Origin: Leuconostoc holzapfelii
GTDB taxonomy: Bacteria > Bacillota > Bacilli > Lactobacillales > Lactobacillaceae
Assembly (NCBI RefSeq): GCF_012396485.1
Contig: NZ_JAAXPO010000001.1
Location: 62,001-126,000, forward strand
Reading direction: 5' to 3'
DNA length: 64,000 nucleotides
The notes beneath the pieces are model-generated. The model ran no database searches. It was not told the origin of the DNA and saw only the letters and a list, made by a program, of their open reading frames with translations. The translations under genes and the position numbers were made by a program. Each line of letters opens with the position of its first letter. Positions within the stretch are counted from its first letter, which is position 1. This document shows positions 1-64,000 of this stretch, piece by piece.

Positions 1-743
1 TAGGTTAAGTTCTGAATAATCACGTTCATTTTTTTCGGCTATATTTTCACTCCACGACAACCCAAATCCACCAGAAAGCTTAAGCAGCATTTCTTCATCG
101 CTATACCAGCCAATAAAAGTGGCATGATCGGTTTCAGCATCTTCATTTTGTTTTGCAAAAACCTGAAGTGGCGTCTTGTAGTGCCAATGCTTAACAAATG
201 GAAATCGCTCTGGATGGCCAGTAAAATGAATTAAGCGTTCAAATTTTGGTTCGCGATATGGCAACATTGTTTGATGATCCCAAAGTTTTGAATCACCACT
301 TTTTTTACAGTTAACCCTTCCGATCGTAATCGTGCAAACATGGCTTTTGTTGGTAGAATGACAAGGTCTGCCCGATTACATAACGCAATAAAACGTGGCA
401 TCAAATAGTAATTACCTGAAAACATTAATGGCGAAACATCGTGCACAAAGATAACCAACTTAAGATTTGGATAGATTTTTAACCGCTCAACTAAATGTTC
501 ATCAAATTCGAAATCATTCCATGTTGGAAATTGTGCAACAACAACATCATTGAATCCAACACCAGAAATAATGCCATCAATGCGTACCCGCAGTTCTTTT
601 TCTGTGTCATCTGACACTGGGTAAGCGTATATACCAACTTCATTAAAACCAAGCGACTTACCGATTTCCGTTGTCATATTTTGTGCAATGAGTGCTGTAC
701 TTTTTGGCGAATGGCCGTAAATATTCGTAATATGGGTTCTCAT
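1..743 (-). pseudogene. gtf3: Gtf3-like glycosyltransferase of the SRRP locus, frameshifted and cut by the window edge
   Basis: The first reading frame runs from an ATG at 743 and resembles Gtf3-type nucleotide-sugar glycosyltransferases that extend O-GlcNAc on serine-rich repeat proteins. Family-like segments are an N-terminal MRTHITNIYGHS, FPTWNDFEFDE, and FIHDV-type VFVHDVSPLMFSGNYYLMPR. The frame stops at 231. The other part of the family pattern (LWDHQTMLPYREPKFERLIHF.., then GGFGLSWSE) continues in the minus-one frame from about 290 and stays open to base 1. The switch point is the T run at 286-289 (A run on the coding strand), where one missing base restores VVIQ-KLWDH. It is last in the secY2-asp-secA2 operon and starts 15 bases after secA2. 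A sequencing error is the main alternative to real loss. Upstream family members gtf1/gtf2 would lie beyond the left edge if present. Confidence 0.8.
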
Positions 744-757
744 AAGTTACTCCTTTT

Positions 758-3130
758 TTATGGGAAAGATACCGTTAGACTACCATCTTCCGTTTCTTCA
801 AAAGTGCTCAACATAATATTTTTTAAAATCATCAAGTCGAGACGATTTTTCATCATATCATAAGCAATCACCGATTCTTTTTGGTACTCATAAATTGGAT
901 TTTTTTGAATGAATCGGCGGTTCATCACAATAGCTCTTAATTGTTGCAAATGATCAACTTGCTCAACCCAGCAGGAATCAATCGCTTTAAGCATTGACAA
1001 ACGCTGAAACTGAATCAACTGTTCTTCTGACATGGCATGTTGCCTTTTTATGGCTAATTCGTTGTCTACCATTGCCAAAAGGTTGGCCTTTAAATGGTGA
1101 CGTTGGCTACTTTTCAAGACTTCATCCGAATATTTCAAATTGTAGTTCATATTATCCAAAATGAATCGAATCGTTTGTCGTGCCGTCAGTTTGTCTTGTG
1201 AATCTAAGAATTTCGTGATTGCGCGATCAGCAATTGCTAAGATTTTTTGATCCATTGCGTGGTTTTCAGCTAAAAGCTGGTTACGCGTCTCGTAAACAAT
1301 TTCTCGCTGAATACGCCCACTCTCATCAAATTCAAGTGTACTTAGACGCGACTCTCGATTTTGACTTTCTTCCGTCAGCTGCGCTTGATCAACAATTCTC
1401 TTGAATCTTCTTTTTTTCAACTCACGTGGCCGTCTGATATCAAAGTCATTGGCATGTTTTTTATAAAACTGCTTTGTTCGTTTTAAACCCCGCTCAACAA
1501 CAATGTCATCTTCCAAACTGACAAAAAATTGACTAAATCCTGGGTCACCTTGTCTCCCCGCACGCCCGCGTAATTGGAGATCAATCCGTTTACTTGTCAT
1601 GCGTTCAGTACCAATGACTGCTAAACCGCCAAGCTCAGCAACACCTTGCCCTAATTTAATATCAGTCCCTCGTCCAGCCATCATAGTTGCAACGGTTACA
1701 GCACCTAGTTGGCCTGCCTCTGAGATAATTTGAGCTTCTCTGGCAACGTTTTTGGCATTTAACACATTATGCGGGATACCTGCTTTTAAAAGCATTTGTG
1801 AATAAATTTCAGATAATTCCACTGATCCGGTGGTAAGTAGTATGGGTTGTTGCTTGTCGTGGCAAGCCTCAACCAGAGCCATTGAAGCATACAGCTTTTC
1901 TGGCAAAGTAGTATAAATTTTGTCTGGTAAATCTTGACGTCGAATAGGCCGATTTGTTGGGATCACAACAACTGACATATTATAAGTTTGGATAAATTCC
2001 TCTTCGTCGTGCTTGCCTGTACCTGTCATACCTGCTAATTTGTGAAACATACGAAACAAGTTTTGATAAGTAATGGAAGCCATCGCACGAGTTTGATCCG
2101 TAATTTTAACTTGTTCTTTAGCTTCAACTGCTTGGTGAAGTCCAAGCTGCATTTTTGTGCTTGGTAAAATGCGACCATTTTTAGCATCCAATAATTTGAC
2201 TTCGCCATCTTCAACGACATAATCTTGGTTGCGTTTAAACAATGCTTTTGCATGAAGTGCAAGCTGGATATGCTTGACCAACATATAATTCTTTTCCGAG
2301 AAAAAGTCTGGAATATTAAAAAATATTCTTGCCTCAGCAATCCCTTTTTTGGTCAACCAGACATGTTTCCGTTCTTCATCAAGTTCATATGCCTCATCTT
2401 CTTCAAGCGTCGCGACAAAATCATCTGCTAATTTAAACAAGTTGGATTGAACACGTGGCGAACCAGAAATAATTAAAGGCATCTGCGCGGCATCGAGTAA
2501 TACTGCATCAACTTCATCAATAATGGCATAATTAAACTCGCGCAAATATTGTTTTTCTACGCTATCGGCTAAATTATTTTGTAAATAGTCAAAACCTATA
2601 CCATCATTTGTTGTATATATAATGTCTGAGTTATATATGACTTGTTTTTCCTCAGCTTTAAAGTGCTCATCTGGATCAACTTGAACACCCACGCCAACCG
2701 TCAGTCCCAACCATTCATAGACCACTCGCAATTCTTCCGCGTCACGAGTCGCTAAATAGCTGTTTGTGGTGACCACCATAACACCTTTACCAGTCAACGC
2801 ATTAAGATAGACTGGCAGGGTCGCTGTCAGGGTCTTGCCCTCCCCAGTCTTCATTTCAGCTATATTACCTTGATGTAAAACGATGCCCCCAAGCACCTGA
2901 ACATCAAAGGGAAACTTGCCCAAAACTCGCCGATCAGCCTCTCGAATCGTGGCAAAGGCCTCTGGCAAAATGCTATCCAGTGACGCCCCTTGAGCTAACA
3001 AGTTTTTGAGACGTCCTGTCTGTGCCTGCAAGTCAATATCTGTTTTTTTCGCCATGGCATCTTGAAGCCGGTTTACTTTTTTTAATATTTTTTTTAGATG
3101 CTTAACGCGTATATCATTTAGACTAAGCAC
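758..3130 (-). CDS. secA2: Accessory Sec translocase ATPase SecA2
   Basis: Motor ATPase that drives export of glycosylated serine-rich repeat adhesins through SecY2. It is 790 residues with a Walker A motif (EMKTGEGKT) near residue 95, a DEAD-type IDEVDAVLLD near 200, GTGKHDEEEF, and the helicase motif QLRGRAGRQGDPG in the second nucleotide-binding fold. It ends without the cysteine-rich zinc-binding tail of housekeeping SecA, as expected for SecA2. The start is GTG at 3130, preceded by AGAGGA at a 6-base spacing. It follows asp3 by 11 bases and precedes gtf3 in the same operon. The reading frame is intact. Confidence 0.95.
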   Translation of the reverse strand: MLSLNDIRVKHLKKILKKVNRLQDAMAKKTDIDLQAQTGRLKNLLAQGASLDSILPEAFATIREADRRVLGKFPFDVQVLGGIVLHQGNIAEMKTGEGKTLTATLPVYLNALTGKGVMVVTTNSYLATRDAEELRVVYEWLGLTVGVGVQVDPDEHFKAEEKQVIYNSDIIYTTNDGIGFDYLQNNLADSVEKQYLREFNYAIIDEVDAVLLDAAQMPLIISGSPRVQSNLFKLADDFVATLEEDEAYELDEERKHVWLTKKGIAEARIFFNIPDFFSEKNYMLVKHIQLALHAKALFKRNQDYVVEDGEVKLLDAKNGRILPSTKMQLGLHQAVEAKEQVKITDQTRAMASITYQNLFRMFHKLAGMTGTGKHDEEEFIQTYNMSVVVIPTNRPIRRQDLPDKIYTTLPEKLYASMALVEACHDKQQPILLTTGSVELSEIYSQMLLKAGIPHNVLNAKNVAREAQIISEAGQLGAVTVATMMAGRGTDIKLGQGVAELGGLAVIGTERMTSKRIDLQLRGRAGRQGDPGFSQFFVSLEDDIVVERGLKRTKQFYKKHANDFDIRRPRELKKRRFKRIVDQAQLTEESQNRESRLSTLEFDESGRIQREIVYETRNQLLAENHAMDQKILAIADRAITKFLDSQDKLTARQTIRFILDNMNYNLKYSDEVLKSSQRHHLKANLLAMVDNELAIKRQHAMSEEQLIQFQRLSMLKAIDSCWVEQVDHLQQLRAIVMNRRFIQKNPIYEYQKESVIAYDMMKNRLDLMILKNIMLSTFEETEDGSLTVSFP

Positions 3131-3141
3131 ATTAATTCCTC

Positions 3142-4131
3142 TTATTTTATGAAGTCAATATATTTTTCTAACCGGTCTGAATAATCAAAAAGTCGGCTTA
3201 ACTGTGACATTTGGTAATAGTTTTGTTTAGGTGGTGTATGATAAATTATAAATTTATCAGAATCGGGTTCATTTTGCTTGAAAAACTCAAATCCCTCAAT
3301 ATTTTGCATCCTCTCTGATCGCGCAATTTGACCGAAATCATCTGTGATATGAGCTACACCATTTACCACTTGTGTCGCAAAAAAACGAGCAGCTTGGCTT
3401 GAAATTGGGCCATAACCAATGAATTGAACTGTATTAATATCAAAATCTTGCTGTAACTCACTTAATGTTTCTAAAATTAATTGTCGATACCTATCACTCA
3501 AATAAAACTGCGCATACGAGCGGTCACTTGTAATTTGAATAACATCATCCAACTGCGCTATTAATGATTCGCGCACCCATGCCATGGTCCCCACAATTGG
3601 TTCAACAAAAATCACACGTAACGTCGTTGCAGAAGACGATGCGTGCATCACATCTGAGATTGACAAGCCTTCTTTTTGTAAAAGCAGCTTGTTATCTTCT
3701 TGTTGCTTTTGAATTTTAAGACTATGAAAATTCATTTTTGAAAAGCCAGAACTCAGCAGTGAGATTTCGTATTGGTACGTTGCAATTGGGAATTCAAATA
3801 CTTCACCTGAAAATTTGATTATCTTTCGTGTAATTTGTTGCGCAAAGCGGTCAAAAAATTTTATTTCAATATATAATGGCGTTTCCGGTATCACTTCAGC
3901 ATCATAAGTTAATTGGTATTTGATACCTGGTTGAAGTGCCGGCAACGGAGATACTGCCCGTCTAATCGGAAAATTTCCCGCTGAATGCCAAGTATGAATT
4001 TGTAACCCACTCGCCATCAAATTATTTTCAAAAAATACTTGATCGATACTTTTGTAAGTAATTTCAGAACCGTAAAGATACGTTTCCCCAACATTATGAT
4101 CCCAATAGATGACAAAATTGTTCCCAGTCAT
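3142..4131 (-). CDS. asp3: Accessory Sec system protein Asp3, long form
   Basis: Asp3 forms a cytosolic complex with Asp1 and Asp2 and helps SecA2 present the adhesin to SecY2. The N-terminal ~150 residues carry the Asp3 pattern: IYWDHNVGETYLYGS, an NNLMASGLQIHTW segment, a LPALQPGIKYQLTY stretch and carbohydrate-module-like beta strands. The protein is 329 residues, roughly twice what I recall for streptococcal Asp3. Residues ~165-329 form an additional part (TTLRVIFVEPIVGTMAWVRE onward) that I cannot assign; it has an alpha/beta-hydrolase-like feel but no GxSxG motif. AAGGAG lies 8 bases before the ATG. It sits between asp2 and secA2. Confidence 0.85.
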   Translation of the reverse strand: MTGNNFVIYWDHNVGETYLYGSEITYKSIDQVFFENNLMASGLQIHTWHSAGNFPIRRAVSPLPALQPGIKYQLTYDAEVIPETPLYIEIKFFDRFAQQITRKIIKFSGEVFEFPIATYQYEISLLSSGFSKMNFHSLKIQKQQEDNKLLLQKEGLSISDVMHASSSATTLRVIFVEPIVGTMAWVRESLIAQLDDVIQITSDRSYAQFYLSDRYRQLILETLSELQQDFDINTVQFIGYGPISSQAARFFATQVVNGVAHITDDFGQIARSERMQNIEGFEFFKQNEPDSDKFIIYHTPPKQNYYQMSQLSRLFDYSDRLEKYIDFIK

Positions 4132-4151
4132 CAGATTAACTCCTTCATTTA

Positions 4152-5675
4152 TTACGAAAAGGTTTTAATAATGCGTTGGTACTGATTTAAAAACCATTCA
4201 ATAATTTCACCAGTATTGTCGTTGTGGCGCCCACTAATTCCTTTGCCAATAACCATGGCACGGCTATTCCCTAATGTTTCAAGCAAATCGTCATACGCCG
4301 TTTGATCATAATCATCGTCACGCATGTATGCAATGGCAAAGGTTGTGTGATTAAACGGCGTTTTGCTGAACTTATGCCAAAACCGCTGGTTCAACATGTC
4401 AACATGCTTTGATGTTGTCCCACCCGTGTTTTGTAATAATAAATCAGAAGCTGTTCCAAATTCACCAGGTCGAAGAAAAACGCCGTTAGCAGCAATATTG
4501 CCCAAATTTGCAAGTGGCTTGCCCACAATGACAGCACCGGGTTCAAGATTGCTTGCGTAGTAAAGTGCCCCAAATGTGCCCATCGATAGACCTGACAAGA
4601 TTAATTGTTCCGAACTGAACCCCAAATCTGCGAGCTGATCTCGAATCACCTTGATGATCTTGGCTTCCATTTCAGGAGACCCAATGTAAAATGCACCACC
4701 TTCGAGCCTTGGATCAGCGATCAGGATAAACGGTTGCCTCAATTTTTTCATCATTGGAAACCCCTCAAAACCCTCGGCTGTTCGATAACCAGAAAAGTAT
4801 ACATTTAGTGGTGGTTTTAAGTTTCCTGGATAAAAATAGGTCATAATTTCTTCTGATTTTTGATCAACAAGACGCTGGCCACCAACAAGAAACTGGCCAA
4901 AATCTAATCGTGAGCGTCGGTGATGCAGTGAACCAAGCGATAACTTACCATAACCTTTCACGCGAATTGTAAATGACAAGTAGTATTCTGTCGCTAAGTC
5001 ACTGGCAATTACAATGGGCTTCACTTGATTTTTCAAATTAACTGTCCATGAATCGACAATCTTCAAACTATCTGTTGTTAACAATCGGACGACGAGTTCA
5101 GCCTCCAACGTCTCATCAATCGTATGTTCTAACCAATACTCATGATTAAATCTTGGTTCTGCAATCGCGTTAAATTGCCACGAAGCCACCGACTGGTAAC
5201 TTTGACCAAATTCACCAGAAATATCAATTTCCGAACTTCCAAAATAAGTCACATCATGATAAAAATCAGGCGAAATATGCAACATTTCAATACGAATACG
5301 ATCCCCATATTGGGCAAAATAGAAGTATTTTGTTAACTGATAAATAACATTCTCTTTATTTGAGAAGTCTAGATACGACGCAAAGTGACTTTTCAATTGC
5401 TGACGCCGCGTAACATCTTCTTCAGCCTCTTTAATGTCAACAACAATACGATATGGATCAACAAGCGCCATAATGGCTTCTAATTCAGCTATAGTTGAAA
5501 TTTCAGTCAATAACAGAACACTTGGTTGGCCGTTTTCCTCAACCCAAGCTTCAAAGTCAAGCAAACTGGTTTGAGATGGTAAGAAAGACCATGATAAAAA
5601 ATCATTTTCTGTCTTCAATATGTCCGACCAGTCGGCCATGCCTGTTTGTAAGACACTTATTTTATCTTCTTTCAT
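4152..5675 (-). CDS. asp2: Accessory Sec system protein Asp2 (putative adhesin O-acetyltransferase)
   Basis: Asp2 is needed for export of serine-rich repeat proteins, and in streptococci it also O-acetylates the GlcNAc on the adhesin. The C-terminal half shows an SGNH/alpha-beta hydrolase-like fold with the nucleophile motif GLSMGTFG near residue 360. The PGNLKPPLNVYFSGYR and EGFEGFPMMKKL segments are typical of the family. A longer frame opens at 5702. The ATG at 5675 is preferred because it forms a 4-base ATGA overlap with the asp1 stop and has GAAGGTG upstream. That gives 507 residues. The frame is complete. Confidence 0.9.
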   Translation of the reverse strand: MKEDKISVLQTGMADWSDILKTENDFLSWSFLPSQTSLLDFEAWVEENGQPSVLLLTEISTIAELEAIMALVDPYRIVVDIKEAEEDVTRRQQLKSHFASYLDFSNKENVIYQLTKYFYFAQYGDRIRIEMLHISPDFYHDVTYFGSSEIDISGEFGQSYQSVASWQFNAIAEPRFNHEYWLEHTIDETLEAELVVRLLTTDSLKIVDSWTVNLKNQVKPIVIASDLATEYYLSFTIRVKGYGKLSLGSLHHRRSRLDFGQFLVGGQRLVDQKSEEIMTYFYPGNLKPPLNVYFSGYRTAEGFEGFPMMKKLRQPFILIADPRLEGGAFYIGSPEMEAKIIKVIRDQLADLGFSSEQLILSGLSMGTFGALYYASNLEPGAVIVGKPLANLGNIAANGVFLRPGEFGTASDLLLQNTGGTTSKHVDMLNQRFWHKFSKTPFNHTTFAIAYMRDDDYDQTAYDDLLETLGNSRAMVIGKGISGRHNDNTGEIIEWFLNQYQRIIKTFS

Positions 5676-7258
5676 CCTGCACCTTCTAAAATATCTTGCC
5701 ATTGCTTAACAATTGCACCATTGCTATACTTTTGAATTTGTTGCACTGAATACACAAGTGCCTCGTTCCAATGGCTTAATCCCACCAGATAGTAATCCAT
5801 GGCTTGCGTTAGTTTACGACTATTGCTCAAAATGAAACCATTTTTTTTATGCAAAACATACGGGGACTCAATCTGATTGATTTGTGGAATACCAGAGCTA
5901 ATACCAGCGATTTGAGTGAAAATATCAGGTTGGTGACTTAAATCAACTATCAATCGTGTGCGCCGAAGTTCTCGGATAATCGCATCTTCTGATTCAAAAT
6001 ATTGCGCCTGAATGCGATCAATTAAATCTTTGGCCGCTTTTTCATCATTTGAAATCATATTTTCTGCCTCAACTTCGGCATTTTCATTCACCTGATTATC
6101 GCCTGCAATCATGTCAGCAATGATGTCTACCGAGACGCCAAATTTTTCAGATATTTTTTGTCTGATTTGCTGTTCGATCCGAGACTTTTCAAATCCATCT
6201 GCACAGGCCATAGTCACATACACCAATTTGTGAGCGATCGTGTAATCAACTGCAAAATCTATCAATTCTAAAATTTCCGCCTCTGATAAATCTTTAATCA
6301 TCATTAAGACATACATATTCTTAAATTGTTGACTTGTACCGAGTGTTAATCGTGCATCATAAGGTGGTAAATGATGTAATTTACGTTCCCAGTTTTCTAT
6401 CGCAGGGTAATCCAATTTTTGGCCGATTTCAGTCATCATTTGTTGGCGTAAATCTTCGGTATCAAAAACCATGAGACTTGCGGCGGACAGCGTATGCATA
6501 GGATTATCTATCATCAACTTTCTACCGTTTCGTGGTTCGAAGAAAGATAGAATCACAGTTTCAGGACGCGTCGTAATATTTAAAACTAACTCATTATGAC
6601 GTGAATCAGCGGCAACCACCATACGAGGCTTCTCTTCCTCATCTATGTGACTAAAGTATCGCGCAAGGCGTTCTTCAATTAATTCTTGCATGTTGCGATA
6701 ATGCGATTTAAAAAATCGTGCTTGATGTGTCGAATTAACAATAATTTCATGTGTTTCGACATATTCACGTATTTGCCAATCGCCACCCTTATCCAAATAA
6801 TCCGTGTATGCCTTTTGTCCATCAACATAATAAGCAATACTTGATACAAACCCACGGCTATCAAAATAAACTTCAACATCAACTTCACTACCTGAATAGT
6901 AGGTGATCTCTGACAAATAAGCGTCCTCACCAAATTTTATTCGAGCAAACATAGCGTCATGCACTAATACAATGATGTTAAATGGCGTATAAACAAATTC
7001 CGCGCCTTCTGGCCAGTTCAATTCCTCAAAGCTGATTATTCTTTGCATCACGTGATGCGTGTTTTGAATATCATCAAAAACCGCCCAGTAATTGATCGAC
7101 GATAAGTCTTGTTGATGTAAAAATTTTTCAATTTGAGTAATGTAGTTTGGCACAATAATTTGAATGGGTTCCTCGGCTGATTGAAACATTTTAATTTGAT
7201 TAATCGTATCGTCGAATGTAAGCCGCTCATCATACCAAGCTGGTATAAAGTAAAACAT
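5672..7258 (-). CDS. asp1: Accessory Sec system protein Asp1
   Basis: Asp1 is the GT-B-fold-like subunit of the Asp1/2/3 complex that couples glycosylation to export of the adhesins. It begins MFYFIPAWYDE, the usual Asp1 opening, and is 528 residues, the usual size. The C-terminal third (SGIPQINQIESPYVLHKKNG, then a HWNEAL helix) resembles the glycosyltransferase-like substrate site without obvious catalytic residues. GAAGGAA precedes the ATG by 6 bases. It overlaps asp2 by 4 bases and follows secY2 by 27, so the order secY2-asp1-asp2-asp3-secA2 is the standard one. Confidence 0.92.
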   Translation of the reverse strand: MFYFIPAWYDERLTFDDTINQIKMFQSAEEPIQIIVPNYITQIEKFLHQQDLSSINYWAVFDDIQNTHHVMQRIISFEELNWPEGAEFVYTPFNIIVLVHDAMFARIKFGEDAYLSEITYYSGSEVDVEVYFDSRGFVSSIAYYVDGQKAYTDYLDKGGDWQIREYVETHEIIVNSTHQARFFKSHYRNMQELIEERLARYFSHIDEEEKPRMVVAADSRHNELVLNITTRPETVILSFFEPRNGRKLMIDNPMHTLSAASLMVFDTEDLRQQMMTEIGQKLDYPAIENWERKLHHLPPYDARLTLGTSQQFKNMYVLMMIKDLSEAEILELIDFAVDYTIAHKLVYVTMACADGFEKSRIEQQIRQKISEKFGVSVDIIADMIAGDNQVNENAEVEAENMISNDEKAAKDLIDRIQAQYFESEDAIIRELRRTRLIVDLSHQPDIFTQIAGISSGIPQINQIESPYVLHKKNGFILSNSRKLTQAMDYYLVGLSHWNEALVYSVQQIQKYSNGAIVKQWQDILEGAG

Positions 7259-7285
7259 ACTGATTTCCTTCTATTCATGTTCCTT

Positions 7286-8539
7286 TTACAAAAGTGCGCT
7301 ATATTTGTTTTTCGACCAAAGTGCTTGCACCTGATCATTGACCGTAATGGTCATTCCAACGACAATTAAAACCATACTTGTACTCATCACAATATTCGTG
7401 TAACTCTCATCAATTAGCCCGAGATAAAGTGGGATGCCTGCAAATAATTCCAGATAAACAGCACCGACGGTTGCTAGTGAAAAAATTTTCTTTGTGAGAA
7501 AATTTTTTGTCGACACCCCTGGATCAACGCCAACGATATAGTCCCCATTTTGCTGCAACGTCTCACTCATTTGATCCGGATCGACATTCACAAATGCGAA
7601 TCCAATTGTCAAAATAAATAATATAAAGACATAGAAAGTGATGCCTAATGCGCTTGACAACGTTAGATTAGAAATAAGATACAAAATTACTTGATTGTCT
7701 GGCCAAAAAACCGCAAGGAGTTGAAAAATATATTGTGGCAAGGTCATGATTGTCATGCTATACATCAACGGCATCCCACCGGCTGGATTGACGAGTAGCG
7801 GTAAATAAGTATTTTGATAAAAATCACTACTATTCAATACATTTTTAATTGCGATCCGATATTCTGACAATTGCATAACAAGTGCAATTCGAGTTAATAT
7901 CGCAACACCGGCAATCGCAGTTACAATTGTCATTAACCCTGTTACCCACATGCCAGATTGAAATATCGGATTCAGATATTCCAAAACATTTTTTGGTATT
8001 TTGATTAACATACCGGCCAAAATTAAGACTGACGGCCCACCTAGCCCGTAAATATCATTCATGTTCGATAGCCAAATCAATAATACACTACCCGCTACCA
8101 TGATAAACGCGACTTCTAATGCTTCATAAACACCGGAAAATCCCGTGACCTTGCCACTTTGGTCCAGAGAAATTGTAAACGCAATGGATAAACTTTGAAT
8201 GACGGCCAGTAATAATGCGAGTAGCATTTTCAACACATAGGCCCGTGTTGTCGTAATTTTATCCAGCTCCAATCTTTTAAATAATTGCAAAACACGCCAA
8301 ATAATTAAAGCTGACATCCATGGCGCCAAGCCCAAAGAAAACAAGGACAGCGTACTTAAATCACCACCTGTCGTGCCACTGACAAATTGCAACATGTATT
8401 GATTGTTACTGAACTTTAGCACCTGATCAACATTAACACCAGGGACTAAAATATGGCGACCAGTAACGAAAACTACCAGAACCAATATTGTCCAAAGTCC
8501 CTTTTTCCCAATGACCTTTGTGTCACGTCTTAATCTCAT
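7286..8539 (-). CDS. secY2: Accessory Sec channel SecY2
   Basis: Membrane channel of the accessory Sec pathway. The protein has about ten hydrophobic segments, starting with one right after a basic N-terminus (RLRRDTKVIGKKGLW), and SecY-type features such as the first-helix region LVPGVNVDQVL and a cytosolic loop containing VNVDPDQMSETLQQNGDYIVG. It is 417 residues, shorter than housekeeping SecY, as is usual for SecY2. A TTG at 8560 would extend it by seven residues, but AGGAG lies 5 bases before the ATG at 8539, so that start is chosen. It is first in the operon and divergent from the first AraC gene. Confidence 0.93.
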   Translation of the reverse strand: MRLRRDTKVIGKKGLWTILVLVVFVTGRHILVPGVNVDQVLKFSNNQYMLQFVSGTTGGDLSTLSLFSLGLAPWMSALIIWRVLQLFKRLELDKITTTRAYVLKMLLALLLAVIQSLSIAFTISLDQSGKVTGFSGVYEALEVAFIMVAGSVLLIWLSNMNDIYGLGGPSVLILAGMLIKIPKNVLEYLNPIFQSGMWVTGLMTIVTAIAGVAILTRIALVMQLSEYRIAIKNVLNSSDFYQNTYLPLLVNPAGGMPLMYSMTIMTLPQYIFQLLAVFWPDNQVILYLISNLTLSSALGITFYVFILFILTIGFAFVNVDPDQMSETLQQNGDYIVGVDPGVSTKNFLTKKIFSLATVGAVYLELFAGIPLYLGLIDESYTNIVMSTSMVLIVVGMTITVNDQVQALWSKNKYSALL

Positions 8540-8586
8540 ACGTTCTCCTAAAAATTTCAAAACCCACCTATACTTTTAAGCAACGC

Positions 8587-8616
8587 AGTTTATTTTGAGA
8601 ATTATTTTTGTGTCAA
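8587..8616 (-). promoter_or_regulatory. Likely promoter of the secY2 operon
   Basis: A perfect TTGACA -35 box (8616-8611) and a TAAACT -10 (8592-8587; 4 of 6) are separated by 18 bases on the minus strand. They give a leader of about 40 bases before secY2. Confidence 0.5.
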
Positions 8617-8843
8617 ACTCACTGCGAATATTAAATAAACGCTACCAAAGCAAACGATTGCAGAGATAATTTTCTGAGTATAAATACTTAAAAAATGTAA
8701 CCCATTATTAACCACGCTCGGATTGACACGTTCTATTATTAATCAATCAAAAATTAGATTCATACTAAATTAGGACGTTTGATAACAAAATAGCGACCTA
8801 ATCTTAAAAATAAGTCGTGCAGACTGACGAACAATCAAAACAC

Positions 8844-8873
8844 TTGAAAAATTATACGTATGTATACTATAAT
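8844..8873 (+). promoter_or_regulatory. Likely promoter of the first AraC-family gene
   Basis: TTGAAA (8844-8849) and TATAAT (8868-8873) with an 18-base spacer lie 60 bases before the ATG at 8934. A GAGGTC ribosome-binding site lies just ahead of the ATG. Confidence 0.55.
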
Positions 8874-8933
8874 GTTTTTGTTATTTATCAAGTGATAAAT
8901 ATCACATTTTAGGAGAATGATACAGAGGTCAAT

Positions 8934-10043
8934 ATGAAAGATTTAGAGAATTTTGCACACACATTAAACGCACAATCGTATCTATATAATATTAAGAGTA
9001 GAGAGATTTCGCCCCTTAATGTCAGTTCAAACGCACAATTTGAACTAGTAAAAAAACTTATTCCGAAATTTGGAAAGTATCCAGATCAAATCTATCAGTC
9101 ATTTACATTCACAACAGGTCATCTTTTATCGATTAAAGTATCCGAAACCTCTGCTGTTTGTTTTTTATTTGACTTCAACCAAACTGACTTCTCAAAAAAA
9201 CAGCTCAACTTAATTAATGTAATGACCAAATTGACACAAATTTCGGAAATTATTTATCGCTTATATACAGGAGAAATGGCACCAAAATCAGACGTCTTTA
9301 TTCACAACAGTACGCTAAGTAAAGAATTTGATGACCAGCAACCTTTAACACCAGATTGCACATCGTACTATAATGTCGAAACTGAAATTTTAAAAGCAAT
9401 TGTTTATTCAAATAAGGAAGATTTAATCGCTGCGCTTGAAAAATTACCACGCATTAATTTTTTCAACGTACTCAGCACGCAAGATATTTCATTCCGTCAA
9501 AAAAAAGACTTTATTGTTTCATATATCGCAATTTTGACACGCGCTATTGATCAATGGGGCTACCCTATCGACCAAGCATTTAAACTTCAGAAAGACTTAG
9601 TAACTGAAATCGAACATGCCAAACAATTCCCTGATTTCATTGGCACCCTTTGAGGCTTGGCGTGGTTTTATTTTAAAACAATTCAATCCTATCGTATTAA
9701 CAACTTTTTACCGCTAGCAACACGCATTAAATCTTATATTAATGAACATATTTGCGATAATATTTTATTAGCAGACATCGCCGAAGCGGTTCACACGTCA
9801 AAGAAAAATCTTAACCCCGCATTTAAAGCCGAGTTTGGTGTAACCATTACACAATTTATTCGCAGCGCAAAAATTGACCGCGCAAAAGAAATATTAGTCA
9901 TTTCTGATGCGGCTATCCCAGAAATTGCCAGCCATCTAGCATTCTCAACACCAAGTTATTTTATAAAAACTTTTAAAAACATTACCGGTATGACACCAAA
10001 CTATTTTAGAAATAACTTTCTCAGCCTCACAGCTAGTCAATAA
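8934..10043 (+). pseudogene. AraC-family regulator, interrupted by an in-frame TGA
   Basis: A single frame of 369 codons encodes an N-terminal domain of unknown ligand and a C-terminal AraC/XylS double helix-turn-helix (about residues 264-365, with HICDNILLADIAEAVHTSKK and FSTPSYFIKTFKNITGMTP). Codon 240 (9651-9653) is TGA, so the normal product would be 239 residues without DNA-binding. The paralogue at 22,186 reads DFINTLNGVTWFYF where this one has DFIGTL-stop-GLAWFYF, which confirms the stop lies inside the gene. A TTG two codons later could in principle restart a free DNA-binding domain, but no good ribosome-binding site is visible. It is divergent from secY2 and probably its regulator. 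Confidence 0.85.
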
Positions 10044-10048
10044 AGGAA

Positions 10049-10087
10049 TAAAAGAGCAAGCATTTGTATAAAATGCTTGCTCTTTTA
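10049..10087 (+). terminator. Intrinsic terminator of the first AraC gene
   Basis: A 17-bp perfect stem (10049-10065 with 10071-10087) with a 5-base loop begins six bases after the stop codon. Its arms carry A and T runs, so it may also act on the minus strand. Confidence 0.85.
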
Positions 10088-10224
10088 TTGAAAACACTGT
10101 TCTCCAAGTTCGAACTGGTATCATGTAGAACCCACGTCGACATTCAGTTTTTACCTTATTGACCTATAAATGATTACTCGATTTGGTATGTTTAGTGATC
10201 TTCAATGAAAATCTGCTATGTACA

Positions 10225-10259
10225 CGTAGAAATCACGACTGTAATTTCTACGTTTTTTT
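10225..10259 (+). terminator. Second plus-strand hairpin with T run, downstream of SRRP1
   Basis: A 9-bp stem (10225-10233 with 10244-10252) is followed by seven T on the plus strand only. On the minus strand no T run follows, so it does not look like the SRRP1 terminator. It could back up the AraC terminator or end an unseen small transcript from 10,090-10,220. Confidence 0.55.
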
Positions 10260-10266
10260 AAGTGGA

Positions 10267-13200
10267 CTATAACTTCTTATTCTTCTTACTTTTCTTCAAC
10301 ACTAGTGGAGACATTAAGAGTCCTAACCCCAATAAAGCGGTGGTCGTGACGCTCTTTTCACCAGTTTGAGGCAAAATTGACGATTCATTCACCTTTGAAA
10401 GTTTTTGTGAACCACCCACATTAGTGATAATTGTCGAATCATGAGTTGTTGAGCTGATAACTGATTCAGACGTTGCTACACTCGTCGAGGCCGCAATTGA
10501 TTCGGACGTTGCTACACTTGTCGAGGCTGCATCTGATTCAGACGTTGCTACACTTGTCGAGGCTGCAATTGATTCGGATGTTGCTACACTTGTCGAGGCT
10601 GCAATTGATTCGGATTCAACTACACTTGTTGATACTGAATCTGATTCGGACGTTGCTACACTTGTCGAGGCTGCAATTGATTCGGACGTTGCTACACTTG
10701 TCGAGGCCGCAATTGATTCGGATTCAACTACACTTGTCGAGGCTGCATCTGATTCAGAGGTTGCGACACTTGTCGAGGCTGCAATTGATTCGGACGTTGC
10801 GACACTTGTCGAGGCCGCAATTGATTCGGATTCAACTACACTTGTTGATACTGAATCTGATTCGGATTCAACTACACTCGTCGATGCTGAGACCGATTCG
10901 GATTCAACTACACTTGTTGATACTGAATCTGATTCAGAGGTTGCGACACTTGTTGATACTGAATCTGATTCAGAGGTTGCGACACTTGTCGATACTGAAT
11001 TTGATTCAGACGTTGCTACACTCGTCGAGGCCGCAATTGATTCGGATTCAACTACACTTGTCGAGGCTGCATCTGATTCAGAGGTTGCGACACTTGTCGA
11101 GGCTGCAATTGATTCGGATTCAACTACACTTGTCGAGGCTGAATCTGATTCGGATTCAACTACACTTGTTGATACTGAATCTGATTCAGACGTGGCTACA
11201 CTTGTCGATGCTGCAATTGATTCGGACGTTGCTACACTTGTCGATGCTGCATCTGATTCAGACGTTGCTACACTTGTCGAGGCCGCAATTGATTCGGACG
11301 TTGCTACACTCGTCGAGGCTGCATCTGATTCGGATGTTGCGACACTTGTTGATACTGAATCTGATTCGGATGTTGCGACACTTGTTGATACTGAATCTGA
11401 TTCAACTACACTTGTTGATGCCGCATCTGATTCGGATGTTGCGACACTTGTCGATGCTGAATCTGATTCAGATGTTGCGACACTTGTTGATACTGAATCT
11501 GATTCAGATGTTGCGATACTTGTCGATGCTGCAATTGATTCGGATTCAACTACACTTGTTGATACTGAATCTGATTCAGATGTTGCGACACTTGTCGATA
11601 CTGAATTTGATTCAGACGTTGCTACACTCGTCGAGGCCGCAATTGATTCGGATTCAACTACACTTGTCGATGCTGCATCTGATTCAGACGTGGCTACACT
11701 TGTCGAGGCCGCAATTGATTCGGACGTTGCTACACTCGTCGAGGCTGCATCTGATTCGGATGTTGCGACACTTGTCGAGGCTGAATCTGATTCAGATTCA
11801 ACTACACTTGTTGATACTGAATCTGATTCAGATGTTGCGACACTTGTCGAGGCTGAATCTGATTCAGAGGTTGTGACACTTGTTGATGCCGCATCTGATT
11901 CAGAGGTTGCGACACTTGTTGATGCTGAATCTGATTCAGATGTTGCGACACTTGTCGAGGCTGAATCTGATTCAGATGTTGCGACACTTGTTGATACTGA
12001 ATCTGATTCGGATGTTACGACACTTGTCGATGCTGCAATTGATTCGGATTCAACTACACTTGTTGATACTGAATCTGATTCGGATTCAACTACACTCGTC
12101 GATGCTGAGACCGATTCGGATTCAACTACACTTGTTGATACTGAATCTGATTCAGAGGTTGCGACACTTGTTGATACTGAATCTGATTCAGAGGTTGCGA
12201 CACTTGTCGATGCCGCAATTGATTCGGACGTTGCGACACTTGTTGATACTGAATCTGATTCGGATGTTGCGACACTTGTCGATGCTGAATCTGATTCGGA
12301 TGTTGCGACACTTGTTGATGCCGCATCTGATTCGGATGTTGCGACACTTGTCGATGCTGAATCTGATTCAGATTCAACTACACTTGTTGATACTGAATCT
12401 GATTCAGATGTTGCGACACTTGTCGATGCTGAATCTGATTCAGATGTTGCGACACTTGTCGATGCTGAATCTGATTCAGATGTTGCGACACTTGTTGATA
12501 CTGAATCTGATTCAGATGTTGCGACACTTGTCGATGCTGAATCTGATTCAGATGTTGCGACACTTGTTGATGCTGAATCTGATTCAGATGTTGCGACACT
12601 TGTTGATACTGAATCTGATTCAGATGTTGCGACACTTGTTGATACTGAATCTGATTCGGATGTTGCGACACTTGTTGATACTGAATCTGATTCGGATTCA
12701 ACTACACTCGTCGATGCTGAGACCGATTCGGATTCAACTACACTTGTCGAGGCTGCATCTGATTCAGATGTTGCGACACTTGTCGAGGCTGCATCTGATT
12801 CGGATGTTGCGACACTTGTTGATACTGAATCTGATTCAACTACACTTGTTGATACTGAATCTGATTCAGACGTGGCTACACTTGTCGATGCTGCTATTGA
12901 TTCGGATTCAACTACACTTGTCGAGGCTGCAATTGATTCGGACGTTGCGACACTTGTCGATGCTGCATCTGATTCGGATGTTGCGACACTTGTTGATACT
13001 GAATCTGATTCAGATGTTGCGACACTTGTTGATACTGAATCTGATTCAGATGTTGCGACACTTGTCGATGCTGAATCTGATTCAGATGTTGCGACACTTG
13101 TCGATGCTGAATCTGATTCAGATGTTGCGACACTTGTTGATGCCGCATCTGATTCGGATGTTGCGACACTTGTTGATACTGAATCTGATTCGAATGTTGC

Positions 13201-15672
13201 GACACTTGTTGATACTGAATCTGATTCAGATGTTGCGACACTTGTTGATACTGAATCTGATTCAGATTCAACTACACTTGTTGATGCTGAATCTGATTCA
13301 GATGTTGCGACACTTGTTGATACTGAATCTGATTCAGATGTTGCGACACTTGTTGATGCCGCATCTGATTCGGATGTTGCGACACTTGTTGATACTGAAT
13401 CTGATTCGGATGTTGCGACACTTGTCGATGCTGAATCTGATTCAGATGTTGCGACACTTTCTAATACTGAATCTGATTCGGATGTTGCGACACTTGTTGA
13501 TGCCGCATCTGATTCGGATGTTGCGACACTTGTTGATGCCGCATCTGATTCGGATGTTGCGACACTTGTCGATGCTGAATCTGATTCAGATGTTGCGACA
13601 CTTGTTGATACTGAATCTGATTCGGATGTTGCGACACTTGTTGATACTGAATCTGATTCAGATGTTGCGACACTTGTCGATGCTGAATCTGATTCAGATG
13701 TTGCGACACTTGTTGATGCCGCATCTGATTCAGATGTTGCGACACTTGTTGATGCCGCATCTGATTCAGATGTTGCGACACTTTCTGATACTGAATCTGA
13801 TTCGGATTCAACTACACTCGTCGATGCTGCATCTGATTCAGAGGTTGCGACACTTTCTGATTCCATTTGAGAGTGTGAGGTTGCTTCTGAATTAGTCACA
13901 ACATGTACAATAGTATCCGAACCCAAGTCAACTGGAACTCCACCATTCAAAATATCCTGTACATTAACATCATTCCCATTGTTATCAGCGTAAAAACTAT
14001 ACCCGTCAGGTATGTCAATTGGAATATCGGGGTAATTTCCACTCTCTGAATTTCCCGCATCGTTGACATATTGTTTTTCCGAAGCAATATGACCGTCTTC
14101 GCCAATAACAACTAATGATCCCAATTTTTTATACTGAAATTTTACTTCGTTACTAATTGGACCATATGGATTAATTAAAGTTATTTTACCTGTAGGAAAT
14201 GCACGGCTCGAAAAAATAGTTACTTGCCTGATTTGACCTGGTTTTAACTTTGCTCCTCGAGTCATTGTCCCGGTTCCGGCTGAATTATTTTGTAAAATAT
14301 GACTCTGAACTGTTCCATCTTCACTAATGAGTTCATATTCTACCGATACGCCGTCATATTTAACTGTGTACGTGTCTCCAACTTTTGAAAATGGTGAAAA
14401 TATACCTTTGCCATTATGATAAACATCTTCACTAAAATAACCTTGAACAACTTCACCTGGATTTACCGAGTATAAGGTTCCAGAATAGCCTAGCACATCT
14501 TCACTCGATGAATTACCATTTTGATCAATACGTGTTATGGTTTGATTGGTTACAATCGGCTCGATAGCATCTATATTTGTTACTTGATTTTTCCCAGTAT
14601 AATCGCTTAGAGTAGTTTGGTTACTAACTGCATCTTCTCCTGGAATAACAGCAACTGCTGCTGAAATGTTAGTATCATTTTTCGAAATATAAACTTCTAT
14701 ATATCCAAATATCGTACTAACAGTCTGCACATCATCACTAATAGTTAAATTTGTTACTTTAGATTTCCAAATTTGATGATCATTATCAAAATACCGTTCT
14801 GTCATAAATATGAGAGAACTACCTGGTGTTTGATCCATCGAAAGTGTAATACTGCCAATTTTTTGAATTTTTGGTGCCCCATTAATCTCAACAGGTGCAG
14901 TTATATTCGTTCCTAAAAAATCAACTGCATCTTTGATATTGGACAATGGATAGCCATCTGGATAAACTGGCTTCATAATATTCCCATCAGTTACATTAGC
15001 TATCGTGTTTGACGCTGGCATTGATGGATTTTCTCGTGTCTGATCATTAGTTTGGCTCGCATTCGTGTTTTGCGGCACTGTACTTGAAGCATTCGCAGCT
15101 GAGGTGTTACCTGATTCTGATGTCGATTCGTTTGTCGAGCCTGCTACTTGTTGACTGCCTACATTCGCACTCGTACTCGTTGACCCCGGTGTTGCGCTGG
15201 CTGCTAAGCTCGTTGATGCCTTTGTCACTTCGGATGCAGCTGTGTGCTCACTTACTGAGGTAATCTTATCTGTGGCAACTGTCGATGTCACTGTAGACTC
15301 TGATACTGTACTGGTTGATGCTGACTGACTTGAGGCGGTCGACCCTGCTGGAATCATCACTGTATTCTGATCAATCACATTGTCTGCGGCAGCACCCTTT
15401 TCGTTGGCCACAGGTGTGTCCGCAAACACATCACTATTTGTCATGACCGTGCCACCCAGCAACGCTCCGACACCAATTAAGCCTTTGAGCAGCCCATGTT
15501 GTGCTTGCCCTTTTTCTTTGGTCTCTGTTGCTTGATTTGCCATATCAGACTTTTTTGTTAAGAATGTAAATCTTGATAACCCCGCTGTTATCCAATTTTT
15601 ACCGTCTTTATACATTTTAAAGCGTGTCACGCGACTGACTTCTGGCCGATAGGACCCGTGTTTTCTTTTCAT
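10267..15672 (-). CDS. Serine-rich repeat glycoprotein adhesin 1 (SRRP1), LPxTG-anchored
   Basis: An intact 1801-residue surface adhesin, the expected cargo of the SecA2/SecY2 system. In order, it has a long signal peptide with the KxYKxGKxW motif (KMYKDGKNW, residues 19-27) and a glycine-rich hydrophobic core ending near TNSDVFAD. Next come a short Ser/Thr-rich stretch to about 235 and a non-repeat, presumably ligand-binding region (~236-600) with beta-rich and MucBP-like segments. A very long Ser-rich repeat region (~600-1745) follows, then the sorting signal LPQTGE near 1765, a hydrophobic helix and a basic tail (KKSKKNKKL). Glycosylation of the repeats is inferred from the family. AGGGGAG precedes the ATG by 9 bases. 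It lies downstream of SRRP2 on the same strand, behind a terminator. Confidence 0.93.
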   Translation of the reverse strand: MKRKHGSYRPEVSRVTRFKMYKDGKNWITAGLSRFTFLTKKSDMANQATETKEKGQAQHGLLKGLIGVGALLGGTVMTNSDVFADTPVANEKGAAADNVIDQNTVMIPAGSTASSQSASTSTVSESTVTSTVATDKITSVSEHTAASEVTKASTSLAASATPGSTSTSANVGSQQVAGSTNESTSESGNTSAANASSTVPQNTNASQTNDQTRENPSMPASNTIANVTDGNIMKPVYPDGYPLSNIKDAVDFLGTNITAPVEINGAPKIQKIGSITLSMDQTPGSSLIFMTERYFDNDHQIWKSKVTNLTISDDVQTVSTIFGYIEVYISKNDTNISAAVAVIPGEDAVSNQTTLSDYTGKNQVTNIDAIEPIVTNQTITRIDQNGNSSSEDVLGYSGTLYSVNPGEVVQGYFSEDVYHNGKGIFSPFSKVGDTYTVKYDGVSVEYELISEDGTVQSHILQNNSAGTGTMTRGAKLKPGQIRQVTIFSSRAFPTGKITLINPYGPISNEVKFQYKKLGSLVVIGEDGHIASEKQYVNDAGNSESGNYPDIPIDIPDGYSFYADNNGNDVNVQDILNGGVPVDLGSDTIVHVVTNSEATSHSQMESESVATSESDAASTSVVESESDSVSESVATSESDAASTSVATSESDAASTSVATSESDSASTSVATSESDSVSTSVATSESDSVSTSVATSESDSASTSVATSESDAASTSVATSESDAASTSVATSESDSVLESVATSESDSASTSVATSESDSVSTSVATSESDAASTSVATSESDSVSTSVATSESDSASTSVVESESDSVSTSVATSESDSVSTSVATFESDSVSTSVATSESDAASTSVATSESDSASTSVATSESDSASTSVATSESDSVSTSVATSESDSVSTSVATSESDAASTSVATSESIAASTSVVESESIAASTSVATSESDSVSTSVVESDSVSTSVATSESDAASTSVATSESDAASTSVVESESVSASTSVVESESDSVSTSVATSESDSVSTSVATSESDSVSTSVATSESDSASTSVATSESDSASTSVATSESDSVSTSVATSESDSASTSVATSESDSASTSVATSESDSVSTSVVESESDSASTSVATSESDAASTSVATSESDSASTSVATSESDSVSTSVATSESIAASTSVATSESDSVSTSVATSESDSVSTSVVESESVSASTSVVESESDSVSTSVVESESIAASTSVVTSESDSVSTSVATSESDSASTSVATSESDSASTSVATSESDAASTSVTTSESDSASTSVATSESDSVSTSVVESESDSASTSVATSESDAASTSVATSESIAASTSVATSESDAASTSVVESESIAASTSVATSESNSVSTSVATSESDSVSTSVVESESIAASTSIATSESDSVSTSVATSESDSASTSVATSESDAASTSVVESDSVSTSVATSESDSVSTSVATSESDAASTSVATSESIAASTSVATSESDAASTSVATSESIAASTSVATSESDSVSTSVVESESDSASTSVVESESIAASTSVATSESDAASTSVVESESIAASTSVATSESNSVSTSVATSESDSVSTSVATSESDSVSTSVVESESVSASTSVVESESDSVSTSVVESESIAASTSVATSESIAASTSVATSESDAASTSVVESESIAASTSVATSESIAASTSVATSESDSVSTSVVESESIAASTSVATSESIAASTSVATSESDAASTSVATSESIAASTSVATSESVISSTTHDSTIITNVGGSQKLSKVNESSILPQTGEKSVTTTALLGLGLLMSPLVLKKSKKNKKL
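10455..13870 (-). repeat. Serine-rich repeat region of SRRP1: about 95 units of 36 bp
   Basis: The coding strand repeats a 12-residue unit of the type SESDSVSTSVAT with a few interchangeable variants (SDAAST, SDSAST, SIAAST, and VVES replacing VATS). Many copies are identical at DNA level. Because 36 is a multiple of three and the unit lacks stops in several frames, it also creates long open frames on the opposite strand. Confidence 0.95.
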
Positions 15673-15815
15673 AAAGTATTACTCCCCTTAGTTTCTGATT
15701 TACCTGATTTACCAGCACCGCATTGACTGATATCTTCTAATTATTGCCCAAGGTATGCCTTCAGTCACACGATTAAAAGCGCTTATGCGCGACAATAAAA
15801 TATTTTCATGCCATC

Positions 15816-15858
15816 AAAAAGTCACCCTCCGGTAAGAATTAAATTACCGAAGGGTGAC
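15816..15858 (-). terminator. Intrinsic terminator of SRRP2
   Basis: A 15-bp stem (15821-15835 with 15844-15858) has one position that is C-A on the plus strand but a G-U wobble on the minus strand. It is followed by T5 on the minus strand and T6 on the plus strand. It separates SRRP2 from SRRP1, so SRRP1 must have its own promoter in 15,673-15,815, where I cannot name boxes with confidence. Confidence 0.85.
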
Positions 15859-16109
15859 TTTTTTGCACGATTACACAATGCGTTGTTTAAGATTCAAAAG
15901 ATTACTGCGATCTTAGCGTTATTCTCGCCTTAATCTTGAGATTTTTTATTCTTTTTGTTTCGCTTTAGTGCAAGCGGTGCTGCCAATAGGCCAAGACCTA
16001 GTAATGCAGTTGTTGTATCGTGTTCACCTGTTTCAGGTAAGAGACCATCCTTTTTAACCTGATTTGGTACTTGTGAACCGATAGATTGACTATCACTTGA
16101 ACTCGTCGA

Positions 16110-16830
16110 CGTTACAGCTGTTGATTCAGATGCGCTTGTCAAAGCTGACTTTGATGCTGTCTCACTTTCTGATACCACATTTGATTCTGATGCTACTTCA
16201 CTCGTTGAAACAGCCGTTGATTCTGATGCGCTGGTCGAAGCTGACTTTGATGCTGTCTCACTTTCTGATACCACATTTGATTCTGATGCTGCTTCACTCG
16301 TTGAAACAGCCGTTGATTCTGATGCGCTGGTTGAAGCTGACTTTGATGCCGTCTCACTTTCTGATACCGCATTTGATTCTGATGTTGCTTCACTCGTTGA
16401 AACAGCCGTTGATTCTGATGCGCTGGTCGAAGCTGACTTTGATGCTGTCTCACTTTCTGATACCGCATTTGATTCTGATGTTGCTTCACTCGTTGAAACA
16501 GCCGTTGATTCTGATGCGCTTGTCGAAGCTGACTTTGATGCTGTCTCACTTTCTGATACCGCATTTGATTCTGATGCTGCTTCACTCGTTGAAACAGCCG
16601 TTGATTCTGATGCGCTTGTTGAAGCTGACTTTGATGCTGTCTCACTTTCTGATACCGCATTTGATTCTGATGCTGCTTCACTCGTTGAAACAGCCGTTGA
16701 TTCTGATGCGCTTGTCGAAGCTGACTTTGATGCTGTCTCACTTTCTGATACCGCATTTGATTCTGATGCTGCTTCACTCGTTGAAACAGCTGTTGATTCT
16801 GATGCGCTTGTCGAATTCGATGAAATCATT
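16110..16830 (-). repeat. 96-bp tandem repeats in the C-terminal repeat region of SRRP2
   Basis: About seven copies of a 32-residue unit (core ASESTAVSTSEAASES then NAVSESETASKS) lie head to tail. They differ by a few substitutions such as EAAS/EATS/EVAS and NAVS/NVVS. Confidence 0.9.
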
Positions 16831-18834
16831 GAAATAAATTCTGATGCATTTGCAGAACCTGATTGACTTGAAGATACAATTTCAGATGTCATTTCTGACA
16901 CAACCTGACTTAGTGAAATCAATTGTGATATTGCATTTGATTGCGATCCAGCCACACTTGTTGACTCTGACGCAACCTGTGACGTTGACACACTCGTTGA
17001 CGCTAACTCACTCGCTGCCTTTGAACCCGCCGCACTCGCTGACGCAATCGCTGACGTTGCGACGCTCATTGACGCTTGGGCTGAAGCCAACTGTGAGGCC
17101 ATCTCTGACGCAATCGCTGACGTCCGTTGTGACGTGACCGCGCTCGTTGACGCTAACCCGGATTCAACCAGCGAAACAGTTTCACTCATTGAAATGACTG
17201 CCGAAGTTACAGCACTAGTTGATCTACTAGTTGACACTTGATCTGAAGCCATCTGTGAGGCCATTTCTGACGTCCGTTGTGACGTTGACACACTCGTTGA
17301 CGCTAACTCACTCGCTGCCTTTGAACCAGCCGCACTCGCTGACCCGATCTCGGATGTGAGCTTTGAAATCGCATCACTCTTTGAGCCGGTTTCGCCTGCG
17401 GACGCAATCTCTGACGCGACATGTGACGTTGACACACTCGTTGACGCTAACTCACTCGCTGCCTTTGAACCAGCCGCAATCTCTGAAACAATCGTTGAGG
17501 TTGCCTGTGAAAGTGCTTCACTCACAGAATTAGCCTCACTGGCTGATGCTAACTCACTCGCTGCCTTTGAACCAGCCGCGCTCGCTGAGACTAGCTCAGA
17601 TGTAAGCTTTGAAATCGCATCACTCTTTGAACCGGTTTCGCCTGCGGACGCAATCTCTGACGCGACCTGTGACGTTGACACACTCGTTGACGCCCATTCT
17701 GAACCAGTCTTTGAAATCAACTCGCTCGCTGACACCATCTGAGATGCTAACACACTCGTTGACGCCACGGCTGAATCTGCTACAGATGCTACTATTGACG
17801 CAGTTTTTGATGAAGCTCCTGAGTTGATTTCACTCGCCGACGCCCATTCCGATTCAATCTGAGATACAGCCTCGCTCATCGAAATGACTGCCGAAGTTAC
17901 AGCACTAGTTGATCTACTGGTTGACGCTTGGGCTGAAGCCATCTGTGAGGCCATCGCTGACGCGCTTTGTGACATGACAGCACTCTTTGACGCTAACTCA
18001 CTCGCTGCCTTTGAACCCGCCGCGCTCGCTGACACAATCTCGGATGCACTCTTTGAAATCGCATCACTCTTTGAGCCGGTTTCGCCTGCGGACGCAATCT
18101 CTGACGCCGCCTGTGAGTTGGCCACACTCGTTGACGCTAACTCACTCGCTGCCTTTGACGCAACCGCCATTTCTGACGCAATTGCTGATGTTGCGACGCT
18201 TGCAACAGCAGATTCAATTGTAGACGCAATCCCCGACGTCCTTTGTGACATGACGGCGCTTGTTGACGCTAATTCACTCGCTGCCTTTGAACCCGCCGCG
18301 CTCGCTGACACGATCTCGGATGTGAGCTTTGAAATCGCATCACTCTTTGAGCCGATTGCGCCTGCAGACGCAATCGCTGACGCTACCTGCGACGTTGACA
18401 CACTCGTTGACGCTAACTCACTTGCTGCCTTTGAACCCGCCGCCATCTCTGATGCAATCGTTGACGTTGCCTGTGAAAATACTTCGCTCGTTGACACTTG
18501 AGCTGACCCGGCCTGTGAAATTGTTTCACTGATTGAAGCAATAGTCGAGCCCATATTAGAATTTTCAAGGCTGGCTGATGCAACCCGTGAAGCAGCAACA
18601 GATACTTCTTGGCTGACAGAGGTCATCCCCGACCAATTACTTGAACCAGTTGAGGCTGTTTCCGAATTAAAAGCCGAGGCCCAAGCACTGGTGGAATCAA
18701 AAATAGACTTTGTCTCAGAAACCGCTTGCGAAATAACTGCACTCGTTGATGCCACTTGTGAAGATACACGCGAATCAGAAGCTGCAACACTTGCCGAGCT
18801 TACCTGAGAATCTTTGGTCGAAGCAGATTCAGAT

Positions 18835-19170
18835 TGTTGCACAGAACCTGCTAACATAGCCGATTCAACTTCCGAACGGTAGATTGAAGCCCACTCACTG
18901 AGCGACACAAGCGCTGACAGACTGATTGACTGGTCTTGAGAAGCTGTCAAACTCGTTGATGCCACTTGTGATACGTTTTCAGAATCAGCAACCGATTGTG
19001 ACTGTTGCACAGAACCTGCTAACATAGCTGACTCAACTTCTGAGCGATAAATTGAAGCCCACTCACTGAGAGAGACGAGCGCTGACAGACTGATTGACTG
19101 GTCTTGAGAAGCTGTCAAACTTGATGATGCTTCTTGTGATGCACTCTTAGAGTCGGATATTTTTTCACTT
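18835..19170 (-). repeat. 168-bp direct duplication within SRRP2
   Basis: Two copies offset by 168 bases encode the same 56-residue block (with SISLSALVSLSEWASIYRSE). It is unusual in containing Trp and Tyr inside an otherwise Ser/Ala/Thr-only region. Confidence 0.85.
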
Positions 19171-22137
19171 TCAGAGTGTTGTACAGAAGTCTGATATGAT
19201 GCAATTTCGGAATTTACTTGACTCGCTGAGATACTCTGTAATGCCGAAATCGATGTTGAATCCGCTTGATTCGTTGAAACGCTCTGAGATGTTGCAATTG
19301 ATTCTGAGGCCGCTTGCGAGTTTACAATTGATGTAGAGACCGACTGACCCGTTGAGGCACTTCGTGAAGCTGCAATTGATGTTGAGACTTCCCGACTTGT
19401 TGAGGCAGTTTGTGAAGCTGCAATTGATGTTGAAGCTAACACGCTTCCTGAGGTTAACTGCGAATTAATAATTGAAATTGACAGTGATTGTCTTGTTGAA
19501 TCCTGTGTTGAAACTTCCGTACTTAACGATGCCGCATTTGAAATATTCCTTGAACGTTCTTCAGAAAGTACAGTACTAGTCGATCCGTTTTGTGATTGTA
19601 GTAATGACATTGCGTCACTCAAAGAAACTGAGTGCGATAACTTCATTGAACCAACTTGCGAAATAGACGCAGATTGCGAACCAGCTTTTGACGCAACTAA
19701 GCTCTTAGAATTACTTTCAGAGACATGTGCTGACTTCGCTTGACTTTCTGAACTATTACGTGACGTAACGATTGACGTCGAAACCACTTGTGAATCAGAT
19801 ATTGATGTTGAAGTTGCTTGGCTCGCAGAAGTATTCTGTGATGCAACAATGGAGGTTGAGGTTGCTTGACTCTCTGAAATATTCTGTGATGCTACAACAG
19901 ATTTTGAGGCCACTTGTGACGTTGCAATTGAGCCTGAGGTTGTTTGTGACACGGCGACTGAGGTTGAATCAGCCTGTGATGAAACGACCGATGTTGAGGT
20001 CACTTGGCTCTCTGAAATATTCTGTGATGTCACAATTGATGTCGAGGCCACTTGTGATGTTGCAGTTGATCCCGAGACTGTTTGTGACGCGTCTGTGCTT
20101 GCTGAAACCGCTTGTGATACATTCTTACTTGTCAAAACGGACTGACTCGCCGAATCTGATTTTGAAGCAGTCTCTGATGTTGGAGTAATCGTTACAACTG
20201 TATCTTGTCCCAATTCTTTAGGTACTTTACCATTTAAAATATCATCTATGGTCACGTCTTGACCACTAACTGTTGATTTATAACCATCTGGGATGACATT
20301 TAAAGGGTATGTTGCGCTTGACGCATCATGAGGGTTATTAACATATTGTACATTTGCATAAACCGTACCATCGCCTTGCTTAACCACTAAATGCCCTAAT
20401 TGCTTGTACACATACTCAACATCTGATGATGGGAAATATGGATTTAAAAGTACAAAATCAGTACTATAGTCAGCATCGTTTGGCCCGATCTTATCTACAA
20501 CTTGGTCCGGTGTACCATCAGTAAACTTAACAACGGCACGCATAGTACCATCCTAACCAATTTGAGTATAAGTTACAGTCGCAGTATCACTAAGTCGTTG
20601 CGAATATTCTGCTCCAATCTTGCCATATGCTGATATTTTTCCGCTACCATTGTTATGCAAATCTTCAATGTAGTAGCCTTCCCTAACTGGTCCAGATGTG
20701 GATGTATATCTTTCACCTTCCCAACCAACTTCCTCATGGGTTTCAATAATTTTACCGGTTTCAGCATCAATAAGCTTAACAGTTTGTTTGACTTGTATTG
20801 GTACAAAAGTAGTTTTTCGCTGTCCACCGCCACCTAAGTCACGGATACCATAAGAATATTTATTGATAAGTGTTTTTTTTACAGAATCCATTCGGGTGTA
20901 TTGCATGCGCACAGAATTCCGGTCACCATCTTTGGTAAAGTAAAATTTAAGCCCAGCAATGACATCTGAAGAATAAGAATAATAAGCAAGAGTTACTGTA
21001 TTTGTATATATCTTCCCGTCAGTATCTTTTTCGCGAATAACAATCTCATCAGGATTATCACGTCTGACAGATATTAATATGTCGTCATAGGTGACGGAAT
21101 CATCCATTGCAATAAGAGCCCCCCACCAAAAGTCATATAAATTATCATCATTTGACCGCGGCATGCTTGCTGGATAATCTGGTTCTGAAACTGAGCTGTT
21201 AGCCTTTGCATTGGCCGTATTGTTTTCAGCATTCACAGTCGCTGAATTCAACGCATTGTCTGTCAATGACGTTGAACTTGTTGGCGTCTCGCTCGTTGAT
21301 TCTGATGTTGAAACTGTGGTCGTCTCTGAGCCTTGTTGACTGGTTACTTGGCTCGTTTCCCCAGCACTTTCGCTCATCGATGTTGAACTCACACGTTCCC
21401 CAGTTGACACGTCGACACGAGCGGCCTCTGAGTTCGAGCCCGTTGCACCTTGGTTTGTTGACGCTGTTGTACTTTGACTGGTTGTAGCTTGATCTGACGT
21501 GACAGTTGATGTCGACGCCGTCGTTTCTGCTGATGCCGAAGTAGACGTCCCCTCAGATTCAGATGTAACGCCTGATTCTGATACAGACCCAGCACCACTT
21601 ACCTGCGTGCTCGTGCTGGTTGATCCTGCAGGAATTGTCACCTTGTTTTGATCAACTAAATTGTCCGCTGCCGCATTTTTTTCATTGGCAACTGTTGTGT
21701 CCGCAAAAACATCGCTGTTCGTCATTACTGTACCACCCAGTAATGCACCAACACCGATTAACCCTTTAAGCAAACCATTGTGACCTTGTTGCTTTTCTTG
21801 AGTAGTGGTTGTTTTTTCAACCAAATCCGACTTTTTTGTTAAAAAGGTAAACCTAGATAACCCGGCGGTAATCCAATTTTTACCATCTTTATACATCTTG
21901 AAACGCGTCACCTGTTTGATCTCAGGTTTAAATAATCTATGTTTTCTTTTCATATGCTAAGTCCCCTTTTAGATTGATTTTCATACAAAGAATGTATTGG
22001 CACTATTATCTTTGATATTGGAGATTAAAGCGTGCGAATAAAAGTCCATACATATCAAAATGGAACCTTTTACACAGCTTTTTGCTTTTTATCCCCAACT
22101 TTTACTTTATAATCAAAAATTGTTTACTATAACACAA

Positions 22138-22164
22138 TTGAAAAGAAAACTTTTAAACTATAAT
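22138..22164 (+). promoter_or_regulatory. Possible promoter of the second AraC gene
   Basis: TTGAAA (22138-22143) and TATAAT (22159-22164) lie ahead of the ATG at 22,186. The spacer is only 15 bases, so the -35 assignment is doubtful. The -10 matches the one before the paralogue. Confidence 0.35.
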
Positions 22165-22185
22165 TTTTTTATCACAAGGAAGCAT

Positions 22186-23288
22186 ATGAAAGACATAACT
22201 AATTTTGCACAGATATTAAATGCCAACGTATACCTCAAAACTAATGATGAAATAGATCAGGTGGATTCGCAATCTGCAGTAAAAAGAACACAATTAAAAA
22301 ACGCAATCGTATTCTTTGAAAAATATCCTCAAAAAACCTATCAAGCTATCAGTTTTGATACAGGCTATATTTTAGCCGTTCAAGTATCATCTAGCGAGAC
22401 GATTTATTACCTGTTTGACTTTAATCGTAGCTCATTTTCAGAAAGTCAGTTTCGACTAGTCAGTGTGCTCACAAAACTAGAATTAATTTCACAGACCATT
22501 TATCGATTGTATACTGGAAATATCGCCCCACGCGAACATCTTTTATCCATAATAAGCGTTTATCACAAAGAGTTATCGAACATTCACCGATTGATCCAGA
22601 TTGTTCGTCTTATTATGATGTTGAAAATGAAATCATTAACGCAGTTATTTATTCTAATCAAGATGATCTCGTTATGGCTATCGAAAAATTACCAAATATC
22701 CATTTCTTTGATGCGTTGGATATTGACCATGCAACCCTCCGGCAAAAAAAAGACTTTATTGTCTCTTATATTGCTATTTTGACCCATGCCATTGAGCAAT
22801 GGGGGTATCCGGTTGACCGTGCTTTTAAAATACAAACAGATCTTGTAAACGAAATAGAACATGCCATTAATTTTCCAGATTTCATTAATACATTGAATGG
22901 TGTGACCTGGTTTTATTTCAAAACCATTCAAAATTATCGCATCCACAACTTCCTACCGCTTCCAGATCGCATCATGTCGTATATTAATGAACACGTTTGT
23001 GACAACATTAATTTAGATGACATTGCCAAAGCAGTCCATGCCTCAAAAAAGAACTTGAATCCAGCATTTAAGGAAAAGTTTGGCATTACGATTACGCAAT
23101 TTATCCGAAAAAATAAGATTGATCGCGCAAAAGAAATTCTAATTGTGTCGGATGCACCCATTCCAGATATCGCCAAACAATTAGCGTTTTCGACGCCAAG
23201 TTACTTTATTAAAACGTTTAAAAAAGTTACTGGTTTAACACCTAAATATTTTAGAAATCACTTTCTAGAAGACGAATTAAACCAATAA
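22186..23288 (+). pseudogene. AraC-family regulator, second paralogue, frameshifted
   Basis: It starts at ATG 22,186 (MKDITNFAQILNANVY) behind AAGGA. It is a clear paralogue of the gene at 8934, with the same domain plan and a C-terminal AraC double helix-turn-helix (HVCDNINLDDIAKAVHASKK, FSTPSYFIKTFKKVTGLTP). Homology follows the first frame to LYTGNIAPREH. It then jumps to the frame that reads FIHNKRLSQRVIEHS.., YYDVENEIINAVIYSNQDDL, and on through the DNA-binding domain to 23,288. The jump is at the T run 22,541-22,544, where one base is missing. Unaided translation would give a truncated protein with a scrambled tail. It is divergent from SRRP2 and so probably its regulator. Confidence 0.85.
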
Positions 23289-23318
23289 AAAAAAGCATCC
23301 CTGCGGGATGCTTTTTTT
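23286..23318. terminator. Bidirectional terminator between the AraC paralogue and the aldo/keto reductase gene
   Basis: A stem of GCATCCC with GGGATGC around a 3-base loop is flanked by A8 and T7, so it works in both directions for these convergent genes. It overlaps the last codon and stop of the reductase gene. Confidence 0.9.
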
Positions 23319-24306
23319 ATTGCAAAATGTTGTCAATTTGTGCGATTTCTTCTTCGGTAAATGTCATATTGTGACTAAAAGCGAGATTATCGACCAAATG
23401 GTCAATATTACTTGCCCCAATCACAACACTAGCTACCCGACGATCTCTTAACAACCATGCCAAAGCCATTTGTGACAATTTTTGACCACGGGCTTGCGCG
23501 ATATTATTCAAGCCGTTTAACTTCGTAATCAAGTCATCTTTACCATTTTCAAACAAAAATTCATTGGTGCGATGAATTGGATAATCTTCTGGAATACCTG
23601 TCAAATAACGATCCGTCAATAAGCCTTCTGCCAATGGGCCATAAGCAATTAAGCCGGCATGACTGTCATCCAAAACATCCAATAGCCCATCTTCAGTCGC
23701 CGTTTGGTTCAACATATTATACGAGACTTGGTTTCCAATAAATGGTGTCCCCAACTCGTCAAATAACTTGGCAATCGCTGCTGTTTGCTCTGCGGTGTAA
23801 TTTGACACCCCAATATACAAGGCTTTGCCCTGCTTAACCATCAAATCTAACGCATAAGCCGTTTCTTCCAAGCGCGTATTGGGATCCCAACGGTGAGCAT
23901 AAAAGATATCCACATAATCTAAGCCCATGCGCTGTAAACTCAAATCTAAAGCCGCAGTTAATGTTTTCTTGCCAGAAAATTCACCCAATGGCCCTGGCCA
24001 CATGTGATACCCTGCCTTGGTCGTAATCACCAATTCATCGCGGTAAGGCTTTAAATCACTGCGATACACTTGGCCGAAAGTTTCTTCAGCCGTGCCGTTG
24101 CTTGGCCCATAATTTGACGCATTATCAAAACTAAAAATACCACTATCAAAGGCTTTTAAAATCACTTTTTTAGAGTTTTCCAGAGGCATTTGATCGCCTA
24201 AGTTTCGCCACAACCCAAAGGATACGGCGGGTAAAATTAAGCCAGAATCGCTGACACGACGATAAGGTAATTTTTCATAACGTTGTTCATCTGCTGCATA
24301 TACCAT
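23317..24306 (-). CDS. Aldo/keto reductase, YghZ-like
   Basis: A 329-residue NAD(P)H-dependent reductase of the AKR superfamily, TIM-barrel type. The catalytic tetrad is visible as D61 and Y66 (FDNASNYGPSNGTAEETFG), K97 (TTKAGY) and H138 (FYAHRWD). The cofactor-binding end SVVIGASN is near the C-terminus. The N-terminal layout (YRRVSDSGLILPAVSFGLW) is that of the group containing E. coli YghZ, which reduces L-glyceraldehyde 3-phosphate and methylglyoxal; the substrate here is not known. It is last in the DUF1831-phosphatase-recD2-prs-GDSL operon, three bases after the GDSL gene. Confidence 0.9.
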   Translation of the reverse strand: MVYAADEQRYEKLPYRRVSDSGLILPAVSFGLWRNLGDQMPLENSKKVILKAFDSGIFSFDNASNYGPSNGTAEETFGQVYRSDLKPYRDELVITTKAGYHMWPGPLGEFSGKKTLTAALDLSLQRMGLDYVDIFYAHRWDPNTRLEETAYALDLMVKQGKALYIGVSNYTAEQTAAIAKLFDELGTPFIGNQVSYNMLNQTATEDGLLDVLDDSHAGLIAYGPLAEGLLTDRYLTGIPEDYPIHRTNEFLFENGKDDLITKLNGLNNIAQARGQKLSQMALAWLLRDRRVASVVIGASNIDHLVDNLAFSHNMTFTEEEIAQIDNILQ

Positions 24307-24309
24307 ACT

Positions 24310-25203
24310 TTAAAGTCCTTTCACTATCTGCTCTGCAATGACTTGATGCTCTGCACAATTCGGGTGGACATGGGTCATGGTTGGTAACCATGCTTTTGTT
24401 TCAATTAACGTCAATTGATCAAAGCGTGCTGTTTCGGCAACAAACACGGCCCGAAACGCACCATTTAATGGCATCATTAACATAATTTTAGCATTATGAA
24501 AGCGCTTTATCAATTCAAGGAGATAAATCCGCAACCCAAAGGCAAACTGCTGCGCGTTTGCGCCATAATTGGCATCATTTGTCCCATAATTGACAATGAC
24601 TAAATTTGTCGCCACTAATGGTCGCGCCACATTATTTCCGACATGCCATAACGCCTCTATCGCGGTTGGGATTTGATAAGGGGCTGATGCGGTCAATCCT
24701 GTGCCGCCATAAGCGATACGATTGAGCGGTTGCCCTAAGATATTAGCAACAAGTTGCGGATAGCTCACTTCTGGATGATTGCCATCGGCCGCCATGTCCT
24801 CGCCAGCCGTGATAGAATCCCCAACAAAAGTAACAAAAGGCTGCGTGACAGCGAATGGCACGACATCGCCATCGTCAATGGTCATCGTGGTAAGGATGAC
24901 CGGATCATTCCAAAAGGCCTCACTGCTCCCCTCACGTTCCCGAAGCACAACCTGAACTGTAGCAGGTGTCTTGTCAAGCGACAATTGCAATACCTTTGCT
25001 GACACGGCAATGGTCTGCCAATCATTATCATTAATTTTAACGGCAAAACTCAGCCCACGGTAGGCTTTGGCAAAGGTTAATGTCACCTGACACACGCGGT
25101 TGGTTTTAAATGTCAGTGCTGCACCATATTGTGTTGTTAAGAAACCAGCGTCGCTAACACCCCATTCAGGTGATAGCAATGCTGTCATATCAACTGTTTT
25201 CAT
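24310..25203 (-). CDS. SGNH/GDSL hydrolase (putative carbohydrate esterase)
   Basis: A 297-residue protein without a signal peptide, so likely cytoplasmic. An N-terminal beta-sandwich-like region of ~115 residues precedes an SGNH domain with FVGDSITAGED (Ser130), NYGTND (Asn209) and HVHPN (His280). This two-part layout resembles bacterial esterases that deacetylate sugars, but the substrate cannot be told. The ATG overlaps the prs stop by 4 bases (ATGA), so translation is coupled to prs. Confidence 0.85.
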   Translation of the reverse strand: MKTVDMTALLSPEWGVSDAGFLTTQYGAALTFKTNRVCQVTLTFAKAYRGLSFAVKINDNDWQTIAVSAKVLQLSLDKTPATVQVVLREREGSSEAFWNDPVILTTMTIDDGDVVPFAVTQPFVTFVGDSITAGEDMAADGNHPEVSYPQLVANILGQPLNRIAYGGTGLTASAPYQIPTAIEALWHVGNNVARPLVATNLVIVNYGTNDANYGANAQQFAFGLRIYLLELIKRFHNAKIMLMMPLNGAFRAVFVAETARFDQLTLIETKAWLPTMTHVHPNCAEHQVIAEQIVKGL

Positions 25204-26174
25204 AGTTTAACATCCAAATTATCTGGGCTTCTCATAATATCTTCGATACTCTCAAAAGCTGCCACGCGGCGAATCGCTTCGGCAAACGGTGCTGCAACCG
25301 ACAGGTGACTTAACTTATCAAATTGCTTACCGTCTGGCACTTCAATCGTGTTGGTCACCAAAATTTTTGAAATGGCGGATTCGGCTAATTTAGACACGGC
25401 ATGATCAGACAAGACCGCATGTGGCGCCACGGCATAAATGTCCGTCACGCCAGCTGCAGCCAATGACGCGCTCGCCAAAGTCATACTTAAGCCCGTATCA
25501 ATGATATCATCGATCAAAATTGCCCGCTTACCTTTAACATGACCAGTAATACCAAAAGGTGTCGTATGGGAATCATCATTGGCCCGGCGGTCAATAATTG
25601 CCCATTCAGCATGCAACAACTTGGCGAATTTACGTGCGCGACCCACACTAGAATGATCTGGCGCCACAACGACTAAATCTGAACCAAGTAGGTCGTTTTC
25701 ATAGAAATAATGACCTAAAGTTGGCATTGAAATCAAGTGATCCACTGGAATATCAAAGAACCCTTGCACCTGATCGGCATGTAAATCCATCGTAATCACG
25801 CGCTTGACGCCTTGTGATTCCAACATATTTGCCACCAAACGGGCGGCAATTGGTTCGCGAGAACGTGCTTTACGATCTGACCGCGCATACCCAAAATATG
25901 GTATAACCACATTGATTGTCTTTGCTGAAGCGCGGCGCGCGGCATCAATAAAAATCATCAATTTCATGAAATTATCATTCACTGGGTCTGAAATGCCTTG
26001 CATCACATAAACATCTCGGCCACGCACAGTTTGCTCAATTCGTTCATAAATCTCATCATCGGCAAATTGCCGCACATCAATATCAGATAATTTCGTGCCT
26101 AAAATGCTGGCGACTTCGTTGGCCAACTTTGGATTACTGCCAAGGCTAAATAAGCGGTATTCAGGGGTCGTCAT
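25200..26174 (-). CDS. prs: Ribose-phosphate pyrophosphokinase (PRPP synthetase)
   Basis: Makes PRPP from ribose 5-phosphate and ATP for purine, pyrimidine, NAD, His and Trp synthesis. The class I features are VRGRDVYVMQG, the RSDRKARSREPI flexible loop, the metal-binding MDLHADQVQGFFDIPVDHL, and the PRPP loop LIDDIIDTG. The frame opens at 26,237 inside recD2, but the ATG at 26,174 (MTTPEYRLFS) has GGAG 7 bases upstream and matches family length (324 residues). The flexible loop differs somewhat from the housekeeping form, so this may be a second prs copy of the kind common in lactic acid bacteria. Confidence 0.93.
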   Translation of the reverse strand: MTTPEYRLFSLGSNPKLANEVASILGTKLSDIDVRQFADDEIYERIEQTVRGRDVYVMQGISDPVNDNFMKLMIFIDAARRASAKTINVVIPYFGYARSDRKARSREPIAARLVANMLESQGVKRVITMDLHADQVQGFFDIPVDHLISMPTLGHYFYENDLLGSDLVVVAPDHSSVGRARKFAKLLHAEWAIIDRRANDDSHTTPFGITGHVKGKRAILIDDIIDTGLSMTLASASLAAAGVTDIYAVAPHAVLSDHAVSKLAESAISKILVTNTIEVPDGKQFDKLSHLSVAAPFAEAIRRVAAFESIEDIMRSPDNLDVKL

Positions 26175-26214
26175 TTTCTTACTCCATTTTTTCTTAGTTT
26201 CATTATACCAGGTT

Positions 26215-28608
26215 TCAAGTCGTGCCCATAAAGTCATACGGGGTCACATCAGCCATCCCAATCATTGGTGACACAGCCTGTGCCACAATTAACTGTGTTG
26301 TTAATTGCTTCGTACCTGGTGGGGTTGGTTGGCTAACAGCAACTGGTTGGGTAACGTTTTTTTCTTCTGCTTGTAGCCGTTGCGTTAACCAAGTGGCTCG
26401 CATCGGCACGGGTGTCTGGGCCGCGCGAGCAAATGCTTCATATTCGCCAACCAAAATCAAGGCTTCTTTTGCGCGAGTGATCCCAGTATACAATAAATTA
26501 CGATTTAACATTAAGCCAAAGCGCGACGTTAAGGCCATGATTACCAAGCGAAATTCATTACCTTGGGCCTTATGCACTGTGGTAGCATAGGCTAAGGTCA
26601 ACTGATTCAATTGCTTTTTAGGATAAACTAGCTCTTTCCCATCAAAATCAACCACCAGACTGTCTTCATTTTCAGTATTCCCTGGATCTTTTTTATATTG
26701 AACCGCAACAATTTGGCCCATATCGCCATTATAAATGTCGCGTTCGCTGTCATTTTCCAACTGAAGCACCTTGTCGCCCCGACGAAAAATGGTTTCGCCA
26801 AACTGTAACGATTTTTGTGCCGGTTTAATGGGATTAAACAACGCTTGCGCCATGGTATTTAAAGCATGCACACCCGCAGTTGTTTTATACATCGGCGCTA
26901 AAATTTGTAATTCATCGGCGGTATACCCTTTTTTAATTGCGGCTTTGACCACCTGTTCAATTGCCGTTGCCACTTGATCTGGCGCCACCATAAACGTTGA
27001 GCGATCACGTTGGTTAGTCATAAAGTCTGCAGGTAAGCGGCCATTTTTAATGTCTTGGGCCATTGTCGTGATACTACTACCACGCCCTTGACGATAAATC
27101 GTTTCCAGCTCAATATGTGCCAGTGCCTGGCTCGCCACCAGATCAGCTAACACATTACCAGGTCCAACGGATGGTAATTGGTCGGCATCCCCGACGATAA
27201 TCACTTTCATGCCACTGGGAATAGCGGCCAGCAATTTGGCGGTAAGCTCAATATCGAGCATCGAAGCCTCATCAATAATGAGTAAACCACCAGCAATGGG
27301 ATTATCCGCGTTAAATTCTGGCTCATCTAGATCTGCAATGCCGAGTAGCCGATGAATAGTCGTTGCATCATAGCCGGTGACCTCGGTCATTCGTTTCGCC
27401 GCACGCCCAGTTGGTGACGCTAATTTCACGGCATAATTTTTCAAAAAATCTTTTGTATTGTCTGCATACTTAGCCTGCTGGGCCAACAACTGGTGCCACG
27501 TTGCCACAATTGTGCGGACAATTGTCGTTTTGCCTGTCCCAGGACCACCAGTCAATAAGAACACTTGCGCATTCAACCCCGCTGTCACAGCCGCAATTTG
27601 TGTCTCATCTAATTGCATATGGCCAGGTGTGACCACTGCAGCAGCAATTGCTTCCGAGGTGATGTCAAATGGCATCGGCGCACGCAATAAACGCCGCAAA
27701 TCTTGGGCAGTCTGAACTTCTGCCTGATATAAAGCCGTCGCATACAGACGGCCGTCCTCATCGACCAGGATTTGATCCTTGAGGAGTTGCGCAATAGCAG
27801 CCGTAATGGCTGTTTCTAATTGTTGATCACGTAACAACTGGGCCGTGGTTTGCACGAGTTGGTCACGCGTCAAAAATGTGTGACCGTATTGAAAGCTCAC
27901 ATTCATCATCGTAGCATAAACAGCCGCCTGAATGCGTCGCGAATCATCACGCGTATGCCCATTTTTTTGGCCAATGCCGTCTGCCGTTTTAAAAGAAATA
28001 CCGTCAAATTCAAAGACAAGACGATACGGATCGGTGGTTAAAATTGTTTCTGCTTCGTGACCATATTGATCATAGAGACGTCCAGCTAAGTCGGCCCCTA
28101 GCCCGTACTGATTCCCGACTTGAAATAAGCGCTCCAGGCCTAAATTGAGTTGTAAATTGCGGGCTAATTTCTGGGCGGTTGCTGGCTTCATAATGCCGTC
28201 CAATACCGAAACGTCATCTAAAATGAGATTTACCGCATCCAAGCCCAAATGATCAACAATTTTTTCAGCCGTTTTTTTACCAATGCCTGAAAATTGCCCA
28301 CTGGCAAAGTACTTAATCAAGCCGTTTTCATCAGGTGGTAGTTCATTTTCATAACGTACCACTTTTAATTGTTGGCCATATTTTGGATGGCGCACAACTT
28401 GGCCATAAAAAGCATACGTACTGCCCTCTTGGACATCAGCAAAAGTTCCCGTGACAATGATTTCAGGCGCATCCCAATCCACTAAAGTCGCCTCGTCGAT
28501 TTGTACCGATAAAATTTTAAAATAAGAATCACTGGACGCAAAAATGATGTGTTGTAACGTGCCGGTAATTTTGTCCAGTTGTTCCGTTGGAAATGCCATC
28601 GTGTGCAA
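26215..28608 (-). CDS. recD2: ATP-dependent RecD2-like DNA helicase
   Basis: A 797-residue SF1B helicase of the RecD2 type, found where RecBCD is absent and linked to DNA repair and replication-fork processing. The N-terminal OB-like and helix-hairpin-helix region includes FSGIGKKTAEKIVDHLG. It is followed by Walker A LTGGPGTGKTT, Walker B LLIIDEASMLD, GDADQLPSVGPGN, and the C-terminal YATTVHKAQGNEF. The likely start is TTG at 28,608, since AGGA sits 6 bases ahead; ATG at 28,599 is the alternative. It sits between a phosphatase gene and prs. Confidence 0.93.
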   Translation of the reverse strand: MHTMAFPTEQLDKITGTLQHIIFASSDSYFKILSVQIDEATLVDWDAPEIIVTGTFADVQEGSTYAFYGQVVRHPKYGQQLKVVRYENELPPDENGLIKYFASGQFSGIGKKTAEKIVDHLGLDAVNLILDDVSVLDGIMKPATAQKLARNLQLNLGLERLFQVGNQYGLGADLAGRLYDQYGHEAETILTTDPYRLVFEFDGISFKTADGIGQKNGHTRDDSRRIQAAVYATMMNVSFQYGHTFLTRDQLVQTTAQLLRDQQLETAITAAIAQLLKDQILVDEDGRLYATALYQAEVQTAQDLRRLLRAPMPFDITSEAIAAAVVTPGHMQLDETQIAAVTAGLNAQVFLLTGGPGTGKTTIVRTIVATWHQLLAQQAKYADNTKDFLKNYAVKLASPTGRAAKRMTEVTGYDATTIHRLLGIADLDEPEFNADNPIAGGLLIIDEASMLDIELTAKLLAAIPSGMKVIIVGDADQLPSVGPGNVLADLVASQALAHIELETIYRQGRGSSITTMAQDIKNGRLPADFMTNQRDRSTFMVAPDQVATAIEQVVKAAIKKGYTADELQILAPMYKTTAGVHALNTMAQALFNPIKPAQKSLQFGETIFRRGDKVLQLENDSERDIYNGDMGQIVAVQYKKDPGNTENEDSLVVDFDGKELVYPKKQLNQLTLAYATTVHKAQGNEFRLVIMALTSRFGLMLNRNLLYTGITRAKEALILVGEYEAFARAAQTPVPMRATWLTQRLQAEEKNVTQPVAVSQPTPPGTKQLTTQLIVAQAVSPMIGMADVTPYDFMGTT

Positions 28609-28632
28609 ATAATATCCTATCCCAATGTTAAA

Positions 28633-29286
28633 TTAAATCGTTGTCCCATCGTTTTGTGGCTTGTTTAAATACGATGTGTTATTCCAATCTTCAACCTGAA
28701 AATGTTGGCCATCTTGTGTTGAGAGGACGGTGGTTGATGTGTTGCTTAATCCCCCACGGGTCCGAATGGCCATTCGTGGCGTCTGTAATAAAGCGTTAAT
28801 GCCAAATGACAACGCCATCCCATGTGACACAATTAAAATATTGTCATTGGGGTATTGTTGCGCCAAATTTTTAATGAAGCGTGCAAAACGTTGACTGGCA
28901 CGTGTGTACCCTTCACCACCAAATTCAACGCCTTCAAATTGATCTAAATCATGTCGATAATTGTGATAAGCGGTCGCATACTTAACTTGTACATTCGCCA
29001 CCAACTCACCTTCCCATCGACCTAAGCCCACTTCAGCAATATTTGACCGCAGCGAAATCCGGCCACGATAATGCATTGCCCGACTAATTTGGGTGGCTGT
29101 TACGCGAGCCCGACGCAGCGGCGAAGCAAAAACGCGGGTAAAAGGGACGTCGCTTAAATACTCGGCCACCTTGATCATGTCATCATAACTAGATGGCAGC
29201 AAATCTGAATCCCCATTCCCGCCTTGAAAACGTCGCTCAAGGTTCCAGGCTGTTTGCCCATGTCGTACAAAATAAAATGTTGTCAT
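28633..29286 (-). CDS. Histidine phosphatase family protein (phosphoglycerate mutase-like)
   Basis: A 217-residue member of the histidine phosphatase superfamily. The catalytic RHG motif is at residues 8-10 (YFVRHGQTAWN), the second Arg region is SPLRRARVTA, and the C-terminal His is in IVSHGMAL. Such proteins in lactobacilli are usually annotated as phosphoglycerate mutase-like phosphatases with unknown physiological substrate. It starts one base after the DUF1831 gene. Confidence 0.88.
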   Translation of the reverse strand: MTTFYFVRHGQTAWNLERRFQGGNGDSDLLPSSYDDMIKVAEYLSDVPFTRVFASPLRRARVTATQISRAMHYRGRISLRSNIAEVGLGRWEGELVANVQVKYATAYHNYRHDLDQFEGVEFGGEGYTRASQRFARFIKNLAQQYPNDNILIVSHGMALSFGINALLQTPRMAIRTRGGLSNTSTTVLSTQDGQHFQVEDWNNTSYLNKPQNDGTTI

Positions 29287-29287
29287 A

Positions 29288-29626
29288 TTAAATCTTTTCT
29301 AGCACACCACGTGCCACCAATTCATCCACAAAGAAATGATACAATTGTACCAATTCGGCCGCATGTTGATGCTTAAAAATGTCTACGCGAACCACATCGC
29401 CAGCCGACACGGTACTCATTTTAAAGCCCGTCAGTGTTTGGTTAACTGAGACCTTTAATTGAATCGCATTAACCAAGGCCTTTTCCGGTTCAAGTGAGCG
29501 GTGTAACACATAAACGCCCGCATTATTGGTCACAAAGCCTAAATCACCGAGCGTATACTTCTTCACTTGTGGGCTGAGTTGATAAGTTGCATCCCCAGAA
29601 ATCGTCACTTGTTGATCGAAAGCCAT
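29288..29626 (-). CDS. DUF1831 family protein
   Basis: A small cytosolic protein of 112 residues from the ATG at 29,626 (MAFDQQVTISGD). An upstream GTG at 29,641 would add five residues. Family-like features are the YQLSPQVKKYTLGDLGF opening and a C-terminal helix HFFVDELVARGV. The family is widespread in Lactobacillales and structurally known but functionally unassigned; the placement is from memory of the pattern. It is first in a six-gene operon. Confidence 0.75.
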   Translation of the reverse strand: MAFDQQVTISGDATYQLSPQVKKYTLGDLGFVTNNAGVYVLHRSLEPEKALVNAIQLKVSVNQTLTGFKMSTVSAGDVVRVDIFKHQHAAELVQLYHFFVDELVARGVLEKI

Positions 29627-29657
29627 TTCTTTTTTGTACACCCACCACGCGCGTTTT

Positions 29658-29708
29658 TCAACGATCAGTTGGGTACACTTCCTCCTAAAACATACTGTCT
29701 TTATTATA
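29658..29708 (-). promoter_or_regulatory. Promoter -10 and leader of the DUF1831 operon
   Basis: A TATAAT box (29708-29703) is followed by a strong AGGAGG (29686-29681) that is far from the gene. Two bases after it, GTG opens a six-codon frame that ends TGA at 29,658 (V-Y-P-T-D-R). The short spacing makes translation uncertain. No convincing -35 box is seen because the bmp terminator occupies that place. Confidence 0.4.
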
Positions 29709-29710
29709 CC

Positions 29711-29735
29711 AAAAAAGCCCCACGATAGCGGGGCT
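29711..29735 (-). terminator. Terminator of the BMP-family gene
   Basis: AGCCCC pairs with GGGGCT around an 8-base loop, followed by T5-6 on the minus strand. It lies 27 bases after the stop. Confidence 0.85.
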
Positions 29736-29761
29736 CTCCGGCAAAATGTTGCCTGTTTGGC

Positions 29762-30877
29762 TTAAAACTTTTGATTAAATTGTGAGCCTGCTGGGTGATT
29801 AGGCACTTTAATTGTGCCAGCAATAATCGCTTTTTGTGCTTTATCAACAGCGGCCTTTTCATCTGGTGTCAGCGCTGATTCTGTTAAGTACACCCCTTGT
29901 TCCTTCAACCCATAAGCCACGGTCTGGCCACCAGGGAAGCTGTGCTTCTTATTGTAGTCGTCAGCAATATGCTTCACGCCGGCACCTACAGACGTGATAG
30001 ATGATGCCAAGGTTGATGTTTCTGACTGACCATCTTTTGACTTATAGGCGCCATCAGACTTTTGATCGCGATCAACACCAATAATGTACAAACGATCTTT
30101 TGAATCCGCTGTGAGCTTTGAGTTTTCAGCCTTGGCTTCTGAAAAGGCGCCATTGCCGACAAAACCTGCCGCAGCAAAAATCGTTTTAATGCCTGACGCA
30201 TACATCGTTGCTGCAATGGTCTTTCCTTTAGCTGAGTCAGTGAATGAATTGGCATACTGCTTTTCAACGGTTAGTGTTGGATCAGTTGCCTTCACGCCAG
30301 CTTCAAATCCAGCATCGAAAGCATCAATGATATTCCCGTGAATCCCGCCGATGAAGCCAACTGCCTTTTCGCCATTGGCTTTAGCCTTTGTCGCCGCAGC
30401 GACACCAGCAAGATAAGATGACTGTTCTGAACGGAACATCACTGAAGCAACGTTTGGTTGGTTGGTGACAATGTCATCCACCAACACAAACTTTTGCTTC
30501 GGGTTTAATTTCGCCGACTTGGTAATGGCTTGATTCAAAGAATACCCAATCCCATAGACGATCTGGTACTTCTTGCTCTTGGTAGCCAAATTAAAATTCT
30601 GGTCTAAGTCAGAATGGTCAGCCGTAGAAAAGTACGTCACCGGCGCATTTTGTCCTGCCTTCACGTGGTTTGCTGCGGCATATTGCTTCGCACCTTCCCA
30701 AGCCGATTGGTTAAATGAGTGGTCATCCACACCACCTACATCAAGTACGAGACCAAGTGAGGCCACGTTTTTTGCATTGGTTGCTTGATTAGATTGGTGT
30801 GATACACCAGCATAAATGCCGCCACCGATGATGGCTACAGCAGCAATTCCTGCGACAATTTGAGTTGATTTTTTCAT
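29762..30877 (-). CDS. BMP family substrate-binding protein (nucleoside-type), no lipobox
   Basis: A 371-residue periplasmic-binding-type protein of the BMP/PnrA/Med family, which binds nucleosides for ABC uptake. Family features are LVLDVGGVDDHSFNQSAWEG, VGFIGGIHGNIIDAFDAGFEAG and IIGVDRDQKSDG. The frame opens at 30,952, but the ATG at 30,877 follows AAGGGAG and begins a proper export signal (MKKSTQIVAGIAAVAIIGGG). There is no Cys after the hydrophobic stretch, so it would be cleaved and released or stay anchored by its N-terminal helix, unlike typical lipoprotein members. No ABC transporter genes are adjacent. Confidence 0.88.
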   Translation of the reverse strand: MKKSTQIVAGIAAVAIIGGGIYAGVSHQSNQATNAKNVASLGLVLDVGGVDDHSFNQSAWEGAKQYAAANHVKAGQNAPVTYFSTADHSDLDQNFNLATKSKKYQIVYGIGYSLNQAITKSAKLNPKQKFVLVDDIVTNQPNVASVMFRSEQSSYLAGVAAATKAKANGEKAVGFIGGIHGNIIDAFDAGFEAGVKATDPTLTVEKQYANSFTDSAKGKTIAATMYASGIKTIFAAAGFVGNGAFSEAKAENSKLTADSKDRLYIIGVDRDQKSDGAYKSKDGQSETSTLASSITSVGAGVKHIADDYNKKHSFPGGQTVAYGLKEQGVYLTESALTPDEKAAVDKAQKAIIAGTIKVPNHPAGSQFNQKF

Positions 30878-30937
30878 GGTGATTATTCTCCCTTTGTGAG
30901 GTATGCAAATGCATAGCACCGACCCCAGCTTCAAATT

Positions 30938-30970
30938 TTTACGCCACCTCAAATGATGAGATGGCGTAAA
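30938..30970 (-). other. Hairpin in the 5' leader of the BMP-family gene
   Basis: A 14-bp stem (30938-30951 with 30957-30970) has one position that pairs as G-U only on the minus strand. It stands just after the predicted start of transcription and is not followed by a T run, so it is more likely a leader structure than a terminator. A second short hairpin (about 30,902-30,915) follows. Confidence 0.5.
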
Positions 30971-30981
30971 TACTAGCTTCT

Positions 30982-31009
30982 ATTATACGTGTTCTACTGA
31001 CCAAAACAA
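30982..31009 (-). promoter_or_regulatory. Likely promoter of the BMP-family gene
   Basis: TATAAT (30987-30982) and TTGTTT (31009-31004) are separated by 16 bases on the minus strand. They give a leader of about 100 bases. Confidence 0.5.
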
Positions 31010-31050
31010 GGTCAAATCATGGGCTTGACAGGTTGGAAAATGTTCGGGTT

Positions 31051-32499
31051 TTAATATTCTTCTGGTGCGAGTGGTGCATCATTTGGCTTCACAACAAAGC
31101 GTAAGCCCTTGGGAAAGAAATTCTTGATTTGACCATCCACAAACTTCCCCCAACCAACACCATTCCCATTTGCTGTCATCACAACCCAACCTTTTTGTAT
31201 TGGTACATCTGGTCGAATAACATCGCCATGAACAAATTTTGCCCAATCGGCCGTATCCAACGCATAGGTTTGCACAAAGGCTTTGGGTGGTAGTGCTAAC
31301 GCTAAAGCATGCGCTGGTTCAAAGCGATTCTTCTTAAATGTGCCAAGTTCAAGCCCAAGGCGTAAAATTTTCATCCCCGTGATATCTGGTGTTTCAACCG
31401 GTGCCAGATACAAGCGATCCCCGAATAAGGTAAACGTGCGGCCTGCCAGATCAAAATCAACCAGCGTATCTGATAAAAACGCGGTCACAATTTGTTCTTG
31501 CGCCCGACTCAGCGGACTGGGGACTAATGGTTTCACGTTAACATCTGTCACGGCAGCCGTTGCACTTTTTTGTAACTTGGCCACAAAATGCCCTTCGCCT
31601 TGCAAGACTTGTGGCCACAAACGCGCAGTCTTTGCCAGTTCGATCTGATCAACGGTTGTACTTTCAGATGTCTGACCCGCAGTATAATCATGATCTGCCC
31701 AAGCCGGCCGGCCATCACTAACATGTGTATGGGCTGGCTTTTCAATTGATAAGAGGGTCATCTCAGGATATTCTTGCATCAACCAAGCAATCATTTGTTC
31801 ATCTTCTTCTGGGGCAAACGTGCATGTTGAGTAGACGATTTGTCCCCCAGGACGTAACATTTTCATGGCCTCTTGTAAAATTTCCCGTTGTAAATCGGCT
31901 AATTCATGTGGGAAATCTTGATGCCACTGCGCGACTGCCGCTGGATTTTTGCGAAACATGCCTTCGCCAGAACATGGTGCATCTAACAAAATTTTGTCAA
32001 AAAATTGCGGCAGTTTCGCACTTAATTCAGCTGGTGCATGTGAACTCACGATGCTATTTTGCACGCCCATCCGTTCAATATTTTCACTTAAAATCTTGGC
32101 GCGATTCATGAAAATTTCATTCGCCCAAAGCAAGCCATCTTGTTGCATAAAAGCTGCGAGGTGGGTTGTTTTGCCACCAGGAGCAGCGGCAAGATCTAAC
32201 ACGCGCTCACCAGGCTGTGGTTGGAGCACCTCACCTACAAACTGCGCAGATGGTTCTTGTGAATACACCACACCGGTCACATGGTCAACACTGTGACCAG
32301 AGACTGCCCCAAAATGCCCCCACTGCCCGTATGGTACTGGGCCATGGTCGGGTGTATCACTAACGATGGGATGTGCTTTAAGAGGATTAATCCGATACGC
32401 TTTTTGAACTTGATCATCAAATGTGTCAAAAAACGCTGGGGCTTCGTCACCTAATAAGCGTGTATATTTACTGATAAAATCTGTTGGTAAATTGGTCAT
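31051..32499 (-). CDS. rsmF: RsmF/NOL1-NOP2-Sun family RNA m5C methyltransferase
   Basis: A 482-residue SAM-dependent cytosine-C5 RNA methyltransferase, probably acting on 16S rRNA. The SAM site is LDLAAAPGGKTTH, motif IV is LLDAPCSGEGMFRK (catalytic Cys after Pro) and motif VI is YSTCTFAPEE (second Cys). The C-terminal ~170 residues form the PUA-like RNA-binding extension of the RsmF/YebU-type proteins. The ATG overlaps the rbsK stop by one base (TGATG). Confidence 0.9.
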   Translation of the reverse strand: MTNLPTDFISKYTRLLGDEAPAFFDTFDDQVQKAYRINPLKAHPIVSDTPDHGPVPYGQWGHFGAVSGHSVDHVTGVVYSQEPSAQFVGEVLQPQPGERVLDLAAAPGGKTTHLAAFMQQDGLLWANEIFMNRAKILSENIERMGVQNSIVSSHAPAELSAKLPQFFDKILLDAPCSGEGMFRKNPAAVAQWHQDFPHELADLQREILQEAMKMLRPGGQIVYSTCTFAPEEDEQMIAWLMQEYPEMTLLSIEKPAHTHVSDGRPAWADHDYTAGQTSESTTVDQIELAKTARLWPQVLQGEGHFVAKLQKSATAAVTDVNVKPLVPSPLSRAQEQIVTAFLSDTLVDFDLAGRTFTLFGDRLYLAPVETPDITGMKILRLGLELGTFKKNRFEPAHALALALPPKAFVQTYALDTADWAKFVHGDVIRPDVPIQKGWVVMTANGNGVGWGKFVDGQIKNFFPKGLRFVVKPNDAPLAPEEY

Positions 32500-33410
32500 C
32501 AGAACTGGTCCACTTCATCTCGGGTTGGAATTGACGGAATTGCCCCGTGGCGCGTGACTGCAATGGCACTTGCTGTACTTGCACGGTCAACTGCTTGCGC
32601 TAAATTATGCATGTCTGGTGCTAATTCATTGGCGAGTGTCCCAATAAAAGTGTCACCAGCCGCTGTCGTATCGACCGCCGCTACTTTCTTAGGCTTAGCC
32701 CACCACCGTTGGTCGCCATCGGCAATAAAGGCCCCCGCATCACCAAGTGTGATGATACTGCGAGGGATCCCCATCGCCAAAAGCGCATCACTGACTTGAT
32801 TTAACACAGTCTCATCATTGGTCACTGGGATACCTGTCAATAATTGGGCTTCCGTTTCATTTGGCAAAATGATATCTGTCAAACTAGCCAACGTCGGGGT
32901 AATGTCATAAACTGCGGGTGCTGGGTTCAACACTGTTTGCACATCGTGTGTTTTAGCCAGCTTAAACGCCGCTGTGATGACGTCAAGTGGGACTTCAAAT
33001 TGCGCAATTAATGTATCCGCCTGGGCAATGATTGCCTCATCTAAATCCGCTAGTGTGAGCGCTTGGTTGGCACCACCATGGATTAAAATTGTGTTCGCAC
33101 CGTTTGCTTGTAGCATGATATAGGCCGATCCGGTTGGTACTTGGGGATTGACGGTCACCGCTGAAACATCCACCCCATTGTCTTGCAACGTTTGACGCAT
33201 AAACGTCCCGTTGGCATCTTGACCAACAGCGCCGATAAAATCAACCTGTGCCCCTTGTCGCGCAGCGGCAACCGCTTGGTTGGCGCCCTTACCGCCTGGT
33301 GCGGTGGCAACGTCAGTTAACGCCATTGTTTCACCTACTAAAGGCATCCGCGGCATCTTCATAATGCTATCAACATTCAGACTGCCTAAGACCACAATTT
33401 TTTTTGCCAT
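32499..33410 (-). CDS. rbsK: Ribokinase
   Basis: A 303-residue PfkB-family sugar kinase that phosphorylates ribose to ribose 5-phosphate. The features are GSLNVDSIMKMPRMPLVGET, the GGKGANQAVAAARQGA sugar-binding motif and the C-terminal DTTAAGDTFIGTLA with the catalytic Asp. No ribose transporter is next to it. The ATG lacks its own ribosome-binding site; a small upstream frame with a strong one ends 5 bases before it, so translation may be coupled. The product could feed PRPP synthesis. Confidence 0.92.
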   Translation of the reverse strand: MAKKIVVLGSLNVDSIMKMPRMPLVGETMALTDVATAPGGKGANQAVAAARQGAQVDFIGAVGQDANGTFMRQTLQDNGVDVSAVTVNPQVPTGSAYIMLQANGANTILIHGGANQALTLADLDEAIIAQADTLIAQFEVPLDVITAAFKLAKTHDVQTVLNPAPAVYDITPTLASLTDIILPNETEAQLLTGIPVTNDETVLNQVSDALLAMGIPRSIITLGDAGAFIADGDQRWWAKPKKVAAVDTTAAGDTFIGTLANELAPDMHNLAQAVDRASTASAIAVTRHGAIPSIPTRDEVDQF

Positions 33411-33415
33411 GATTG

Positions 33416-33466
33416 CTATTCACGATCTGCCACACTACCCATAGCTTGGGCAATGTCACAAATCAC
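33416..33466 (-). CDS. Possible 16-codon leader peptide ahead of rbsK
   Basis: GTG at 33,466 follows GGAGG by only three bases and opens a frame of 16 codons (V-I-C-D-I-A-Q-A-M-G-S-V-A-D-R-E) ending TAG at 33,416. The stop lies five bases before the rbsK ATG. The spacing is shorter than ideal, so it is a candidate only. Confidence 0.3.
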   Translation of the reverse strand: MICDIAQAMGSVADRE

Positions 33467-33490
33467 TTTCCTCCGTGTCATTTCCCTTCT

Positions 33491-33499
33491 ATCATACCA
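33491..33499 (-). promoter_or_regulatory. Extended -10 promoter of rbsK-rsmF
   Basis: TGG followed directly by TATGAT on the minus strand makes an extended -10. The -35 place falls in the T run of the psiE terminator. Confidence 0.35.
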
Positions 33500-33513
33500 T
33501 GTTTAAACCATGC

Positions 33514-33539
33514 AAAAAAGCACGGCTAGCCGTGCTTTT
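33514..33539 (-). terminator. Terminator of the uppS-psiE operon
   Basis: A fully palindromic 24-base sequence (AAAAGCACGGC and its complement) follows psiE and ends in T6 on the minus strand. Confidence 0.85.
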
Positions 33540-33567
33540 CAAACGTTTTTCACTCAAAAATGATAAA

Positions 33568-33993
33568 TTAAAGTGTCGTACGGTGCATTTTGCCCTTTTC
33601 TCGGAAATAACGATAAATCGTTAACGCCACGACCAAGATACCAATCGATAACGCCAACAACAACGTTTTCATGGTTTGATCATGATAAACCAAAATCGCC
33701 CGAATCAATGCCGTTACCCCAATGTAAAGGAAACTTTCCATTGAAATATGCGCATCTTTAATAAAGTACTCGCGTACCAAGCTCATAAATTCGAAGAACA
33801 AAAAAACTGCCAACGTGGCATCGGTAATTTGCCCAAAGTGCGCCCGCATGTCGTTGACGCTTAAGAGTAAATAGGCCAAATTATAGATTTCTCGCAATAA
33901 AAAGCCAAAAATCACCACCCCAATCACAATCATGAGGACATTTAAGACATATTCAAAATAATTGGCCACTTTTTGGTGCCATTCGTGTTTCAT
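33568..33993 (-). CDS. psiE: PsiE family phosphate-starvation-type membrane protein
   Basis: A 141-residue membrane protein with four hydrophobic helices and the family segments FFEFMSLVREYFIKDAHISMESFLYIGVTALIR. The function is unknown; the E. coli namesake is induced by phosphate starvation. It starts 25 bases after polC behind a CGGAG site, so it is the tail of that operon, and a terminator follows. Confidence 0.85.
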   Translation of the reverse strand: MKHEWHQKVANYFEYVLNVLMIVIGVVIFGFLLREIYNLAYLLLSVNDMRAHFGQITDATLAVFLFFEFMSLVREYFIKDAHISMESFLYIGVTALIRAILVYHDQTMKTLLLALSIGILVVALTIYRYFREKGKMHRTTL

Positions 33994-34018
33994 ACTTCAC
34001 GCTCCGTTATTCTAGTCG

Positions 34019-37000
34019 TTAAAAATCAAATAAGCTCAATTGATTTTCATCCGGCATCCCGTCTAAGACTGAATTTTTCGTCAAATAATCAATGACAGTT
34101 TGCGACACCTTGCCGCGCTTTTTCAAATCTTCCTTACTTAAAAATGGCTTTTCTTGTCGCGCCACAATAATCTGCTTGGCCACGTTATCTCCCAAACTTG
34201 GCACCGCTGAAAACGGCGGAATTAACGTGTCGCCATCAATGACCCACTCGCTGGCTTCTGACTTGTACAAGTCAACCATTGAGAACGTGATGCCACGTTC
34301 CAAGGCTTCGTTAGCCATTTCCAGCACCGTCAAAAGATTTTTGTCACCAACCGTGGCATCATTTCCCAGCGCCCGCAGCCGCTTTAAGGCTTCTTTAGTG
34401 GCATTTTTTCCGCGGCTCATCGCCACAATATCAAATTGGTCTGCGCGCACTGAGAAGTACGTCGCATAATAAATCGTTGGGAAATAGACTTTAAAATAAG
34501 CAATCCGCAAGGCCATCAAAACATAGGCCGCCGCGTGGGCACGTGGGAACATATACTTGATTTTAAGCATCGATTGGATATACCATTCTGGAATCTTTGC
34601 TTCACGTAATTGGGCCTGATATTCATCTGTAATGCCTTTCCCTTTACGCACTTTTTCCATCACGTTAAAGGCATCTGCGGCCGGAAAGCCCCAGTTAATC
34701 AAATCCGTCATGATCTTATCACGGGTTCCAATCACGGTCCCAATCGTTGCGGTGCCATTTTCAATTAATTCATTGGCATTCCCTAACCACACATCCGTGC
34801 CGTGGGACAAACCAGAAATTTGCAGTAATTCAGAATAATTGTGTGGTTGCGTTTCTTCCAGCATCCCCCGCACAAAGTTGGTCCCAAATTCCGGCAAGCC
34901 AAGCGTGCCAGTTTTTGAAAAAATCTGTTCTGGCGTCACGCCTAACGCTTTGGGTGAGGTAAACAAACTCAAGACACCCGGGTCATTGACTGGAATGGAT
35001 TGCGGATCAATCCCCGACATATCCTTTAACGTTCGCACCATGGTTGGATCATCATGACCCAAAATATCCATTTTCAACAAATTATCGTGAATCGAATGAT
35101 AATCCATGTGCGTGGTTTGCCAAAGTGATTTTTGATCATCGGCTGGGTATTGAACCGGCGTGAAATCATAGACATCATATTCCCGGGGCACAATCAAAAT
35201 CCCACCCGGATGTTGCCCAGTCGTACGCTTGACCCCAGTAATCCCTTGAGCCAAGCGTTCCACTTCGGTACCGCGATAATGCTTATCATGATCGCGTTCA
35301 AAACCTTTGACATAACCAAATGCTGTTTTTTCAGCCACGGTCGCAATCGTGCCAGCGCGGTAGACATTGTGTTCGCCGAACAAAACTTTCATGTAATTGT
35401 GGGCAATTGGCTGGTAATCTCCTGAAAAGTTCAAATCGATATCGGGCACCTTGTCCCCTTTGAAGCCCATGAAGGTTTCAAAAGGAATGTTCTGGCCATC
35501 ACCGATTAACATTTCACCCGGATGATTGGGATCAGGTTTATCTGGTAAATCGTAACCCGATTCATAGATTTTTGGATCAGCGAGTTCAAAATAATCCCCA
35601 TGCGCACTGCGGTAATGCGGCGCAAACGGATTAACTTCCGTAATCCCAGACATCGTTGCCACAAATGATGAGCCAACCGAACCACGTGAGCCAACCAGAT
35701 AGCCATCTTTGTTCGACTTTTCAACCAAGCGTTGGGCAATCATGTAGTGCGGCGCAAAGCCGTTGCCAATAATGGCTTTTAATTCTTGGTCAATGCGTGC
35801 TTGAATGACATCAGGCACCGGATCGCCGTACCATTTTTTGGCCGTTTCCAGTGTCCGCTGGGTTAATTCCTCACCTGCGGTGGGAATGTTTGGCGGGTAC
35901 GAACCACTTTTTAGCGGTGCAACCGTCTCTAAACGATCCGCAATCAGATGCGTATTATCAATCACAACCTTTTTCGCCAGTTCCTCACCCAAAAACGCGT
36001 AATCATCTAGTAATTCTTGCGTCGTTTTAAAGTAGAGTGCTGGCAAAGCTGTCCGATTTTTTGGATTACCCGGCTGGGTAGCAATTAAGATTTGCCGGTA
36101 AATGCGGTCTTCAGGATTCGTATATTTAATATCACCCGTGACCACAACTGGCTTGTCCAATTCATCCCCAATGGCCACCATATCCCGCAAAATATCGTGT
36201 AATTTATTAGTATCGGCAATCAAGCTCGATTCGATCATCGGCGCATAATTGGCCGTGGGTTGTATTTCAATAAAGTCATAATACGCGGCCTTTTCTAACG
36301 CGGCGTCATAACCCTTTTCAATCAATGTGACAATCACATCACCCCCCGTGTCCCCCGTTCCCACTAACAAACCGTCACGGTGTTGTTCCAAAACAGAACG
36401 GGGAATGCGTGGCACGCGCGCAAAGAATTCAAGGTTTGACCGAGACACTAATTCATACAGATGCTTTAAACCAACTGCGTTTTTCACCAACAAAGTGGCA
36501 TGAACGGGTCGGCCGTGTTGCCACGCCTTGCCTTCTGTCATATGGTCATTGAGCTGTTGATGGGTGGTCAGATCATAGCGTTCTTTAGCCTCTTTCATCA
36601 GACGCCAAGCAATATGCCCCGTCGTTTCCGAATCAAAAATAGCCCGGTGTGCTTGTTCAAGATTAATATTAAAGCGCTTGGCAATCGTGCCAAGTCGGTA
36701 AGATTTGTAATCAGGGTAAAGCCAACGGGTAAATGGCAAGGTATCAATCACTGGATTACTGATGGCCGGTTTTTGATAACGCGCATACGCCGCATTCATA
36801 AAGCCAATATCAAAGGTCACGTTATGCCCAATCAGCACCGCATCGCCAACCCAATCCCGGAAGCGTTGAATGACATCAACTTCCGGATCGGCATTGGCAA
36901 CCATTGAATCGGTAATTGAGGTCAGTTCAGTCGTAAATTCTGACAAAGGAAAACCTGGGTTGATGTATTCTGAGAATTGGTCCACCACGTTGCCCAGCTG

Positions 37001-38332
37001 CATTTTAACCGCAGATAATTCAATGATTTTATCCGTGACGGCCGATAGCCCCGTGGTTTCCAAATCGAAAGCGACAAAGGTTGTCTCTGGTCCAAGTAAT
37101 GGGACATCTGCCAAGTTAAACGCAATGGGTTCACCATCTTCAACGAGATTGGCTTCCATCCCATAAATCATTTTGAGATCATTTTTCTTGCCGGCAGCCA
37201 CAGCTTCTGGAAAACCTTGCACGTTGGCTGTGTCCATGACACCAAGCGCCGTTTGTCCCCAACTTTTAGCGAGTTTTGCTACCGCGGCGTAATCCGTCAC
37301 TGCGTCCATTGTTGACATGTTGGTATGCACATGCAACTCAATATGCTTTTTATCCCCTTGATACGTTTCAGCGCGGTTTTCATGCGTAATGACTTGTAAA
37401 TCATAAATATTTAAGACTAGTTCGCGGGCATAGGTGTCTTCTTGCACATTACCAGACATCCGAACCCACAGCCCGGTTTTTAACCCGTCAAACACCGCTT
37501 CATCGATCTCATTATTGGAAAACTTTTTGGCTGCAATCGCACTTGAATAATCCGTCACTTTGATGGTCATCAATTTACGGCCCGAACGCAACTCACGTAC
37601 TTCATTGGCAAAAATATACCCTTCAACAACCACCCGATTTTCTTCGCCTTCAATGGTATCTAAGCGCGTAATTTCAGCATCAGCGGCGATTTTTCGGCCG
37701 AGTGTTAACGGTACCCCTTCGGCTGAAGTTTTGGGCTTAGCCTGTTCAGTGGCTTGAATCGCCTTTTGCAAATCCTCATGGGCTTTGGCGTGGTGCATCG
37801 CCACGCTTTCTTCAATCTGTTGTGCTAAGGCGTCGTCCTGCTGCGGGGTTAGCATTAATTCAGGAAAGCCATAGGTTTGATAGGCCGAAGCAATGGATTG
37901 CAATGCCTCGGCTGTGAGCGCATTGTATAAGAGTTGTGCGCCAACTGCAACACCAAAATGTTGCGCCCCAATTGGCCGCAACATGGTATTACTGGTTAAT
38001 TGTTGACTCGCCGCATGATTAAGGGTGGAATCGGCCAACGCAATATGCCAGTAATCGTTCACTTGGCGCTCATCGATGGCCTGAAGCGGTGTTTGAATCA
38101 CGAGGTGAGTCTGCGCGATAATGGTAAAGGCAGCCTTTAATTGCTGTCGGAACTGCAAAAACACATGCACTGGTAAAATATCATGCAATTCAACATGAAA
38201 AGTCCACGTTTTGGCTTGTTTTGAAACAACGACTTGCGCTAAGCGACCGCCAGCAAAAAAAGCTTTCACGTCATCGGCTAGCTGAACTTGAGCCATCAGA
38301 TGTTGCAGTTGTTCTTCTTGAGATATTGCCAT
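34019..38332 (-). CDS. polC: DNA polymerase III alpha subunit, PolC type
   Basis: The replicative polymerase of low-GC Gram-positives, 1437 residues. An N-terminal domain and an OB fold precede a PHP domain (IELHVHTNMSTMDAVTDY, from ~334) that is split by the proofreading exonuclease (FVAFDLETTGLS near 420, with later IGHNVTFDIGFMN and HRAIFDSETT). The polymerase palm shows VPDIDLNFSGDYQ near 964, and the C-terminus ends in a DQLSLFDF-like clamp-binding tail (NQLSLFDF). The ATG has AAGGGGG in front. It follows proS behind a weak hairpin, and ends the uppS-cdsA-rseP-proS-polC-psiE series. Confidence 0.97.
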   Translation of the reverse strand: MAISQEEQLQHLMAQVQLADDVKAFFAGGRLAQVVVSKQAKTWTFHVELHDILPVHVFLQFRQQLKAAFTIIAQTHLVIQTPLQAIDERQVNDYWHIALADSTLNHAASQQLTSNTMLRPIGAQHFGVAVGAQLLYNALTAEALQSIASAYQTYGFPELMLTPQQDDALAQQIEESVAMHHAKAHEDLQKAIQATEQAKPKTSAEGVPLTLGRKIAADAEITRLDTIEGEENRVVVEGYIFANEVRELRSGRKLMTIKVTDYSSAIAAKKFSNNEIDEAVFDGLKTGLWVRMSGNVQEDTYARELVLNIYDLQVITHENRAETYQGDKKHIELHVHTNMSTMDAVTDYAAVAKLAKSWGQTALGVMDTANVQGFPEAVAAGKKNDLKMIYGMEANLVEDGEPIAFNLADVPLLGPETTFVAFDLETTGLSAVTDKIIELSAVKMQLGNVVDQFSEYINPGFPLSEFTTELTSITDSMVANADPEVDVIQRFRDWVGDAVLIGHNVTFDIGFMNAAYARYQKPAISNPVIDTLPFTRWLYPDYKSYRLGTIAKRFNINLEQAHRAIFDSETTGHIAWRLMKEAKERYDLTTHQQLNDHMTEGKAWQHGRPVHATLLVKNAVGLKHLYELVSRSNLEFFARVPRIPRSVLEQHRDGLLVGTGDTGGDVIVTLIEKGYDAALEKAAYYDFIEIQPTANYAPMIESSLIADTNKLHDILRDMVAIGDELDKPVVVTGDIKYTNPEDRIYRQILIATQPGNPKNRTALPALYFKTTQELLDDYAFLGEELAKKVVIDNTHLIADRLETVAPLKSGSYPPNIPTAGEELTQRTLETAKKWYGDPVPDVIQARIDQELKAIIGNGFAPHYMIAQRLVEKSNKDGYLVGSRGSVGSSFVATMSGITEVNPFAPHYRSAHGDYFELADPKIYESGYDLPDKPDPNHPGEMLIGDGQNIPFETFMGFKGDKVPDIDLNFSGDYQPIAHNYMKVLFGEHNVYRAGTIATVAEKTAFGYVKGFERDHDKHYRGTEVERLAQGITGVKRTTGQHPGGILIVPREYDVYDFTPVQYPADDQKSLWQTTHMDYHSIHDNLLKMDILGHDDPTMVRTLKDMSGIDPQSIPVNDPGVLSLFTSPKALGVTPEQIFSKTGTLGLPEFGTNFVRGMLEETQPHNYSELLQISGLSHGTDVWLGNANELIENGTATIGTVIGTRDKIMTDLINWGFPAADAFNVMEKVRKGKGITDEYQAQLREAKIPEWYIQSMLKIKYMFPRAHAAAYVLMALRIAYFKVYFPTIYYATYFSVRADQFDIVAMSRGKNATKEALKRLRALGNDATVGDKNLLTVLEMANEALERGITFSMVDLYKSEASEWVIDGDTLIPPFSAVPSLGDNVAKQIIVARQEKPFLSKEDLKKRGKVSQTVIDYLTKNSVLDGMPDENQLSLFDF

Positions 38333-38353
38333 GTCGCCCCCTTATTTCTTGAT

Positions 38354-38376
38354 TAAAAAAACCGAAACGAGTCGGT
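38354..38376 (-). terminator. Weak hairpin with T run between proS and polC
   Basis: A 5-bp stem (38361-38365 with 38372-38376) is followed by seven T on the minus strand. It is short, so it may only attenuate transcription into polC. Confidence 0.5.
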
Positions 38377-38385
38377 CTTTTGTCT

Positions 38386-40101
38386 TTATTTATCACCATT
38401 TAGCAAGACTGAAACTGAGTCAACAACTTCGCTGACACGCATTTCAATATTCGTATTGCTAGCACGGACTTTCACTTCAACGACGTCTTCAGCGGCTTTT
38501 TTACCGACAGTGATTCGGATTGGCAAGCCAATCAAATCTGCATCGGCAAACTTAACGCCTGCACGTTCCTTCCGGTCATCAACTAACACATCTAGCCCCT
38601 GAGCCTTCAAGGCTGTTTCCAACTGTTCTGTCACACGTGCTTGCTCATCATCTTTTAAGTTCACGGGTACCAAATGCACGTCAAATGGTGCAACACTAGC
38701 TGGCCAAACCAAGCCATCATCGTCAGCCATTTGTTCCGAAATCGCACTCAACAAACGTGACACACCAATACCGTATGACCCCATAATCATATCAATTTGA
38801 CGCCCATTTTCATCAAGAATTTGTGCGCCCATTGTCTTTGAGTAACGCGTCCCCAATTTGAAAATGTGGCCAATTTCAATCCCCTTGGTAAAGACCAAGT
38901 GCCCTTTACCGTCAACGGCTATGTCGCCTTCGCGGGCAGTACGAAAATCAGCGACATTTTCAGGCGCCAAATCAACATCGCGTCCCCAATTAATGTTGAG
39001 CAAATGTTGCCCATCTTCATTGGCACCAGCAGCAAAGTTCACCAAATCAGCCGCACGTTCATCAACCAGCAAACGGACGTTTTCTGGCAAATTCACTGGG
39101 CCTAATGAGCCAAAGCCGGCGCCAATTAGTTCACGAACTTGTGCTTCATCAGCTAGTTCTAAGCTGTCAGCTTGCAAAAAGTTTTGTACTTTCACATCAT
39201 TGACTTCAAAATCACCCGTCGTCACGACAGCCACTAATTCACCATCAGCAATAAACGTGATTGTTTTTGCCAATTCTGATGTTGGTACTGACAATAATTG
39301 TGACAATTCATCAATTGTCTTTTCATTTGGTGTTGCAATTTTTTCAAGTGGCAATGCCGCTACTGATGACGCTTGACGTTCATAAAAATCCTTCGCCATT
39401 TCAAGGTTCGCTGCATAATCAGAGGCATCAGAATAAGCAATAATATCTTCACCGGCCGCAGCAGGCGCTGAAAATTCTTTTGAATCAGAACCACCCATGG
39501 CGCCTGCATCACCAACAATGGCACGATATGATAAGCCAATGCGATCAAAGATATTCACATAAGCGGCTTCCATGTCATGATAGGCTTTATCCAAACCTGC
39601 TTGGTCTGCACTAAATGAATACGCATCTTTCATGATAAATTCGCGTGTTCGCAACAAACCAAAACGTGGGCGATTTTCATCGCGGAACTTTGACTGAAGT
39701 TGGTAAACCACCAACGGTAACTTTTTATAAGACTTAATATCGTCAGCCATCAACTGCGTAAACGTCTCTTCATGGGTTGGTCCCAAGATGAAGTCACGGG
39801 CTTGTCGATTTTTAAATTTATAAAGTGCCGGACCATAAGTTTCATATCGGCCAGACTTTTCCCATAACTCAGCTGGTAAAATTTCAGGCACTAACATTTC
39901 ATTGGCATCAATGCGATCCATTTCTTCCCGAATAATGGCTTCAATTTTGTTTAACACCCGTTGTGCCAATGGCAAATAGGCGAACATACCCGCAGCGACT
40001 GGTCGAATAAACCCAGCTTTTAAAAGCAGCTGGTGACTTTTCACCTCGGCATCAGCTGGTACTTCACGTAATGTTGGCATCAGTAATTTAGACTGTTTCA
40101 T
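38386..40101 (-). CDS. proS: Prolyl-tRNA synthetase
   Basis: Class II aminoacyl-tRNA synthetase, 571 residues from the ATG at 40,101 (MKQSKLLMPTLREVP), which has GAGGA 5 bases ahead; the frame runs further up into rseP. Motif 2 is FRDENRPRFGLLRTREF-like and motif 3 is IDMIMGSYGIGVSRLL. A large insertion domain between motifs 2 and 3 (about 225-405) is the editing domain of the bacterial form that clears Ala-tRNAPro. The anticodon-binding domain is C-terminal. Confidence 0.97.
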   Translation of the reverse strand: MKQSKLLMPTLREVPADAEVKSHQLLLKAGFIRPVAAGMFAYLPLAQRVLNKIEAIIREEMDRIDANEMLVPEILPAELWEKSGRYETYGPALYKFKNRQARDFILGPTHEETFTQLMADDIKSYKKLPLVVYQLQSKFRDENRPRFGLLRTREFIMKDAYSFSADQAGLDKAYHDMEAAYVNIFDRIGLSYRAIVGDAGAMGGSDSKEFSAPAAAGEDIIAYSDASDYAANLEMAKDFYERQASSVAALPLEKIATPNEKTIDELSQLLSVPTSELAKTITFIADGELVAVVTTGDFEVNDVKVQNFLQADSLELADEAQVRELIGAGFGSLGPVNLPENVRLLVDERAADLVNFAAGANEDGQHLLNINWGRDVDLAPENVADFRTAREGDIAVDGKGHLVFTKGIEIGHIFKLGTRYSKTMGAQILDENGRQIDMIMGSYGIGVSRLLSAISEQMADDDGLVWPASVAPFDVHLVPVNLKDDEQARVTEQLETALKAQGLDVLVDDRKERAGVKFADADLIGLPIRITVGKKAAEDVVEVKVRASNTNIEMRVSEVVDSVSVLLNGDK

Positions 40102-40154
40102 GAGAATCCTCGTTTTTCCTTTTTGCAATATGTACGGCGCCAAGCGCCATGTCA

Positions 40155-41408
40155 TTATCTTAGTAAATCATTGATTGTGACTGCAACCATGAGCACAACC
40201 ATAAAGGCGGCGCCTGCCACAGTCACAGCATTTTCGATATTTTCTGGTAAAGGTCGACGCCAAATGGCTTCAATTAAATTGAGCAACAATTTGCCGCCAT
40301 CCAATGCTGGAATTGGAATTAAGTTCATCATCCCCAGATTGATGGACAACATTGCCATATAGACCAATACGTTTAAAAAGCCAGCTTTTGCAACTGTTGA
40401 TGTCGTTTTGGCAATTGATACTGGACCGCCAAGCTTATTGAGACTAAACCCACCACTAAATAGGTGGGTGATAGCATACCAAATGCGCTGGGTCGTGCTG
40501 CCAGTTGCTAATATACCATATTTTAACCGTGCACCAAAGTCCGTATAGGTTTTTGGTGTGATACCGACCAAATGGGTCGTTGTCCCATCAACCTTCACCT
40601 GCTTTGGTGTTAATTTAATGGTTTTGGTCTGACCCTGTCGTTTCACAGACAATGAGAGCTTGTTGCCTGCTGAGCCACTAATTGTTGTGGCCAATTGATC
40701 CCAAGACCGCATCGTTTGGCCATTGACCGCTTGAATGTGGTCATTTGCGCGTAACCCAGCTTGCTGAGCTGGCATACCTGATTCAACCGTCCCCACAATC
40801 GGTTCATTTAACGTCACTTGTGGTTGCAAAAAGCCCAATAGACAAAAGACAATCAGCGCCAAAACAAAGTTCATCACCGGTCCGGCAATATTAATGATTG
40901 CCCGTTGATATACTTTGGCACTTTGCACCCAAGTATCTCGAGGGGCAATCAATAAGGCAATGCCTTGTTGATCAATAATCGTAGCACCATGATCAACCTG
41001 CACCGTTGTTAACGTTGGCTCATCTTCACGATAGCCAGTTAACGTCAAGGCGTCATTTAAATCAAATGAATCAATTTGAAACGGGACGCCTGCGCCAGGT
41101 CCGTCAATTTGGGTATCAATCGTTGATACGACGCCTTGGGCATCAAAAACCAAACGCACACGTTGCCCTGCATCTAAATCAGGGGTTTCATCCATGCCAG
41201 CCATACGCACATAACCACCCACCGGTAAAATGCGAATGGTGTAGGTGGTATGGTTACGGCGCCAATGCAGTAATTTAGGTCCCATACCAATCGCAAATTC
41301 ACGCACCCGGACGCCTGTTTTTTTCGCCGCAATAAAATGGCCAAATTCATGAACGGTCACCAAGACCCCAAAAACGAATATAAAAGCAATGATGGCTGTC
41401 AAATTCAT
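40155..41408 (-). CDS. rseP: Intramembrane zinc metalloprotease RseP/RasP (site-2 protease)
   Basis: A 417-residue membrane protease that cuts anti-sigma factors or leftover signal peptides inside the membrane. The zinc motif HEFGH is in the first helix (residues 21-25). A PDZ domain follows (VGTVESGMPAQQAGLRANDHI), and the second metal site is NLIPIPALDGGK in the third helix. The ribosome-binding AGGA is in the last codons of cdsA, 6 bases ahead of the ATG, so the genes are translationally close. Confidence 0.95.
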   Translation of the reverse strand: MNLTAIIAFIFVFGVLVTVHEFGHFIAAKKTGVRVREFAIGMGPKLLHWRRNHTTYTIRILPVGGYVRMAGMDETPDLDAGQRVRLVFDAQGVVSTIDTQIDGPGAGVPFQIDSFDLNDALTLTGYREDEPTLTTVQVDHGATIIDQQGIALLIAPRDTWVQSAKVYQRAIINIAGPVMNFVLALIVFCLLGFLQPQVTLNEPIVGTVESGMPAQQAGLRANDHIQAVNGQTMRSWDQLATTISGSAGNKLSLSVKRQGQTKTIKLTPKQVKVDGTTTHLVGITPKTYTDFGARLKYGILATGSTTQRIWYAITHLFSGGFSLNKLGGPVSIAKTTSTVAKAGFLNVLVYMAMLSINLGMMNLIPIPALDGGKLLLNLIEAIWRRPLPENIENAVTVAGAAFMVVLMVAVTINDLLR

Positions 41409-41411
41409 AAT

Positions 41412-42206
41412 TTATCCTAACATGCCTAAAATGGACATTAATGGCATCACAATCAACATGGAGTCAAAACGATCCAGAATGCCGCCATGGCCAGGTAAAA
41501 TATTCCCTGAATCTTTCACGCCATAGTGTCGTTTGAAACCTGATTCAATCAAATCACCCAATTGCCCTGCAATCGACAACAACACGGTAAAGGCGAGTAA
41601 TTCAACAAAGTTGTATCCTGGCAACCAATGGCACACGGTGTACAAGGCCGGCACAACGACGATGGCAACAACACTCCCACCAATTGAGCCTTCCCAGGTT
41701 TTATTAGGGCTAATTTTTGGCGCAAGCTTGTGTTGCCCAATTGCACGCCCCACCATATAAGCCCCCGAATCCGTAATCCAAACAATCAGCATCCCAAACA
41801 TCACCGTGGCAAGGCCCGTACTGTCGGCTTTAAAGAAATAATGAAAGCCCGTGCCGACATAAAGCATCGCTAACGTCAAAGCACCTGCGTCATCAAAGTT
41901 AAAATGATTACGCACAATAATCGTATTTAGCAGCATCAAGAATGCTAAGATGTAAAACACCACATGGGCACTTTGAACAACTGGCACATCTTGCCAAAAG
42001 CTATTGGGCAAAATCAGTGCAATCACACCCAAAAAAGCAATCATCGCCTCAGCTGAAACTAAGAAACGATGCTTCATACGGAGCACTTCACTCATCCCCA
42101 CAATTCCCATCGCAAGTGTCAACAAGAGTAGTGGTAACCCACCAATAATCAATAATGGAACAAATACAATCAAGGCCACAACGGCCGTAATGACACGTGT
42201 TTTCAT
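41412..42206 (-). CDS. cdsA: Phosphatidate cytidylyltransferase
   Basis: Makes CDP-diacylglycerol from phosphatidic acid and CTP, the branch point of phospholipid synthesis. It is 264 residues with about eight membrane helices. The signature segment near the C-terminus is SGFKRHYGVKDSGNILPGHGGILDRFDS, and SPNKTWEGSIGG lies before it. It starts three bases after uppS. Confidence 0.95.
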   Translation of the reverse strand: MKTRVITAVVALIVFVPLLIIGGLPLLLLTLAMGIVGMSEVLRMKHRFLVSAEAMIAFLGVIALILPNSFWQDVPVVQSAHVVFYILAFLMLLNTIIVRNHFNFDDAGALTLAMLYVGTGFHYFFKADSTGLATVMFGMLIVWITDSGAYMVGRAIGQHKLAPKISPNKTWEGSIGGSVVAIVVVPALYTVCHWLPGYNFVELLAFTVLLSIAGQLGDLIESGFKRHYGVKDSGNILPGHGGILDRFDSMLIVMPLMSILGMLG

Positions 42207-42209
42207 GTC

Positions 42210-42989
42210 TTAAGACTCACTTTCATACTTTTCGTTCAAACCACCAAACCGTCGATCTCGCTTGGTGAACGACGCAATAGCCTCAAGCAAATCATCGGCC
42301 GAGTAATCTGGCCACAAAACATCAGTAAAATAAAGTTCTGAATAAGCTGCTTGATAAGGCATAAAATTACTCAATCGTAATTCACCCGATGTGCGAATCA
42401 TCAAATCTGGCGCTGATAAGTCGCCTAAGGCATGGGTTTGTAATGCAGCAGAGAAGTTTTCTGGTGTAATCTCATCAACCATCAGGGTGCCATCAGCAAC
42501 CTGTTGGGCCAATTGTTTAGCTGCGGCAACAATTTCAATTTGGCCGCCATAATTCAATGCAAAGTTCAAAATCATGCCAGTGCCACCAGCTGTTTGGTCG
42601 ATGGCACGTTGCACTGCTTGTTGGGTGCCATCTGGTAACTGGGCAATGTTGCCCATAACTTGCACTCGGATATTATTTTTAATCAAGTCCGGTACAAAGT
42701 CATTGAAAAAATCAATCGGTAACTGCATTAAAAAACTGACTTCGTCATTTGGACGAGACCAATTTTCAGTTGAAAAAGCATAAAGTGTGAGTACCTTGAC
42801 CCCCAGATCGCTGGCTGCCGTGGTGATGCGTTTGACGGTGTTCATCCCCGTCTTATGCCCTGCAATACGCGGCATCATCCGTTTTTTTGCCCATCGGCCA
42901 TTGCCATCCATAATAATCGCAATGTGCTCTGGGATTTTAAGTTGTGCAGGTACAACTTTAGGATTTGTTTTCGTTTTAAAAAGCGCCAA
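42210..42989 (-). CDS. uppS: Isoprenyl transferase (undecaprenyl diphosphate synthase)
   Basis: Builds the C55 lipid carrier for cell-wall synthesis from farnesyl diphosphate and isopentenyl diphosphate. It is 259 residues with the cis-prenyltransferase motifs IIMDGNGRWAKKR, TLYAFSTENWSRP, LNFALNYGG and DLMIRTSGELRLSNFM. The start is TTG at 42,989, with AGGAGG seven bases ahead. It is first in the operon; its isoprenoid substrate comes from the mevalonate genes at 51.8-54.8 kb. Confidence 0.96.
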   Translation of the reverse strand: MALFKTKTNPKVVPAQLKIPEHIAIIMDGNGRWAKKRMMPRIAGHKTGMNTVKRITTAASDLGVKVLTLYAFSTENWSRPNDEVSFLMQLPIDFFNDFVPDLIKNNIRVQVMGNIAQLPDGTQQAVQRAIDQTAGGTGMILNFALNYGGQIEIVAAAKQLAQQVADGTLMVDEITPENFSAALQTHALGDLSAPDLMIRTSGELRLSNFMPYQAAYSELYFTDVLWPDYSADDLLEAIASFTKRDRRFGGLNEKYESES

Positions 42990-43033
42990 GACGCCCCCTC
43001 CTTCATGCGCGACAGCGCAATGGTATCTAGTTT

Positions 43034-43062
43034 ATTTTACCAGATGTCACGGCTCTGCACAA
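43034..43062 (-). promoter_or_regulatory. Likely promoter of the uppS operon
   Basis: TAAAAT (43039-43034) is preceded directly by TGG (extended -10). TTGTGC (43062-43057) lies 17 bases upstream. It abuts the glmS terminator. Confidence 0.45.
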
Positions 43063-43091
43063 AAAAACGTGATAAGAAAATTCTTATCACG
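43061..43091 (-). terminator. Terminator of glmS
   Basis: A 10-bp stem (43068-43077 with 43082-43091) with a 4-base loop is followed by seven T on the minus strand. It lies 8 bases after the glmS stop. Confidence 0.88.
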
Positions 43092-43098
43092 ATACTTT

Positions 43099-44904
43099 TT
43101 ACTGAACGGTCACTGACTTTGCTAAGTTGCGTGGACGATCAACATCCAAGCCCCGGTCAAGGGTCGCATAATAAGCAATCAATTGTGCCGGAATCACTGC
43201 CAAGAGCGGCATCAATAATTCATTTACATCTGGCAAAACATAGGCATCCCCTGGCTTAGCTAATGACTTGCTTGCAATCACAACGGCATTAGCCCCACGC
43301 GCAGCAACTTGCGCAATTTCACCGCGGACTAGACCAGCAGTTTTGGCTTGCGTCAACAAGGCAAAGACCGGTGTGCCTTCTTCAATCAATGAAATCGTGC
43401 CGTGCTTTAATTCGCCAGCAGCAAAACCTTCGGTTTGCACGTAAGAAATTTCTTTTAACTTCAAAGCGGCTTCAACCGCAACAGCAGCATCGAGGCCACG
43501 GCCGATGTAAAAGGCAGAGCGACGATGACGCAAGGCTGATTCAGCAATAGCCTTAAAGTCATCCTTTTGGTCGATAATCACTTGCATTTCAACAGCAACT
43601 TTGGCTAATTCATGCTTCAAATCCAGACCACTTTCACCTACCGCATGAGCCAAAATCGCTTCAACGATGATTTGGGCCGTGTAAGCCTTCGTTGAGGCCA
43701 CCGCGATTTCTGGACCAGCTAACAATGGCAAGGCAAAGTCGGCTTCGCGCGTTAATGTTGAGTTCATCACATTGGCAATGGTTAATGAGTGGTAGCCTTG
43801 CTTAATCACATTGTCTAATACTTCACGTGAGTCGGCTGTTTCACCTGATTGACTCAAGAAAATGAAGAATGGTTTCTCACTCAACAAAGGTTGGTCATAA
43901 GCAAATTCTGAGGCAATGTGGACTTCCGTTGGCTTTCCAGTCCATTGTTCAAAGTAACGCCTACCCACCAAACCAGCATGATACGACGTCCCAGCGGCCA
44001 CAATGTAAATACGGTCTGCCGCTTGAATGGCAGTAACAATCGCTGGATCAATATTTTGAATACGGTTGTCATCGTCAAAATAATATTGTGACAATGTCCG
44101 CGCCACAACAGCTTGTTCATCAACTTCTTTTAACATGTAGTAAGGATAAACACCCTTGTCTGTTTCAGAAGCATCAATATCAATATGGAAAGGTTCACGT
44201 GTTATTTCTTGTCCTTCGGCATTAAACAAAGTCACTTTTTGCTTGTCAACAATCGCAATCTCGCCATCCATCAATTCAATGAAGTCATGTGTTACGTCAA
44301 GCATTGCTGCAGCATCTGATGTGACAACATTTGCTTCCTTAGAAACACCAATCAACAAGGGTGACTTCTTCTTAGCTGTGTACATCAAGTCTGGTGTTTC
44401 GCGATCCATCAACAAAAAGCCGTAGGCTGAATTTTCGTCTAACAAGCTAATCATTTGGCGGAAAGCATCAAAAGTTGATAGGTTGTTTTCTTTTGAGAAC
44501 TTATCAATCAATTGCACCGCAATTTCCGTATCCGTTTGCGAGTGCAACTTCACGCCTTGCAAGTACTTTTCACGGAGTTCATCATAATTTTCAATCACGC
44601 CATTGTGGACCAAGTAAAAACGGCCATCTTCTGACATGTGTGGGTGCGCATTTTCAACAGAAACACCACCGTGCGTTGCCCAACGAGTATGAGCAATTCC
44701 AGCAGTTCCCGCAATCCCCTTATCTTTTGTTGCTGCTTCTAGTTTGGCAACGCGACCCTGCTCACGTACCAAGTAATCGCCAGCAGCCCCATTGCTCACG
44801 TATACACCGGCTGAATCATAGCCACGATATTCAAGCTTCTCCAACCCTTTTAACAAGTTTGGTAGTACTTGATTCACACCAGTATAACCGACAATTCCGC
44901 ACAT
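43099..44904 (-). CDS. glmS: Glutamine-fructose-6-phosphate aminotransferase (isomerizing)
   Basis: Makes glucosamine 6-phosphate, the entry to UDP-GlcNAc for peptidoglycan and for adhesin glycosylation. It is 601 residues from the ATG at 44,904 (MCGIVGYTG), so the nucleophile Cys is residue 2. GAGGG lies 7 bases ahead; the frame itself opens further up. The glutaminase domain is residues ~1-220, followed by two SIS domains (IVAAGTSYHAGLVG, LSQSGETADS, STKAYTAQ). It ends PRNLAKSVTVQ, the family tail. It is monocistronic between its own promoter and terminator. Confidence 0.97.
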   Translation of the reverse strand: MCGIVGYTGVNQVLPNLLKGLEKLEYRGYDSAGVYVSNGAAGDYLVREQGRVAKLEAATKDKGIAGTAGIAHTRWATHGGVSVENAHPHMSEDGRFYLVHNGVIENYDELREKYLQGVKLHSQTDTEIAVQLIDKFSKENNLSTFDAFRQMISLLDENSAYGFLLMDRETPDLMYTAKKKSPLLIGVSKEANVVTSDAAAMLDVTHDFIELMDGEIAIVDKQKVTLFNAEGQEITREPFHIDIDASETDKGVYPYYMLKEVDEQAVVARTLSQYYFDDDNRIQNIDPAIVTAIQAADRIYIVAAGTSYHAGLVGRRYFEQWTGKPTEVHIASEFAYDQPLLSEKPFFIFLSQSGETADSREVLDNVIKQGYHSLTIANVMNSTLTREADFALPLLAGPEIAVASTKAYTAQIIVEAILAHAVGESGLDLKHELAKVAVEMQVIIDQKDDFKAIAESALRHRRSAFYIGRGLDAAVAVEAALKLKEISYVQTEGFAAGELKHGTISLIEEGTPVFALLTQAKTAGLVRGEIAQVAARGANAVVIASKSLAKPGDAYVLPDVNELLMPLLAVIPAQLIAYYATLDRGLDVDRPRNLAKSVTVQ

Positions 44905-44960
44905 ATTTTTTACCCTCTTTTTTAAATTGGTCAATATAAAATATTAACCTAACATCCACT

Positions 44961-44989
44961 ATTCTAAAGCATCAAATTTAGTTTGTCAA
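44961..44989 (-). promoter_or_regulatory. Strong promoter of glmS
   Basis: TTGACA (44989-44984), a 17-base spacer and TAGAAT (44966-44961). The leader would be about 50 bases, too short for a glmS ribozyme. Confidence 0.75.
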
Positions 44990-45076
44990 CGCATTTCATA
45001 AATTGGTCTAGTTGTAAATTATTAGTGCGTTTTATGCTGTAATAAAAATATTCCAATCGGCATGACCCCACTTTTG

Positions 45077-45085
45077 TGGTAAACT
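45077..45085 (+). promoter_or_regulatory. Possible extended -10 ahead of ade
   Basis: TGG plus TAAACT would start transcription near 45,092. That supports the GTG at 45,113 over the TTG at 45,095 as the ade start. No clear -35 is seen. Confidence 0.3.
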
Positions 45086-45112
45086 ATTAAAAAATTGAAA
45101 GCGAGTTTTATC

Positions 45113-46768
45113 GTGGCAAAAACTGTGTCCTGGCATATTATTAACGCCAAAATATTAGATGTCTTCAACTTAACATTTGACGACACTGAACTCTGGATTG
45201 ATGACCAAAAAATTATTTATCGGGGGCAACGCTCAGATCTCCAAGCAGCACAAACTTACGATGCAAAAGGCCAATATATTGTCCCCGGCCTCATTGATGC
45301 CCATGTCCATATTGAAAGTTCACTCTTAGCACCCAGTGAATTTGGCAAGCTGGTCATTCCCCGGGGCGTGACGCGGATTTTTGCCGATCCACATGAAATC
45401 GCCAGTGTTTCCGGCGTCTCTGGCATTCAATATATGCTAGAAGAAGCCCGTCAGTCACCACTTCATATTCATTATATGTTGCCCTCTTCTGTGCCCGCGA
45501 CGCCGTTTGAACATGCTGGCGCAACCTTACACGCCGATGCGCTTAAACCATTTTACAGCGTCCCTGAAGTTAATGGTCTAGCTGAAGTCATGGACTTTCC
45601 TGCGGTATTTAACGAAGACAACGACATGCACCAAAAAATTCGCGATGCACAAGCAGCCGGTAAACATGTTGATGGTCATGCCTCTGGTTTGTCACGCGAA
45701 CAGCTCGCCATTTATCGTAAGTACGGGATTGACACCGATCACGAAAGTGAAAACGCCAAGCAAGCACTCGAGCGTCTGAACGCCGGTTTTTCTGTTTTTG
45801 TACGTGAAGGGACAGTTGAGCGCGATGAATTAGCGATTTTACCTGGAATAACGCCCGCCAACCAATCACACTTCGCCTTTGCAACAGATGATAAAACAGC
45901 CAATGATTTGCAACGCGAAGGCTCAATTGACTTCAATGTTCGCCTAGCCATTCAAAACGGGATGTCCCCAGCGATGGCTTTTACTATCGGTAGTTATAAC
46001 GCAGCAAAAGCCCAACGCCTTTCAGATGTTGGCGCACTAACTGATGGCTTCGTGGCTGATCTTGTCATCATCGATCAATTAGCAGATTTTACTGCACAAA
46101 AAGTCATGGTGAATGGCCAATGGTATAACGAAGCCGAAACCACGGTGATGCCACTTGCTAATCAGTCCCTCAATTTTAACTTAACAACGGCTGATTTGGC
46201 CCTGCCTTTGGACCCAGAAAAACCAGCACACGTCATTGGGATCATGCCCCATCACATCACCACCACGCATCTCATTGAAAACGTGCCAGTTGTTGATGGG
46301 CAGTTCGTGGCTGATGGCACCTACGCCAAAATTGTGGTCGCTGAACGTTATCATCATCTTGGCCACGGCGTCGGCATCATTAAGGGCTTCAACTTGAAAA
46401 ACGGGGCTATCGCTTCAACCATAGCCCATGATTCCCATAACGTTATTATTGCCGGCACCAATGATGATGATATGATTTTGGCAGCCAATACGCTGCGCGA
46501 AATAGGGGGTGGCGAAGTGGTGGTGCATAACGGTCAAGTCACCACACTCCCCTTAGCAATTGGTGGGTTGATGTCTGAAGCACCGTATCAAACCGTGATT
46601 GCCAATGATCAAAAACTCCAAGCGGCTTTTGCTGAAATCAGCGATATTCCATTTGATCCGTTTTTGACCCTTTCCTTCATGGCATTGCCCGTCATTCCAA
46701 GCCTAAAAATAACGGATCAAGGCTTATTTGACTTTAATCGCTTCTCATTTATTGCCATTCAGGATTAA
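45113..46768 (+). CDS. ade: Adenine deaminase
   Basis: Converts adenine to hypoxanthine for purine salvage; hypoxanthine is then used by Hpt. The amidohydrolase fold shows VPGLIDAHVHIESSLL with the metal-binding HxH, FADPHEIASVSG, VDGHASGLS, and FATDDKTANDL with the catalytic Asp. A C-terminal domain with HDSHNVIIAGTNDDDM is typical of bacterial Ade. About 551 residues are encoded from GTG 45,113, which has GCGAG ahead; a TTG at 45,095 is also possible. The next gene starts two bases after its stop. Confidence 0.93.
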   Translation: MAKTVSWHIINAKILDVFNLTFDDTELWIDDQKIIYRGQRSDLQAAQTYDAKGQYIVPGLIDAHVHIESSLLAPSEFGKLVIPRGVTRIFADPHEIASVSGVSGIQYMLEEARQSPLHIHYMLPSSVPATPFEHAGATLHADALKPFYSVPEVNGLAEVMDFPAVFNEDNDMHQKIRDAQAAGKHVDGHASGLSREQLAIYRKYGIDTDHESENAKQALERLNAGFSVFVREGTVERDELAILPGITPANQSHFAFATDDKTANDLQREGSIDFNVRLAIQNGMSPAMAFTIGSYNAAKAQRLSDVGALTDGFVADLVIIDQLADFTAQKVMVNGQWYNEAETTVMPLANQSLNFNLTTADLALPLDPEKPAHVIGIMPHHITTTHLIENVPVVDGQFVADGTYAKIVVAERYHHLGHGVGIIKGFNLKNGAIASTIAHDSHNVIIAGTNDDDMILAANTLREIGGGEVVVHNGQVTTLPLAIGGLMSEAPYQTVIANDQKLQAAFAEISDIPFDPFLTLSFMALPVIPSLKITDQGLFDFNRFSFIAIQD

Positions 46769-46770
46769 CC

Positions 46771-47262
46771 ATGAAAACCTATAGTATTCAACCCGAACAA
46801 TTATTAAAAATCTTCCTCGGACAAACCGGTGAAATAGCGCTTGCAGAGACTGGTCTGCTGCTCCTGGCAACAAAGCAACACAATCAGCCCAATCTACCCA
46901 CAGAAATGGCGGGTGGCATTATTTACCTGGAAAACCATCAACCAACCTTAGTCGCTTTAGTCCATCCCTTTGCTGTTCCCGAACAGACCGGGATATTTGA
47001 TACCGATGATCAACTGATTCATCGTGAACCAATTAACTGGTTTGGGCCGCAAGCATTCGTGATCGAAAAGAAATTACAGGACTTTTCCAAAGCATATGAT
47101 GGCCCGCGCACGGCTAATGGGCAAATTCCTCGCGCCTACATTCCAGACAGTATTGCCGAACCCGCAATCTTGTCTGATCACTACTGGCAAGCTTATGCTA
47201 GTTTTGTCAATGACCCAGACGGCCAGTTCCAAGCACAAATCAAACCACTATTTAACGACTAA
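46771..47262 (+). CDS. Protein of unknown function downstream of ade
   Basis: A complete 163-residue frame two bases after ade, so probably co-transcribed. I do not recognise a family. It has no signal peptide or membrane helix. It is rich in Gln, Pro and acidic residues, with aromatic patches (INWFGPQAFVIEKK, YWQAYASFV). Codon use is like its neighbours and a terminator follows, both of which support a real gene. Confidence 0.7.
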   Translation: MKTYSIQPEQLLKIFLGQTGEIALAETGLLLLATKQHNQPNLPTEMAGGIIYLENHQPTLVALVHPFAVPEQTGIFDTDDQLIHREPINWFGPQAFVIEKKLQDFSKAYDGPRTANGQIPRAYIPDSIAEPAILSDHYWQAYASFVNDPDGQFQAQIKPLFND

Positions 47263-47291
47263 AAAAAGATCGACTTACGTCGATCTTTTTT
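47262..47291. terminator. Bidirectional terminator between the ade operon and ftsK
   Basis: A stem of GATCGAC with GTCGATC and a TTAC loop is flanked by A6 and T6. It serves the convergent genes on both strands and touches both stop codons. Confidence 0.9.
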
Positions 47292-49686
47292 AATGCTCTA
47301 CACCAGAACTACCATCACTAATATTAACTTGGCGCGGCTTGGAGCCGTCTGATGGGCCGATATACCCACCTGCTTCTAAATCATCAATTAAACGTGCTGC
47401 CCGGTTATAGCCAATGCGGAACCGCCGTTGCAGTAATGAAGTCGAGGCTTTTTGCTGTTCAATAATGAACTGCAGTGCCTCCTGGAACAACTCATCTTCA
47501 CTATTCCCTGCACCGCCACCCTCACCCGTATCTTGGGCAATTTCTTCATCGGTTACCGTCATAGCTTCGGAATACTGGACTTCCTGTTGTGCCTTAACAA
47601 AGGACACGACATTCGTCACATCGGTGTTGCTAATAAAGGCGCCTTGCACACGCTGGGTCGGCTTACCCGGTGGTGCAAAAATCATATCGCCACGGCCCAA
47701 CAATTTTTCCGCCCCATTCGCATCTAGAATCGTACGGGAATCAATGCCGGAGGCCGTTCTAAAGGCAATTCGGCCTGGAATATTACTTTTAATCGTCCCA
47801 TTAATGACTTTCACATCCGGCCGCTGGGTTGCCAAAATCATGTGAATGCCGGCCGCACGCGCCTTGGCGCCCAGACGGGCAATTGAGACTTCAATTTCAG
47901 AACCAACCGTGCTCATTAAATCGGCAAACTCATCGACGATTGCGACAATATAAGGCATCTTTTGCATGACTGAAGCGCCTGTTTCCTTGGCTGTCGCATT
48001 TTGTTGGTCAACCGCGGCATTATATTCGCCGATATTGCGCTTACCAAATTGCGCGAGCAATTTATAACGGTTTTCCATTTCATCAACAACTTTTTGCAAT
48101 GAACGCGCCGCTTTTCTGGGATCAGACACCACCGGCGTCAACAAATGCGGAATCCCGTTATAAATGGACAACTCAACCACCTTTGGATCCACCATCATTA
48201 GTTTCACTTCATTTGGCTTAGCTTTGAGCAAAATTGAAATGATAATCCCATTTAACCCAACCGACTTACCCGAACCAGTTGACCCGGCAATCAGCAAATG
48301 CGGCATGTCAGCCAAATTGGCCATAATGATATTGCCCGTCACATCACGCCCCAAAGGGACATTGAGCGGGTGAGCATCATCTTTTGGTGCCTGTTCGATC
48401 ATATCGCGGAAGCCAACAGTGGCTTGTGTGTCATTTGGCACTTCAATCCCGACATAAGGCTTACCAGGAATTGGCGCCTCGATACGAATCGACTTGGCCG
48501 CTAATGCCAAAGCTAAGTCATCGGCCAAGTTGGCAATGCGATTCACCTTGACCCCTTGTCCAGGCTTTAATTCATATTGCGTCACAGTTGGCCCAAGTGA
48601 CACACTCGTCACTTCAGCTTCAACTCCAAAACTTGAGAGCGTATCATGGACTAACCGTGACTTTTCCGACAAACTTTGGAATTCCTTTGTCTGGTCAGTT
48701 GGGGACACTTTGGTTAACAAATCAGCTGTCGGCAGCTCATAATCAGGATTATCCGGACCTGAAGCGGCTGTTGACAATGCCAATGGTTCATCATCACTGA
48801 CCTCAGAAGTTGTCAATGGGTCACTTGCTGATTGAGGTGGCACGGCAGTTGGCGCCGGTGTCGGTGCTTCAACGGGTGCGACTGGCCCCTGCCATTTGAT
48901 TTCTGGTTCAACAAACTCAGCGGCTGGGGTCGCAACTGGTGTGACACCCGGATCCGTTGGTGCTGACTGGTTTGACTTCACACCCAATGGATCATCCCCA
49001 AAGTCCGTAATGCTCTTTTTGGGCCGATCTCGACGCTTAAAGAGCGGTTCACGCGGTGGCATGCTAGCCCGCTGTTCTTGGACGTACGCCACGCCATTTT
49101 GCGCTTTTTCAATGCCTTTTTGCGTCAAATCGCGCGCCGGAATTCTAAAGAAGATAATCACACCACTGAATAATAAGATGAGCCCTAATAACCACGTCCC
49201 AATATTAGCCACTAACGTAAAACAACCTTGGTATAAAAAGGCGCCAATCACGCCACCACCAACTGGTGTATTGGCCGCTTTATTGGCAAAGTCTTGCCCA
49301 ATAATTTTGATCACCGTTGGCACATAACCGTTACTATTTTTAACCGTATAGGTAAAAAACAATAAGGATGACAAGGTCAAGAGCGCCACATACGCCATGA
49401 GCGCCCCAATCCAAAAATGCCGGGCAATTTGAGGCAGCCGCTTATAAATCAGTGCATATCCCATGAGCAATGTGAGCGGCACAATGATGCCTAAGTAAAG
49501 ATTACCAAAACCCAGTCGAAAAACATCCGCCACATATGCGCCTAATAAGCCGAGCTTTAAACTCCCCATCACACCTAAAAAGATGCTTAAAAGCAACGCC
49601 ACATTTTTGCCAATTACGGCGTTCATGCTTTTCTTTCGAGTTGATGCAGTTGTCCGCCTGCGTGGCGGCGTTTTACGTGTTGCCAA
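47290..49686 (-). CDS. ftsK: DNA translocase FtsK/SpoIIIE
   Basis: A septal DNA pump that clears the chromosome terminus at division. About 798 residues include a basic N-terminus (RKTPPRRRTT) and four membrane helices to ~170. A Pro/Thr-rich linker follows, then the motor with Walker A IAGSTGSGKSVGLN near 465 and Walker B VAIVDEFADLM. The C-terminal gamma winged helix (LLQRRFRIGYNRAARLIDDLE) reads KOPS-type sites. TTG at 49,686 has GAGGG 8 bases ahead and is the preferred start; an earlier TTG at 49,692 is too close to it. Confidence 0.95.
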   Translation of the reverse strand: MATRKTPPRRRTTASTRKKSMNAVIGKNVALLLSIFLGVMGSLKLGLLGAYVADVFRLGFGNLYLGIIVPLTLLMGYALIYKRLPQIARHFWIGALMAYVALLTLSSLLFFTYTVKNSNGYVPTVIKIIGQDFANKAANTPVGGGVIGAFLYQGCFTLVANIGTWLLGLILLFSGVIIFFRIPARDLTQKGIEKAQNGVAYVQEQRASMPPREPLFKRRDRPKKSITDFGDDPLGVKSNQSAPTDPGVTPVATPAAEFVEPEIKWQGPVAPVEAPTPAPTAVPPQSASDPLTTSEVSDDEPLALSTAASGPDNPDYELPTADLLTKVSPTDQTKEFQSLSEKSRLVHDTLSSFGVEAEVTSVSLGPTVTQYELKPGQGVKVNRIANLADDLALALAAKSIRIEAPIPGKPYVGIEVPNDTQATVGFRDMIEQAPKDDAHPLNVPLGRDVTGNIIMANLADMPHLLIAGSTGSGKSVGLNGIIISILLKAKPNEVKLMMVDPKVVELSIYNGIPHLLTPVVSDPRKAARSLQKVVDEMENRYKLLAQFGKRNIGEYNAAVDQQNATAKETGASVMQKMPYIVAIVDEFADLMSTVGSEIEVSIARLGAKARAAGIHMILATQRPDVKVINGTIKSNIPGRIAFRTASGIDSRTILDANGAEKLLGRGDMIFAPPGKPTQRVQGAFISNTDVTNVVSFVKAQQEVQYSEAMTVTDEEIAQDTGEGGGAGNSEDELFQEALQFIIEQQKASTSLLQRRFRIGYNRAARLIDDLEAGGYIGPSDGSKPRQVNISDGSSGVEH

Positions 49687-49722
49687 AATCAATACCCTCT
49701 AAATCTGATCACTATGTCTCTT

Positions 49723-49731
49723 ATTTTATCA
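49723..49731 (-). promoter_or_regulatory. Possible extended -10 of ftsK
   Basis: TGA plus TAAAAT on the minus strand lies about 37 bases before the ftsK start. No clear -35 is seen. Confidence 0.3.
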
Positions 49732-49781
49732 TGAAATCAAAACAAACTGGTGTTCGCTTTTTGTGATTTGCTTGTCAACAT

Positions 49782-49806
49782 AAAAAGCCGCAACCGAAGT
49801 TGCGAC
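49782..49806 (-). terminator. Terminator after tRNA-Glu
   Basis: An 8-bp stem (49787-49794 with 49799-49806, one G-U) with a UUCG-type loop is followed by T5 on the minus strand. Confidence 0.85.
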
Positions 49807-49812
49807 TTGATA

Positions 49813-49884
49813 TAGCTCGTGAGAGAATCGAACTCTCGATTCCGCCGTGAAAGGGCAGCGTCTTAGCCACTTGACCAACGAGCC
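49813..49884 (-). tRNA. tRNA-Glu (anticodon UUC)
   Basis: A 72-base cloverleaf. The acceptor stem is GGCTCGT with ACGAGCT (first pair G-U) and the D arm contains TTGGTCAAGTGGC. The anticodon loop CTTTCAC gives UUC, and the T arm contains GAGAGTTCGATTCTCTC. The CCA end is not encoded. It has its own promoter and terminator. Confidence 0.95.
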
Positions 49885-49920
49885 ATGGTCAATGCGTTTC
49901 ATTGCTGAAACAACTATATT

Positions 49921-49949
49921 AGAATAGCAAGATTTTTGACCATTGTCAA
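49921..49949 (-). promoter_or_regulatory. Promoter of tRNA-Glu
   Basis: TTGACA (49949-49944), a 17-base spacer and TATTCT (49926-49921) place the start about 30 bases before the tRNA. Confidence 0.65.
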
Positions 49950-49953
49950 CACT

Positions 49954-50466
49954 TTATTTCAATTTATCCTGTTCATAGGTGTGTGTTGTCTCCAAATTGG
50001 GGAAACTTTGTTGGCGCAAGGCTTCATACAACACAATGGCGACCGTATTTGACAAGTTCAAAGAACGAATATGGGTGTCATCTTGTGGAATACGAATGGC
50101 TTTTTCAGGATTTTGTCGCATGAAGACTTCCGGCAAACCAGTCGTCTCTTTACCAAACAAGAAGTAATGATCCCCATCCGTCGCTGCATAATCACGTTGT
50201 GTGTAATCATAATTGGCAAACTTTGAAACCAAATAGAGATGATCTGTCTCATGAAGGGTTGCTAAGAAGTCTGGCAAACTATCATGCTTAACCAATTGAA
50301 CATGTTCCCAGTAATCCAATCCTGCACGCTTGACGTGCTTATCATCTAACTCAAAGCCTAACGGTTCAATCAAGTGCAAAATCGCATCTGTCCCCGCTGT
50401 TGTTCTGGCAATATTTCCTGTGTTGGCCGGCATCACCGGTTCAAATAACACAATATGATTTGTCAT
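49954..50466 (-). CDS. trmL: tRNA (cytidine(34)-2'-O)-methyltransferase TrmL
   Basis: A 170-residue SPOUT-fold enzyme that 2'-O-methylates the wobble base of tRNALeu isoacceptors. Features are [48 protein letters not shown] and the knot region [29 protein letters not shown]. The ATG overlaps the stop of the permease gene by 4 bases. Confidence 0.94.
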
Positions 50467-51611
50467 TGCTTTAATTCTTCCATTTCTTCTTTAAATAAGG
50501 CGGAGTTATTGCGCCACCAGGTATAAATTCGCGTCACAATTACTTTAACCACGGCATAAGTTGGTACAGCCAAAATCACACCAAGTACTCCAAAAATATG
50601 GCCGCCACTTAATAATACAACAATAACAGTCACCGGGTGAATAGACAAGGCATCACCCAAAATTTTTGGCGCAATAATATGCGCTTCAATCGGTTGTTCA
50701 ATCACTAACACAATCACTGCGAAAATCACGAGCTTTGGCCCACCAGCAATCAAGGCCACTGTAAACACTGGCACTTGCGCTAAGATTGACCCCACGTAAG
50801 GAATCATGTTGAAAAAGCCAGCCATCATCGCCAGTAAAATGCCGTATGGCAGCCCAATGACCGTATACCCGATCCCAAACATAATCATGACGGCCAAGCC
50901 CACGCCCAGTTGCCCACGAATATATTGCGCAATTTGCTTACTAATATCAGTTAACAATTGGCGCAGCGATTGTTGCGACTTTGGTGGAAACTTTTCAGAA
51001 ATGAAACCGGAAAACTTATGCCCATCCAATAACATGTAGTAAAGAATAAAAGGCGTCGATACAGCTGTAATCCCGACCGCCGTCAAAGTTGATGCGACTG
51101 AGCCAATCCCCGCCACCCCAGTCGTCAAATATTTTTTGCTCCAGTCAATCACATTTTGATTAATCCCTGTGTTGGTTTGATTCAAGAATTCCCGAACAGG
51201 CTTAAATTGACTTGACTTAAATGTTTCATTAATAAACTGCTCACTGTGATGCCAATAACTTGGCCAGTGGTCAATAAAGGTGATCACTTGGGTACGTAAT
51301 ACAAGGATCAAAATCGTGACCAACCCCGCCACCAAGCCAATCATCGCAATAAGAATCAAACCAATGGCAAGATGTCGCGGTAACCGGGTGCGGCGTGTCA
51401 ACCATTTCACAAGTGGGCTGAGGAGATAATAAAAGACGCCTGCAATCAAGATTGGCGCACCTACGGCTGTGAACAAGGCACGAACCGGTTCAAAAATAAA
51501 TCGAATTTGCCAACTCAAAAAAATAATCAGTAAGATCAGCAGGACGACTAATAAACCGTTGAGTAGGTTATTGCCAGACAGCCAACGACGATACCAAGAT
51601 TGTTCCCTCAT
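50463..51611 (-). CDS. AI-2E family transporter (UPF0118-type membrane protein)
   Basis: About 382 residues with eight hydrophobic helices. The family core is at the C-terminal half ([86 protein letters not shown]). Members export varied small substrates or ions; the AI-2 link is not general. The frame opens at 51,653, but GGAGG lies 11 bases before the ATG at 51,611 and nothing comparable lies before the first ATG. Confidence 0.9.
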
Positions 51612-51814
51612 TTGAATCAATGCCTCCAATACTTTAAACTTTTGTTGTGACATGTTGGTTGCCGGACCATATCACAAATATCATTACTACAATAGTAACA
51701 TACTTGCCTGCCCTCTCTGTTGGAAAATCATAGTCTTTCAAGAGACCAGCACATACGCCAGCAGCTAATTTATGATAATATTAAAGTAACTCAATTTTTA
51801 TAGAAAGAACCATT

Positions 51815-52765
51815 ATGACTACCACTGCAACCGCCCATACCAATATTGCCTTGATCAAATATTGGGGCAAAAAAGACCCAATTTTCAATTTGCCAACGAC
51901 AAGTTCACTGTCCCTAACCCTCAATGAGTTTTATACTCAAACGACAGTCAGTGTTAATCCTTTAGCAGATGAACTGATTATCAACGGCCAGGCTTTTGAT
52001 AGCACACGGACGCATCATTTCTTAGATATGTTGCGTGATCAACTCGGTGATTTTGCCCCACTAACCGTCACGTCAGAAAATCATGTCCCCACTGGCGCTG
52101 GCCTGGCTTCTTCGGCTTCAGCCTTTGCTGCATTGACGGGGGCTGTTACCCGCGAACTCGGCCTAGACTTAAGCCTCGCCGAACTCTCGCGCCTGGCGCG
52201 CCGCGGTTCTGGGTCGGCTTCACGCTCATTTTATGGCCATTTCGCCATTTGGCATGAAGGTCATGACGATGTCTCATCGTTTGCCGAAAGTCTCAATGCC
52301 CCAGCAATGCCCATCGCATTAGTTGTGGCCGAAGTCTCGACAGACACGAAAAAAGTGGGTTCCACTGAAGGCATGCGTCGCGCCGCTACCTCACCTGACT
52401 ACGATACTTGGGTCAAAAATAGTAAAGTACAGCTCAAAGACATGTTAGCAGCAATTCAAGCAAGTGATCTTGAAAAAATTGGTACCATTGCGGAAGCCAA
52501 TGCCTTAGCAATGCATGACTTGAACTTGACTGCGCGTGATGCCCCATTTACATACTTCACGCCAGAAACGACACAAATCTTAACCTTAGTCGCCGATATG
52601 CGACGACAAGGGTTATTAGCTTACGCGACCTTAGATGCTGGGCCTAATGTAAAAATCATTACCAGCCAAGCCCAAGCACCTGGTATCGTTGCCCAACTTC
52701 AAGCGGCCCTACCAGCCCTCCATCTTGAAATTGCCACAAGCGGTGCGGGGATTCACTATGACTAA
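51815..52765 (+). CDS. mvaD: Diphosphomevalonate decarboxylase
   Basis: Last enzyme of the mevalonate route to isopentenyl diphosphate. It is 316 residues of GHMP-kinase fold, opening ATAHTNIALIKYWGKKD, with the phosphate loop VPTGAGLASSASAFAALT, RRGSGSASRSFYGHF and the C-terminal LDAGPNVKII with the catalytic Asp. It is first of three overlapping genes. The usual upstream mevalonate kinase gene is not here. Confidence 0.96.
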   Translation: MTTTATAHTNIALIKYWGKKDPIFNLPTTSSLSLTLNEFYTQTTVSVNPLADELIINGQAFDSTRTHHFLDMLRDQLGDFAPLTVTSENHVPTGAGLASSASAFAALTGAVTRELGLDLSLAELSRLARRGSGSASRSFYGHFAIWHEGHDDVSSFAESLNAPAMPIALVVAEVSTDTKKVGSTEGMRRAATSPDYDTWVKNSKVQLKDMLAAIQASDLEKIGTIAEANALAMHDLNLTARDAPFTYFTPETTQILTLVADMRRQGLLAYATLDAGPNVKIITSQAQAPGIVAQLQAALPALHLEIATSGAGIHYD

Positions 52766-53786
52766 GCTTTCAATTCCTGGCAAACTTTTCCTAGCCGGCG
52801 AGTATGCGATTACTTCGCCTGGACACACTGCTATTTTAGCTGCAACCAGCATGGGGTTGACGATTGACATCTCAACTGCCACAACAACTTCATCTGTGCG
52901 TTCCAACATCATCCCCACACCTTGGCATTTTGACATTGCCAAACCCATTCAAATTGGTGCGGATGCTTGGCGCTATGTCCAAGCGGCGATCAAGATTGTC
53001 CAAGATTACCAAGCATTTCAATGCCAGCCAATCACAACCCAAGTGCAACTTACCATCCACAGCACGTTAAATGGGCCAATGGGTAAGCTTGGATTAGGCT
53101 CATCTGCTGCGGTAGTTGTCGGCATTGTCTCAGCACTGAATGTACATTACGCGCTCAATCTCTCGTTGTTAACGCGCTTTAAACTCGCCGGTTTGGCCCA
53201 TTACTTTGTCCAAAAAAACGGCTCCCTAGGTGACATTGCCGCAAGTACTTTTGGCGGCGTCATTAGTTTTAACAGTCCTGATTTGTCCCAGTTAGTTGAC
53301 CTGGATCAACCGTGGATTAATCCAGCAGTGATTGATCAACCTTGGCCAAACCTACAAATCACACCATTAGCCTGGCCAGCTCAATGGCGTATTCTTCTTG
53401 GGGCAACCCATGAATCTGCGGACACCAAAACAGCATTGCAAAACTTAACGCTGAGTTCAAGTTTCTTAACCGCAAGTCAAAAATGTGTGGCTGAGAGCAT
53501 TGCAGCCATCACGGCAAGCGACTATCCCACTTTTGCCAAGGCACTTCAGCGCAACCAATCCTTATTACAAGCTACGCTACCTGCTGGCTACGTCACACCA
53601 AAGTTAGCGCAACTCCTTGCTAACCTTGGCAACCACGCAGGCAAGATTAGTGGCGCTGGTTATGGCGACAATGGCTTCGCCGTGGTGATGGATGATGCCG
53701 CCACATTAATAACTAACTGGCAAGCGGCTGGGTTAATGACAATCCCCATGACTATTTTTCCAGAAAACGAGGTGAACCATGAGTGA
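52758..53786 (+). CDS. mvaK2: Phosphomevalonate kinase
   Basis: Phosphorylates mevalonate 5-phosphate; a GHMP kinase of about 342 residues. It opens MTKLSIPGKLFLAGEYAI, has the ATP loop GKLGLGSSAAVVVGIVSAL, and the late motif GKISGAGYGDNGFAVV. The ATG at 52,758 overlaps the end of mvaD by 8 bases, although the frame extends further up into it. It overlaps fni at its own end by 8 bases. Confidence 0.94.
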   Translation: MTKLSIPGKLFLAGEYAITSPGHTAILAATSMGLTIDISTATTTSSVRSNIIPTPWHFDIAKPIQIGADAWRYVQAAIKIVQDYQAFQCQPITTQVQLTIHSTLNGPMGKLGLGSSAAVVVGIVSALNVHYALNLSLLTRFKLAGLAHYFVQKNGSLGDIAASTFGGVISFNSPDLSQLVDLDQPWINPAVIDQPWPNLQITPLAWPAQWRILLGATHESADTKTALQNLTLSSSFLTASQKCVAESIAAITASDYPTFAKALQRNQSLLQATLPAGYVTPKLAQLLANLGNHAGKISGAGYGDNGFAVVMDDAATLITNWQAAGLMTIPMTIFPENEVNHE

Positions 53787-54834
53787 ATCTGCCCAAGCGC
53801 ACCGTAAAGATGAGCATCTTTCTCTTGGCGTCAATTTATGGCGTCAACAACAAAATATTCAAGTTGGCGCCACTTTTGACGATATTCGGTGGCTACCAGA
53901 AACGTTCCCTGAAATGGCGGTGGCTGATGTCAACACGCAGGTTACTTTATTTGGGCACAACTTTGACTGGCCATTTTACATTGAGGCCATGACTGGTGGT
54001 TCAACCTTGACTGGCCGTGTGAACGGCCAACTTGCAGCTGTTGCACAACAAACTGGCTTGGCAATGGCGGTTGGCTCACAATCTATCGCACTAAAAGAAC
54101 CTGATGCTGCAAAAACTTTTCAAATTGCCCGACAAAACCATCCTGATGGCTTCTTAATTGCTAATCTCGGGGCCGATCATCCGATTGAAAACGTGCGTCA
54201 AGCCATTGATATGATTGATGCCAATGCCATTGAACTACACGTCAATGTCGCCCAGGAGTTAGTGATGTCTGAAGGCGATCGTGCCTTTTATTGGTTAGAC
54301 AATCTCGCCACAGTCATCGCGAAGTCACCGGTGCCTGTGATCATTAAAGAAGTTGGTTTTGGTATGAGCCAATCGGCTTTTAAAACAATCCAAGCGCTCG
54401 CACCGTCGGCGATTAATGTTGGCGGCGCAAACGGGACGAACTTCGCGATGATTGAGCGCCGTCGTAACCGACCGGCAGAAACTTTTAACCTCGATAATTA
54501 TGGTCTTTCCACTGTGGAAAGTTTGTTAGCGGCGCAAAGTGCAGACAACAACTTGCCGCTGATTGCCACTGGTGGGATTGCTTCTGCAAACGATGTCGTG
54601 ACCAGTCTCATGCTGGGTGCTACACTAACTTCAAGTGCCGGTTACCTATTAAATACACTCATGCGTGACGGGGAAGCTGGTTTAATCACTGAAATTCAAT
54701 CATGGCAACGCGATTTACCGCGTCTCATGACCCTCCTTGGTGCCAAAAAAACAGCTGAATTGTCGGCCAAGCCAAGGTTATATTCTCCTATGCTGCACAA
54801 CTTTATCCAACAAACAAAAAAAGCAACGCGCTAA
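53779..54834 (+). CDS. fni: Isopentenyl-diphosphate delta-isomerase, type 2 (FMN)
   Basis: Interconverts isopentenyl and dimethylallyl diphosphate with FMN and NADPH. It is 351 residues with RKDEHLSLGVN, IEAMTGGSTLTGRVNGQLA, AMAVGSQSIAL, VIIKEVGFGMS and ATGGIASANDVV, typical of the type 2 enzyme. AGGTG is 4 bases ahead of the ATG inside the mvaK2 end. The stop codon lies in the terminator. Confidence 0.96.
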   Translation: MSESAQAHRKDEHLSLGVNLWRQQQNIQVGATFDDIRWLPETFPEMAVADVNTQVTLFGHNFDWPFYIEAMTGGSTLTGRVNGQLAAVAQQTGLAMAVGSQSIALKEPDAAKTFQIARQNHPDGFLIANLGADHPIENVRQAIDMIDANAIELHVNVAQELVMSEGDRAFYWLDNLATVIAKSPVPVIIKEVGFGMSQSAFKTIQALAPSAINVGGANGTNFAMIERRRNRPAETFNLDNYGLSTVESLLAAQSADNNLPLIATGGIASANDVVTSLMLGATLTSSAGYLLNTLMRDGEAGLITEIQSWQRDLPRLMTLLGAKKTAELSAKPRLYSPMLHNFIQQTKKATR

Positions 54835-54846
54835 GCGTTGCTTTTT
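54816..54846. terminator. Bidirectional terminator between fni and hpt
   Basis: The stem AAGCAACGC with GCGTTGCTT is flanked by A and T runs, and the fni stop is in the loop. It serves the convergent fni and hpt genes. Confidence 0.9.
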
Positions 54847-55409
54847 CATTTAATTAAATCCAACTTATCAAAATCAATAATAGCAATCACAGGTAAGTTA
54901 CGGAAGAAATTATTGTAATCCATACCGTATCCCACTAAGAATTCGTCGGGCACATCTAAACCAAAGTAATCAACATCAAAGTCAACCACGCGCGCGGCTT
55001 TCTTATCAGCCAAAGCGACTGTGGTCACACTGGCTGCGCCTTTGAGTTCAAAATAATTCTGTAACCATTGCATCGTCCGGCCAGAATCAATGATTTCATC
55101 AACAATCACGACATCACGATCTGTCAAATCCATGCTGACATCATGCACCACTTTAACTTGACCCGTTGAAGTTGCGCCTGAATAGCTTTTCACGTCAATA
55201 AAATCAAAATCGACATCAAGTGGCATCTTACGCAACAAATCTGTAGCAAAAATCACGCCACCCTTGAGGACTGCAATGAAAACTGGCCGTTTGACGTTGT
55301 CTACAAACTTGGCCGTCAATTCGTTAGCGACCCGTTGTACCTGGGCTTGAATATCTGTCTCTGTTGCAAGGACGGTTTTAATCGCTGGATGGTTTATGAG
55401 TGATGTCAT
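54846..55409 (-). CDS. hpt: Hypoxanthine phosphoribosyltransferase
   Basis: Salvages hypoxanthine and guanine with PRPP. It is 187 residues with [14 protein letters not shown], the family [15 protein letters not shown] loop, the PRPP motif [14 protein letters not shown] and [17 protein letters not shown] at the C-terminus. The ATG overlaps the purB stop by 4 bases. It is the last purine gene of the block and takes the product of Ade. Confidence 0.95.
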
Positions 55410-56701
55410 GCCAAACCTACTCTCTTAAAGATTTCATCAACATGGCGCAAGTGATAGTGATAATCAAAGGCGTCATCAATTTGTGCCTTGGTCAAGTTGG
55501 CCGTAATTGTCTCGTCGGCATCGACCAAATCACGGAACATCAATTGTTCATCCCATGAGCGTGCTGTCAATGGTTGCACTGTGTCATATGCTTGTTCACG
55601 TGACAACCCAGCATCAATCAAGCTCAACAACAAGCGTTGTGAGTAGATTAAGCCATACGTGCGATCCATGTTTTTACGCATGGTTTCTGGGAATACCCCA
55701 AGGTTGTTCAAAATGCCTGTTTGACGGTCAAGCATATAATCCAAGGTTGCTGTCGCGTCGGCCAAAATAATGCGTTCAGCTGATGAATGTGAAATATCAC
55801 GTTCGTGCCACAATGGAACGTTTTCAAGTGCTGTCACGGCATAACCGCGCAATACGCGGGCCAAACCTGTAATGTTTTCATCACCAATTGGGTTGCGCTT
55901 ATGTGGCATTGCTGAAGAACCCTTTTGCCCCTTGGCAAAGCCTTCTTCAACTTCATGGATTTCTGAACGTTGCAATGACCGAATTTCAGTAGCTAATTCT
56001 TCCATTTGCGTGCCGATCAAAGCAATCGTTTGCACGTAATCAGCATGCAAATCACGTGGCAAAACTTGTGAACCGATTGGTTGAGGCGTTAGGCCAAGTT
56101 CTTTCATCGCCACTGCTTCAACATGTGGTGGCACGTTGGCAAATGTGCCAACCGCACCAGACAACTTACCTGTTTCAACTTCAGCTGATACACGATCAAA
56201 GCGTTCAATTGCGCGTGTTGCTGAGGCATAAAAACGCGCCATCTTCAAACCAAATGTTGTTGGTTCAGCATGCACGCCATGCGTACGGCCCATCATGACG
56301 GTGTCCTTATATTTCAAGGCCAAATCCTTAATGGCTGCTTGCCAGGCTTGCAAGTCTGCTTTAATAATGTCGTTAGCTTGACGCAAACGCAACGCTTGCG
56401 CCGTGTCAACCACGTCAGTTGATGTTAGGCCATAATGAATCCACTTCCGTTCGTCACCTAATGACTCTGAGACGTTACGTGTAAATGCGACCACATCATG
56501 GCGTGTTGACAATTCAATTTCAGCAATCCGATCCACATCAAAAGTTGCGTCTTGACGGATTTTTTCCAAATCCGCTGCTGGAATATGTCCGGCTTCAACC
56601 CAACCGGCATCCACGGCAATTTCAACATCGAGCCAAGTTTGATATTGGTTTTGCATTGACCAAATATCACGAAGTGCTTGACGAGAATAACGTTCAATCA
56701 T
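55406..56701 (-). CDS. purB: Adenylosuccinate lyase
   Basis: Acts twice in purine synthesis, on SAICAR and on adenylosuccinate. It is 431 residues of the fumarase/aspartase superfamily. Features are [10 protein letters not shown].., a [14 protein letters not shown] catalytic segment, [15 protein letters not shown] and the signature [23 protein letters not shown] lies 10 bases ahead of the ATG. PurBox-like sites lie upstream. Confidence 0.97.
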
Positions 56702-57005
56702 GTTTAAGATTCCTCTACTTAATTAATGTTCTGTCTTTCTATTCAATTGTACCAGTAAAACCGTGGCTTGCGTTCGTTATTTTATGAGTTTTATCTCACA
56801 AACAGCGCCGCTATATCCTTAAAAACGAACAATAACCACTTTTTACCTGTATGACACGAACGTTAAGAATGTAAGCGCTTTACTTAACGTTGCATTAACA
56901 AAGCCCACCACGTCGCCTTCACCACCCGAAAAAAGTGGCGGCCTTGTCAAGCCGTGCCGATCAGTGTGACAGAACTCGACGCTAATATTGTATACCCAGC
57001 ACGTT
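56702..57005 (-). promoter_or_regulatory. purB upstream region with PurBox-like sites and a cre-like site
   Basis: The 304-base gap contains three CGAAC-core sites that fit the known Gram-positive PurBox pattern. Two are on the plus strand (AAAAACGAACAAT at 56,821-56,833; ACACGAACGTT at 56,854-56,864) and one on the minus strand (AATAACGAACGC, about 56,770-56,781). A near-palindrome TGTAAGCGCTTTAC at 56,870-56,883 resembles a CcpA cre site but misses its last two consensus bases. TACAAT near the gene is a possible -10. No open frame is apparent. Confidence 0.6.
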
Positions 57006-57809
57006 TTATGCTAACCGTTCTTCTGGTTGATAGGCAATCGGTAACCATTCTAGGACCCGTTCGATTTGCTTATCCCAATAATACCAATCATGCGTCCCAG
57101 GACTCGTTTCAAACGTTAAATCATAGCCCAATGCTGCAATTTGCGGTAACGTTGTCAAATTATTTTGATATAAATAATCTTGTTCACCGATCCAGGCATA
57201 CAACTTTGGTAGGTGTTTTTGTGATGCGACTTGCTGCTTCGCTAAGGTGATGACGTCATTTTTGGACCCTAATACTTGTGACATCTCCCCAAAAATTCCT
57301 TCCCAATAGGCGTCATTTTGCCACGTCGTGCGATTAGGAAAGTTTGGGTCGCCCATTAGCGCACCTGACAATGAGGCCGCATAGCTAAATTGATCATTGC
57401 TAAACGCCATTTTAAAGGCCCCGTACCCGCCCATAGACAGTCCGGCCACAAAGTTTTTTTCACGCTTTTGAGATATTTGTGGAAAAAGTGTTGCCACCTT
57501 TTTAGGCAGCTCATCTAATAACGCATCCAAATACGCCATGCCATAAGTTGTATTGGTATACCATGCAAGATCTGTTGAAGGCATGACAATAGCAATTGGT
57601 GTTTGACGGACAAGCCGTTCAATACTTGTGCGCCGAGACCAAACGTCCTGATCGCCCGACATCCCGTGTAACAAGTACAGGACCGGAATATCTTGTAAGT
57701 CAGCGGCCGTCCATGCAGGCATATGATCCGATAATTCAGGCAAAATCACCTGCATCATCCGGTCCATTCCCAAAACCTGTGAGTAATAATTTACTGCCAA
57801 TCGTGCCAT
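57006..57809 (-). CDS. Alpha/beta hydrolase, tributyrin esterase (EstA/esterase D) family
   Basis: A 267-residue esterase without a signal peptide. Features are the oxyanion region LYLLHGMSGDQDVW, the nucleophile Ser125 in GLSMGGYGAFK, and a late GTHDWYYWD with the catalytic His. The pattern fits lactic-acid-bacterial EstA, which cleaves short-chain acyl esters; the natural substrate is unknown. AGGTGG precedes the ATG. It lies between fhs and purB without an obvious metabolic link, and fhs ends in a terminator just upstream. Confidence 0.88.
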   Translation of the reverse strand: MARLAVNYYSQVLGMDRMMQVILPELSDHMPAWTAADLQDIPVLYLLHGMSGDQDVWSRRTSIERLVRQTPIAIVMPSTDLAWYTNTTYGMAYLDALLDELPKKVATLFPQISQKREKNFVAGLSMGGYGAFKMAFSNDQFSYAASLSGALMGDPNFPNRTTWQNDAYWEGIFGEMSQVLGSKNDVITLAKQQVASQKHLPKLYAWIGEQDYLYQNNLTTLPQIAALGYDLTFETSPGTHDWYYWDKQIERVLEWLPIAYQPEERLA

Positions 57810-57840
57810 TGTTATCCACCTTTCTGTGTGTCATTGCACA

Positions 57841-57870
57841 AAAAACGTTAACCGACAAGTTAACGTTTTT
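57841..57870 (-). terminator. Terminator of fhs
   Basis: A 12-base arm pair (57841-57852 with 57859-57870, core ACGTTAAC) ends in T5-6 on the minus strand. It begins 5 bases after the fhs stop. Confidence 0.85.
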
Positions 57871-57874
57871 TTGT

Positions 57875-59539
57875 TTAGAATAAACCAGTAATTTTACCAT
57901 CAGCATCAATATCCATATCAAATGCTGCCGGATGCTTCGGCAAGCCTGGCATAGTGAGCACCGTCCCGGTCAACGCAACTAAGAAACCAGCCCCTAATTT
58001 TGGAACAAATTCACGCACATGAATGACAAAATCCTTCGGCGCACCGAGCTTTTTTGGATCATCCGAAAATGAATATTGTGTTTTGGCCATGATGATAGGC
58101 AACTTATCCCAACCGCGCGTTTTAAATTCAGCCAGTTGTTTTTGCGCAGTCGGTGATAGCTCCACCCCCGCGCCGCCATAGATTGTCGTCACAATCGCAT
58201 TGAGCTTATCAATTGCTTCGTCCGTTGGCTGATATAACGGCGTAAAATCTGATTCTTGATCCGCTAATTCAATGACTGCAGCCGCCAACGCTTCAGCCCC
58301 CGCACCACCTTTTGCCCAAACTTCTGTGGTGTAAGCTGTCGCACCAAATTGCTCAGTATAAGCTTTAATCAGCTGCAATTCAGCTGGCGTATCTGCTGTG
58401 AATCGATTGATGGCAACTACGACTGGCACGCCGTAGCGCCCCATGGCTGTTAAATGCTGCCCTAAATTTTCCAGACCAGCCGCCAATGCCGATAGATTTT
58501 CCGTATCCAAATCAGCTAAAGCGACACCACCGTGGTGCTTTAACGCCCGAATGGTTGCCACGACCACAATCGTATCTGGCGTTTTTTCAAGCAGTGGCAC
58601 TTTCACATCTAAGAACTTCTCACCACCAAGATCAGCCCCAAATCCACCTTCCGTCACCGCATAATCAGCTAATTGGAGTGCCGTTTTCGTTGCCAAAATG
58701 GAATTGGTCCCCTGCGCAATATTAGCAAACGGCCCGCCATGAATGATAGCCGGTGTGTGGGCTAAGGTTTGCACCAAGTTGGGTTTGATTGCATCCTTGA
58801 GTAATACGGCAATCGCGCCGGCAATGCCAAGATCTTGCACCGTGACTGGCTGCTTGTCGTAGGTATACCCGACAACAATGCGCGCAACACGCGCTTTAAG
58901 ATCCATTAGATCTGTGGATAAGGTCAAAATTGCCATCAATTCTGAGGCCACCGTGATGTCAAAACCATCTTCGCGTGGGACCCCTGATGTTGGGCCACCC
59001 AGACCAATTGTGACGTGTCGTAACGCACGATCATTAATATCAAGTACCCGTTTCCAAATAATCCGACGCGGATCAATTTGCAATGGATTCCCTTGTTGTA
59101 AACTGTTATCCAAGACTGCCGCAATGGTATCATGCGCTGACGTTAACGCGTGAAAGTCACCAGTAAAATGCAGGTTGATATCTGCCATGGGTACCACTTG
59201 GGCCATACCGCCACCCGTAGCACCACCTTTCATTCCCATAACTGGGCCAAGTGAAGGCTCGCGCAAAGCAATCATTGTTTTTTTACCAGCTAAAGTCAAG
59301 GCATCTGCTAGGCCGACAGTGACCGTTGATTTGCCTTCGCCAGCTGGCGTTGGATTAATTGAAGTCACTAAAATCAGCTTACCCAAAGTCTGCTTGCGAG
59401 CGACCGAAGCATCAAGCTTGATTTTAGCTTTATCAAAACCATAGGGTTCAATTTCTTGGGGTTGTAACCCAGCGGCCGCAGCAATTTCTGTAATCGGTGT
59501 GATTTGCGCAGCTTGAGCAATTTCAATATCAGTTTGCAT
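57875..59539 (-). CDS. fhs: Formate-tetrahydrofolate ligase
   Basis: Makes 10-formyl-THF from formate, ATP and THF, the one-carbon donor for PurN and PurH. It is 554 residues with the P-loop [33 protein letters not shown] and the LHFTGDFHA segment of the family. GAGAGG lies ahead of the ATG. It follows purD by 35 bases, which fits joint control. Confidence 0.97.
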
Positions 59540-59574
59540 AGGTTCCTCTCTTCAAAACGTCTGGTTAGCAACGC

Positions 59575-60834
59575 TTAATCTTTAGATTCGGCTTCATGTT
59601 GCACAGCCTGATAAGCAATATCATGACGATATTGTAAATCAGTTGGCAAGTGGTCAATTTTTTCATAAACAGCAGCTTGCGCCGCTGTCGCATTTGGCGC
59701 ATAGGCCACAACAGTTGCCACACGTCCACCACTCGCTAAACCTGCTTTAACGCCAGCATAGTTAATCGCTAGTGGTGCGATCTCACTGGTTGATGGCACA
59801 CTGGCCCCTTTTTCCGGTGCTTCTGGATAGCCGGCAGCCGCCAACACAACGCCAATATAGACATCGTCAGTTTGCCATTCTGGCACGACTGCCTGACCTT
59901 GTAATAGGTCATTAATCAACTGGTAGAAATCTCCCGTATATTGGGGCAAAACAACTTGAGCTTCAGGATCACCAAAGCGAACATTAAATTCAATCACTTT
60001 TGGCCCATCGGCCGTTAACATCACCCCAGTATATAATACGCCAGTAAACGGTGTCCCCTCTTTTGCCATGGCGGCAATCGTTGGCATAACGAGCGTGTCA
60101 ATGGCTTGTTGGCGGACTTCGTCAGATAACCAACGGACAGGACTATACGCCCCCATGCCACCAGTATTTGGGCCTTTATCATGATCAAACCGCCGCTTAT
60201 GGTCTTGTGCCAATGGGGCATGGGTCACCACACCATCTTGGCCAACCAATGAAAAGATGGAAAATTCGACGCCTGCAAGATAGCTTTCAATCACGAGTTT
60301 CGCTTGCGGTTGACGTGTGTAAAGCGCTGTGAGATAAGTGGTCACGTCTTCGGCTGACGTGATAATCGTCACCCCTTTGCCCAAAGCCAAACCATCTAAC
60401 TTAAAAACAATTGGTAAGCCAAATTCAGTAACAGCCGCCGCAGCGGCCTCAGCACTCGTCACGGTACGTGATTGTGCCGTTGGAATCTGGTACTGGTCTA
60501 AAATTCGCTTTGTAAACGATTTTGACCCTTCCAATTGTGCGGCAACTTTTGTAGGCCCAAAAATTTGCAATCCTGCTGCTCGGAATACATCAACTACACC
60601 CAGCGTTAAAGGTTCTTCATTGCCAACAAATGTTAAATCAACCGCCTCATTGACAGCCAACGCGCGAAGGCCATCAAGGTCAGTGACGGCAACAGCGGCA
60701 CGTTGTAAACCAGTATCGGTCATCCCATCATTACCTGGGGCGACAATGACTTGTTCAACTTGTTCACTACGTAAAAATGCCTGTGCTAAAGCGTGTTCAC
60801 GTGCACCCGAACCAATTACTAATACTTTTTTCAT
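59575..60834 (-). CDS. purD: Phosphoribosylamine-glycine ligase
   Basis: Second step of purine synthesis (GAR synthetase), an ATP-grasp enzyme of 419 residues. Features are VIGSGAREHALA, GNDGMTDTGL, FKLDGLALGKGV, HKRRFDHDKGPNTGGMGAYSP and EFNVRFGDPEAQVVLP. GAGGA precedes the ATG. It is separated from purH by the Nudix gene and has its own regulatory region. Confidence 0.97.
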   Translation of the reverse strand: MKKVLVIGSGAREHALAQAFLRSEQVEQVIVAPGNDGMTDTGLQRAAVAVTDLDGLRALAVNEAVDLTFVGNEEPLTLGVVDVFRAAGLQIFGPTKVAAQLEGSKSFTKRILDQYQIPTAQSRTVTSAEAAAAAVTEFGLPIVFKLDGLALGKGVTIITSAEDVTTYLTALYTRQPQAKLVIESYLAGVEFSIFSLVGQDGVVTHAPLAQDHKRRFDHDKGPNTGGMGAYSPVRWLSDEVRQQAIDTLVMPTIAAMAKEGTPFTGVLYTGVMLTADGPKVIEFNVRFGDPEAQVVLPQYTGDFYQLINDLLQGQAVVPEWQTDDVYIGVVLAAAGYPEAPEKGASVPSTSEIAPLAINYAGVKAGLASGGRVATVVAYAPNATAAQAAVYEKIDHLPTDLQYRHDIAYQAVQHEAESKD

Positions 60835-60857
60835 GTTATCCTCTAAAATTACGGTTT

Positions 60858-60994
60858 ATTATCCTACGATATATTTAGTTTATCAGAAATGGCAGACCTT
60901 GTGTTCGTGTATAAATTATCTTTTTCTCACAAATATAAAATTCGTTCGTTATTCACGAACATTATTGTACTCAATTAGCAATAAAGCGAACGTT
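60858..60994 (-). promoter_or_regulatory. purD promoter region with clustered PurBox-like sites
   Basis: Minus-strand GATAAT (60863-60858) and CTGATA (60886-60881) with a 17-base spacer form a plausible promoter. Upstream lie four CGAAC-core sites. Two are read on the minus strand (60,902-60,912; 60,941-60,953) and two on the plus strand (60,951-60,963; 60,981-60,994). The middle pair forms an inverted arrangement. The pattern matches the sites ahead of purB, so shared control by PurR is likely. Confidence 0.6.
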
Positions 60995-61008
60995 TGGGAT
61001 GTATCCGC

Positions 61009-61470
61009 TTACAACCACGTTAACGTCCTCTCGCCGTCAACGCTAGGTCCCAATGCCAATTCATTTATTTCCTGGTTGTCAAAGACGGGCAACATTTCTT
61101 TAAACGTTGGGGGTAATGGCATAGCTTTTAGCGCTTCTCGGGTCGTCCAAAAAATTTGCCCTTCGCGCCCCGCTTTCAGCTCACCATGAAACTTTGTGGC
61201 CTTAAACAAAAAGACAATATACCGTTGCCCATTTTCTAACGGCCATTCTTTCAACCCGACTAATTGTGGCTGTTCAATTGTCAACCCTGTTTCTTCATAG
61301 GCTTCCCGAATCGCACTCGCCACAATGGTTTCATCTGCTTCGATATGCCCACCAGGAAAAGTGACCCCCGGCCAAGTCGGGTTTTGTCGGTCTTCGACCA
61401 AAATGTCGTGTGTTTGGGGATTTTCAATCATAATCATATTCGTTAATTCGATGGGCGTTGTTCTTGTCAT
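61009..61470 (-). CDS. Nudix hydrolase, MutT/MutX-like
   Basis: A 153-residue Nudix protein. The Nudix box is complete (GGHIEADETIVASAIREAYEETGL), and WPGVTFPGGH precedes it as in streptococcal MutX-type 8-oxo-dGTP diphosphatases. The exact substrate is not certain. The frame opens at 61,515, but the ATG at 61,470 follows AGGTAGGAAG. It stands between purH (which has a terminator) and purD. Confidence 0.88.
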   Translation of the reverse strand: MTRTTPIELTNMIMIENPQTHDILVEDRQNPTWPGVTFPGGHIEADETIVASAIREAYEETGLTIEQPQLVGLKEWPLENGQRYIVFLFKATKFHGELKAGREGQIFWTTREALKAMPLPPTFKEMLPVFDNQEINELALGPSVDGERTLTWL

Positions 61471-61499
61471 CTTCCTACCTCTTTTGGCATTATAACATA

Positions 61500-61520
61500 C
61501 AAAAAAACGCCCCAAAGGGC
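61500..61520 (-). terminator. Terminator of the purMNH segment
   Basis: CGCCC pairs with GGGCG around a 4-base loop and is followed by T7 on the minus strand, just after the purH stop. Confidence 0.85.
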
Positions 61521-61530
61521 GCTTAACAGT

Positions 61531-63057
61531 TTAATGCTTAAAGTGACGTGTGCCAGAGAAGACAAGCACAATGCCTAATTCATCAGCTTTGGCGATTGAG
61601 TCCTTATCCTTAATTGAACCACCAGGTTCAACAATCGCCTTGATGCCATGATCAGCGGCATATTGAACCGAATCATCCATTGGGAAGAAGGCATCTGAGG
61701 CCAAGACCGCTTCATCAAAGCCTGGCTTTGTTGCCGCTTTTTGAATGGCATAGACAACCGAATCAATCCGGTTTGGTTGTCCTGCACCCATCCCCAAAGT
61801 TTGGCCATCGCGCGCCACAATAATGGCGTTAGACTTCACATGCTTGACCACTTTTTGCGCAAAAATCATGGCCCGCAATTGTTCTGCTGTTGGTTGCGCT
61901 TTTGAAACGACCTCAAAATTTGTTTCAGCATCAGTATACAAATCGCGTTCTTGCACGACAACACCGCCCAAGACAGAAGTCACTTCTAACTTTTGTGGTA
62001 TTGTTGTGGTAAATGGTACCGTCAACAAACGCAAGTTCTTCTTGGCTGACAAAATTTCAAAGGCTTCCGGTGTAAAGCTTGGCGCAATGATGATTTCCAA
62101 GAAAATGGCATGCATCTTTTCAGCCGTTGCAGCATCAACTTCACGATTCAACGCCACAATACCACCAAAAATTGACACGTCATCCGCGGCAAATGCCTGG
62201 TCCCAGGCTGCTTCCAAAGTTGCCCCTTGCCCAATACCTGCTGGGTTCATGTGCTTCACCGTCACCACAGTTGTTTCTTCAAATTCGGCAATAATGCGCA
62301 TCGCTGCGTCAGCATCGCGAATATTGTTGTATGACAGTTGCTTACCGTGCAAAATATCGGCATTCAGCACGGAGTAAGCTTCTGGCAAGGCAGTCTTATA
62401 GGCTGCGGCCTTTTGGTGTGGGTTTTCACCATAACGCATATCGTCAAACTTTTCGTATGGCAAAGTGAGGTTATTGGGGAATTCTGTTGTCGTCAAATAA
62501 TCGGCAATCAACGCGTCATAGGCTGCTGTGTGTTGGAAAACCTTAGCGGCCAATGACTTACGGTAAGCAGCATCCACAGTGCCTGCTTGCAACTTGTCAA
62601 TCACAACATCATAATCAGCCGGATCAACAATTGGCAAAACGGCCGCAAAGTTCTTAGCAGCTGACCGCAACATTGATGGGCCACCAATGTCGATATTTTC
62701 AATGGCTTCGGCTTCTGTCACGCCGTCTTTTTGAATCGTTGACTTGAAAGGATACAAGTTCACGACCACCATATCAATTGGTTCGATGTCAAATTCACTT
62801 AACTTGGCCATATGTTCTGGCAAATCACGACGCGCAAGTAAGCCAGCATGAACACGTGGATGTAATGTTTTTACCCGACCATCTAACATTTCCGGGAAAT
62901 TCGTGACGTCATCAATGGCAATCACATCAAGTCCTGCTTCAGCAAGCACTTTATGCGTGCCGCCCGTTGAAATCAATTCATAGCCTAAAGCAACCAACTT
63001 TTCAGCAAATGGTACCAAACCACTTTTATCAGAAACACTGAGTAATGCACGTGTCAT
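61531..63057 (-). CDS. purH: Bifunctional AICAR formyltransferase / IMP cyclohydrolase
   Basis: Last two steps to IMP. The 508 residues comprise the cyclohydrolase domain (~1-195, [38 protein letters not shown]) and the formyltransferase domain ([24 protein letters not shown], ending [12 protein letters not shown]). The ATG overlaps the purN stop by 4 bases. Confidence 0.97.
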
Positions 63058-63644
63058 TTTAAGAAAACTCCTTCGTTAAGTAACTGTTCTAAAGTATTGG
63101 GATATAAAACATGTTCAACATGATGGATTCGGGTTTCCAAATCCAACAACGTATCTTCTGGGTATCGTGGGACAGCTTGTTGGGCAATAATTTTGCCGGT
63201 ATCAATTCCGTTATCAACAAAATGGACCGTCACCCCAGTTGTCTCAACCCCTGCCTCAAACGCATCTAAAATGCTATGACGGCCAGGAAAGGCTGGCAAC
63301 ATGGCCGGATGCAAGTTGATAATCTTGCCTGCATACGCATCAATTAACTTGGGCGTTAAAATTCGCATATAACCAGCCAGTAAAATGCCATCGACATGAT
63401 CGTCGGCTAGTTGGTCTAAAATCGCCTGCTCAGCAGCTGGTTTAGCGTCATACGCAGAATATTTGATAAACGTCGCCGGTACACCAAATAGTTTAGCCAA
63501 ATTCAGGGCCCCAGCTGATGACTTATCCACGATCAAACGCACAATTTCAGCGTCTAATTGTCGTTGCAAGATCGCATCATACAGCGCTTGAAAATTGGTC
63601 CCCGTCCCCGAAGCAAAAACGGCTAAGCGAGCTTTTCTTACCAT
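63054..63644 (-). CDS. purN: Phosphoribosylglycinamide formyltransferase
   Basis: Third step of purine synthesis, folate-dependent GAR transformylase of 196 residues. Features are [25 protein letters not shown], the catalytic [12 protein letters not shown], and [16 protein letters not shown]. It overlaps purM by 7 bases at its start and purH by 4 at its end. Confidence 0.96.
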
Positions 63645-64000
63645 GGGGCGTCTCCTGAATAAACCACGCCTGCACCAGCATTGGGTACCATTTCACCAAT
63701 CACGTAAGCGGCTTGATCTTGTGTGGCCAATGCGGCCAACACGGCATCACGGTGCGCTGGTTTGACAATCAAAACCATCCCCAAACCATTGTTAAAGGTC
63801 AACAGCATGTCTTCAAGCGACAGTTGACCAGCGGCTTGTAACGTGTTAAAGATTGGCAAGATTGGCCATGAACCCCAATTGATTTGCGCCGAAAGCGTGG
63901 CATCATAAGCGCGTGGCAAGTTTTCAGTCAAACCGCCACCAGTGATGTGTGCCATCGCTTGCAGCAAACCACCCTCAACCAATGGCCAAACAGATTTTGC
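63638..64000 (-). CDS. purM: Phosphoribosylformylglycinamidine cyclo-ligase, C-terminal part
   Basis: The last 120 codons of PurM (AIR synthetase), continuing beyond the right edge. Family features are MAHITGGGLTENLPRAY, WPILPIFNTLQ and FNNGLGMVLIV. The frame is open to base 64,000. Its position ahead of purN and purH is the usual one. Confidence 0.95.
   Translation of the reverse strand, partial: AKSVWPLVEGGLLQAMAHITGGGLTENLPRAYDATLSAQINWGSWPILPIFNTLQAAGQLSLEDMLLTFNNGLGMVLIVKPAHRDAVLAALATQDQAAYVIGEMVPNAGAGVVYSGDAPW

What the first reader, a model, noticed from the sequence alone, without database searches (positions are those of the whole stretch)
20541..20560. SRRP2 amber codon coincides with a possible restart site
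The TAG is followed in the same frame by ATG four codons on. The stop itself sits in TTAGGA, which places AGGA 7 bases before that ATG. The locus could therefore make an exported, unanchored binding fragment (466 residues) and a signal-less repeat protein. The homologous SRRP1 position has Glu, so a GAG-to-TAG change is the simplest origin.
Basis: partly seen in the sequence, partly recalled or inferred. Interest (0 to 1): 0.65.

Follow-up and report, generated by a model that had tools for sequence, protein, structure and literature searches.

The report
Broken adhesin gene, accidental restart site
A large surface-adhesin gene of a Leuconostoc bacterium is cut short by a stop codon inside its binding region; the nearby start signal that could restart translation looks like an accident of the mutation rather than a built feature, and three neighbouring genes of the same cluster look broken too.

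Summary
On the minus strand an in-frame TAG (20553-20555) ends SRRP2 after 466 codons, ATG follows four codons on (20541-20543), and AGGA ends 7 nt before it. The genome is a Leuconostoc.

The restart site is most likely incidental. The ATG is an old structural Met: 31 of 32 aligned relatives have it. The AGGA is made by TAG running into the next codon, GAT; 0 of 32 relatives have an SD-like 4-mer there. Restart is physically possible: only 7 of 390 internal ATGs match its predicted SD strength. But the stop falls mid-hairpin in the predicted fold, and the second product would lack a signal peptide.

Best reading: a recent nonsense pseudogene in a decaying SRRP/accessory-Sec locus. Three neighbours carry one lesion each: gtf3-like (frameshift), araC1 (TGA), araC2 (frameshift), while 28 of 28 assessable other genes in the window look intact. 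None of 51 tRNA genes has a CUA anticodon. Pseudo-SRRPs are already described (PMC4667477, PMC6973325). 'GAG-to-TAG' is not supported: SRRP1 has GAA and the column is variable.

The parts
20553..21953 (-). srrp2, 5' part: KxYKxGKxW signal peptide, short Ser-rich segment and first part of the binding region; 466 codons and the TAG
   Evidence: KxYKxGKxW_sig PF19258 E 3.5e-10
20553..20555 (-). in-frame amber (TAG) stop
20551..20554 (-). AGGA, made of the AG of TAG and the GA of the following GAT
   Evidence: SD-like 4-mers absent from 32 of 32 relatives
20541..20543 (-). ATG: conserved structural Met codon and possible restart
15930..20543 (-). srrp2, 3' part: rest of binding region, serine-rich repeats, LPETG anchor; 1537 codons, no signal peptide
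20184..21209 (-). srrp2 binding region as searched and modelled (342 residues; the stop is residue 219)
15816..15863 (-). 20-pair hairpin with U run, a likely intrinsic terminator between srrp2 and srrp1
   Evidence: sequence; fold -33.1 kcal/mol, z -8.98
10267..15672 (-). srrp1: open SRRP paralogue (1801 aa, LPQTG anchor)
22186..23288 (+). araC2: AraC-type regulator divergent from srrp2; frame lost somewhere in about 22520-22605
8934..10043 (+). araC1: AraC-type regulator divergent from secY2; in-frame TGA at 9651-9653
1..743 (-). gtf3-like glycosyltransferase; frame lost around 270-295; the rest continues beyond the window edge
758..8560 (-). intact accessory Sec genes secA2, asp3, asp2, asp1, secY2
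   Evidence: NCBIfam matches over cut-off

Best explanation
srrp2 is a recently inactivated adhesin gene. One amber codon ends translation in the middle of the binding region. At most, an exported truncated fragment without wall anchor is made; it would hold the first beta-rich domain and an unfinished MucBP-like domain. The 'restart' ATG is a structural methionine conserved across the family, and its SD-like AGGA was formed by the stop codon itself abutting GAT. Some ribosomes may restart there; the product would be a signal-less repeat protein left in the cytoplasm, with no sign that it was selected. The inactivation is part of a wider loss around this SRRP/accessory-Sec cluster: a gtf3-like gene and two AraC regulators (one divergent from srrp2, one from secY2) carry one lesion each, while the Sec machinery, srrp1 and the two ORFs in the gtfA and gtfB positions are open. 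Shown: the stop, the conservation of Met, the origin of the AGGA, the other lesions, the absence of CUA among the tRNA genes found. Inferred: recency, loss of function, little or no second product.
For: Met at the ATG column in 31 of 32 relatives; 0 of 32 with an AGGA/GGAG/GAGG 4-mer at -14..-5; median SD energy -3.35 against -8.8 here. The stop column is variable: S 9, A 6, D 6, E 3, G 2, N 2, Y 2, Q 1, H 1. The stop sits in a turn between strands 210-216 and 223-229; mean pLDDT 84.6. Part of residues 139-271 superposes on YwfG 7yl4 (Z 4.3, 63 residues, rmsd 1.8) and SraP 4m00 (Z 3.6, 64 residues) with a large insertion. Of 51 tRNA genes 0 have a CUA anticodon and RF1 is present over its cut-off. 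Four of 10 locus genes are broken against 0 of 28 assessable other genes; hypergeometric 0.0028, locus borders chosen after the fact. A strong hairpin terminator after srrp2 and no Rho match over cut-off remove polarity as a reason to keep the 3' part translated. Pseudo-SRRPs have precedent (PMC4667477, PMC6973325, passages read).
Against: The 3' part is open over 1537 codons with an intact LPETG, as if still used. The restart site is unusually good: 7 of 390 internal ATGs score as well, and a random amber seldom brings such a site. Only one genome of the species was available, so recency and fixation are untested. The relatives are only 20-40% identical and not all independent (31 distinct rows of 32; several from the same genus). 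Lesions in related genes also appear in other Leuconostoc genomes: gtf3-like frames are short in G004 and G017 (228 and 283 codons), and AraC relatives are split in G004 or hold a TAA in G008, so single lesions there are not peculiar to this genome and some may be assembly errors.
Confidence: 0.75

Rival explanations
1. Stop-restart: terminating ribosomes reinitiate at ATG 20541 and the locus makes an exported unanchored fragment and a separate signal-less repeat protein, both present in useful amounts.
For: AGGA with 7 nt spacing, SD energy -8.8; 9 nt between stop and ATG, within the <25 nt said to be optimal for coupling (PMC7538156, passages); reinitiation at a nearby ORF-internal Met codon is cited as known in PMC6728339 (passages); no unusual RNA structure.
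Against: ATG ancestral and AGGA incidental; split falls mid-hairpin; the second product has no export signal; none of the 32 relatives aligned has the arrangement.
Confidence: 0.08
2. Sequencing or assembly error: the codon is sense in the real genome.
For: Single codon in a draft genome of 18 contigs; no second lesion in 1537 codons; three more single lesions nearby.
Against: Lesions cluster in the SRRP locus while 28 of 28 assessable other genes in the window look intact; completeness 100, contamination 0.49. An isolated substitution error in an assembly is uncommon (general knowledge).
Confidence: 0.12
3. Read-through: the TAG is decoded some of the time and a low level of full-length SRRP2 is made.
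For: The frame is open on both sides; TAG is rare as a stop among the window ORFs listed (2 of 40, one of them this stop); a small leak at any stop is possible.
Against: 0 of 51 tRNA genes carry CUA; RF1 present over cut-off; TAG also ends srrp1.
Confidence: 0.05

Closest known systems
Pseudo-SRRPs at accessory Sec clusters of lactobacilli (e.g. L. reuteri ATCC 53608 LRATCC53608_0916-_0917 and strain I5007 LRI_0846-_0848; PMC4667477, passages read)
   Same: An SRRP gene split into adjacent ORFs at or next to a SecA2/SecY2 cluster.
   Different: Here a single amber inside the binding region of a Leuconostoc SRRP, followed at once by a good SD-ATG pair; the type of lesion in the L. reuteri cases was not given in the passages I saw.
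SRRPs lacking the wall anchor through pseudogenisation but still exportable (PMC6973325, passages read)
   Same: Predicted exported, unanchored product.
   Different: Many of those are said to lack only the anchor; here the break comes before the binding region is complete and before the main repeats.
Termination-reinitiation / translational coupling in bacteria (PMC6728339, PMC7538156, passages read)
   Same: Stop and start within a few nucleotides with an SD motif.
   Different: Those papers treat pairs of genuine genes; here both halves come from one broken gene.
YwfG cell surface protein (PDB 7yl4) and SraP ligand-binding region (PDB 4m00)
   Same: Local fold match within model residues 139-270; that the matched part is a MucBP-type domain is recalled.
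   Different: Z only 4.3 and 3.6 over 63 and 64 residues; no sequence match in PDB at E<=1.

Membership tests
Serine-rich repeat protein (accessory Sec substrate) | KxYKxGKxW signal peptide | tested here: met
   PF19258 E 3.5e-10, TIGR03715 E 3.2e-8
Serine-rich repeat protein (accessory Sec substrate) | signal peptide, long serine-rich repeats and LPXTG anchor in one open frame | tested here: not met
   Repeats and anchor are present but after the TAG; as it stands the gene is a pseudo-SRRP
Serine-rich repeat protein (accessory Sec substrate) | linked SecA2/SecY2/Asp genes | tested here: met
   secA2, asp1-3, secY2 over cut-off
Pseudo-SRRP | SRRP domains spread over adjacent ORFs by a disabling change | tested here: met
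   (1 TAG inside)
Pseudo-SRRP | no functional full-length product | not testable with these tools
   needs protein data
Termination-reinitiation pair | stop and start close together with an SD motif | tested here: met
Termination-reinitiation pair | arrangement conserved in relatives | tested here: not met
   0 of 32 relatives have the stop or the SD motif there
Termination-reinitiation pair | two products made | not testable with these tools
   needs ribosome profiling or protein data
MucBP domain (part of binding region) | Pfam or fold match | tested here: inconclusive
   no Pfam family in the binding region at E<=0.01; weak local fold match only

The most novel reading that the evidence does not exclude
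A single amber has turned one adhesin gene into a two-product unit. Because of the family's x-Asp-Gly-Thr-Met motif, any TAG in this variable column before a GAT or GAC codon brings its own ribosome-binding site. Such adhesins could then shed a free binding fragment while restarting a cytoplasmic repeat protein that serves as a glycan or glycosyltransferase sink.
Probability: 0.05. Interest if true: 0.5.

Novelty: new member of a known kind. Interest (0 to 1): 0.2.

Why it matters
It shows how a stop codon can create an apparently purposeful restart site by itself when it falls before an Asp codon and a conserved Met, a trap when reading split genes as two-product loci. It also records a Leuconostoc accessory-Sec/SRRP locus that keeps its export genes and one adhesin open while the second adhesin, two adjacent AraC-type regulators and a glycosyltransferase gene carry lesions.

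Tried and rejected
Amber suppression: not supported, since 0 of 51 tRNA genes has CUA; a tRNA that Rfam missed, or one in an assembly gap, is not excluded. One odd tRNA-like gene with an 8-nt anticodon loop (taga) was considered as a frameshift suppressor; the quadruplet it would read (TCTA) is absent from the break intervals of gtf3 and araC2, the nearest being at 357 and 22653.

Polarity as a reason for keeping the 3' part translated: rejected, because a strong hairpin terminator separates srrp2 from srrp1 (the pattern scan did not report it, I did not find out why) and no Rho match reaches its cut-off (two weak hits, 41 and 22 bits, not followed up; the control search is over cut-off in only 8 of 14 genomes).

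First named-genome scan with the pre-stop piece alone found nothing; the alignment query found 7 loci. PDB sequence search found nothing at E<=1. Foldseek gave no match at E<=0.001. In VIA-align the top row (Z 5.4, residues 23-118) is a viral glycoprotein and all Z are under 8, so the fold names are only leads. Plasmid search gave 14 records at 24-27% identity, used as context only. The neutral-time estimate (871 of 13833 single substitutions in the 3' part would make a stop, so about 0.01 substitutions per site as a 95% upper bound if unconstrained) rests on nonsense changes alone and one genome, so 'recent' is an inference. Rows left out of the 32-relative alignment: L052-L056, which match contigs already in; the upstream piece of the frame-split L067; and the places that were given no locus.

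Literature: five searches. They gave pseudo-SRRP precedents; in those listings I saw no report of this Leuconostoc gene, but the library lacks most subscription papers. I read found passages only, of PMC5972666, PMC4667477, PMC6973325, PMC7538156 and PMC6728339.

Full report
What is there. The window lies in contig C1 of a 1.76 Mb genome in 18 contigs. Two genomes of the same genus in the search set hold their SRRP relatives on contigs of 12666 and 300427 bases, the lengths of the Leuconostoc inhae and L. rapi records found by name, so the genome is a Leuconostoc; the species was not determined. From 758 to 8560 (minus) lie secA2, asp3, asp2, asp1 and secY2, each over its NCBIfam cut-off. Two serine-rich repeat protein genes follow: srrp1 (10267-15672, 1801 aa, open) and srrp2 (15930-21953, minus).

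The stop. srrp2 is open from an ATG with a fair SD (-8.4) to a TAG at 20553-20555 (466 codons), and again from ATG 20541 to a TAA at 15930 (1537 codons). SRRP1 has Glu at the aligned position, encoded by GAA, so a GAG-to-TAG origin does not follow from SRRP1. The three closest Leuconostoc rows have Ser there, and the column holds S 9, A 6, D 6, E 3, G 2, N 2, Y 2, Q 1, H 1 among 32 relatives. The ancestral codon cannot be inferred.

Is the restart site a feature? I aligned the binding region with 32 relatives (31 loci plus SRRP1; 31 distinct rows; 20-40% identity). The ATG column is Met in 31 of 32; the exception is SRRP1 (Val). The Met therefore long predates the stop. In 0 of 32 relatives is there an AGGA, GGAG or GAGG at -14 to -5 from that column, and predicted pairing with the 16S tail (tail recalled) has a median of -3.35 kcal/mol against -8.8 in srrp2. 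The AGGA exists because TAG is followed by GAT. Thirteen of the 32 relatives have Asp in the next column, so the same accident could recur. Against my reading: the site is strong. Only 7 of 390 internal in-frame ATGs of 40 window ORFs score as well, and the median for the ORFs' own starts is -6.1 (the 40 include three ORFs of broken genes and some starts are surely mis-set). A random amber brings such a site in only 0.5 to 3.8% of cases, depending on how loosely it is defined. Restart at some level is plausible.

What the two halves would be. AlphaFold2 on the 342-residue binding region (18-row alignment, TAG read as a residue) gives mean pLDDT 84.6, pTM 0.77. The stop is residue 219, between strands 210-216 and 223-229; the restart Met is residue 223, the first residue of the next strand. 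VIA-align superposes parts of residues 139-271 on YwfG (7yl4, 63 residues, rmsd 1.8, Z 4.3), Amy12 (7lsa, 65 residues, rmsd 1.5, Z 5.2) and SraP (4m00, 64 residues, rmsd 2.5, Z 3.6); that these are MucBP-type or similar domains is recalled. Only about 65 of those 133 residues align, so I infer that a segment around 195-262, where the stop lies, is an insertion in that domain. These Z values are modest, and the top row overall (Z 5.4) is an unrelated-looking viral protein on residues 23-118. The 466-residue product would thus end within a domain, and the other product would start within it and have no signal peptide. No Pfam family was found in the binding region at E<=0.01.

Decoding. Rfam RF00005 found 51 tRNA genes. 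ARAGORN read an anticodon for each; none is CUA. One, the weakest, is odd, with an 8-nt anticodon loop. RF1 is present over cut-off. TAG is the stop of 2 of the 40 ORFs listed, this one and srrp1. Read-through by a suppressor is therefore unlikely.

Neighbours. Three further genes of the locus carry one lesion each. araC1 (8934-10043), divergent from secY2, has one in-frame TGA at 9651-9653 in an otherwise alignable frame (42.6-44.5% identity to seven relatives over residues 1-362). araC2 (22186-23288), divergent from srrp2, changes frame somewhere in about 22520-22605. A gtf3-like gene next to secA2 (best NCBIfam match 'sugar transferase', below its cut-off; the name gtf3 is recalled) changes frame around 270-295. 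Relatives in G005 and G016 are open (360 and 348 codons), but those in G004 and G017 are shorter (228 and 283), and AraC relatives are split in G004 or hold a TAA in G008. Two ORFs beyond the window, 502 and 449 aa, lie where gtfA and gtfB are expected; the first has homologues beside gtf3 in four relatives, and neither was searched against a family library. For the rest of the window, 28 of 33 ORFs have a family match of near-full extent or over an intact domain. Four (24310, 29762, 46771, 57006) had no NCBIfam match at 1e-20, and one (63638-63982) was not scanned. Four broken of 10 locus genes against 0 of 28 gives 0.0028; an earlier count with 32 typed-in controls gave 0.0019, and adding the two outside ORFs gives 0.0054. 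The locus was delimited after the fact. The clustering argues against random assembly error and for decay of the locus.

Transcript. A 20-pair hairpin with a U run (z -8.98) stands between srrp2 and srrp1, and no Rho match reaches cut-off, so a translated 3' part is not needed to protect srrp1 from polarity. The RNA around the restart is not unusually folded.

Known or new. Pseudo-SRRPs, including ones split over adjacent ORFs and ones lacking the anchor, are described in L. reuteri and other species (PMC4667477, PMC6973325; passages). In the binding-region survey of 397 genomes, 49 have a match, and 3 of 63 places carry an internal stop: this one (TAG); one in G025 where the frame is split (its contig length, 3401, is that of the L. 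fallax record); and one weak short match in G361. I file this as a new member of a known kind, with an incidental SD-ATG pair. It is of low to moderate interest.

Noticed in passing
8934-10043 (+): AraC-type regulator divergent from secY2, interrupted by an in-frame TGA at 9651-9653.
   Followed up: partly
22186-23288 (+): AraC-type regulator divergent from srrp2, frame lost in about 22520-22605.
   Followed up: partly
1-743 (-), continuing outside the window: gtf3-like glycosyltransferase after secA2 with a frame break near 270-295.
   Followed up: partly
L051:101-175 (G000:C14:17533-17607): Odd tRNA-like gene: weakest of 51 hits (42.2 bits), anticodon reported as taga in an 8-nt loop; either a decayed tRNA or an unusual one.
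   Followed up: partly
L067 / L054 (G025; L. fallax record): Relative of the binding region split by a frame change about 11-15 codons upstream of the srrp2 stop position; could be sequencing error.
   Followed up: no
16114-16815: 96-bp tandem array, 7.3 copies at 97% match, near the C-terminal end of srrp2, more uniform than the other repeat arrays listed there (58-90%).
   Followed up: no
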